Made by a program: the position numbers and the translations under genes
Notes under the pieces: generated by a model
What the model was told of the DNA's origin: nothing
The model's database searches: none
What the model saw: the letters and a program-made list of their open reading frames with translations, nothing else
From: a virus
DNA: 25,960 bases
Direction: 5' to 3' (one strand)
Virus record (IMG/VR): IMGVR_UViG_3300025174_000101
Coordinates: 1-25,960 of that record
Part shown: positions 1 to 25,960 of the stretch, in pieces
Position numbering within the stretch: position 1 is the stretch's first letter
How the letters are laid out: each line of letters begins with the position of its first letter

Positions 1-2725
1 GGAGCGGTGGGGGTGTTGCTGGTATGCCAGCCGAGCCAGTGCGCGGCACTTTCACTTCGCCGGGCACGATGGTGCCGATGAGCCGACCAATGGCCTTGAA
101 AAAGCCCGCTACTGCCAACTCGGACAGTTTAGCTATAAGTGCATCAACCATGTTGCTAAAAATCGATTGTATCTTGCCGGAAAAGTTTTGCGCATCCTGT
201 TCCATGAGGCCCAGAGTTTGTCTGAACCCAGCAACTAGCACATCTGTGGTAGCGCCTTCCAGTTTGGTGCGGAACACCTCGGCGATCTTTGATGCGCCCA
301 CACCGGCCGCATCCTCGGCACCCTTAAGATCTTTCTCTAGGCGCTGCACCTCTAGCTGGATCTTCACGTCGTGAGTCTCAGCCGCAAGCTTCTTGATGTC
401 CTCCAGCAACTGCCGGGCAAGCTGCAGCTGACCCAACTCGATGTGCGCCTCGGCCTCGATGCGCAAGCTACGCGCCTGCTCTAGCGGTCCCAGCTCACGC
501 AAGAGATCGAGCAGGCGCTGACGCTGCGCGGCAAGGGTCGCCCCAAGCGTCACATCCAGCACGAGTGCGCTTTGACCAACAGCGAGGAGCACCTGGCCCA
601 GTTGATCATAGGCAGCCACCAGCTCGGCCGGCTCGCGGCGGGCCGCTACGGCGTCGAGCGCCGCCCCCAGGCGGTCGAGCGCCTGCTCTCCCGCCTGCCC
701 GCTTGCCAGGAGCGCCTGCGTGTCCAGGATCACCGCCGACGGCGCCCCGGCTTGTTCTTGGAGCGACCGCACTGTCGCCGCCAGCCGGTCGAGCGCCGCC
801 TGCGCGGTCTCTGTCTGTAGGCGCACATTGGCCTCGATGTCCGGCAGCTTGATCTGCACGCGGCGCTGCTCGACCAACTGCCGGGCCTGAGCAAGCGTCG
901 CCAGCAAGGAATCCGCGCTGGCCACGAGCGACACATCCACCACGGCCTTGTCGCTGGCTTCCTTAAACTGCTCCTCCAGGATGCGCAGGATCTCCGCCAG
1001 CTCTTCCTCGGTCTGGGCGCGGTTGATGCGTAGCGCGACTGTCTGTTGTAGCAAGCCGCTCCTGCTGAGCACATCTAGCTGGGCCTGCACTGCTGCAATC
1101 TCGCGGCGCAGCTCCTCGGCCCTGGCAAGCGTCGTTCCCAGCTCGATGCCGACTTCTCCAGCGTCTCGCAAGGCCAGCAGCTGCTCTTCTACTGTGGCCA
1201 ACTCAGCTTGAAGATCCTGTAGGCGTGAGCGGTCGGCCTGGATCAGTACGGGTTGCTCGACCGTAGCCTTGAAGGCTTGGAAGTCCCGCAATGCCTGCTG
1301 GAAATCCGGCGTGCCCTTGACGAGCACGTCCAGTGTCTCGGCGCCCCTGAGTTGCCGGATGGCATCCTGTAGCGCCGTGGCAGCCTGGGTTGCTTGCACG
1401 GCCACCTTGACGGGGATGCCTTCGGCCGCGATGGCGCGCATCTGTTCTATGACGCGCAGGAACTCCTGGCTTGCAGCTGCGCCGCTCGACTTAACTACCT
1501 CATCCAGGAAAGCGAGCGTGCGTAGCGTCTCGTCCAGATCACCGCGCAGCACCTCGATACGGAACTGCGTCACGATCTCTTGCTCTAGGTTGGCGAAGCG
1601 CTCGCGGAAGATGCGTGCCGCTGTGCCGCTATTCTTCTCGGCTGCCACCGCCAGGGCTTCCAAGTCGCGCACCAGGTCGCGTGTGGCCCGGCTGCCAGAG
1701 GTGCCGAGACCTAGAAAGGCCTGCACGCTGCCGGTCAGACTCCGGGCAAGCTGGGCGAGGCGGGGCAAGACCACGCCGCCGATGGTCTCCCCCAGCTCGC
1801 CCATCGTGTTGCGCAGTTGATCCACGGCACCCGCATAGGTCCGCACGGAGGCTTGCGAGGCGCCGCCGAAGGAGCGGTTGATGCCCTCGAGGGCCGCCTG
1901 GAACCGCTGGCTCTTGGGGAGCGTCTGATCGATGACGATTCCCAGGCGGCCAAAGCCCTCGGTCTCTCCCTGGGCGGCGCGGGCGATGAGGAGCGCCATG
2001 GCGTCAGTTGTGCGGCCCAGGCCCGTGGCTAGATCGAGCGCCGCCTGGGTGGCCTGCTGGAGCGCCGGACCCGAGAGGCGCCCTACCTGCTGGATGAGCG
2101 CAGCGGTGGACTGGACCTGCTCGTCTGAGAAGCGCGTTACAGCGGACTGGGCGGTAGCGAAGCGCTGCATCTCCTGAACGGCAGCCCCAGAGAACCGCCC
2201 GACTGCCTGGAAGCTGAAGGCGAGCTGCGTCTGGGCCTGCTCGGCTTCTGAGGCAGCCCGGATGACACTCCGCACGGTGCGCTCGATGGCGAGGAATCCA
2301 CCCACGGTGGCGGCCGCGCGCAGAGCAAGGCCAGTCAACGCACCGCCGAGATCCTTCGCCGCGGTCGCCGCTGGCCCCAATTGCCCGCCCAGGCCTCGGG
2401 AACGCCGCGCAGCCTCCTCTGTGCCCTTGCCGGCGGCCTCTGCTGCGCCCCGCAGCTTGTCCAGCTCCTCCCGTAGCTTGGCGACCTCCTGCTGTAGCCC
2501 TTCGGGCACAGTGACGCCCAATGGGATAGGCCCGCCCTGCTCAGCTGCCTGGCTGATCGCCTGGGTGACCCGCCCGGTCGTTTCCTCCAGGCGCTCGACG
2601 CCCTGGGAGCCCTCAGCTGCCGCAGGGCCCAGCTCGCGCAGCGCCGCCGTCAGCTCCTCGGTAGCCCGTGCTACCTGGTCAGCGTTCCGGGCGCGAAAGA
2701 TGATCTCTAGGACGTTCTCAGCCAC
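1..2725 (-). CDS. Tail tape measure protein, N-terminal 908 codons (runs off the left edge)
   Basis: This frame is open from a GTG at 2725 to the left edge with no stop seen. The protein is long, Ala/Leu/Glu/Gln-rich and almost entirely helical, beginning VAENVLEIIFRARNADQVAR. It has a more hydrophobic stretch near residues 125-150 (ALTGLALRAAATVGGFLAIE) and another at the very end of the visible part (FFKAIGRLIGTIVP). This composition, together with the position directly after the tube and chaperone genes, is typical of siphovirus tape measure proteins, which set tail length and help DNA pass into the cell. The start codon overlaps the stop of the frameshifted chaperone (2718) by 8 nt; GAGGG lies about 9 nt upstream. 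The C-terminus, where lytic domains often sit, is outside the window. Role call is strong; family membership rests on context and composition. Confidence 0.88.
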   Translation of the reverse strand, partial: MAENVLEIIFRARNADQVARATEELTAALRELGPAAAEGSQGVERLEETTGRVTQAISQAAEQGGPIPLGVTVPEGLQQEVAKLREELDKLRGAAEAAGKGTEEAARRSRGLGGQLGPAATAAKDLGGALTGLALRAAATVGGFLAIERTVRSVIRAASEAEQAQTQLAFSFQAVGRFSGAAVQEMQRFATAQSAVTRFSDEQVQSTAALIQQVGRLSGPALQQATQAALDLATGLGRTTDAMALLIARAAQGETEGFGRLGIVIDQTLPKSQRFQAALEGINRSFGGASQASVRTYAGAVDQLRNTMGELGETIGGVVLPRLAQLARSLTGSVQAFLGLGTSGSRATRDLVRDLEALAVAAEKNSGTAARIFRERFANLEQEIVTQFRIEVLRGDLDETLRTLAFLDEVVKSSGAAASQEFLRVIEQMRAIAAEGIPVKVAVQATQAATALQDAIRQLRGAETLDVLVKGTPDFQQALRDFQAFKATVEQPVLIQADRSRLQDLQAELATVEEQLLALRDAGEVGIELGTTLARAEELRREIAAVQAQLDVLSRSGLLQQTVALRINRAQTEEELAEILRILEEQFKEASDKAVVDVSLVASADSLLATLAQARQLVEQRRVQIKLPDIEANVRLQTETAQAALDRLAATVRSLQEQAGAPSAVILDTQALLASGQAGEQALDRLGAALDAVAARREPAELVAAYDQLGQVLLAVGQSALVLDVTLGATLAAQRQRLLDLLRELGPLEQARSLRIEAEAHIELGQLQLARQLLEDIKKLAAETHDVKIQLEVQRLEKDLKGAEDAAGVGASKIAEVFRTKLEGATTDVLVAGFRQTLGLMEQDAQNFSGKIQSIFSNMVDALIAKLSELAVAGFFKAIGRLIGTIVPGEVKVPRTGSAGIPATPPPL

Positions 2726-2897
2726 GCGTCGCGGCCCTCAGCTTCTCGAGCTCCATGGCGTAGGCCTGCATGCACAGGATATCGAACACCATGCGATCCC
2801 CCGGCACCCATTCACCCGGCCGATCCAGCCGGTTCCATGCCCACTCGTGCGGCGCCCTCCCGTAGCTCACTGCTAGCTGGTGATACATCGCCAGTTC
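2718..2897 (-). CDS. Tail assembly chaperone, downstream (frameshifted) part
   Basis: An open frame of 59 codons, in the +1 frame relative to the chaperone gene, encodes ELAMYHQLAVSYGR followed by APHEWAWNRLDRPGEW and ends at the TGA at 2718. It reads as real protein (YH, HEWAW, ELEKL) whereas the zero-frame tail over the same DNA is low-complexity. No start with a Shine-Dalgarno is available: ATG 2888 and a later GTG both lack one. In most tailed phages the two chaperone parts between tube and tape measure genes are joined by programmed frameshifting, giving a short and a long form that bind the tape measure protein. Here the joined product would be 200 + 59 = 259 residues. The coding call is firm; the frameshift mechanism is inferred. 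Confidence 0.75.
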   Translation of the reverse strand, partial: ELAMYHQLAVSYGRAPHEWAWNRLDRPGEWVPGDRMVFDILCMQAYAMELEKLRAATRG

Positions 2898-3498
2898 GGG
2901 GACCGCGAAACTTGCGCACCACGCCAGTAAAGGCGCCTGCCCCTTCGTTCAAGTCGTGCACCAGGCGTGCTGCGCACTCGTCTACGAGCCCAGAACCCAA
3001 ACGGTCGAGCTGGTCCAGCGTGATTTCCCACTTGCCGTTGTCAGCCGTGGCGCCTGTATCCAGCACCCGCACACCTTGCCAGCGTGTCTTTCCGAGCCCC
3101 GCATCCCAGACGCGCACCGCCTGCAGCGTCGCCTGGACCAATCGGCAGGCCCATCGGTGCGTCTCTTCGCGCTCCGTACGGCTAGGTGATGGGCTATCGG
3201 CTTGCAGCACAGGCAAACCCGTGGGTAAGCCCCGTTCATCCAGGAAGCTCGACCACTCATGGTTGGCCAGCTGGCGCAGGCGAACACCCCTAGGTGTACC
3301 GTCCGGGTAACCGCCTATGAATCCATTGCAGGGACAGGGACCAACTGCTCCGTTGGCAAACCGCGCTTGTGATTCTGCGCATTGACCCACTACGTGCAGT
3401 TCGATAGCGTGCTCGCAAGCCCCGCAGGGGTACCACACGTCCACCATGGGCACGCCCAGGGCAGTGAAGATGTCGCCAGTTCCGTTCTCGTCACTCAT
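2812..3498 (-). CDS. Tail assembly chaperone, upstream frame
   Basis: The protein is 228 residues in the zero frame, starting at ATG 3498 (MSDENGTGDIFTALG) after an AGGGGAAG purine stretch; the frame is open further upstream but that part is low-complexity Arg/Ser-rich and overlaps the tube gene, so it is not coding. The N-terminal third carries two CxxC-like pairs (YPCGACEH near residue 28 and CPCNGF near residue 55), which could bind a metal. The C-terminal part is amphipathic helix. Its place between the tube genes and tape measure gene, plus the overlapping +1 ORF, identifies it as the short form of the tail assembly chaperone (lambda gpG-like role). After the proposed shift at codon 200 it would continue into the ORF ending at 2718. 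The sequence itself is not a family I can name. Confidence 0.72.
   Translation of the reverse strand: MSDENGTGDIFTALGVPMVDVWYPCGACEHAIELHVVGQCAESQARFANGAVGPCPCNGFIGGYPDGTPRGVRLRQLANHEWSSFLDERGLPTGLPVLQADSPSPSRTEREETHRWACRLVQATLQAVRVWDAGLGKTRWQGVRVLDTGATADNGKWEITLDQLDRLGSGLVDECAARLVHDLNEGAGAFTGVVRKFRGPRTGDVSPASSELREGAARVGMEPAGSAG
2896..2904 (-). other. Candidate +1 ribosomal frameshift site (GGT CCC CGA)
   Basis: On the minus strand the zero frame reads GGT CCC CGA. A peptidyl-tRNA on CCC can move one base forward and re-pair with CCC, after which the next codon is GAA, in the frame that encodes the downstream chaperone part. CCC-N runs followed by a slow codon or a stop are known +1 shift sites in some phage tail genes, and CGA is a slowly decoded codon in many bacteria. 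No -1 heptamer of the X XXY YYZ type is needed, because the required shift is +1 (or -2). Confidence 0.55.
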
Positions 3499-3610
3499 CT
3501 TTCTTCCCCTCGCGCTAAAAGAGCGAGCCACACTGCACGCCCGGGTCGAACACGAGGGGTCTCCGGCCGGTGGGCAGGTGGCTCGCGTGGGTGTCGCTCT
3601 AACCCCTCGT
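3499..3610 (-). promoter_or_regulatory. Intergenic structured leader of the chaperone gene
   Basis: This is 112 nt of non-coding DNA between the second tube gene and the chaperone. It holds interleaved perfect inverted repeats: GCGAGCCAC at 3523-3531 with GTGGCTCGC at 3578-3586, and ACGAGGGGT at 3552-3560 with ACCCCTCGT at 3602-3610. A third copy, CCCCTCG at 3506-3512, can also pair with 3553-3559. On the minus-strand RNA this third copy is the GGGG ribosome-binding region just before the chaperone ATG. The pairings compete, so the leader could switch between an exposed and a hidden ribosome-binding site. Structure is seen in the sequence; function is inferred. Confidence 0.5.
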
Positions 3611-4876
3611 CTAGAGCAACGTCGAGTGCGGCTCATTGCCCCCTGTCGTGGCAGGCGTGTTGAACTTCGCTGATCCGTCATCTCCATCCGCCACTTGCGC
3701 GGCGATGAGGAGTGGCACCTTGTAGACGGTGGGCGGGGCCCAAGTGGCGCCGCCGATGCTGCCGCGGAACCACCGCTCGGCCCAGCGGAAAGTGAGCGCG
3801 GCGCCTGACTCGATTGGATTCTGCGCTTCCGAGACCACACCGGCATTAGTTGCGATCTCAAAGGCATAGGGCACATTGTTGGCTGCGTCAGCCAATGGCG
3901 TAAGAGGTGAGTGCGTGGCACCAGTAGGTGCGCTAATCCATCGCAAGCGGCGAATACCTGAGACCGTAGCGCCCGCAACGAATTCCCAGTAAACCTGTCC
4001 GCCTGACACATCTAGCGATTCCTGCTCCAGCAACGAAACGTAGTTGCTGCCAGCCTCTACTGCCGCCACGTGGCCCACGTTGTTGTCCGTATCAAAGCTA
4101 GTCGCGTAACGCGGCGGGAACTCGATCTTGTTATCGAAGCGCAGCGTGAATTCGCGCAAGTTGCGAACATTGACGAGCGCACCACCCTCGCTGATGCTGG
4201 CCAGCACCGGGTGCGTGTTGTCCTTGCTCAAGTCGAGCGGCTTGACGAAGTACCTGTTGGATTGCATGGCGATGGGCGTCACGCCCACCCCGGACAGCCG
4301 CGTCGGCTCCGGCCCCAGCACATCCCAGAGCGCTGTCAGCCATCCATCTGCGTCCTGCTGGATGGTGCAACCGACGATGCGCGCGCCCAGGATCTTCTCA
4401 ATGGTCCCGGCGGTGGTATCGGGGCCCATCTTGCTGATCCGTAGGGCAAGGCCATAGGTCAATGCGCTCCTGCTCCCGTCCAGGTCCATCTTGTAGCTCT
4501 GCGGGATGTACCAGTGCGCACTGGTCGTTGGTGTCGCACCAGGCGCTGTCACGCCATTCAATAGGCGGTCTGCCGTCCGGCCCTCAAGACCACCCATGAG
4601 CTGGCACAAGAGAATGTGGAAAAACGTTGCGTTGTAGTAGACGAGCGTGCGGAACTGCCCGCGCCACCTACCGGCGCCGTAATCCAGCGTCTTGATGGCC
4701 CCTACGGCCGCGATCTCGGACGATGCCGCGAGCTGTGCGCGCTCGAGCCGCATGGTCTCGCCGGCAAACGGCACACGGAAGTACGCGCTGGGATACGACG
4801 GATCGTCTGCAGCCGAGATGCGCGCGGCGATCTCAAGCGCCACGAAGGTCTGGCTGCCATGGATGATAGTCGGCAC
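3611..4876 (-). CDS. Second tail tube-like protein (paralogue of the gene ending at 4889)
   Basis: The protein is 421 residues, starting at GTG 4876 (GTG CCG ACT ATC ATC) behind GGGGGTGAAC. It shares the opening MPTI[IV]HG with the neighbouring upstream protein and keeps matching blocks in the same order: GETMRLE versus RETMHLE, HWYIP versus HWYLP, SKMGPDTTAG versus WKSGPSAAG, and FTLRFDNK versus FTLNVDRH. The two are therefore tandem paralogues. The protein is beta-rich, as expected of phage tail tube subunits that stack as hexamers around the tape measure. It has about 55 extra residues compared with its partner. Possible roles are a second tube subunit, a tube cap or a specialised terminal ring protein; the sequence does not decide between them. 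Confidence 0.65.
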   Translation of the reverse strand: MPTIIHGSQTFVALEIAARISAADDPSYPSAYFRVPFAGETMRLERAQLAASSEIAAVGAIKTLDYGAGRWRGQFRTLVYYNATFFHILLCQLMGGLEGRTADRLLNGVTAPGATPTTSAHWYIPQSYKMDLDGSRSALTYGLALRISKMGPDTTAGTIEKILGARIVGCTIQQDADGWLTALWDVLGPEPTRLSGVGVTPIAMQSNRYFVKPLDLSKDNTHPVLASISEGGALVNVRNLREFTLRFDNKIEFPPRYATSFDTDNNVGHVAAVEAGSNYVSLLEQESLDVSGGQVYWEFVAGATVSGIRRLRWISAPTGATHSPLTPLADAANNVPYAFEIATNAGVVSEAQNPIESGAALTFRWAERWFRGSIGGATWAPPTVYKVPLLIAAQVADGDDGSAKFNTPATTGGNEPHSTLL

Positions 4877-4888
4877 TTGTTCACCCCC

Positions 4889-5989
4889 TTACGACTGGAC
4901 GACGTTGCCGGCGTCCACAGTAAAGTGATCGTCTAGATCCACTGTGTCAGCCACAAAGACGCCGATGCGTGCGTCCATGTTGCCATGCGCGGGCGTGGCA
5001 GTCGCACCCTCGATGGCCTGGAATGTATGGCTCACGGGGTTGTTGCCGGCCTCCTTGACGCTATCATCGCCGGCGATCCAACTGACGCTAGGGAAATCCA
5101 GGTCCATGGCGTACACTTGTCCGGCTGCCGCCACTACGGTATCGCGTAGTCGAATGCGGCATTTGCTCGCCGTGCGGTTCAAGTACTCGGTCGCTGGTTG
5201 GCCGCTAGCTGCGAAGTCTTGCGTCAGCAAGCCCAGCACCTCGCACGTCACCGTGCGGTTCTCCGTGGGCCCCGGCTGGTTTGCCGTGTCGATGCTGTTC
5301 ATGAACGCAGGATCAGCTGTCACGTGACGGTCCACGTTGAGCGTGAACCCACGCACATCACGATTCGCCAGTGTCGCACCGGTCTGGAAGTTGGCTCCCG
5401 TGTTGGTCAACCACCGTGCCTTGGTCGTGATGGCGCCCGTTGGCGCCGCAGGCGAGCCCGTTACGTCGGTATCCACTTCCGTGGCTGCCACGAAAGCGAT
5501 GGTAACTGTGGCCAACCCATCCGGCGGCAGCTCGAATCGGAAGCTCGTCACAATACAGCCGCGGAACTCTGCCCAGCGGCCCGCAGCACTCGGCCCTGAC
5601 TTCCACACACGTATGGCCATACTGCGGCCTACGTTGTTCGGCAAGTACCAGTGCGAGTTGCCGCCTGTGGCAACTGTATCGTCGAGGAAGGTGTTAAGCA
5701 CACGGCGCTCCTCGCCGAACACATGGCCGAGCAAGAAGTTGAACCAGCTACCGTCGATGCGTGGATTGAAGACCAGCTCTCCAGTACCGCGCTTGTTCAG
5801 CACCTCGACCAGCGTCTGGCTGCCGATGCTGCCGAACTCCGGGCTAGGGGGCACCTGGTCGTATTCCAGGTGCATCGTCTCCCGGATGACTGGCACCCCG
5901 ATGAAGCTGCCGGTACCCGTCTGGTAGGCGCTCTCGTCCCGGATCTCGACTCCGGTAAAGGCATCATTGCCGTGTACGATTGTCGGCAC
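4889..5989 (-). CDS. Major tail (tube) protein
   Basis: The protein is 366 residues, starting at GTG 5989 after a strong GGAGGTGGTAACAG ribosome-binding site, among the best in the tail module. It is beta-rich, with many Thr, Val, Ala and Gly residues, and ends in an Ig-like, low-charge region. It sits after the tail terminator-like gene and before the chaperone and tape measure genes, the usual place for the tube protein. It is longer than simple tube proteins (often 140-250 residues), so extra decoration domains are likely. The following gene (4876-3611) is a diverged copy of it. The strong ribosome-binding site fits a product needed in many copies. Assignment rests on synteny and composition rather than on a recognised motif. 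Confidence 0.68.
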   Translation of the reverse strand: MPTIVHGNDAFTGVEIRDESAYQTGTGSFIGVPVIRETMHLEYDQVPPSPEFGSIGSQTLVEVLNKRGTGELVFNPRIDGSWFNFLLGHVFGEERRVLNTFLDDTVATGGNSHWYLPNNVGRSMAIRVWKSGPSAAGRWAEFRGCIVTSFRFELPPDGLATVTIAFVAATEVDTDVTGSPAAPTGAITTKARWLTNTGANFQTGATLANRDVRGFTLNVDRHVTADPAFMNSIDTANQPGPTENRTVTCEVLGLLTQDFAASGQPATEYLNRTASKCRIRLRDTVVAAAGQVYAMDLDFPSVSWIAGDDSVKEAGNNPVSHTFQAIEGATATPAHGNMDARIGVFVADTVDLDDHFTVDAGNVVQS

Positions 5990-6043
5990 CTGTTACCACC
6001 TCCCCACCACCACAGCCGCCGCCCCAGGTCCCAGGCGCCGACG

Positions 6044-6514
6044 TTAGATAGTCGTTCCCGCCATGTAGTGGTAATCGGCCACCACATGGACCGCCACGAA
6101 GGCCACGTCTCCAGCCGGATCATAGGCCGGTTGCGCGACACGTGCGATGTGTGCGCGCTGCACCTTGTTGTTGAGCGTGGGCGTCTGTCCCACGCGTTTG
6201 TTCACGTCCGCGATCAGCCGGTTGAGACGCTGCCGCGGGGGCTCGTCGCGCGAGCCCCGGAGCATCAAGTCCAGCACTAGCTCCAGCAGCACCTCGCGTT
6301 CGGTGTCAGGCGATACAAAAATTGCCTTGTGCTCCTCGGTGCCCTCCTGCACCTGCACGTGCACCGATTGCGTGGATTCCACCCGCAAGCTGCGCGTCAG
6401 CACGCCCTGATCCACTGCTCCAGGTGGCGAGAGATCGAAACTGAATCCCGCGGCAGGCGTAATGCCTTGCAGAATGGTCACGAGCGCGTCGAGCGCGTCT
6501 TGCCGAATGCTCAC
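6044..6514 (-). CDS. Tail terminator / minor tail protein U-like
   Basis: The protein is 156 residues, starting at GTG 6514, which overlaps the previous stop (GTGA). It begins with a helix SIRQDALDALVTILQGI and contains alternating beta strands and a central charged helix (EREVLLELVLDLMLRG), the layout of tail terminator proteins that cap the tube and join it to the head. It lies between the HK97 gp10-like gene and the tube gene, as in lambda-like and HK97-like phages. No motif is decisive. A 54-nt gap follows before the tube gene, one of the longer spacers in the block. Confidence 0.62.
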   Translation of the reverse strand: MSIRQDALDALVTILQGITPAAGFSFDLSPPGAVDQGVLTRSLRVESTQSVHVQVQEGTEEHKAIFVSPDTEREVLLELVLDLMLRGSRDEPPRQRLNRLIADVNKRVGQTPTLNNKVQRAHIARVAQPAYDPAGDVAFVAVHVVADYHYMAGTTI

Positions 6515-6699
6515 GTGTTGCGCCCTTCCATCGTTTCCGCCACATCATGAAGCTGATCTGCCAGCTTGCGGACTAGGCTAGACTGCTGCGCATCGCCGCG
6601 GCTCCCGTGGTACACTTCCACGATGCCGTGCAGGACGTGCTCGCACTCAGCCAGCCGCCCGGCGATCTCGTAGACCTTGGCAATCTCATCGGCTGTCAC
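6511..6699 (-). CDS. Small helical protein in the head-tail junction module
   Basis: The protein is 62 residues, starting at GTG 6699 within the previous gene's stop (GTGA overlap) behind AGGGGG. It is mostly charged helix (MTADEIAKVYEIAGRLAEC) with one Cys and several His residues. It is translationally coupled on both sides. I do not recognise a family. Its position between the gp10-like and terminator-like genes suggests a virion-assembly role, but no function should be assigned. Confidence 0.62.
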   Translation of the reverse strand: MTADEIAKVYEIAGRLAECEHVLHGIVEVYHGSRGDAQQSSLVRKLADQLHDVAETMEGRNT

Positions 6700-7379
6700 A
6701 GGAACCCCCTAGCTAGGCGCTTGGTCAGAAGCGCTAGCACAGCTGGCGTCTTGTCCCTGACGCTCCGCTCTAGGTACAGGTGCCCCCTGATCTTCATGAA
6801 CCGCCCATGCGCGCGCACCTGCACGAGACCTCCACCACCATCCAGTCGGCCGCTCAAAGGCTCGATGTTGCCCTGCAGGCCGCGCATGCGGCGGGCGGCG
6901 CGGGCGAGCTGCTGCTGCTTCCTGACACCCACGCCATGGGCCGCACGTGAGCGGCGCTCCCTGTTCTCGTGGGCCTCGCGCTTGCGTCGCACCTCACCAC
7001 GCCGGCGCAGCTTGGCCTGCGTGCCACGCACCGGAGCCAGCCTCCGGCGCTGCCCTGGTCGCCGCAGGTGCTCCTTGACCCATACAGGGCCGCTGAAGCC
7101 GTAGTTGTGCACGCGGGCGTACTTGACGCGTGTACCCAAGATAACCGTAGCCGCATCCAGCGTCCCCGGTACACGTTGCGGTCGCCAGCCACCGCGCAGA
7201 CGGCCAGTTTTGCCTACGTAAAGCGGTCCACTAGTCAAATAGGTCTCCACCATGTGCGTGCGCACGAGCTCGGCGCCCTCGAACAGCGCCTGCTCAGTTT
7301 CCGGCCCCAAGCGGCCAACGAAAAGCCCCAGCTTATGGGTGATCTCCTGCAGGCCAGTGATCTCGACCGCTTGGGCCAC
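6696..7379 (-). CDS. HK97 gp10-like tail completion protein with Arg-rich insertion
   Basis: The protein is 227 residues, starting at GTG 7379 directly after the previous stop. The first 100 residues follow the HK97 gp10 pattern: ITGLQEITHKLG, then a helix GAELVRTHMVETY, SGPLYVGKTGRLRGGW, and ILGTRVKYARVHNYG. Members of this family act at the head-tail joint and tail completion. Residues about 105-170 form a very basic stretch (many Arg, with some Lys) not usual in gp10; it could contact DNA or the tube lumen. The C-terminus returns to KIRGHLYLERSVRDKTPAV, the typical C-terminal helix of the family. The pattern is recognised by eye. Confidence 0.78.
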   Translation of the reverse strand: MAQAVEITGLQEITHKLGLFVGRLGPETEQALFEGAELVRTHMVETYLTSGPLYVGKTGRLRGGWRPQRVPGTLDAATVILGTRVKYARVHNYGFSGPVWVKEHLRRPGQRRRLAPVRGTQAKLRRRGEVRRKREAHENRERRSRAAHGVGVRKQQQLARAARRMRGLQGNIEPLSGRLDGGGGLVQVRAHGRFMKIRGHLYLERSVRDKTPAVLALLTKRLARGFL

Positions 7380-8015
7380 TTAGATCAGGCCCCCCTTGTT
7401 GGCATACCGCTCGAACACGGCCGCCGCTGATCCTGGGATGGTCGTAAAGGTGTAGCTCGTGGCTCCAGACTCATCGCTCTCGCTCGTCTGGTCCAGGCGC
7501 TCACCTGCGGCGCGCCGCCACTCAATCGACATCCACTGCAGGAGCGCATGCTTTACGTCCTCGGGGGCCGCCGTGAAGCCGGCCTGGTAGACGACACGAA
7601 GCGTCTGCTTTCCTGACGGCCAACCGTCATACACGTTGTGCAACAAGGCGGCTTCATCGTCCCGCACGTACTCGCTCGTCGGGTACACGTAATCGCTCAC
7701 CCAGCCGCCAGCTGAGTAGTAACCCCGGGCGATGCTCGTGAAGGCAGCAATGGGCCTGTATGGTAACGCCAGCAGCCAACCGTCCCAGCTGCCATCAAGC
7801 ACTAGATCCCAGTTTGTACTGTTGTGCTTGATGAAGCGCTCGCGCATGCGGTGGTAGGCTGCGCGATTCACGCCATCCACGACCTGCTGCATGCGATTGT
7901 CGTCGGCCGTCTCGCCTTCCTTATCCAAGAAGATTTTGAGCTCGCTCAAGGTCACCAGCTCCAGGTTCGCTTTCGTGACTGCCGGCCCCGCGATGCGCAC
8001 CACATAGGCGCCCAT
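7380..8015 (-). CDS. Head-tail connector protein (HK97 gp6-like)
   Basis: The protein is 211 residues, starting at ATG 8015 after GGAGACTGAC; the start follows the previous stop by one base. LVTLSELKIFLDKEGETADD near residue 21 is followed by a helix with MQQVVDGVNRAAYHRM, the usual opening of gp6/gp15-type connector proteins. WMSIEWRRAAGERL near residue 165 fits the C-terminal helix, and the final third has the TFTTIP type of strand. These proteins form the ring below the portal through which DNA passes. Placement between capsid and gp10-like genes agrees. Confidence 0.8.
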   Translation of the reverse strand: MGAYVVRIAGPAVTKANLELVTLSELKIFLDKEGETADDNRMQQVVDGVNRAAYHRMRERFIKHNSTNWDLVLDGSWDGWLLALPYRPIAAFTSIARGYYSAGGWVSDYVYPTSEYVRDDEAALLHNVYDGWPSGKQTLRVVYQAGFTAAPEDVKHALLQWMSIEWRRAAGERLDQTSESDESGATSYTFTTIPGSAAAVFERYANKGGLI

Positions 8016-8016
8016 G

Positions 8017-8592
8017 TCAGTCTCCGTACATGAAGCGGATCTCCATGTCGTAGGTATTGGTCGTCGTGATGGCCGACGAGACGAAGTCCAACACGATACC
8101 CACGCGCGTTACGGGTCCCATGGCCCACTCGCCGTTAAAGGCGCTGAGCAGGATCATGGCCTGGCTCACGGCATTCAAACCCATGCTGTCGATGATGGGC
8201 GAGTTGGTCGTGTTGAATGTCGGCTGGTTGCGGAGCGTCGTATCGATGCCACCGCTCGCGCCCATGTCGGCAAAGATCGGGAACACCGATGCTGTATCCA
8301 CGATCCTAGGGCTATACTCCTGCGCGAACAAAGGGAACAGATGACACGTGCGCGTCGCAAACGTCTGCGCCTGTCCATTCACGCTCTTGGTTGACTTGAG
8401 CCACACACCCAGGCGCTTCCACCGGCGCAGGTCCTCGCTTAAGATCAGTTCAGTGACGAGCGTCGGGAACCCCGTCTGCGCTACAACTGTGCGTGTGACT
8501 TGGTTGCTGGCGACCAGGAACTTGGTCGTTTGACCAGTGGTCCAGGTAAATGGCCCTGTCCAAGCGTCGCCGATCCTGAATTTTCCGGGCAT
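8017..8592 (-). CDS. Unknown virion-module protein, beta-rich
   Basis: The protein is 191 residues and starts at ATG 8592 immediately after the preceding stop (TAGATG). It is beta-rich with many Thr, Val and aromatic residues and few Lys, as in decoration, stopper or minor structural proteins. No Cys pair, catalytic motif or membrane segment is visible. Its position between the capsid gene and connector gene suggests a capsid decoration or neck component. I do not recognise a family. Confidence 0.7.
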   Translation of the reverse strand: MPGKFRIGDAWTGPFTWTTGQTTKFLVASNQVTRTVVAQTGFPTLVTELILSEDLRRWKRLGVWLKSTKSVNGQAQTFATRTCHLFPLFAQEYSPRIVDTASVFPIFADMGASGGIDTTLRNQPTFNTTNSPIIDSMGLNAVSQAMILLSAFNGEWAMGPVTRVGIVLDFVSSAITTTNTYDMEIRFMYGD

Positions 8593-9057
8593 CTACGCCT
8601 CGGCCTTCTGCCTCTTGGCGTGCTTGTCCCATGCGTACACTTCGCCTGGGGATTCCAGTTGACCTACAATGAGCTGCACGTATCCGGCATTGCTCATGCC
8701 TTGCAGCTTGCGCAGCTCGCGCCGGGTGACCTTGACTGGTGTGCGAGAGGGAACAAGGTAGTTGCCTGGTAACCGTACGGGCCGGTCCTTGTAGGCCTGT
8801 ACGATGACCGGCACTACGCGGTCCCGGTTATCTGTATCCGCTTGCGCGTTGGCAGCGTGTCGTTGGGCCTCCTCAAAGGCCCGTCGATCTTGAGCTGCCT
8901 TCTTGCGGCGCACCTCAAGATCCTGCTCGACCTTCTGGGCTTCGCGTTGCGCTTTCTCTGCTATGAGCTCGAGCGCCCGAAGCTGGCTTACGTCTTGAGC
9001 AGCCGCCAACTCCTGGGCCACATCGGGCTCCTTGTCGTCCTTGGCTCGTGCAGCCAC
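8593..9057 (-). CDS. Coiled-coil protein following the major capsid gene
   Basis: The protein is 154 residues from GTG 9057, chosen because GGAGG lies 8 nt upstream; the in-frame GTG at 9066 is inside that ribosome-binding site. Residues about 15-80 are a charged heptad-rich helix (LRALELIAEKAQREAQKVEQ) that should form a coiled coil. The C-terminal half has a basic patch (TPVKVTRRELRKLQGMSNAG) and ends KHAKRQKAEA. The order after capsid would fit a decoration or neck protein, but no known family is evident. Confidence 0.7.
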   Translation of the reverse strand: MAARAKDDKEPDVAQELAAAQDVSQLRALELIAEKAQREAQKVEQDLEVRRKKAAQDRRAFEEAQRHAANAQADTDNRDRVVPVIVQAYKDRPVRLPGNYLVPSRTPVKVTRRELRKLQGMSNAGYVQLIVGQLESPGEVYAWDKHAKRQKAEA

Positions 9058-9081
9058 GCTTGCCACCTCCGGGGATGAAGT

Positions 9082-9130
9082 CCCTGGGCAGCGGGTGATG
9101 AAGAGACTTGGGAGCCTCCGCTGCCCAGGG
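9082..9130 (-). terminator. Strong hairpin after the capsid gene, no U-tract
   Basis: CCCTGGGCAGCGG at 9082-9094 pairs perfectly with CCGCTGCCCAGGG at 9118-9130, giving a 13-bp GC-rich stem and a 23-nt loop. It lies in the 110-nt gap between the capsid stop (9168) and the next start (9057). No run of T follows on the minus strand, so it is not a classical intrinsic terminator. It may instead protect the capsid mRNA 3' end or weaken read-through. The structure is certain; the role is inferred. Confidence 0.6.
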
Positions 9131-9167
9131 TACCCGCCGTGCTGCTGGCGGAATTTTGCAATGCCTC

Positions 9168-10796
9168 CTAGGCCGCGAGGTTGCGCCGGATATCCAGCGG
9201 CACCGTCAACGACGCAGCGAAAATCTCGTTCGCATCCACGGCCTCGAACGGCACGAAGTCCATGAACCCCACCGCTTGAATGATCGTCGTGAGCATCGGT
9301 GCAATGCGTGTCGTCTCGATGCCTACGATGCCGAGTTGTCCGAGCCCGAAGCGCTTCACGTTGGCCAGCACTGCTGCCGTCGTGGTCCCCGCGGCCGTCG
9401 AGAATCCCGTGGTCGCGTCCAGGTCATTCGGAATCCACTCGGTTGGGCTGATGGGGATGTTCCAGACCTTGGCGACCATCCCTGTCTGAATTGCCGCCTG
9501 GGGGCCGAAAACATCCACAGTGCGCACGTACGGATCGTCAAGCAGATCGAACAGAGGCCCTGTATTGACCCATAGATGCAGATCGTCGGCCGACAGTCCA
9601 AAGTGCTTCATGCGTTTGATCATGTCCTTGATCTCTACGGCATCCAAAGTGCCACCGCCGCCGCTCGTCATGTAGTTGGCCCCAATGCGGCGGAAGCCGT
9701 TCCAGAGGTGCCGCGCGTCGCGCACGCCGAAGTTGTTGGCGTGGTCGTCCATGTGCTCCACGCCGGTCGCCCGGCCCTGGATATCACCCGACATCGTCGA
9801 GCGGTCCACAGCGCGTGCATGCGCAAATGAGATCATGTCGCGCAGGTACGGCACGAGCGGTACCGCCGATTCCATCGGTGCCCGGTCGTTCCACCATAGG
9901 AAGGCTCCGACGTTCTCGCAGTCGAAATCAGCCGTGCCAAAGCTGATGGTGCCGAACAACGCCGCGTTGGGGATGCTCGTCGTGATGTTTGCTGTGGGCG
10001 GTGGATCGGTCGTCGCAGCACCCAGGCGTACGCCAATTGCATCGCCACGGTTCACCGGCAGCTTCTGGTTCGTATGTACCAGCGGAATCTGCACGACCTT
10101 GTCCGCAACGTTCAGCCGGATGCGCACTAGGTCGATGATCTGTGCGCTCACAACGGTGAACGTCAGCGGGTTGACGATGCCACCCGCTTCGGGGTGGATC
10201 AACGTCTGCTTGGCGAACTCCTCGGGCTTGGTATAGCCCCGGGGCTGGATGGCCTTCTCGCTGTCGTAGCCCATGTACTTGACGCAATCCACTACGCGCT
10301 TGTAGTCCGGCCCCACGACAGTCTTGTTGACCGCCACCTCGAAAGCGTTGGGCGCGCCGCCGGCTTTGCAGACCTCGATGGCGGCCTTGAACACGCAAGC
10401 ATCCCATGCGTCCTGGAAGTCCTTGACCAACTCGGAATCGGTGCCACGGAGCATCGGCGAGTTAGGCGACATGTTCAGGATCTCGATGGGCTGGAGCGTC
10501 TGCGAGCCCTTGCGGAACAAACCGCCCTTGCGGCCGGCATACTCCGCTTGCCGCTCAGTCGTCACTGGCTCCGGCGGGTACGATTGCCGTAGCTTCTCGA
10601 CGGCCTGTCCGATGTTGTTGAGGCGCTTCTCCAGGTCCTCATGGCTCTCCCGGAGCGTCTTCTGGCCCTTCTCCACATCCTCTTTGTCCTTGCGGGCGAG
10701 CTGCACGAGCCCATGGAGGCCCTTCGTCAGGTCCTCCATGGAGGCGCTTTTGATTTGCTCCTCCGTCAAGGGTTCCTTGCTCAACAGGTCCGGCAC
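9168..10796 (-). CDS. Major capsid protein (HK97 fold) with N-terminal scaffold-like domain
   Basis: The protein is 542 residues, starting at GTG 10796 after GAGGGATT. Residues about 10-75 are a charged coiled-coil helix (LARKDKEDVEKGQKTLRESH), matching the delta/scaffold domain of HK97-type capsid proteins that the prohead protease removes after assembly. The mature part follows with typical features: EEFAKQTLIHPEAGGIVNP near residue 190, VKVWNIP-like strands late in the protein and a final GIVGIETTRIAPM strand segment. It directly follows the protease gene. The length exceeds HK97 gp5 (385 residues), so insertion domains are likely. The family call rests on order and overall layout. Confidence 0.85.
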   Translation of the reverse strand: MPDLLSKEPLTEEQIKSASMEDLTKGLHGLVQLARKDKEDVEKGQKTLRESHEDLEKRLNNIGQAVEKLRQSYPPEPVTTERQAEYAGRKGGLFRKGSQTLQPIEILNMSPNSPMLRGTDSELVKDFQDAWDACVFKAAIEVCKAGGAPNAFEVAVNKTVVGPDYKRVVDCVKYMGYDSEKAIQPRGYTKPEEFAKQTLIHPEAGGIVNPLTFTVVSAQIIDLVRIRLNVADKVVQIPLVHTNQKLPVNRGDAIGVRLGAATTDPPPTANITTSIPNAALFGTISFGTADFDCENVGAFLWWNDRAPMESAVPLVPYLRDMISFAHARAVDRSTMSGDIQGRATGVEHMDDHANNFGVRDARHLWNGFRRIGANYMTSGGGGTLDAVEIKDMIKRMKHFGLSADDLHLWVNTGPLFDLLDDPYVRTVDVFGPQAAIQTGMVAKVWNIPISPTEWIPNDLDATTGFSTAAGTTTAAVLANVKRFGLGQLGIVGIETTRIAPMLTTIIQAVGFMDFVPFEAVDANEIFAASLTVPLDIRRNLAA

Positions 10797-10802
10797 AATC
10801 CC

Positions 10803-11780
10803 TCACCCCTTCCCTTTCCACACTTGTGCGGCCTCGCGTATCGCCCGGGCCATATCCGTCAACGCGCCCGGCATCTGCTGCTTGGCAGCCAATCGGCGGG
10901 CGTGCTCGACGATCTCCTGGCCCTGCGCACGCGGGAGCCGCTGTGCCCAGTCTTGCATCCGCTGGGCCAAAGCCCCGCGGCACGTATCACATTGCGGCAA
11001 CCCAGCCGCTTTCATGAGCTGTACCGCGAGCGCAGCCTCTTGCTGCGTCGGGATGGTGACGAAGCTGTACTCCATGGTGCGGCGTACGAAGATGCGCCGC
11101 GCCTGTCGAGTCTCACCTGTCACCGCGTCGGTGAAGTCCTCGGTGGACTTGTCCGACGTGAAGCCCTGGAAGCCGATGCTATGGGCCGGCATCATGCGTT
11201 GCCGGACTTGCTCCCAGATATCGTCTACGCTCACGTTGCCGTGCCAGAATGTGGCGAACTTGTACCCGCGCCCCATTTCGGTAGTCACCTGGATGGCCTG
11301 CATGCGGTCCGTGTCGTCCGTCTTAGCCCAGCCGCCATCGCTATGGCGCTGCATGCCCTGGTAAGCGATGCAGCGGCCACAGGCGCCCCCGTGGTCGTGG
11401 TTCAAGAGCACCGGCCCGCCGGCTGCAACGAAGGCAGCCATGGACTTGAAGGCGCTCTTCTGGTCCACAATCTCCATATCGCTGTCCACGCTGCCGACCG
11501 TCATGAGACCCACAGTCAACCGGCGGTCGTCGCCTGCTTCGCCCTTCACCACGTGCACGCTGGCGCAAAGCTTGTGGTAATCCTGGAGCCCCGCTACAGG
11601 GCGTCCGAGCCCATCTGCTTCGTCCTGTTCCATCGCCTTCCCGTCCTCATCCCACTGGCGTTCACATACCGCGCGCCGCTGCGCGCCATCAGGAAACTCG
11701 TCTCGCATGGTCGGGTTCGCCATGCACCGGCCGATGAATGCGTCCTTGTCCTCGTCACTGTGCGGCTTGGGTAATGGCAT
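10803..11780 (-). CDS. Prohead maturation protease (HK97 gp4-like, U35 family)
   Basis: The protein is 325 residues from ATG 11780; the frame is open further upstream, but that part overlaps another gene and is low-complexity. The N-terminus MPLPKPHSDEDKDAFIGRCM, followed by DEFPDGAQRRAVC, is the Cys-containing extension often found in front of phage prohead proteases. The protease core has GLMTVGSVDSDMEIVDQ, PVLLNHDHGG with the probable catalytic His near residue 128, and MPAHSIGFQG with the probable catalytic Ser near 201. It closes with YSFVTIPTQQEA, matching the family strand SxVxxPA. It cleaves the capsid protein delta domain during head maturation. CDTC at 264-267 lies in the C-terminal tail. 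The gene precedes the capsid gene by 6 nt. Confidence 0.9.
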   Translation of the reverse strand: MPLPKPHSDEDKDAFIGRCMANPTMRDEFPDGAQRRAVCERQWDEDGKAMEQDEADGLGRPVAGLQDYHKLCASVHVVKGEAGDDRRLTVGLMTVGSVDSDMEIVDQKSAFKSMAAFVAAGGPVLLNHDHGGACGRCIAYQGMQRHSDGGWAKTDDTDRMQAIQVTTEMGRGYKFATFWHGNVSVDDIWEQVRQRMMPAHSIGFQGFTSDKSTEDFTDAVTGETRQARRIFVRRTMEYSFVTIPTQQEAALAVQLMKAAGLPQCDTCRGALAQRMQDWAQRLPRAQGQEIVEHARRLAAKQQMPGALTDMARAIREAAQVWKGKG

Positions 11781-11787
11781 CCTGAAC

Positions 11788-12048
11788 CTACTTGGGCTCC
11801 TTTGGCGGCTTCGGGCCTTTCCCTTCTCCTCGTGGCCGGTCTGTATGTGGGGGCGGTACCGAATCTGGTGGTGCATCGAACGGCGGCACGCTATCCACAG
11901 GCCCGGGCGCCCAGTCCGGTGGCTCATCTACCGGCGGCGCCACAACCGGTGGCGGTTCCTCGCCCTCGTACACACAGCCGCGGCTTAGGAGCATGTAGCC
12001 GCCCAGGATGAAGGCCGCGAACAAACCCACATAGACGAATGCACGCAT
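11788..12048 (-). CDS. Membrane-anchored proline-rich small protein
   Basis: The protein is 86 residues, starting at ATG 12048 in a TGATG overlap with the portal stop, behind GGAGGG. Residues 3-22 (AFVYVGLFAAFILGGYMLL) form one transmembrane helix. The remainder is Pro/Asp/Glu-rich (EEPPPVVAPPVDEPPDWAP) and ends in a basic PKPPKEPK tail. A short anchor plus an extended Pro-rich arm recalls periplasm-spanning proteins such as TonB arms or spanin-like lysis proteins, but no motif confirms either. The Cys at position 25 is not in a lipobox. Its place inside the head operon is unusual for a membrane protein. Confidence 0.75.
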   Translation of the reverse strand: MRAFVYVGLFAAFILGGYMLLSRGCVYEGEEPPPVVAPPVDEPPDWAPGPVDSVPPFDAPPDSVPPPHTDRPRGEGKGPKPPKEPK

Positions 12049-14381
12049 CAGACTTGCCCTCCCGTCTGGGCTCGCTCTGGCCCTGCCGCGCCGGTCTGCG
12101 CGTCATAGGCCTCGAGCGCGCGGCGCTCCATGCCCAGGAAGTACCGCCGGAGCGTACGGAGCAAGTCCAGTTCCAGCGTGGCGCGCCGCTCGGCCTTAGC
12201 CATCCAGACATCGTCTAGGCTGCGAGCCATCTTCTGCCGCGCGGGGCGCGCAGCGAGGTCCAGGTGCGAGAAGTCAGAGGCCCAAGTACACCTACAGTTG
12301 ATCGTGTCGGCACCTGAGACGGCCCCACCACGGTCGCCGGGGAACATGAGCCGGGCACCGCTCCGCGTATCCACGAATGGCACACTAAGCGGCAGTGGCC
12401 CCATCTCTTCCATGCTGGCATGGTCGGCATCGTCGTCGGGCTCAAGACCCCGCACACGACTATCGCGGGCCGTGATCCAGCGCTTGAACTCGACACCGTT
12501 CTGCCTGGAGGCATGCCAGCTGCCGCCCTCCTGCGCCTGGTGCGTCTCGGTGCGCGCGATGCGGTCGAGCTGCCAGGGCTGCCGGCGTACGGTAAAGGCG
12601 TCCTGCAGCATGGCGCGCATCTCGGTGACCGAGAGGCCATCGGCAATGGCTTCGGCCACCCGCGCGCGCACCATGTTGTCGGTGTTGGTGACGACCTCCT
12701 CGGCCAAGCGCACGACCATTGTGTCCACGAATTGGAGCACCTGCGGATCCTGTAGATCGAAGGCCCCGGCGATGCCAGCCAGCTCGAGGTGCTGCTCAGC
12801 TGCACGGAGGACCATCAACCTGAGCTTCGCCCGCACCAGCTTGTCGAAAATCTCCTTCTCCTCGTCGAGCTGTAGCAGTGGCGCCTGGAGCACCGCCGTC
12901 TTGCGCCGCAAAGGCACGACCTTCGCCCGAGCGCGCTCAGCGATCTCGGGCTCCTCGTCGGGCTCCATGGGCTCACGGCCATTGCCGCCGGGCAGGAAAC
13001 CTGCCAGCGGGTTCGCGCCCAGCGGCTGGCCGTTGTGTAGGAAGGCATCCATCAATGGGTCGGTTACGCGCTCCATGCCGATCTGCTCGCGGGCCTCGTT
13101 GCGCGACATGACTCCTTGGCTCAGGTAGACCTGATGGATCTGCGCGCGCTCGAGCGCCGACTGCTGCAACGCCCGCACACCCGCGTAGTCGTACTCAAGG
13201 AACAGCCCACGCCCGTAGTACATGGGAATAAAGATGCTGTTCATGAAATCCAGCACGAGCGTGTGCAGGCCCATAATGGTGTCTTCCCAATAGGCTCGCT
13301 CCATGGCATCGGCGTTGGCGATGCGGGTCGATTGGCTGAAGTCCTGCAGCTTGCTAGGCGGGACGCCCATGGCCTCGGCTATGCGGTACTGGATGCGCTG
13401 CTCCTTGTCGAGCGTCGCCAGTTCCTTCTCGGTGGCCCGCGGGAAGGTCGTCACTTCCCATTGTCGTTCACCCGAATCGTTCGCCTCGAGCAACATGTAG
13501 TTGTCGCCCTTGGGGCCGACCATCTTGCGCTGCAGGCGCGCCTCTATCTCTTCCCTCTGCCCCGGCTGAAACTGCCCGTTGAAAAACATGATGTACTCGG
13601 TGGGGATGCCCTGCGCCCAGCGATTCCAGTCCCAGTCCTGGATGGCCTGATCGAGCAGCAGGTAATGCCGCAGGCGGGCCACTTGCCCATAACCGCGCAA
13701 GACGGTGAACGGATGCCGGCGTTTCACGTGAAACATCCGCTCCCTGGGAATGTTCTGGATACCGGCCGCGCGGACGCTCGCGCCGACGCCCTGGATGAGC
13801 GTGCTTTGACCCTCCATCGTGTCCCAGTCGTACGACCCTATGTTGTGCTGGCCAGTGGGGTCTGGATTAACGGTCACCTCATCGGGGCGTAGCCTAGAGA
13901 AGGAAGCCGGCCTGGCTCGGGCGTCCACGTGTACGTAACTGAAGTGGTCGCCTGCGCCATGGGCGTCGGCGTAGACGTACTGCCACCAGGCGCGCCGCGG
14001 TACGTCAGGCGATGGCTGGGCCAGGAGATCGAGCAGGGGGTGGCTGGTTATCTCGTCGCCACGGTTCTCGGGGGTGCCGGAGAAGAGATGGAGCGGCACG
14101 CCGCCGGCATCTTCGGAGATCACATCCAGGCAGCGGCCGACGCTCACCTGGTTGAGCTCAACCTCCATCAACGCCCGGAGATCGGGCGGGGGGCGGTTGA
14201 CTGGATGGAAGAACGAGAGGAAGGCGAGCCGCTGGGCCTCGATGGCCCTAGGGTTGAGAGCTTTGAGGATCCGCGCGCCAGTGTAGGCCGTGGCCTGCCT
14301 GAAGAACCAGGCGGTCGACCGTACGTCGGAAACTAGCCGCTTGACGAGTGCTTGTGCCACCCCACCGCCCAACCCCACCAC
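12048..14381 (-). CDS. Portal protein fused to a Mu F-like head morphogenesis domain
   Basis: The protein is 777 residues, starting at GTG 14381 behind AAGGTGTT. Residues about 60-460 are an HK97-family portal: VELNQVSVGRCLDVISEDAG, HPLLDLLAQPSP, LRPDEVTVNPD, the FHVKRRHPF region, and AEAMGVPPSKLQDFSQST near 335-352. After a linker rich in Glu and Arg, residues about 600-700 form a Mu F-like domain: QLDRIARTETHQAQEGG, WITARDSRVRG and a closing PGDRGG...NCRCTW. The portal is the dodecameric entry ring for DNA. MuF proteins are minor head proteins, usually a separate gene; fused forms are known. The Cys pair near 696-698 fits the usual end of the MuF core. Confidence 0.9.
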   Translation of the reverse strand: MVGLGGGVAQALVKRLVSDVRSTAWFFRQATAYTGARILKALNPRAIEAQRLAFLSFFHPVNRPPPDLRALMEVELNQVSVGRCLDVISEDAGGVPLHLFSGTPENRGDEITSHPLLDLLAQPSPDVPRRAWWQYVYADAHGAGDHFSYVHVDARARPASFSRLRPDEVTVNPDPTGQHNIGSYDWDTMEGQSTLIQGVGASVRAAGIQNIPRERMFHVKRRHPFTVLRGYGQVARLRHYLLLDQAIQDWDWNRWAQGIPTEYIMFFNGQFQPGQREEIEARLQRKMVGPKGDNYMLLEANDSGERQWEVTTFPRATEKELATLDKEQRIQYRIAEAMGVPPSKLQDFSQSTRIANADAMERAYWEDTIMGLHTLVLDFMNSIFIPMYYGRGLFLEYDYAGVRALQQSALERAQIHQVYLSQGVMSRNEAREQIGMERVTDPLMDAFLHNGQPLGANPLAGFLPGGNGREPMEPDEEPEIAERARAKVVPLRRKTAVLQAPLLQLDEEKEIFDKLVRAKLRLMVLRAAEQHLELAGIAGAFDLQDPQVLQFVDTMVVRLAEEVVTNTDNMVRARVAEAIADGLSVTEMRAMLQDAFTVRRQPWQLDRIARTETHQAQEGGSWHASRQNGVEFKRWITARDSRVRGLEPDDDADHASMEEMGPLPLSVPFVDTRSGARLMFPGDRGGAVSGADTINCRCTWASDFSHLDLAARPARQKMARSLDDVWMAKAERRATLELDLLRTLRRYFLGMERRALEAYDAQTGAAGPERAQTGGQV

Positions 14382-14453
14382 AACACCTTGCGCCGGAGTC
14401 CGAACGCTGCCAGACTATGCACGGACTGTGCCCCCTGGCAAGGGGCAAAGTAA

Positions 14454-14693
14454 CTACCGGCGGCGGCCCCGCTTCTCCTCCTTGTCTGCTTCCGGTTGTT
14501 CTAGAGGTTCGCTTGCCAGTTTTTCCACTGGGGCCGCCGCCGGAATCTCTGCGCCGCTAGGGCCGAAGTTGAACTCTGCTGCGTATCTGTCCTGGTAGAA
14601 GACCACCACTTGCGATCCCTGGCCCTCTGGAAGCTGCAGGATACGCAGGGTCACCTCGGCTTGTTTGTACTCGCCGTACCGTGCAAAGAGCAT
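14454..14693 (-). CDS. Small protein with charged C-terminal tail
   Basis: The protein is 79 residues, starting at ATG 14693 behind GAAGGGAATGAGAC. The first 45 residues are beta-prone (EVTLRILQLPEGQGSQVVVFYQ), and the tail is Ala/Glu/Lys-rich, ending EEKRGRRR. It is the last gene of the accessory block before the portal. I do not recognise a family. No Cys pair, signal peptide or membrane segment is visible. Confidence 0.65.
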   Translation of the reverse strand: MLFARYGEYKQAEVTLRILQLPEGQGSQVVVFYQDRYAAEFNFGPSGAEIPAAAPVEKLASEPLEQPEADKEEKRGRRR

Positions 14694-14696
14694 GTC

Positions 14697-14828
14697 TCAT
14701 TCCCTTCTATAGGCCCAGGAGAACCGTACCAGTCCATGCTGCTGGACCATGGCGACCAGGCTGTCGCGGATAGCCCGTTGCATGTTGAACTCGCTCAGTC
14801 GCCACAAGTCGGTTACTGCGAACCGCAT
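14697..14828 (-). CDS. Small protein with unclear (possibly non-canonical) start
   Basis: The frame ends at TGA 14697 and reads MRFAVTDLWRLSEFNMQRAI, then RDSLVAMVQQHGLVRFSWAYRRE, with a natural amino-acid mix. The first ATG in frame (14828) has no ribosome-binding site. The reading frame stays open and protein-like upstream (DGRAWEQELHFDENIQDPK) to about 14936, without ATG, GTG or TTG. A CTG at 14891, overlapping the previous gene's end, would give 64 residues. The true start may be non-standard or the gene may have lost its start by a small indel near 14880. Its stop is 3 nt before the next start (14693). Function unknown. Confidence 0.5.
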   Translation of the reverse strand: MRFAVTDLWRLSEFNMQRAIRDSLVAMVQQHGLVRFSWAYRRE

Positions 14829-14884
14829 TTTCGGATCTTGAATGTTTTCATCGAAGTGCAGTTCCTGCTCCCATGCCCGACCAT

Positions 14885-15085
14885 CTACCAGATCGAGTAG
14901 CGGTAAACCGCTCCGGACTTCCCGAACTCAATGGTTTGCAGTGGCAGGCGCTTGTTCATCTCCAGGATCTGTACATCCATGGCCTTGAAGGCCTCGATGA
15001 CTGAAGCTGTAGAGACGGTCCCTTCCATCTCCAGGTCCACAGTCACTGGCCCAGACTCGAAGTGTAGCTCTGAGATATGTGGCAT
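14885..15085 (-). CDS. Small unknown protein
   Basis: The protein is 66 residues from ATG 15085, chosen because GAGGTGAAACG precedes it; this ribosome-binding site lies across the previous stop. It starts with two beta strands (ISELHFESGPVTVDLEMEG), has a helix (TASVIEAFKAMDVQILEMNK) and ends with a strand. No family is recognised. It is coupled to the preceding glycosidase-like gene. Confidence 0.65.
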   Translation of the reverse strand: MPHISELHFESGPVTVDLEMEGTVSTASVIEAFKAMDVQILEMNKRLPLQTIEFGKSGAVYRYSIW

Positions 15086-15089
15086 CGTT

Positions 15090-16460
15090 TCACCTCGGGA
15101 TGCGGAACCCCTCTTGCCAGAAAGCATACGCCCCGTCGATCATCTGCCACGCTGCCACGTACAGCCTATCCACCATGCCCAGCTGCTTGGCGCGGGCCAC
15201 GAGCTGCCCCCATGTCCCATTTGTCGCGGGGTTCGGCCCGCCCGTTGTCGTCGCCCAGCTGTCCTGCTGGCCCAGGGTGCCATTGAACGCGAGCACGGCC
15301 AGCATGCCGCTGTTCGCCAGCAAGCTCAGGTCTGCGTCTATCTCCGTCCATAGCTTGGGCTGGAGCGCCGCCGTGCGGAAGAAGTGCTCCAGGTAGCGCT
15401 GGTTACAGTGCTCGGTCGTGAACACGTCAAGCGCTATGTGACTGTTGGCCCATAGCCACTGGCTGGGCGTTAGGACACGTGCATCGCTGCCGGCAAAGTT
15501 GCGCCAGGCGAGCAAGAAGGCTTGCCAGCCGGAGCGATACTGTGCCGTCCAGCCGTCCGGGTAATCCGTCACCGCGGCGCCCTTGAACGGTTCATGCAAC
15601 AGGTTGTCAAAGGCGAAGCCCTGATAGATGTACCGGCCCGCAGCGTCCAGCCATGGATTAGTCGAGATCGTCCAGCCGAAAGGCGCAGTGGGATCGAGCC
15701 CCAGCGTGCTGAGCGTCTGCGCGGATTCTGGATTGCCATTGCCCGTGGCGCGGTACACGTCTACATCGTAGCTGTGCCCAGCCAGGGCAGCGAAGGGAGG
15801 CAAGCCGTGGGGCGGGATGTGTGGGCAGGCGACGTTGTGATCCGGTGGCGACTGGTCCACTGGGTTCGACTCGAATTTGTCTATTAAGGGCTCGCCGTAC
15901 GAGTTGAGCAGGCCGTTCTTGCTGAGCAAAGCCATATTGCTGCCCGTGGCTATCTGCCCCGTAGCCTCTTCGGCCTGGGGGATGTAGTAGTGCTCCATGG
16001 GCAAGGACTCGAAGTCCGTCCAGAAGTACACGCGCGTACCATGCGGTGCGGTGCTCCGGTCCCGGATCGCCTCCACCATGGGCTTCGAGAACCAATGCCC
16101 GAGGAACACCACGTCCAGCATGCTACAGAGATCCAGCACCGCCTCGCCCATGAGCGACACGCTGGCGACGGCGTGCACGATCTCGGTGGCAGGGTTGCCA
16201 CCGCGGGCCAGGATGCGCCGAGTGAGTGCATCTTCCCACAAGGCCCAGTTGCGGCCCCTGATCGCCGGTGAGCTGGCGAGCGTCGTGAAGTTGCTGGGCT
16301 GGTTGAAATCGTAGGTGGCCCATACCAAGCCCATGAGGCCCAACAGCTCGCCTGGGCGCGGCACGTTGGGGTGGAGCGTCGGCTGGCGCAGGTGCACCGC
16401 AAGCGGGCGCCTGCGGTCCACATAAGGCGGCGGCGTCCTTGGTATGAGACGTTGCGGCAT
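15090..16460 (-). CDS. Large unknown protein, possibly a TIM-barrel glycoside-hydrolase-like enzyme
   Basis: The protein is 456 residues, starting at ATG 16460 in a TGATG overlap. No signal peptide is seen. Features resemble GHL15/GH114-type TIM-barrel proteins: GFAFDN (281-286), placed like their GxFxDN strand end; a helix TAQYRSGWQAFLLAWRNF; then NSHIALDVFTTEHCN (339-353), placed like the following strand ending in an acidic residue; and late strands MLAVLAFNGTL and LYVAAWQMIDGAYAFW. Asp285, Asp345 and Glu350 are the candidate catalytic acids. This is pattern resemblance only. A virion-associated or secreted carbohydrate-active role is possible but not shown. There is no other enzyme for cell-wall degradation in the window. 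Confidence 0.7.
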   Translation of the reverse strand: MPQRLIPRTPPPYVDRRRPLAVHLRQPTLHPNVPRPGELLGLMGLVWATYDFNQPSNFTTLASSPAIRGRNWALWEDALTRRILARGGNPATEIVHAVASVSLMGEAVLDLCSMLDVVFLGHWFSKPMVEAIRDRSTAPHGTRVYFWTDFESLPMEHYYIPQAEEATGQIATGSNMALLSKNGLLNSYGEPLIDKFESNPVDQSPPDHNVACPHIPPHGLPPFAALAGHSYDVDVYRATGNGNPESAQTLSTLGLDPTAPFGWTISTNPWLDAAGRYIYQGFAFDNLLHEPFKGAAVTDYPDGWTAQYRSGWQAFLLAWRNFAGSDARVLTPSQWLWANSHIALDVFTTEHCNQRYLEHFFRTAALQPKLWTEIDADLSLLANSGMLAVLAFNGTLGQQDSWATTTGGPNPATNGTWGQLVARAKQLGMVDRLYVAAWQMIDGAYAFWQEGFRIPR

Positions 16461-16768
16461 CAGCTCTCCTGCACGAGCTCAACCGTGATCGCTTGCGTGC
16501 CCTCGATGATGCGAACCCAGGCCACAGCGCCACCGATCTGCTGGGCGGTGCGATAGACTGCGTCCGCGATGTCCCATAGCTTGGCTGTAGGCGTGAGCTC
16601 AGGCAACCCAAGTTGCGGCAGCCACTCGTCTAGCTGGCGCTGGACATCTTGTTGATAGCTGTCGCGCTTCTGCCCGCCTGGCAGCTTCTTGGTCACTTCG
16701 ATCTCGACGCTGTTGCGGTGCGGCCACCGGGAAGTGGCCGTATACAGGTACTCTAGGCGTGCTGGCAT
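16460..16768 (-). CDS. Small protein, faintly like the 6-pyruvoyl-tetrahydropterin synthase fold
   Basis: The protein is 102 residues from ATG 16768 behind GGAGGGCTGAGG. The order of elements recalls QueD/PTPS proteins: a first strand LEYLYTATSRW, then HRNSVEIEVT, a helix in DSYQQDVQRQLDEWL, TPTAKLWDIADAVYRTAQQIG like PT-x-EN-x-A, and VAWVRIIEGTQAITVELV like the final VxVxE strand. The zinc-binding triad HGH is not present (only one His at the expected place), so it would not be an active enzyme of that family. A different, unrelated small protein is as likely. The function should be left open. Confidence 0.6.
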   Translation of the reverse strand: MPARLEYLYTATSRWPHRNSVEIEVTKKLPGGQKRDSYQQDVQRQLDEWLPQLGLPELTPTAKLWDIADAVYRTAQQIGGAVAWVRIIEGTQAITVELVQES

Positions 16769-16873
16769 CCTCAGCCCTCCTCATCATCCCATGTCTTGCG
16801 TGCGTGCTCCTTGGTCAGCAGCAACTCGCTCTGGGCTTGCTGCTGCCGCTCCTGTGCAGCCCCCTGCTGCCGT

Positions 16874-17014
16874 CTATGCTCGCAGACAGCTCGGAAGCTC
16901 CTCCTCCTGCGCCGACGACATCTTGCGCGGGTTCACCTCAGCCGGCCGCAACTGGCTGCGTGGTACGTACTCCACGGTCAAGCCTAGCTCAGCCGCCCGC
17001 AGTGGTTCGGCCAT
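16874..17014 (-). CDS. Truncated ParB-like N-terminal segment (46 residues)
   Basis: This short ORF starts at ATG 17014, 4 nt after the previous stop, and ends at TAG 16874. Residues 14-40 (VEYVPRSQLRPAEVNPRKMS) match the opening of ParB/Srx-type nuclease domains: V-x-x-V-P-x-S-x-L-x-P-x-x-x-NPR. The rest of the domain (the G-x-x-x-P-L-x-V core) is absent. The following 105 nt hold an open frame in +1 with Gln/Glu-rich helix sequence ending DDEEG before the next start, without its own start codon. It may be a remnant, a frameshifted gene, or a natural short peptide. The ribosome-binding site is weak (AGGG, 2 nt spacing). Confidence 0.4.
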   Translation of the reverse strand: MAEPLRAAELGLTVEYVPRSQLRPAEVNPRKMSSAQEEELPSCLRA

Positions 17015-17018
17015 AACC

Positions 17019-17231
17019 CTACGGCTTCTTGTTGTTGAGCCACTGCAGGTAGATGACCGCCTGCGCCAGCAAGTACAGACAGCTCGAGCCCAGGTAGTAC
17101 AGGGCGCCGATCAAGCGCAGCTCCTGGCCCACCACGGCCTGGTCAGTGACGAGCGTCACAGTCAGGCCTACGCCAAAGAGCAAGATGCCGACGACGGTCA
17201 GCACGCGGAACAGGGTCGGGCTATACAACAT
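17019..17231 (-). CDS. Two-helix small membrane protein
   Basis: The protein is 70 residues from ATG 17231, chosen because a near-perfect ribosome-binding site AAGGAGGAGC precedes it; a longer upstream reading overlaps the preceding lipoprotein gene. Residues 8-27 (FRVLTVVGILLFGVGLTVTL) and about 38-62 (IGALYYLGSSCLYLLAQAVI) are transmembrane helices, with a short loop and a basic NNKKP end. Size and topology would suit a class II holin, but no endolysin is adjacent and the neighbours are lipoproteins. It could equally be a membrane partner of the cytochrome cassette or a superinfection-exclusion factor. Confidence 0.75.
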   Translation of the reverse strand: MLYSPTLFRVLTVVGILLFGVGLTVTLVTDQAVVGQELRLIGALYYLGSSCLYLLAQAVIYLQWLNNKKP

Positions 17232-17244
17232 GGCTCCTCCTTCT

Positions 17245-17643
17245 CTACTGGTTATGCGACGAGCGTATCGCAGTCCACTCTGCTGGCGGTCTGCTCTCGC
17301 AACCTGCCAGGCCAGGGTTGACTGCAAGCAAGCCTAACAGGACATCAGCGTCCCAGGCGGCCATTATCATGTACTGCGCATATTCCCCCTGGATCCTGCC
17401 GTCTACGATGGAAGCAGGGCCCCAGAAATATGGGCAAACCGCTATCTCCTGGCAGCAAGCAGGGCCAAAGTCTTTTATGAACAGCTCAGCATAGGCTTGC
17501 GATCCCTCAACGATGAGAAACCCATAGACGCTGTCCAGGTTGTCCTGCACGAGCCAGACCCCATCCCTCGAGGCCGGCGCATAGGGCGGACTACCGTCAC
17601 AAGCCAGCGCCAAGCAAGAGGCAAGGAGCAACTGTTTCGTCAT
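17245..17643 (-). CDS. Small predicted lipoprotein
   Basis: The protein is 132 residues from ATG 17643 behind GAGGGATGGC, 9 nt after the cytochrome stop. The N-terminus MTKQLLLASCLALACDGSPP is a lipoprotein-type signal: LASC (Cys10) fits the lipobox well, and Cys15 gives a more usual signal length. The mature part has Cys63, Cys64, Cys70 and Cys115, which could form disulfides in the periplasm, and aromatic residues (ELFIKDFGPACC, CPYFWG). No CxxCH is present. The family is not recognised. Close coupling to the cytochrome suggests a joint function or a moron-like unit. Confidence 0.75.
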   Translation of the reverse strand: MTKQLLLASCLALACDGSPPYAPASRDGVWLVQDNLDSVYGFLIVEGSQAYAELFIKDFGPACCQEIAVCPYFWGPASIVDGRIQGEYAQYMIMAAWDADVLLGLLAVNPGLAGCESRPPAEWTAIRSSHNQ

Positions 17644-17652
17644 GCCATCCCT

Positions 17653-18591
17653 CTACAGGTTGCGCAGAAACTCCAGCACCAGTTTGCGGAGTTCTTGCGG
17701 TAAGGCTTGAAACGCGAGCCGTGTGCGCGTGGCATATCCGCCACCATGCAAGAGCACCGCTTGTTCGATGCTCTGGGCGCGGCCATCGTGCAGGAACTGC
17801 GTAGCGAATCGAAGCCCCAGAAGCGGCTCGGTGCGGAACTCCCCGGGCTTGGCATCCAGCAGGCAGATGTCCGCCTGGCCCGTGCCTATGTCATGGAGCA
17901 CCAAGTCCGTGTACCCCCACTCGGGCGCATGGCACCCGGCACAGCCAATGGCAGCGAAGATGAGCCCGCCCAGGATGTTCTTCTTCACGTCGCCCTGTGG
18001 CCGGAGCTCCTGTGCAGCGATGAAAGCCGCCACGGCATCGCTGTCCTGTTCGCTCAACTCCTCGGGCACCTCTATGCCCTGCTCGACCTCGAAGGCGTCG
18101 GCAGTGAACTCGCGCAGGCTGGCGACTTGGGCCTTGCGGCCGAACTTGCCCAGGCGGCCATTAGGCAGGACATGCGGGCGACCACCAGTGAAGCGCCGCC
18201 ACAGGTCGTTGCGTGCGACGATCTCGGTATCGGTTACCAGGTCCATGATGCCGTTACCGAAGAGATCCGGGCTCGTGCGAATGGCCACTACCGCCCCGGC
18301 CGGCGCCGGCACGCCCGGTCCTGCCAATGAGCTGTCCTGCAGGACGGGCCCGCCGAGCACGGGGCGGCAGGGTACCTCCACAAACGCCGCGTGGCGCTCG
18401 GTCTCGTCGCCAGGACCTACACCTGGCGGCATGTGGCAGTTGGCACAGGATCGGCGGTTGAAGAATGGTCCCAGGCCAGTCGCCATGGTGAATTCCTGCT
18501 CAAACAGCTCGCGCCCTCGCGGGTTGGGCTGCGGCTGCATAGGCGAGCAACCGATCACAAGCAGGACTAGGCCGAGCCATCGGGCGTACAT
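17653..18591 (-). CDS. Di-haem c-type cytochrome lipoprotein (DHOR / DUF1111-like oxidoreductase)
   Basis: The protein is 312 residues from ATG 18591, with a strong AAGGAGGCGGC ribosome-binding site. The N-terminus MYARWLGLVLLVIGCSPMQ has a lipobox VIGC (Cys15), so the protein should be exported and lipid-anchored. Two haem c sites are present: SCANCH (Cys49/Cys52/His53) and GCAGCH (Cys217/Cys220/His221). Between them, RTSPDLFGNGIMDLV and LGKFGRKAQVASL match conserved blocks of the di-haem oxidoreductase family (Pfam DHOR, formerly DUF1111, related to MauG and cytochrome c peroxidases). After the second site, YTDLVLHDIGTGQAD, EFRTEPLLGL, FLHDGRAQSIEQAVLLHGG and the closing LRKLVLEFLRNL also match. 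Usual members are 400-500 residues, so this is a compact form. Haem attachment would need the host maturation system. Activity (peroxidase, thiol oxidation, electron transfer) cannot be told. Confidence 0.9.
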   Translation of the reverse strand: MYARWLGLVLLVIGCSPMQPQPNPRGRELFEQEFTMATGLGPFFNRRSCANCHMPPGVGPGDETERHAAFVEVPCRPVLGGPVLQDSSLAGPGVPAPAGAVVAIRTSPDLFGNGIMDLVTDTEIVARNDLWRRFTGGRPHVLPNGRLGKFGRKAQVASLREFTADAFEVEQGIEVPEELSEQDSDAVAAFIAAQELRPQGDVKKNILGGLIFAAIGCAGCHAPEWGYTDLVLHDIGTGQADICLLDAKPGEFRTEPLLGLRFATQFLHDGRAQSIEQAVLLHGGGYATRTRLAFQALPQELRKLVLEFLRNL

Positions 18592-19022
18592 GCCGCCTCC
18601 TTCCGCTTCTTCTCGTCATGCAGGCGTGTGGCCACGATGACCTGGCAGGGATCCCAGCCCATGTCAGGAGTGGGTAGGCCGCTGCGCCCCTCGTGAAGCA
18701 TCAGTTTACGCACCGCCTGGCAGCTCACTTCCAGCAGGCCCTCGGGACCGCTGAAAACAAGCAGCCCTTGCAGGCCAGGGCAGACCTCGACAAAGGGGCC
18801 GGCGTTGGGCGGTAAGCCGGTCACGCGTATGTTGAACTTGGCACGCAGAACGCCCTCCGGCCCATGCCGACCCCAGGCCTCGCGTTCGGCCTGTACGCAT
18901 ACGCCCGCCAACTGGGCGAGCATCTGCATGCGTGTCTCTCCTGGGGCCGCCGGCTTAGGGCGTTCGGTTGTCGCTCCATTGCCGCGCGCGCGCCTGCCGT
19001 TCATGTCCAGCAAGTCACCCAT
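18567..19022 (-). CDS. Unknown protein upstream of, and overlapping, the cytochrome gene
   Basis: The protein is 151 residues from ATG 19022 behind AGGAGGTTAGG. The first 30 residues are polar and probably disordered; then a helix (MQMLAQLAGVCVQAEREAWG) and a beta-rich core (LRAKFNIRVTGLPPNAGPFV) follow, ending with LHDEKKRKEAAC. No signal peptide, haem motif or metal site is clear. The end overlaps the cytochrome start by 25 nt, so the two are probably co-translated. Family unknown. Confidence 0.7.
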   Translation of the reverse strand: MGDLLDMNGRRARGNGATTERPKPAAPGETRMQMLAQLAGVCVQAEREAWGRHGPEGVLRAKFNIRVTGLPPNAGPFVEVCPGLQGLLVFSGPEGLLEVSCQAVRKLMLHEGRSGLPTPDMGWDPCQVIVATRLHDEKKRKEAACTPDGSA

Positions 19023-19031
19023 CCTAACCTC

Positions 19032-19355
19032 CTAGCCCATCTTGAACATCGTACCCGTCATGCGCTGGTTGGTAGGCGAACCGGTAAACTCGATGCGCAG
19101 GCCGTTGGCGTGCACCCCGCCAGGGAAGGTGTAGTGCTGGATCGCGTTGGCATCTGCCACGCCAGGCACCTCATGGCGCAACGTACCACCTGCCGAACCA
19201 TCGCGTATCTGGATCACGCCCGGCACGCCAGCGGTGCCCGTGTTCCACACAGTGATGCTGAGCACATCCACAGGGATCGAGCCAGACGAGACGATGGTCT
19301 GCGCCGTGCCGAAGGCGGTGATGCTGAATGGCGTGGTGGGCAGTACTCCGCTCAT
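19032..19355 (-). CDS. Small beta-sandwich-like protein, probable virion component
   Basis: The protein is 107 residues from ATG 19355 behind GAGGCAACC. It is composed of short strands with Gly/Thr/Ser-rich turns (SITVWNTGTAGVPGVIQIRD, GGTLRHEVPG, HANGLRIEFTG), the look of small Ig-like or jelly-roll proteins that decorate phage capsids or tails. No Cys or Lys-rich region. I place it as structural by composition only. Confidence 0.7.
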   Translation of the reverse strand: MSGVLPTTPFSITAFGTAQTIVSSGSIPVDVLSITVWNTGTAGVPGVIQIRDGSAGGTLRHEVPGVADANAIQHYTFPGGVHANGLRIEFTGSPTNQRMTGTMFKMG

Positions 19356-19362
19356 GGTTGCC

Positions 19363-20250
19363 TCACATCACATAGCCGCAGTACAGGCGGTGGATGCCGA
19401 ATGCTGTTAAGAGTCCTAGACCAGGATGTCCCCACGCAACGCTGCGTGTACGGGGCGTCTCTGCCGCATACGGCTTGTACAGCGAGCGCAGTGGGATCTT
19501 GACCCATGGGTAGGTGTTGAACAGAGCTTGTCCGCTGTAACCATCCGAGACGAGTGGCAGCGTATATAACGGCACATAGGTATCCCCTGCTGGCACATCT
19601 TCCTTCTCTAGATATCCCTCATACAGCCAGCCCTCGCTAGACGCTGCAGGGGCCAGGCTATCCATCTCCAGGCTGAAACTCTGAGCAAACGCGTACAGCT
19701 CATTGGGCAGCTTGCCGTTGATATGGAAGACACTCTCCAGCAAAAAAGTGGTCCAGTACGGGTTGAGGCGGGATGCGGCCAACACGTTGGTGGAGAGCTG
19801 ATAGCTATGCACAGGCAAGAGCGACGGGATCGTGATTTGCGGCTCTTGGTTGGGTGTCCATGCCGCCTCGAGCAAGCACGTTCCGTGGCGTTTCAGGATC
19901 TCGCTTTGCACCAAGTTGCCAACAGGAGCAATGCGCTTCACATCAGTTTCGGCGGGGTTGCCGCCCCAACCGATGGGCAACTTGAACACGACGTTGTGGG
20001 TGCGGGCTTGCTTGCCGTAGTTGAACCGGTACACCGGGGGGAAGTATGGGCCACCGGCTCCCGCCACCAGCTTGTCGCTGAAGTACACGAGCACAGGGAA
20101 ATCGCTGCGCAGGAGGAAAGTGCTGCCATGCACGGTACCGCCATAGTTCACGACGCTCGTCATTTCGCTGCGGAAAATCTCCGGCGGCGTGGCCCACAGG
20201 CGCCATTGCGGCTCGTTCCATTCGTATTCCCCAAACACTTCATGTGACAT
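19363..20250 (-). CDS. Unknown protein, beta-rich, possible virion structural protein
   Basis: The protein is 295 residues, starting at ATG 20250 and overlapping the previous gene's end by 11 nt. It is rich in Tyr, Pro, Trp and Leu with strand-like segments (STFLLRSDFPVLVYFSDKLV, THNVVFKLPIGWGG, QITIPSLLPVHSYQ), and lacks Cys pairs, signal peptide and recognised enzyme motifs. The composition resembles tail or receptor-contact proteins, yet it sits directly after the terminase genes. I do not recognise a family. Confidence 0.72.
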   Translation of the reverse strand: MSHEVFGEYEWNEPQWRLWATPPEIFRSEMTSVVNYGGTVHGSTFLLRSDFPVLVYFSDKLVAGAGGPYFPPVYRFNYGKQARTHNVVFKLPIGWGGNPAETDVKRIAPVGNLVQSEILKRHGTCLLEAAWTPNQEPQITIPSLLPVHSYQLSTNVLAASRLNPYWTTFLLESVFHINGKLPNELYAFAQSFSLEMDSLAPAASSEGWLYEGYLEKEDVPAGDTYVPLYTLPLVSDGYSGQALFNTYPWVKIPLRSLYKPYAAETPRTRSVAWGHPGLGLLTAFGIHRLYCGYVM

Positions 20251-20455
20251 AGCGCAAGTCCTCTTTGCAGAGCCTGCACTCGGGAGAATCGCATCCGCGA
20301 TGGATGGGGTTGCCGACGACCTGCAGCAAGAGCAGGTCTACTGCGCGGGCCTCGTCGTAGTGGCACGTGCAGAGCAAGAGCACCAAGGCTTGCTTGTGAT
20401 TGAGCACGCGCGGCGGCTCGCCCTGGGGCCGGCTGCAGCGCTTGCAGGTTCGCAT
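20240..20455 (-). CDS. Small Cys-rich, probably zinc-binding protein
   Basis: The protein is 71 residues from ATG 20455, chosen because GGAGGAGGCAGCC precedes it. Cys pattern: CKRC (4-7), LCTCH (29-32) and CDSPECRLC (55-63), with His20, consistent with one or two zinc sites. An in-frame extension is possible: ATG 20566 would add 37 residues with a hydrophobic helix (MWSVVVVLTAATLACMLPML), giving a membrane-anchored form; this lacks as good a ribosome-binding site. The 134 nt between here and the terminase stop hold nothing else that I can support. Function unknown. Confidence 0.65.
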   Translation of the reverse strand: MRTCKRCSRPQGEPPRVLNHKQALVLLLCTCHYDEARAVDLLLLQVVGNPIHRGCDSPECRLCKEDLRYVT

Positions 20456-20589
20456 GGCTGCCTCCTCCTGTCTCCTCACACTCCCACCCCTCGCGGCACC
20501 ATGCCAGAGCATCGGCAACATACAGGCCAATGTGGCAGCAGTCAGGACGACGACGACCGACCACATGCGGGGCACCCTACTGCATATCC

Positions 20590-22161
20590 TCAACTGAGGC
20601 CAAGGCGTTTCGCGCCCTCCTGACCCAGTCGGCGCATCATCTCGCAGGCCAGCCAGTAACTCATCAGGTAGTCGCTCGTGTGCTTTGTCGGCTCGTTCGG
20701 GTCATAGGCTTGCATGCCCTGGACCAGCTGATCGACCTGGCGCCAAGCATGGGCCCTCTCATCGCTGGGCAGAGCCAGCTGGTCTGTCTGGAGGTCCAGC
20801 ACCAGGCTCTTGATGCCCAGGTGCGGGTCGATCTTGCGCTTGGCGGTCGTCGTGAACCCTAGTACACGTGTGCGGTTCAAGTCCTCGTCCGTCCAGCCAT
20901 AGGCACGCATGACTTCCGCGCGCCTGAGCGTGCGGACGACCAGTCTCTGCATGCCATTGTCCTCGATCAGGAACCCTCCATGACGGGGATACAGCCGCAC
21001 CAGCTCGCGCAGCTCGTGGTACATCTTGGCATCGTCCCACAGGCCGCCGCGTATATCGAGCACGTGGCGTACCCCGCCAGCCATGTAGCCCGTTGTGATG
21101 ACGGTCAGGTCATGGCCATCGCCAGTGGCCAGGTCGATACCACTGGCCGCGAGCTGGCCTTCTGGACAGGGACGCGCAAGCTGCAAGCCCTTGCCGCGCT
21201 CGAGGGCGCGCCGGATGAGCGACAGCGGGAAAAGCTCCATCTCTTCCTGGGGCGTCCGGCACTTCCACATGCGCCACCAAGTTAGGTGGTCGGTCGAGGC
21301 CTTCTTGGCCTGTATGCGCTCCCAGGGCCAGCCGCGTAGCACACCGCTGCGCGGGTCGCGCCAAGCCTCGGGCCACAACGCCGCTGGCGGCCCCGGCCGC
21401 CCTTCCAGGTCGCACTCCACATCGTAGCGCCTGTGTTGCCAGCCTTCCTTCGCCGCTAGCCAGTGGCCTGCGTCGTCCTTCGTCCATGGGTGGCCAATGG
21501 ACCGGATCCAACCCTCAGCACTGACGCGGGATAGAACCTCATCGTCTATGCGCTGCTTGACCTTCTCGCGCGCTGCACGCGTGTAGGTGTTGTCCGTGTC
21601 GTGTATGTCGTCAAGCAACACGCCATCGAGGCGCCGGCCCACGATCTGTTTGAGAATGCCGGTAGCGATCACTGTCGGGTCGCGGTCAATGTGCCCTGCG
21701 GGGCGCTCGATCCAGATGCCGAAGATGTGCGTGGGGGTGCGGCCCACACGCGCCACGCGCAGGCTGGGGAAGACCTCACGCACGCGGTCGTTCTTGACGA
21801 TGTGTTGTGCAACCTGCTGCAGGCTCGCTTCGGGGATATCCGGGCCGGATCCAAGGTGCGCAAAGCTGCGTGTGGGATAGTTGCCGAGTTCCCACATGAG
21901 GCGCACAAAGCCTAGCTGGAAGGTCTTGCCATGCTCGGGCGGAGACCAAAAGACCAGGAACGGATGCGCGTCACATTCCTCGTGCCACCGCACGTGGATA
22001 GGCTGTTGATGAATGGCGAAACAGTGCTCGGCGAAGACGTTCACATCGGCTTGTGCCAGCTCGGAGATCGCGTAGCGATGCATGCGCCCACGCCGGCGCA
22101 GCGTATCGTACTCTTGCATGGCTGCAGTGCGGAAGTCGTCTATGGGGATGATTTCTGCCAT
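20590..22161 (-). CDS. terL: Terminase large subunit
   Basis: The protein is 523 residues, with ATG 22161 overlapping the previous gene by 22 nt; Met15 is an alternative start. The ATPase half has a Walker A variant SPPEHGKT (73-80) and a Walker B VLLDDIHD (181-188, Asp184/Asp185). The nuclease half shows the RNase H-like acidic positions: GIDLATGDGHDLTV (Asp343), GFLIEDNG (Glu400/Asp401) and HTSDYLMSYWLA (Asp497). It packages DNA into the prohead through the portal, cutting concatemers. Length is in the normal range. No clear ribosome-binding site precedes the start, so translation is probably coupled to the preceding gene. Confidence 0.95.
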   Translation of the reverse strand: MAEIIPIDDFRTAAMQEYDTLRRRGRMHRYAISELAQADVNVFAEHCFAIHQQPIHVRWHEECDAHPFLVFWSPPEHGKTFQLGFVRLMWELGNYPTRSFAHLGSGPDIPEASLQQVAQHIVKNDRVREVFPSLRVARVGRTPTHIFGIWIERPAGHIDRDPTVIATGILKQIVGRRLDGVLLDDIHDTDNTYTRAAREKVKQRIDDEVLSRVSAEGWIRSIGHPWTKDDAGHWLAAKEGWQHRRYDVECDLEGRPGPPAALWPEAWRDPRSGVLRGWPWERIQAKKASTDHLTWWRMWKCRTPQEEMELFPLSLIRRALERGKGLQLARPCPEGQLAASGIDLATGDGHDLTVITTGYMAGGVRHVLDIRGGLWDDAKMYHELRELVRLYPRHGGFLIEDNGMQRLVVRTLRRAEVMRAYGWTDEDLNRTRVLGFTTTAKRKIDPHLGIKSLVLDLQTDQLALPSDERAHAWRQVDQLVQGMQAYDPNEPTKHTSDYLMSYWLACEMMRRLGQEGAKRLGLS

Positions 22162-22355
22162 GTGCCAGAACTGTCAAGAGTAGCGCGTGCCCAGCGGTAA
22201 CCACACTCACAGCGGATGGCAAGATGTTCCGGTAATGTGCCAGCCTCTCTGGCGGGTGGTGGGCATTCACATCTTAAGTCCACATGATATGTCACGTTGA
22301 CCTGCCGACTCTGGCACTTCGGGCATTGGCGGAGCTGTTCGGGGCCGGCATACAT
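22140..22355 (-). CDS. Small zinc-ribbon-like protein
   Basis: The protein is 71 residues, from ATG 22355 in a TGATG overlap with the previous stop and behind AAGGAGCACTGCTG. Cysteines are placed as CPKC (11-14), CEC (29-31) and CECG (49-52): two CxxC-type knuckles around a short beta core (RQVNVTYHVDLR). This fits a small zinc ribbon. No enzyme motif. It overlaps the large terminase start by 22 nt. Confidence 0.75.
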   Translation of the reverse strand: MYAGPEQLRQCPKCQSRQVNVTYHVDLRCECPPPAREAGTLPEHLAIRCECGYRWARATLDSSGTWQKSSP

Positions 22356-22717
22356 CAGCAGTGCTCCTTCTTGTCCTCGGTCTTGTTGCGCGGCGTAAAC
22401 CGCATGCCCGGCATGATGCCCTGGTGCAGCATGGCGTTCTTGAGTGCTCTGCACTCCATCTCGATGAACTCCACCAAGCGGCTTAGGCTCTTGAGCTCTA
22501 ATTCGGTCTCGCGCTGCCAACGCTCATGCTGGCGGGACCAGGCAATCCCAACCAGGGCAATGAGCCCCGCGGAGACTACGACTCCAAGCAACAGCCACTG
22601 GTCCAGGGTCATGCTGGGCCGTTTGTCGAGCAGCTGCAGAAAGACTTGTTGCGCGCTGGCTATCATGGTTGCCGCCTGGCGTAGCGTTTGCCCGCATCCC
22701 GCACCCAACTCCTCCAT
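22355..22717 (-). CDS. Single-pass membrane protein with charged helix
   Basis: The protein is 120 residues from ATG 22717. Residues about 41-60 (WLLLGVVVSAGLIALVGIAW) are a transmembrane segment, followed by a charged amphipathic helix (RQHERWQRETELELKSLSRL) and a basic tail ending EDKKEHC. Met36 would give a shorter protein but lacks a ribosome-binding site. The membrane plus coiled-coil layout could suit a spanin or holin-like protein; there is no decisive motif and the basic flank after the helix argues for that side being cytoplasmic. Confidence 0.65.
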   Translation of the reverse strand: MEELGAGCGQTLRQAATMIASAQQVFLQLLDKRPSMTLDQWLLLGVVVSAGLIALVGIAWSRQHERWQRETELELKSLSRLVEFIEMECRALKNAMLHQGIMPGMRFTPRNKTEDKKEHC

Positions 22718-22738
22718 GCAGTGCTTGCCCTTGGCTGG

Positions 22739-22921
22739 CTATGCGGCATTGACGACCACGCCATCCCGTAGAGATACCGCAGACAATTCGGCTTGGCTCG
22801 AGGCATGGCTCTCTCCAGGAATGTCGACGATTCTGACGCCGCAATAGGTTCGGCCGCCCCAGCCCGGTTTCATGGCGTGGACGACCTTCCCAGTAAGTGT
22901 CATGCCCAGCTGTGGGATCAT
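22739..22921 (-). CDS. Small unknown protein
   Basis: The protein is 60 residues from ATG 22921 (ATGA overlap with the previous stop); Met7 is a possible alternative. It is beta-prone (MTLTGKVVHAMKPGWGGRTY, CGVRIVDIPG) and has no motif that I recognise. Context: between two small zinc-ribbon or membrane genes in the terminase cluster. Confidence 0.6.
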   Translation of the reverse strand: MIPQLGMTLTGKVVHAMKPGWGGRTYCGVRIVDIPGESHASSQAELSAVSLRDGVVVNAA

Positions 22922-23283
22922 TGCGGCACTTCGTCTTCCTGTTGCAATGCAGGCAACTCCAGAAGTTGCCATTCTAAGTACGTTGCCCCCTTGTGCTGCA
23001 TGATTCGCAGCTTGCAAGTTGGCTCTAGGCTCGACCCTGAACAGTTTTCGCAACGGAACTCAATATACATCACATCGCGGCGTCCATCAATCTCCTCAGA
23101 GGATACGCGCTCGCATTTTGACAAACCGCCTATAACTGTGATCTTCCAGCCATCCCCATCCTCTTGGATGCGATTTATGATAGTAACGCGTCCGTGGTGT
23201 AAACAGCAGCCCCAATCGTTTCCGCAACGTGGGCAATACAAGAAAGAGGATACGGGATCTATCTGTGGAACCGGTGTACTCAT
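22918..23283 (-). CDS. Zinc-ribbon protein of a phage/plasmid hypothetical family
   Basis: The protein is 121 residues from ATG 23283, overlapping the small terminase stop (ATGA). Zinc knuckles are CPRCGND (17-23) and CENC (near residue 78). The layout LYCPRCGND...VTIINRIQEDGDG...MYIEFRCENC...IMQHKGATYLEW is one I recall from small hypothetical proteins of phages and actinobacterial plasmids, ending with a QHKG-x-T-x-x-x-W strand. Function is not known. It sits between the terminase subunits. Confidence 0.75.
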   Translation of the reverse strand: MSTPVPQIDPVSSFLYCPRCGNDWGCCLHHGRVTIINRIQEDGDGWKITVIGGLSKCERVSSEEIDGRRDVMYIEFRCENCSGSSLEPTCKLRIMQHKGATYLEWQLLELPALQQEDEVPQ

Positions 23284-23864
23284 TGCGTTGTCGTTTCCGG
23301 CTGTTTCTTGGCGTACCGCTCGCGCGCACGGCGCAGCACCTCGTCCATGCGGTCGTTCTCCTTGACCAGCTCCTCGGGGTCGGTGGGCAGCCCGCCGAAG
23401 CGCTCGACGTTCTCGGTGTAGAGCTGCACGTAAGGCTGCGGCTTGATGGCGCCAATGACCTTGGCCACAAGCTCAGCGGCGCGCGTGCTCATGACGACGC
23501 GCTTGGCGGCACGGGCCACGTAGGACTGGCGCAGGAACTGGACTTGCGCGGGCGTGCAATCGGTCATGTCGGGCAGCTCCTCGAGCTGGCCGGCAGCGAT
23601 GGCTGCCTGCTCCTCGAGGATACGCGGCCAAAGCGTCGTGGCCGCCATCAAGGCCGACTCCATGCGGCGCTCGTCGATGCGCCGGAGCTCGGACACAAAG
23701 TCGGGATCGCTCAACCAGCGGTCAACGGTCTCCTGCCGAATGCCAAGCGAGCGGTTGAGGCGAGAGAGGCGCTTGCGCACATCGCGCGCCGCGTAGGTCT
23801 CCAGGTACGAGCGGCGGAGCGCTGGGTCGTCAGCGGTGGGCTTCTTCTTCCTTTGGCGCGGCAC
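23280..23864 (-). CDS. terS: Putative terminase small subunit
   Basis: The protein is 194 residues, from GTG 23864 with GGAG 6 nt upstream. A helix-turn-helix-like segment at about 30-58 (RKRLSRLNRSLGIRQETVDR WLSDP split here) is followed by long helices (ELRRIDERRMESALMAATTL and onwards) and a basic C-terminus (RRARERYAKKQPETTTQ), the layout of terminase small subunits that bind the packaging site and load the large subunit. It is separated from the large subunit gene by four small genes, a moderately unusual spacing. Confidence 0.72.
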   Translation of the reverse strand: MPRQRKKKPTADDPALRRSYLETYAARDVRKRLSRLNRSLGIRQETVDRWLSDPDFVSELRRIDERRMESALMAATTLWPRILEEQAAIAAGQLEELPDMTDCTPAQVQFLRQSYVARAAKRVVMSTRAAELVAKVIGAIKPQPYVQLYTENVERFGGLPTDPEELVKENDRMDEVLRRARERYAKKQPETTTQ

Positions 23865-23867
23865 GGG

Positions 23868-24056
23868 CTACTCCGTGTAGGGGTTGTCGTGGTGGCCCTC
23901 GTAGCCTGGATCGGTATGTAGCTGGTCCGTGCAGTCGCATTCGCAGTTCTGCTCGCCCCAGTGGTTGCCGCGCATGCAGGTGCACAACTCGTCGCACTCG
24001 GGGCACTTGTGCTCGCGCGGTGTAAGGATGCGCGGCCTATCGGGGCGGTTCGGCAT
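23868..24056 (-). CDS. Small Cys/His-rich, probably zinc-binding protein
   Basis: The protein is 62 residues from ATG 24056; the start lies inside the end of the previous gene. Cysteines: CPEC (18-21), CTC (25-27) and CECDC (38-42), together with His16, His32 and His47, and a tail HHDNPYTE. The high Cys/His density suggests a compact zinc-binding fold. No known family is recognised. Stop is 3 nt before the small terminase GTG. Confidence 0.7.
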   Translation of the reverse strand: MPNRPDRPRILTPREHKCPECDELCTCMRGNHWGEQNCECDCTDQLHTDPGYEGHHDNPYTE

Positions 24057-24267
24057 CTTGTTCCCACTCCACGTAACGGACCAGCCATACAAAGTGCACA
24101 AGCTCGGTGCCTAGGTTGACCACATGGTAAGTGTTTGGGAGGATGTCCAAACCCTCTCCTAGAGCCTCATTAACCGCTTTCGCTAACCCGTTGGCGCTGT
24201 CCCCCACAAGAATCTCGACAACTGTGCGCCGCCCCTCGGGATCATTGCTGATGGTGTCTTGGATCAT
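24037..24267 (-). CDS. Small unknown acidic protein
   Basis: The protein is 76 residues from ATG 24267, chosen because AAGGAG lies 5 nt upstream; a longer reading from upstream overlaps an inverted repeat. Sequence: RRTVVEILVGDSANGLAKAV is strand-helix, followed by LPNTYHVVNLGTELVHFVWL. The alternating strands and helix give a compact fold; no motif is recognised. Its end overlaps the next gene by 20 nt. Confidence 0.68.
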   Translation of the reverse strand: MIQDTISNDPEGRRTVVEILVGDSANGLAKAVNEALGEGLDILPNTYHVVNLGTELVHFVWLVRYVEWEQDAEPPR

Positions 24268-24283
24268 CGGGACTCCTTGCTCA

Positions 24284-24340
24284 GCCGGCGCGGTCCAGAT
24301 CGCGCTTGCCTGGACACAGGGTATCAAGAACCGCGCCGGC
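24284..24340. repeat. 11-bp inverted repeat with nested hairpin, in an intergenic gap
   Basis: GCCGGCGCGGT at 24284-24294 pairs with ACCGCGCCGGC at 24330-24340 (perfect, loop 35 nt). A smaller pair CCAG 24295-24298 and CTGG 24310-24313 is nested. It lies in the gap between the small ORF ending at 24343 and the gene starting at 24267, directly before that gene's ribosome-binding site. No T-run follows, so intrinsic termination is unlikely; an operator or RNA structure is possible. Confidence 0.5.
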
Positions 24341-24342
24341 CC

Positions 24343-24471
24343 CTATGCATGGGCGGGTCCTTGCGAGCGGTAACCCTTAGCCCTCCGGCTCCAGATGCAA
24401 GGCAACCCGCCCAAGCCCATGCTGGCGCCTATGTGCCGCATCCGTGGCAGCCAAGTCAAGCGCAGATTCAC
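24343..24471 (-). CDS. Possible very short protein (42 residues)
   Basis: An ORF begins with GTG 24471 in a GTGA overlap with the previous stop, the same coupling seen elsewhere in this window, and ends at TAG 24343. Sequence begins VNLRLTWLPRMRHIGASMGL and is basic, with one Cys. No ribosome-binding site beyond the coupled stop. The gap otherwise contains only the inverted repeat at 24284-24340. Coding is plausible but weak; the competing frame is low-complexity. Confidence 0.35.
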   Translation of the reverse strand: MNLRLTWLPRMRHIGASMGLGGLPCIWSRRAKGYRSQGPAHA

Positions 24472-24650
24472 CACGCTCGCCGGTGCCCACACCGCAAGCA
24501 TTCCGCGCGCGGCATCGGGTCGTACCAGTCCTGATACCCCCACACCAGGCGATGCCTACGCCACTTGCGGCAGTGCGAACAGAACCGCCAGCGGACAAGC
24601 CGCCGGCGCCGCCATTCACTTGGGCCCCAGGTGATGTGTAGCTGGCTCAT
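24468..24650 (-). CDS. Small zinc-ribbon protein
   Basis: The protein is 60 residues from ATG 24650, in an ATGA overlap with the previous stop. CSHC (24-27) and CLRCGHRR (51-58) form a two-knuckle zinc ribbon with an Arg/Trp-rich middle (RKWRRHRLVWGYQDWYDPMP). Basic and aromatic residues could bind nucleic acid. It is one of several small Cys-paired proteins flanking the terminase genes. Confidence 0.72.
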   Translation of the reverse strand: MSQLHITWGPSEWRRRRLVRWRFCSHCRKWRRHRLVWGYQDWYDPMPRAECLRCGHRRAW

Positions 24651-24838
24651 GGCCATAGGTTTCTGCGCCGTCTCGTGTAGTCGTGGTGTTGGTTCTTGCG
24701 CCAAAGATGCCGCCGTTTCTGTGCCCGAAGAGAGGCAATCCAGGCGAAATCGCCCTGCTTGTCCAGCCTTTCGTACAGGAAGATGGACTCCCGACGCACG
24801 CCGGTTCGCCTTGGTATGCTGCCCTTACCGCTTCCCAC
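24647..24838 (-). CDS. Small basic protein
   Basis: The protein is 63 residues from GTG 24838, chosen because AGGAGGT lies 6 nt upstream; ATG 24859 in frame is upstream of that site. Sequence: RRESIFLYERLDKQGDFAWI then ASLRAQKRRHLWRKNQHHDY, very basic with His pair near the end. A nucleic-acid contact is possible. No family is recognised. It overlaps the previous stop by 14 nt and the next gene by 4 nt. Confidence 0.62.
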   Translation of the reverse strand: MGSGKGSIPRRTGVRRESIFLYERLDKQGDFAWIASLRAQKRRHLWRKNQHHDYTRRRRNLWP

Positions 24839-25112
24839 GCTGCACCTCCTCGACCGCATGCCCCTGTGCGTTGGTGCTTGCCCCGCTGGGCTCGCCCGCG
24901 AGGGCCGGGATAAGTGGCGCCAGGCGCCCTAGGGCTGCCTGCGCGTCTTTTTCGAGGAGGAAGTACTTTACCCCTTGCCAAGGCTTGGGAACCCCTGAAT
25001 ACCCTACTCTGCAGGCCTCCAGGACCCATGCCGTATCGAGTCTCCCAGGCGCACACGCGCCCTTGCGCAGCCTCTTCAGGCGGTACTCACGGATTCTCCA
25101 GAGCATAGGCAT
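24825..25112 (-). CDS. Small basic protein, possibly DNA-binding
   Basis: The protein is 95 residues from ATG 25112 with AAGGAG 5 nt upstream; a longer frame upstream overlaps the proline-rich gene in another frame. The start lies inside the end of that gene. Sequence MLWRIREYRLKRLRKG is a basic helix; LDTAWVLEACRVGYSG, PWQGVKYFLLEKDAQAALGR resembles the helix-turn and strand order of small winged-helix/excisionase proteins, only loosely. The tail is Gly/Ser/Glu-rich. Function uncertain. Confidence 0.62.
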   Translation of the reverse strand: MPMLWRIREYRLKRLRKGACAPGRLDTAWVLEACRVGYSGVPKPWQGVKYFLLEKDAQAALGRLAPLIPALAGEPSGASTNAQGHAVEEVQRGKR

Positions 25113-25785
25113 TTTGACTCCTTCCAGGTGTCTTGTGGGGCCCTGCCGCCGCCCGAGCGATTCCCCCGTTGCTGCCAGGCACCGAGGGGGGCGGGCCGGC
25201 AGGGCCTTTGCGTCGCCAGGGGATGCCCGTTGCGGGGATTCGTCCCAGGCGCTCCATGTGAGCCACGACGCCCAGGAACACCTGGCAGACGGCATGGGGC
25301 TCGAGCTTGCCGCGGTCCGCCCGCCGCTTGTCCAGGTAGGCCTGGGTGCCCTCGAGGACTTGGTCAACGTTCGCCTCGGCCAGACGCGTGGACAGGAGCG
25401 CCAGGGTAGCCTCCCTGGGCATCTCGGCCTCTGGGCAACCTAGGGCAAGGAGCCTAGTGCGGATCTTGCCGTGCAGGTGCACCGCTAGGCGGCCGTTGGC
25501 GCTGGGTGGCTCTTCCGGGGGCGTTGGCGTGGCCTGCATGCGGGCAGCGGCATCTCGCATAGCAGCTGCCACGACCGCGCCGAACGCCCCCGGGATCTCT
25601 ACGCGAGGGAGCGGGGTTTCAGGCACCCAGGGCTGTGGCTTGGTGTGGGTCTGGCTGGGTCTCGGCTCTGAAACGGCCATGGCCTCGCGCATGTCGGGCG
25701 CCTCCGTGGGCGAAGTTTCCGGATGGGGGGAAGGGGGGTCTTCGTTCTGCACCGAACCCAGCTTGTAGGTAGGGTCGTTTACCAT
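25087..25785 (-). CDS. Proline-rich protein, possible replication protein, start uncertain
   Basis: The frame ends at 25087 and stays open all the way to the right edge. ATG 25785 (MVNDPTYKLGSVQNEDPPSP) gives 232 residues but has no ribosome-binding site. An upstream ATG at 25959 would bring in the palindromic repeats (reading GKNLP twice), and the gene may begin outside the window. The visible part has a disordered Pro/Glu-rich N-terminal section, a helix FGAVVAAAMRDAAARMQ, then a helical domain (NGRLAVHLHGKIRTRLLALG, EATLALLSTRLAEANVDQVL, HAVCQVFLGVVAHMERLG) and a Gly/Pro tail. No ATPase or nuclease motif is seen. In lambda, origin iterons lie inside the initiator gene O; a similar arrangement is possible here. 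Confidence 0.6.
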   Translation of the reverse strand: MVNDPTYKLGSVQNEDPPSPHPETSPTEAPDMREAMAVSEPRPSQTHTKPQPWVPETPLPRVEIPGAFGAVVAAAMRDAAARMQATPTPPEEPPSANGRLAVHLHGKIRTRLLALGCPEAEMPREATLALLSTRLAEANVDQVLEGTQAYLDKRRADRGKLEPHAVCQVFLGVVAHMERLGRIPATGIPWRRKGPAGPPPSVPGSNGGIARAAAGPHKTPGRSQNAYALENP

Positions 25786-25810
25786 CTGAATACCAAGCCT
25801 AGGAAAGAGT

Positions 25811-25838
25811 CTCAGAATCCGATCCTCCGGATTCAGAG
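25811..25838 (-). repeat. Imperfect hairpin with a GGAGG sequence in its loop
   Basis: CTCAGAATCC at 25811-25820 pairs with GGATTCAGAG at 25829-25838, with one mismatched pair (25814/25835) and an 8-nt loop. On the minus strand the loop reads GGAGGATC, a ribosome-binding-like sequence, with no standard start codon at normal spacing (ATT and CTG follow at 5 and 8 nt). It lies between the repeat cluster and the ATG at 25785. Confidence 0.45.
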
Positions 25839-25843
25839 ATACA

Positions 25844-25959
25844 GGCAAGTTCTTGCCCGTTTCCCCGAACATCAGGGAATGGGGCAAGTTCTTGCCCCTC
25901 GGCTGGCAAGTTATCCACAGTCGGCACCTCCACGGGTATGGGGCAAGTACTTGCCCCAT
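25844..25959. repeat. Palindromic repeat array: candidate replication origin or operator region
   Basis: Three palindromes share one core: GGCAAG-TT-CTTGCC at 25844-25857, GGGGCAAG-TT-CTTGCCCC at 25881-25898, and GGGGCAAGTACTTGCCCC at 25940-25957. The last is perfect and extends to 22 bp (25938-25959). A fourth half-site GGCAAGTT at 25905-25912 runs into a DnaA box. Centres are 39, 22 and 37 bp apart. The motif is not seen elsewhere in the window. The array may continue beyond the right edge. Such arrays are typical of initiator-binding iterons or multi-site repressor operators. Confidence 0.75.
25911..25919 (+). promoter_or_regulatory. Consensus DnaA box (TTATCCACA)
   Basis: TTATCCACA matches the standard DnaA box exactly. 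It overlaps the last two bases of a repeat half-site (GGCAAGTT) in the palindrome array. One box can occur by chance, but its place within the array supports an origin. Confidence 0.6.
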
Positions 25960-25960
25960 T

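Follow-up and report, generated by a model that had tools for sequence, protein, structure and literature searches.

Phages obtain two tail products from one gene by -1, -2 or +1 shifts, depending on the phage (review, PMC5009743). In lambda (gpG/gpGT) and in other phages with -1 chaperones, the gene lies between the tail tube and tape measure genes and has overlapping frames, and lambda makes a short product plus a fusion in which the second frame supplies a C-terminal domain. The locus described here has the same arrangement and is predicted to yield the same kind of pair. Tail assembly genes that use +1 slips have been described before, so the slip proposed here is another example and not a new mechanism. 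Among the SEA-PHAGES annotations used to train PRFect, 350 of 2718 positive sites are forward (PMC10885494).

The window, a 25,960-base virus record from an environmental phage, carries its genes mostly on the minus strand. Its sister, a 41,273-base contig (IMGVR_UViG_3300002120_000013, here G001), carries the remainder of the tail module. The features considered below, given in window coordinates, are:

4889-5989, minus strand: first tail tube protein, 366 aa (PF18906 Phage_tube_2, E 2e-10; phrog_290, E 3e-11)
3611-4876, minus strand: second tail tube paralogue, 421 aa (weak PF18906 match, E 0.006; 30% identical to the first)
3505-3513, minus strand: Shine-Dalgarno-like site of the zero-frame ORF (GCGAGGGGA, -8.0 kcal/mol)
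3498-2812, minus strand: zero-frame ORF, 228 aa, candidate short chaperone (TAC-N)
2948-2718, minus strand: +1-frame open stretch with TGA at 2720-2718; coding part 2897-2721, 59 aa, ELAMYHQ...RAATRG
2910-2907, minus strand: TTT-C, rival +1 slip site (AAG TTT CGC), inside the most likely interval for the frame change
2901-2898, minus strand: CCC-C, preferred +1 slip site (GGT CCC CGA at 2904-2896, becoming GGT CCC c GAA), inside the same interval
2-2725, minus strand: tape measure protein gene, truncated at the window edge (the G001 copy encodes 1044 aa), called from position and length

The two-frame gene has the major tail protein gene upstream and the tape measure gene downstream, although the tape measure call itself is one of position and length; profile searches with that gene gave no family match. 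The GTG start of the tape measure gene and the +1 stop lie in an 8-nt overlap. The adjoining tube paralogues (3611-5989, minus strand) suggest a duplicated tube protein. Two-frame pairs occupy the same position in seven portal-level relatives (OnionKnight, DPMD02, ctuI7215, GBK2, ctUhy936, PFR1 and PB15), so the layout here follows their habit; their second frame is -1 in all seven. No similarity to known chaperones was found by sequence, profile or fold (Pfam, PHROGs, NCBIfam, PDB, fold comparison and a profile of six relatives). Such genes diverge strongly, and the absence of similarity therefore does not refute the function. The assignment as a chaperone is thus a positional one, made from gene position and layout.

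Elsewhere in the structural module, between the terminase and portal genes of both contigs, is a gene for a 312-aa lipoprotein-like di-haem oxidoreductase (window 17653-18591, minus strand; G001 33572-34510). It matches PF06537 DHOR (E 4.5e-16) and CCP_MauG (2e-6), has the motifs CANCH and CAGCH, and is followed by a small lipoprotein-like ORF at 17245-17643. A haem enzyme, as predicted from these matches, would be unusual within a phage structural module.

Divergent relatives of the zero frame, the +1 part, the tube, a tube alignment, the terminase, the major capsid protein and the tape measure protein were sought among viral contigs, and none with the chaperone region was found. These searches gave only the sister contig, a chance match and a tape measure relative. 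The chance match, an unrelated 550-aa protein sharing the peptide AWNRLDRP, was rejected. The tape measure relative (29% identity, positions 251-817 of contig IMGVR_UViG_3300027712_000273) ends before the chaperone region. Neither scan of genome contigs gave a relative. The only relative found to carry the +1 slip site is therefore G001, which is near-identical.

Over window positions 1-10588 G001 is 99.77% identical, with about 10 kb at 99.8-99.99%, and no indels occur in these 10,588 bases, which include the two-frame gene; the sequence of that gene is the same in both contigs. Past that point identity is 96.5-97.7%, and the indels there sum to multiples of three, leaving no net frame break in 25.6 kb of alignment. 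Frame-breaking errors thus look rare. Since the tail regions are almost alike, the two assemblies are not fully independent. The change in identity, from 99.9% to about 95%, falls inside the major capsid gene (window about 10150-10588, minus strand) and points either to a mosaic breakpoint between two phages that occur together or to chimeric assembly. There was no Rfam match, and no tRNA gene in the first 40 kb of G001.

The zero-frame protein has no match in Pfam, PHROGs, NCBIfam, PDB or by fold comparison. Its residues 25-57 (window 3328-3426, minus strand) hold a CxxC...C...CxC pattern, and the codon usage of this part is unlike that of the remainder of the gene. The pattern is possibly a metal-binding site. 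At the other end, the 28 codons past CCC-C have non-coding usage; by codon score this tail ranks among the lowest in-frame segments (0.8th percentile).

Zero and +1 frames overlap over 137 nt (2948-2812). An open frame by itself says little in this GC-rich genome, where 40-50% of out-of-frame stretches 28 codons long have no stop. We used codon usage taken from 20 other G001 genes, scored against out-of-frame codons with leave-one-out nulls. The codon signal moves from frame 0 to +1 around 2900-2820 and, from 2725 on, follows the frame of the tape measure gene. For the 59 +1 codons past CCC-C the score is 17.3 log units, which falls within the range of real genes (27th percentile of in-frame segments). 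None of the 571 open out-of-frame segments from the 20 other genes (0/207 and 0/364), which overlap each other and so are not independent draws, scored as high. Within the 28-codon overlap, the +1 score was attained by only 1.1% and 0.25% of null out-of-frame segments, and the strongest +1 signal lies beyond the overlap, in the last 31 codons. The +1 stretch is thus coding in character. Its long starts, ATG 2888 (56 aa) and GTG 2870, have no Shine-Dalgarno site (-2.4 and -0.6 kcal/mol; random median -3.1). The one exception to a second frame lacking its own start is short: ATG 2792 and GTG 2789 (23-24 aa) follow GGGGGA (-8.6 kcal/mol, a value that 95% of random positions do not reach). These results agree with the initial annotation, which gave the zero frame as a 228-residue protein (ORF 3498-2812, minus strand) and the +1 frame as open from before 2897 to 2718 (it is open from 2948) and encoding convincing protein sequence. 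Its statement that the +1 frame has no usable start is too strong, given the ATG at 2888, although that one lacks a Shine-Dalgarno site, and the GGGGGA ahead of 2792 and 2789.

Folded alone, the 59-aa part gave a three-helix model with a mean pLDDT of 85.5 in the best of five models, but only one of the five was good. According to PMC13294457, short spurious sequences can score high in fold prediction. The fusion folded poorly (pLDDT 35). The 59-aa part had no match in Pfam, PHROGs, NCBIfam or PDB, and its folds had no significant match; the best viral one, a 59-aa protein of Thermus phage P74-26 (E 2.3, not significant), was rejected. In that phage a 59-aa gene, which may or may not encode the matched protein, sits among lysis genes. 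A likeness by eye between LAVSYGRAPHEWAW in the +1 stretch and the second-frame motif of the relatives (MCIGLGCSPSDFW in PB15) was unsupported by profile: against a small profile of six relatives' second-frame domains, the +1 stretch ranked 74th of 369.

By codon likelihood, the best join of the two frames is at codon 196, and codons 194-200 (2919-2901) fall within 3 log units of it. Full +1 re-pairing occurs in the overlap at three sites: GGG-G (2943), which is more than 8 log units worse as a join, TTT-C (2910) and CCC-C (2901). TTT-C beats CCC-C by 1.4 log units, which is not decisive. CCC-C is preferred over TTT-C because its zero-frame A-site codon is rarer. By phage codon counts, the P-site tRNA at CCC-C would re-pair after the +1 move and CGA (5.6 per 1000) is rarer than GAA after the slip (12.0), although these counts come from the phage alone. 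At TTT-C, the A-site codon CGC is the phage's commonest arginine codon (39 per 1000), and GCG after the slip stands at 34. By chance, a 7-codon interval would contain a site with four identical bases and a rarer zero-frame A-site codon with probability 0.018, and any re-pairing site with probability 0.092. In-frame CCCCGA is absent from the 20 other genes, which is weak evidence since about 0.7 are expected. Downstream RNA structure did not exceed that of shuffles (z 0.56 and 0.09), and the upstream sequence, where a Shine-Dalgarno-like stimulating element could lie, was inspected by eye. In E. coli, a CCC-C reporter placed in no special context shows about 0.9% slippage (PMC8324841). The initial annotation had noted GGT CCC CGA in the overlap, with CCC able to re-pair after moving one base, and this is borne out at 2904-2896. 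Placing the slip there is plausible, as the site lies inside the likely interval, but it is not unique. CCC-C as the slip site is therefore plausible and not proven.

Several other explanations were weighed. The +1 slip may be real but occur on TTT-C, three codons upstream, which we consider unlikely but well within reason. The 1.4 log units favor it, as does the TTT to TTC re-pairing, which is the favored mechanism of influenza PA-X (UCC_UUU_CGU, PMC3498833); against it, a slow codon is not expected where the A site holds so common a codon as CGC. Slippage at TTT-C or at CCC-C would read differently at the junction, KF-AVPEL for the former and KFRGP-EL for the latter, with predicted junction peptides FAVPELAMYHQLAVSYGR and FRGPELAMYHQLAVSYGR, respectively. 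The same second frame could also be entered by a -2 slip, as in the tail assembly gene of phage Mu (PMC3498833, PMC5009743), but this is very improbable, as near the likely interval no site re-pairs fully: the two candidates, at 2934 and 2853, would move from GCC to GCG and so change the third position. It is equally hard to credit a slip at the end of the zero frame, on GGG_TGA (2817), helped by the stop codon. Elsewhere +1 slips are indeed aided by stop codons (prfB; Listeria phage tsh CCC_UGA, PMC5009743), and the coding signal is at its strongest in the last 31 codons, but this join is five log units below CCC-C and GGG to GGT re-pairing is poor.

Two explanations dispense with a slip. The main alternative, which we regard as quite unlikely, is that a one-base indel in the C run, whether a real mutation or an assembly error common to both contigs, broke a single 259-codon gene, with no programmed shift. 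CCCC sits at the join, where one base fewer would restore one continuous frame; the 28 zero-frame codons past it look non-coding; and the two contigs, nearly identical over about 10 kb, are not fully independent witnesses. Yet both assemblies show the same state even though they are 2-4% apart elsewhere, their alignment has no net frame-breaking indel in 25.6 kb, and chaperone genes at this position commonly need a shift. Separate production of the +1 stretch by internal initiation or re-initiation, for example at ATG 2792, 20 nt past the zero-frame stop, is improbable. The GGGGGA ahead of ATG 2792 and GTG 2789 and the strong coding signal beyond the overlap speak for it, but the product would have merely 23-24 residues, the upstream part within the overlap also looks coding, and ATG 2888 and GTG 2870 have no Shine-Dalgarno site.

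On the best reading, the gene probably encodes a tail assembly chaperone whose longer form arises by +1 slippage, with CCC-C the preferred site. This is what the initial annotation had proposed, and it is upheld in part: codon usage, position and a long +1 product without a Shine-Dalgarno start support a +1 frame change near 2900, while the identity as a chaperone is positional only. Under the +1 slip at CCC-C, most ribosomes would translate 3498-2812 into the 228-aa short form. A small fraction would pause at the rare CGA with tRNA-Pro on CCC and slip +1, from CCC to CCC. Translation by these ribosomes would carry on in +1 and yield a 259-aa form that ends in a helical domain of 59 residues. 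If the roles are as in lambda gpG/gpGT, the part shared by both forms would coat the tape measure protein, and tube subunits would be recruited by the C-terminal domain. More tentatively, the gene could belong to a chaperone family not sampled before, with a Cys-rich, putatively metal-binding N-terminal part and a +1 slip at CCC-CGA or TTT-CGC that works without RNA structure, in a lineage that switched direction, its portal-level relatives being -1. If confirmed, this would be a clear +1 case in a mostly -1 process, in a phage without a close sequenced relative, and would suggest that slip direction can vary freely although the arrangement in two frames persists.

Unlike the lambda gpG/gpGT type, the gene here would use +1 in place of -1, no sequence similarity to that type was found, and its zero frame is longer (200 residues ahead of the proposed slip), with a Cys-rich N-terminal part. 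The -2 slip of phage Mu leads to the same second frame as here but, unlike in Mu, no -2 re-pairing sequence is present near the join. The forward (+1) sites of SEA-PHAGES are annotated and mostly untested, and are without shown homology to this gene. The rival site, TTT-C (TTT CGC), is of the same kind as UUU_CGU of influenza PA-X (PMC3498833). In the Listeria phages PSA, A118 and A500, tRNA-Pro on CCC slips +1 (cps, tsh), as proposed here, although these are capsid and tail shaft genes, not chaperones, and CCC is followed by UGA or UCC instead of CGA. With its four identical bases and rarer zero-frame A-site codon, CCC-C also agrees with the 'four' motif rule of PRFect (PMC10885494).

Follow-up and report, generated by a model that had tools for sequence, protein, structure and literature searches.

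Di-haem DHOR-family genes recur in tailed phages: a putative exported lipoprotein encoded between terminase and portal genes

Results

A DHOR-family gene in the late block of a phage

The window (i.e., the whole stretch of DNA analysed here) comprises 25,960 nt and corresponds to positions 1–25,960 of IMG/VR record IMGVR_UViG_3300025174_000101. Its minus strand holds a gene for a DHOR-family di-haem c-type protein and putative lipoprotein (Table 1), the reading frame, length, strand and overlapping upstream neighbour of which are as described in the initial annotation of this DNA. The 3′ end of the upstream gene and the start of the DHOR gene share 25 nt (18567–18591), a strong-consensus ribosome-binding motif (AAGGAGG) precedes the start codon, and 9 nt separate the DHOR stop codon from the start of the downstream gene; from this arrangement, the gene reads as a well-translated member of an operon. 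Both of the CxxCH haem-attachment sites proposed in that annotation are present, as is the lipobox (VIGC), with its cysteine located within a short N-terminal signal.

Table 1. Features of the DHOR locus and of the flanking phage hallmark genes (window coordinates)
Feature	Position	Strand	Basis
DHOR-family di-haem c-type protein, 312 aa, putative lipoprotein	17653..18591	-	ORF, PF06537, AlphaFold, Foldseek
Shine-Dalgarno AAGGAGG, ATG 4 nt further on	18596..18602	-	Read from sequence
Lipobox cysteine Cys15 (VIGC)	18547..18549	-	Pattern and hydropathy; lipidation inferred
N-terminal haem site CANCH, residues 49-53	18433..18447	-	Family-wide invariant
C-terminal haem site CAGCH, residues 217-221	17929..17943	-	Family-wide invariant
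His282, inferred distal ligand of C-terminal haem	17746..17748	-	Invariant in 46 sequences; aligns with peroxidase axial Met
Upstream gene, 151 aa, no Pfam/PHROG match	18567..19022	-	ORF
Downstream gene, 132 aa, N-terminal export signal, no family match	17245..17643	-	ORF, Pfam, PHROG
Small hydrophobic membrane-protein-like gene	17019..17327	-	ORF; weak sub-cut-off Pfam matches only
Terminase large subunit (TerL)	20590..22161	-	phrog_38 E=3e-42
Portal protein fused to Mu-F-like domain	12048..14381	-	PF04860 E=1.9e-42, PF04233 E=6.7e-7

The DHOR gene is flanked on the same strand by two hallmark genes, TerL and the portal/Mu-F fusion, and thus lies within the phage genome, bearing out the proposal that it is owned by the phage. 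Other ORFs of this phage include a DNA methyltransferase, a helicase and a Mu Gam-like gene; no integrase was noticed among the ORFs read. The same DHOR gene, in the same place and with the same junctions, is found in a second contig, IMGVR_UViG_3300002120_000013 (41,273 bp), which aligns with the window in two blocks that sum to ~15.1 kb at 97.7% and 96.6% identity. The ends of this contig share an 84-nt repeat (98.8%), identifying it as a circularly permuted, near-complete genome of ~41.2 kb.

The two contigs form a mosaic pair. No differences occur in TerL, in portal or across the DHOR segment, several other genes are 8–16% apart, and hundreds of substitutions fall outside the identical segments. 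Diverged blocks (e.g., 19032–19355, 15090–16460 and 10803–11927) alternate with fully identical ones across 10506–25955 of the window, and a 376-nt indel leaves window positions 14714–15089 missing from the second contig. Such an alternation of identity and divergence reflects either inter-strain recombination or strain-switching during assembly. The possibility that the contig is a chimera of phage and host DNA at 17.6–18.6 kb, raised by the initial annotation, is very unlikely, since the join would need to recur with identical junctions in the diverged second contig, the two contigs being not fully independent evidence. Searches seeded with TerL and portal returned this contig as the sole other member of the phage lineage of the window, and yielded no related phage lacking the DHOR gene for comparison. 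Two late-operon genes without a family match (window 15090–16460, 456 aa; 19363–20250, 295 aa) are among the fastest-diverging between both contigs.

Family membership, missing loops and predicted fold

The window protein scores 58.8 bits with the Pfam DHOR model (PF06537; cut-off, 22 bits; E=4.5e-16), well beyond chance and in agreement with the family originally suggested; by itself, the protein is matched over residues 226–312 only. Alignments with plasmid-borne and chromosomal DHORs (A1–A3) make family blocks visible in both halves, with GLGP.F, SC..CH, FG.KA, GC..CH, YTDL.LHD, RT.PL, LHDGRA and H.G all kept; the previously listed LFGNGIMD, GKFGRKA, LVLHDIGTG and LHDGRA are likewise present, and every one of the 24 columns that are invariant across 46 sequences is retained. 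The CCP_MauG model (PF03150) is matched slightly above its cut-off (28.8 vs 25.6 bits), whereas the MauG model of NCBIfam (TIGR03791) gives a score of 25 against a cut-off of 444. The assignment of the window protein to the DHOR family of di-haem proteins is supported, and the protein is predicted to be exported.

Its small size, already remarked upon, held up in a wider comparison: all 79 complete cellular relatives compared are longer (each at least 352 aa), length being a typical and not a defining property of DHOR membership. The haem motifs are spaced by 168 residues, as opposed to ~204 in most relatives, and inserts are absent, including the DGDG loop of relatives. Phe162 and Glu170 are common to all 11 of the phage proteins checked and to 23 of the 25 proteins of the Gemmatimonadota set, whereas most other cellular DHORs carry Gln and Asp at these positions; the block containing them aligns with the distal-pocket block of peroxidases.

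Structure prediction with a family alignment as input gave an AlphaFold model (pLDDT 83.6, pTM 0.82) with the fold class of MauG and the di-haem peroxidases. Foldseek searches with this model returned hydrazine synthase gamma, MauG and bacterial cytochrome c peroxidases (lowest E, 1.7e-5), the best TM to the peroxidases being ~0.5; no match below E=1.9 was obtained against a viral library, and a phmmer search of the PDB with the window protein by itself gave no match. In profile alignments with peroxidases of solved structure, His282 falls where these enzymes have the axial Met of their C-terminal haem, suggesting that this haem of the window protein would be bis-His, with His282 as its distal ligand. 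MauG has a tyrosine on the distal side of its C-terminal haem. The window protein thus resembles CcpA-type peroxidases and MauG in the fold class of its model and in its profile matches, and differs from them in presenting a histidine in place of the axial Met (CcpA) or Tyr (MauG), at ~15% identity.

Cellular relatives and origins

Cellular relatives of the protein are abundant. The best of these are found in soil Gemmatimonadota (43% identity), followed by an Eisenbacteria MAG (39%); among 346 Gemmatimonadota genomes, 146 encode a DHOR relative. When these 346 genomes were searched with the portal and with DNA, a convincing match was obtained for DHOR alone; DNA identity reached ~75–78% over some 130–180 bp and was confined to the DHOR gene. 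The window protein shares with the Gemmatimonadota branch of DHOR/DUF1111 both CxxCH sites, the family-invariant residues, the export signal, the Phe162/Glu170 pair and the RTEPL block, and is unlike that branch in being phage-encoded among structural genes, in its length (312 vs at least 352 aa) and in its missing loops. Among the cellular relatives, some proteins of ~800 aa with four CxxCH motifs (L026, L027, L028, L030 and L035, from Myxococcota, Phycisphaerales and others) are apparently tandem DHOR duplications.

In a careful tree, the window protein, on a long branch, pairs weakly with the phage protein L130 (89/40), and the sister of this pair consists of 13 Gemmatimonadota/Eisenbacteria proteins (97/95; whole group, 100/98); the data fit a grouping of the window protein with L130 first or with Gemmatimonadota first. 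A separate clade (100/98) unites ten other phage proteins with one from Verrucomicrobiota, and L018 is placed elsewhere. The AU test rejects a single clade common to the phage proteins (p=1.5e-51). Given this scatter of phage proteins and the rejection of a common clade, DHOR genes entered phages more than once. The earlier suggestion of a distinct phage branch is thus only partly right: most other phage DHORs do form a phage-dominated clade, but the window protein stands beside Gemmatimonadota, and a single phage origin is rejected.

DHOR genes in other phages

IMG/VR (2.9 million contigs) was searched with profiles and conserved-peptide seeds. DHOR genes were found amid phage genes in ~9 lineages beyond that of the window, with terminase, portal, minor head, tape-measure and tail-tip genes as frequent neighbours. 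The search for homologues at the same locus in other phages was successful, as L134 has its DHOR gene flanked by terminase and portal, matching the position in the window. The phage pair L130 and L131, with terminase and portal unlike those of the window, carry a Mu-F gene followed by DHOR. Elsewhere, DHOR overlaps the tape-measure gene (L132), has tail-tip genes on either side (L138), adjoins terminase (L147) or follows a primase/helicase gene in the replication region (L135). L133, L136 and L137 have DHOR inside phage gene blocks, as judged from their ORFs, the terminase-like gene near DHOR in L133 having a PHROG of unknown function as its sole match; in L144 and L145, the blocks are phage-like from ORFs read by eye. 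A terminase is also present on L018, a contig of prophage type that comes from an isolate genome. The statement that phage-borne cytochromes of this type are very rare therefore stands as a matter of frequency, at ~15 loci (a lower bound) in 2.9 million contigs, but does not capture their recurrence in ~10 phage lineages.

Every phage DHOR has a hydrophobic N-terminal export signal, and the lipobox is absent from most. Values of dN/dS were 0.094 for L130/L131 and 0.073 for L133/L137 (the latter approximate, at dS 1.6), pointing to strong purifying selection on phage DHORs in the two pairs measured.

Several candidates were set aside. INPHARED, a collection of annotated phage genomes, held no phage DHOR; its one match, MT836197.1 (L009), is filed in GenBank as 'Bacteriophage sp.' but has the appearance of a Bacteroidales-like chromosome fragment encoding imelysin, DHOR, cytochrome biogenesis and topoisomerase-like proteins. 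L019 was left out of the phage count as a host gene adjoining an inovirus, and L045 is a Verrucomicrobiota chromosomal gene, though it falls within the phage clade. On a further phage contig, L020, a gene directly following baseplate J and tail collar genes encodes an exported 1261-aa protein that combines an Ig-like domain with a CCP_MauG-like di-haem part at its C-terminus (L020:6650-10435).

Discussion

A proposed role in the periplasm of the infected cell

We propose that the window DHOR is a cargo gene, drawn from a di-haem family with its nearest members in Gemmatimonadota, that has lost several loops and come to reside in the late block of a tailed phage. Judging from the position of the gene in the structural block, the protein would be made late in infection. 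It would then be exported by the Sec pathway of the presumed host, receive two haems from the cytochrome c maturation system of that host and be tethered to the envelope through a lipid. In that location, it would most likely function as a redox enzyme or di-haem peroxidase, drawing electrons from host periplasmic carriers to remove hydrogen peroxide or a related oxidant, such that the stressed cell stays productive until lysis. Taken as a whole, we give this explanation about an even chance. The broader proposition, i.e., that several unrelated tailed-phage lineages independently adopted exported di-haem DHORs for host periplasmic redox or peroxide chemistry, is one that we advance more tentatively, at somewhat short of even.

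We favour the removal of peroxide, or a redox step akin to it, since di-haem peroxidases have the nearest folds and since the pocket block keeps an acidic residue, Glu170, within the segment aligned to the distal pocket of these enzymes. Against such a reading, Phe162 replaces the Gln of the pocket block, as it does in Gemmatimonadota, and the offset of Glu170 differs by ~2 residues from that of the peroxidase Glu, leaving the catalytic assignment uncertain. The finding of no electron donor gene near the window DHOR also counts against it, as do the TM-score to peroxidases, which is no higher than ~0.5, and the only putative standing of DHOR as a peroxidase family.

The protein could instead serve periplasmic iron handling in the infected cell, providing more iron for the cell or the particle. 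Plasmid-borne DHORs of Thermus, Azospirillum and Paracoccus adjoin imelysin and iron-uptake genes, and imelysins have been linked to DUF1111 peroxidases (PMC3143127). This phage, however, has neither an imelysin nor a transporter, and the closest relatives, in Gemmatimonadota, are found beside an ABC exporter-like gene instead of imelysin; we thus regard iron handling as unlikely. Slightly more doubtful still is a change to the envelope of the infected cell, e.g., by a lipoprotein of the outer membrane that prevents superinfection or modifies a receptor and whose haems are structural or sensing. Export, the lipobox and two small neighbouring genes that also look envelope-directed would suit such a function, but the lipobox is missing from most phage DHORs, and haem and redox residues are strictly conserved even between unrelated phages, which speaks for chemistry over a mere surface role.

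That several phage DHORs sit between head or tail genes, and that the 1261-aa protein of L020 bears a di-haem domain beside baseplate and collar genes, might indicate a component of the particle, such as a tail tip acting at adsorption or entry. Yet all copies carry an export signal, and the attachment of c-type haem takes place outside the cytoplasm, the compartment in which tailed phages assemble; the locus moreover differs between lineages, with the L135 copy in a replication region, making a particle component highly improbable. Least probable of all is a passenger or artefact, whether a false join of host and phage sequence or a gene in decay that has no function. The long branch and the loss of several loops, that of DGDG included, could be read as decay; however, all junctions are common to two diverged contigs, neither the reading frame nor the ribosome site nor any invariant residue is disrupted, dN/dS stands at 0.07–0.09 between related phage copies, and ~10 lineages carry DHOR genes.

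Relation to known phage cargo

Phage DHORs resemble known phage cargo genes (morons or auxiliary metabolic genes) in their probable derivation from hosts, in occupying varied insertion spots in unrelated genomes and in showing purifying selection where this is measurable. The products of many well-known metabolic genes of phages function in photosynthesis or within the cytoplasm; the window DHOR is unlike the usual cargo in encoding a c-type di-haem envelope protein. The literature searched, with few subscription papers and no preprints, held no report of a phage cytochrome or of DHOR or DUF1111 as a viral gene. The protein family is known, whereas its recurrent carriage by phages, as cargo of a new functional class, is apparently unreported.

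A c-type protein with two haems has to pass through the membrane and acquire those haems there from the host, and its carriage thus suggests that phages act on the respiratory and oxidative state of the envelope. On more than one occasion, phages captured such an electron-handling protein, with the infected-cell envelope as its probable site of action; if true, a periplasmic redox or peroxide takeover would be a viral function without earlier description. Occurrence in ~10 lineages, more than one origin and purifying selection make this a testable system and not a curiosity, and the genes are short and amenable to expression in laboratory E. coli with a cytochrome maturation plasmid.

Two further observations concern genes that accompany DHOR on other contigs. 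In L018, a gene for a YncE/lactonase-like beta-propeller overlaps DHOR by 4 nt, forming a two-gene redox-like cassette (L018:8517-10939). The late head block of both L131 and L130 encodes a B12-binding radical-SAM protein (L131:5448-7892; L130:6265-7875), which is uninterrupted in L130 and which, in L131, contains an intein with an HNH-like part that splits the cysteine motif (CPYT/C..N/CSFC, slashes marking the boundaries).
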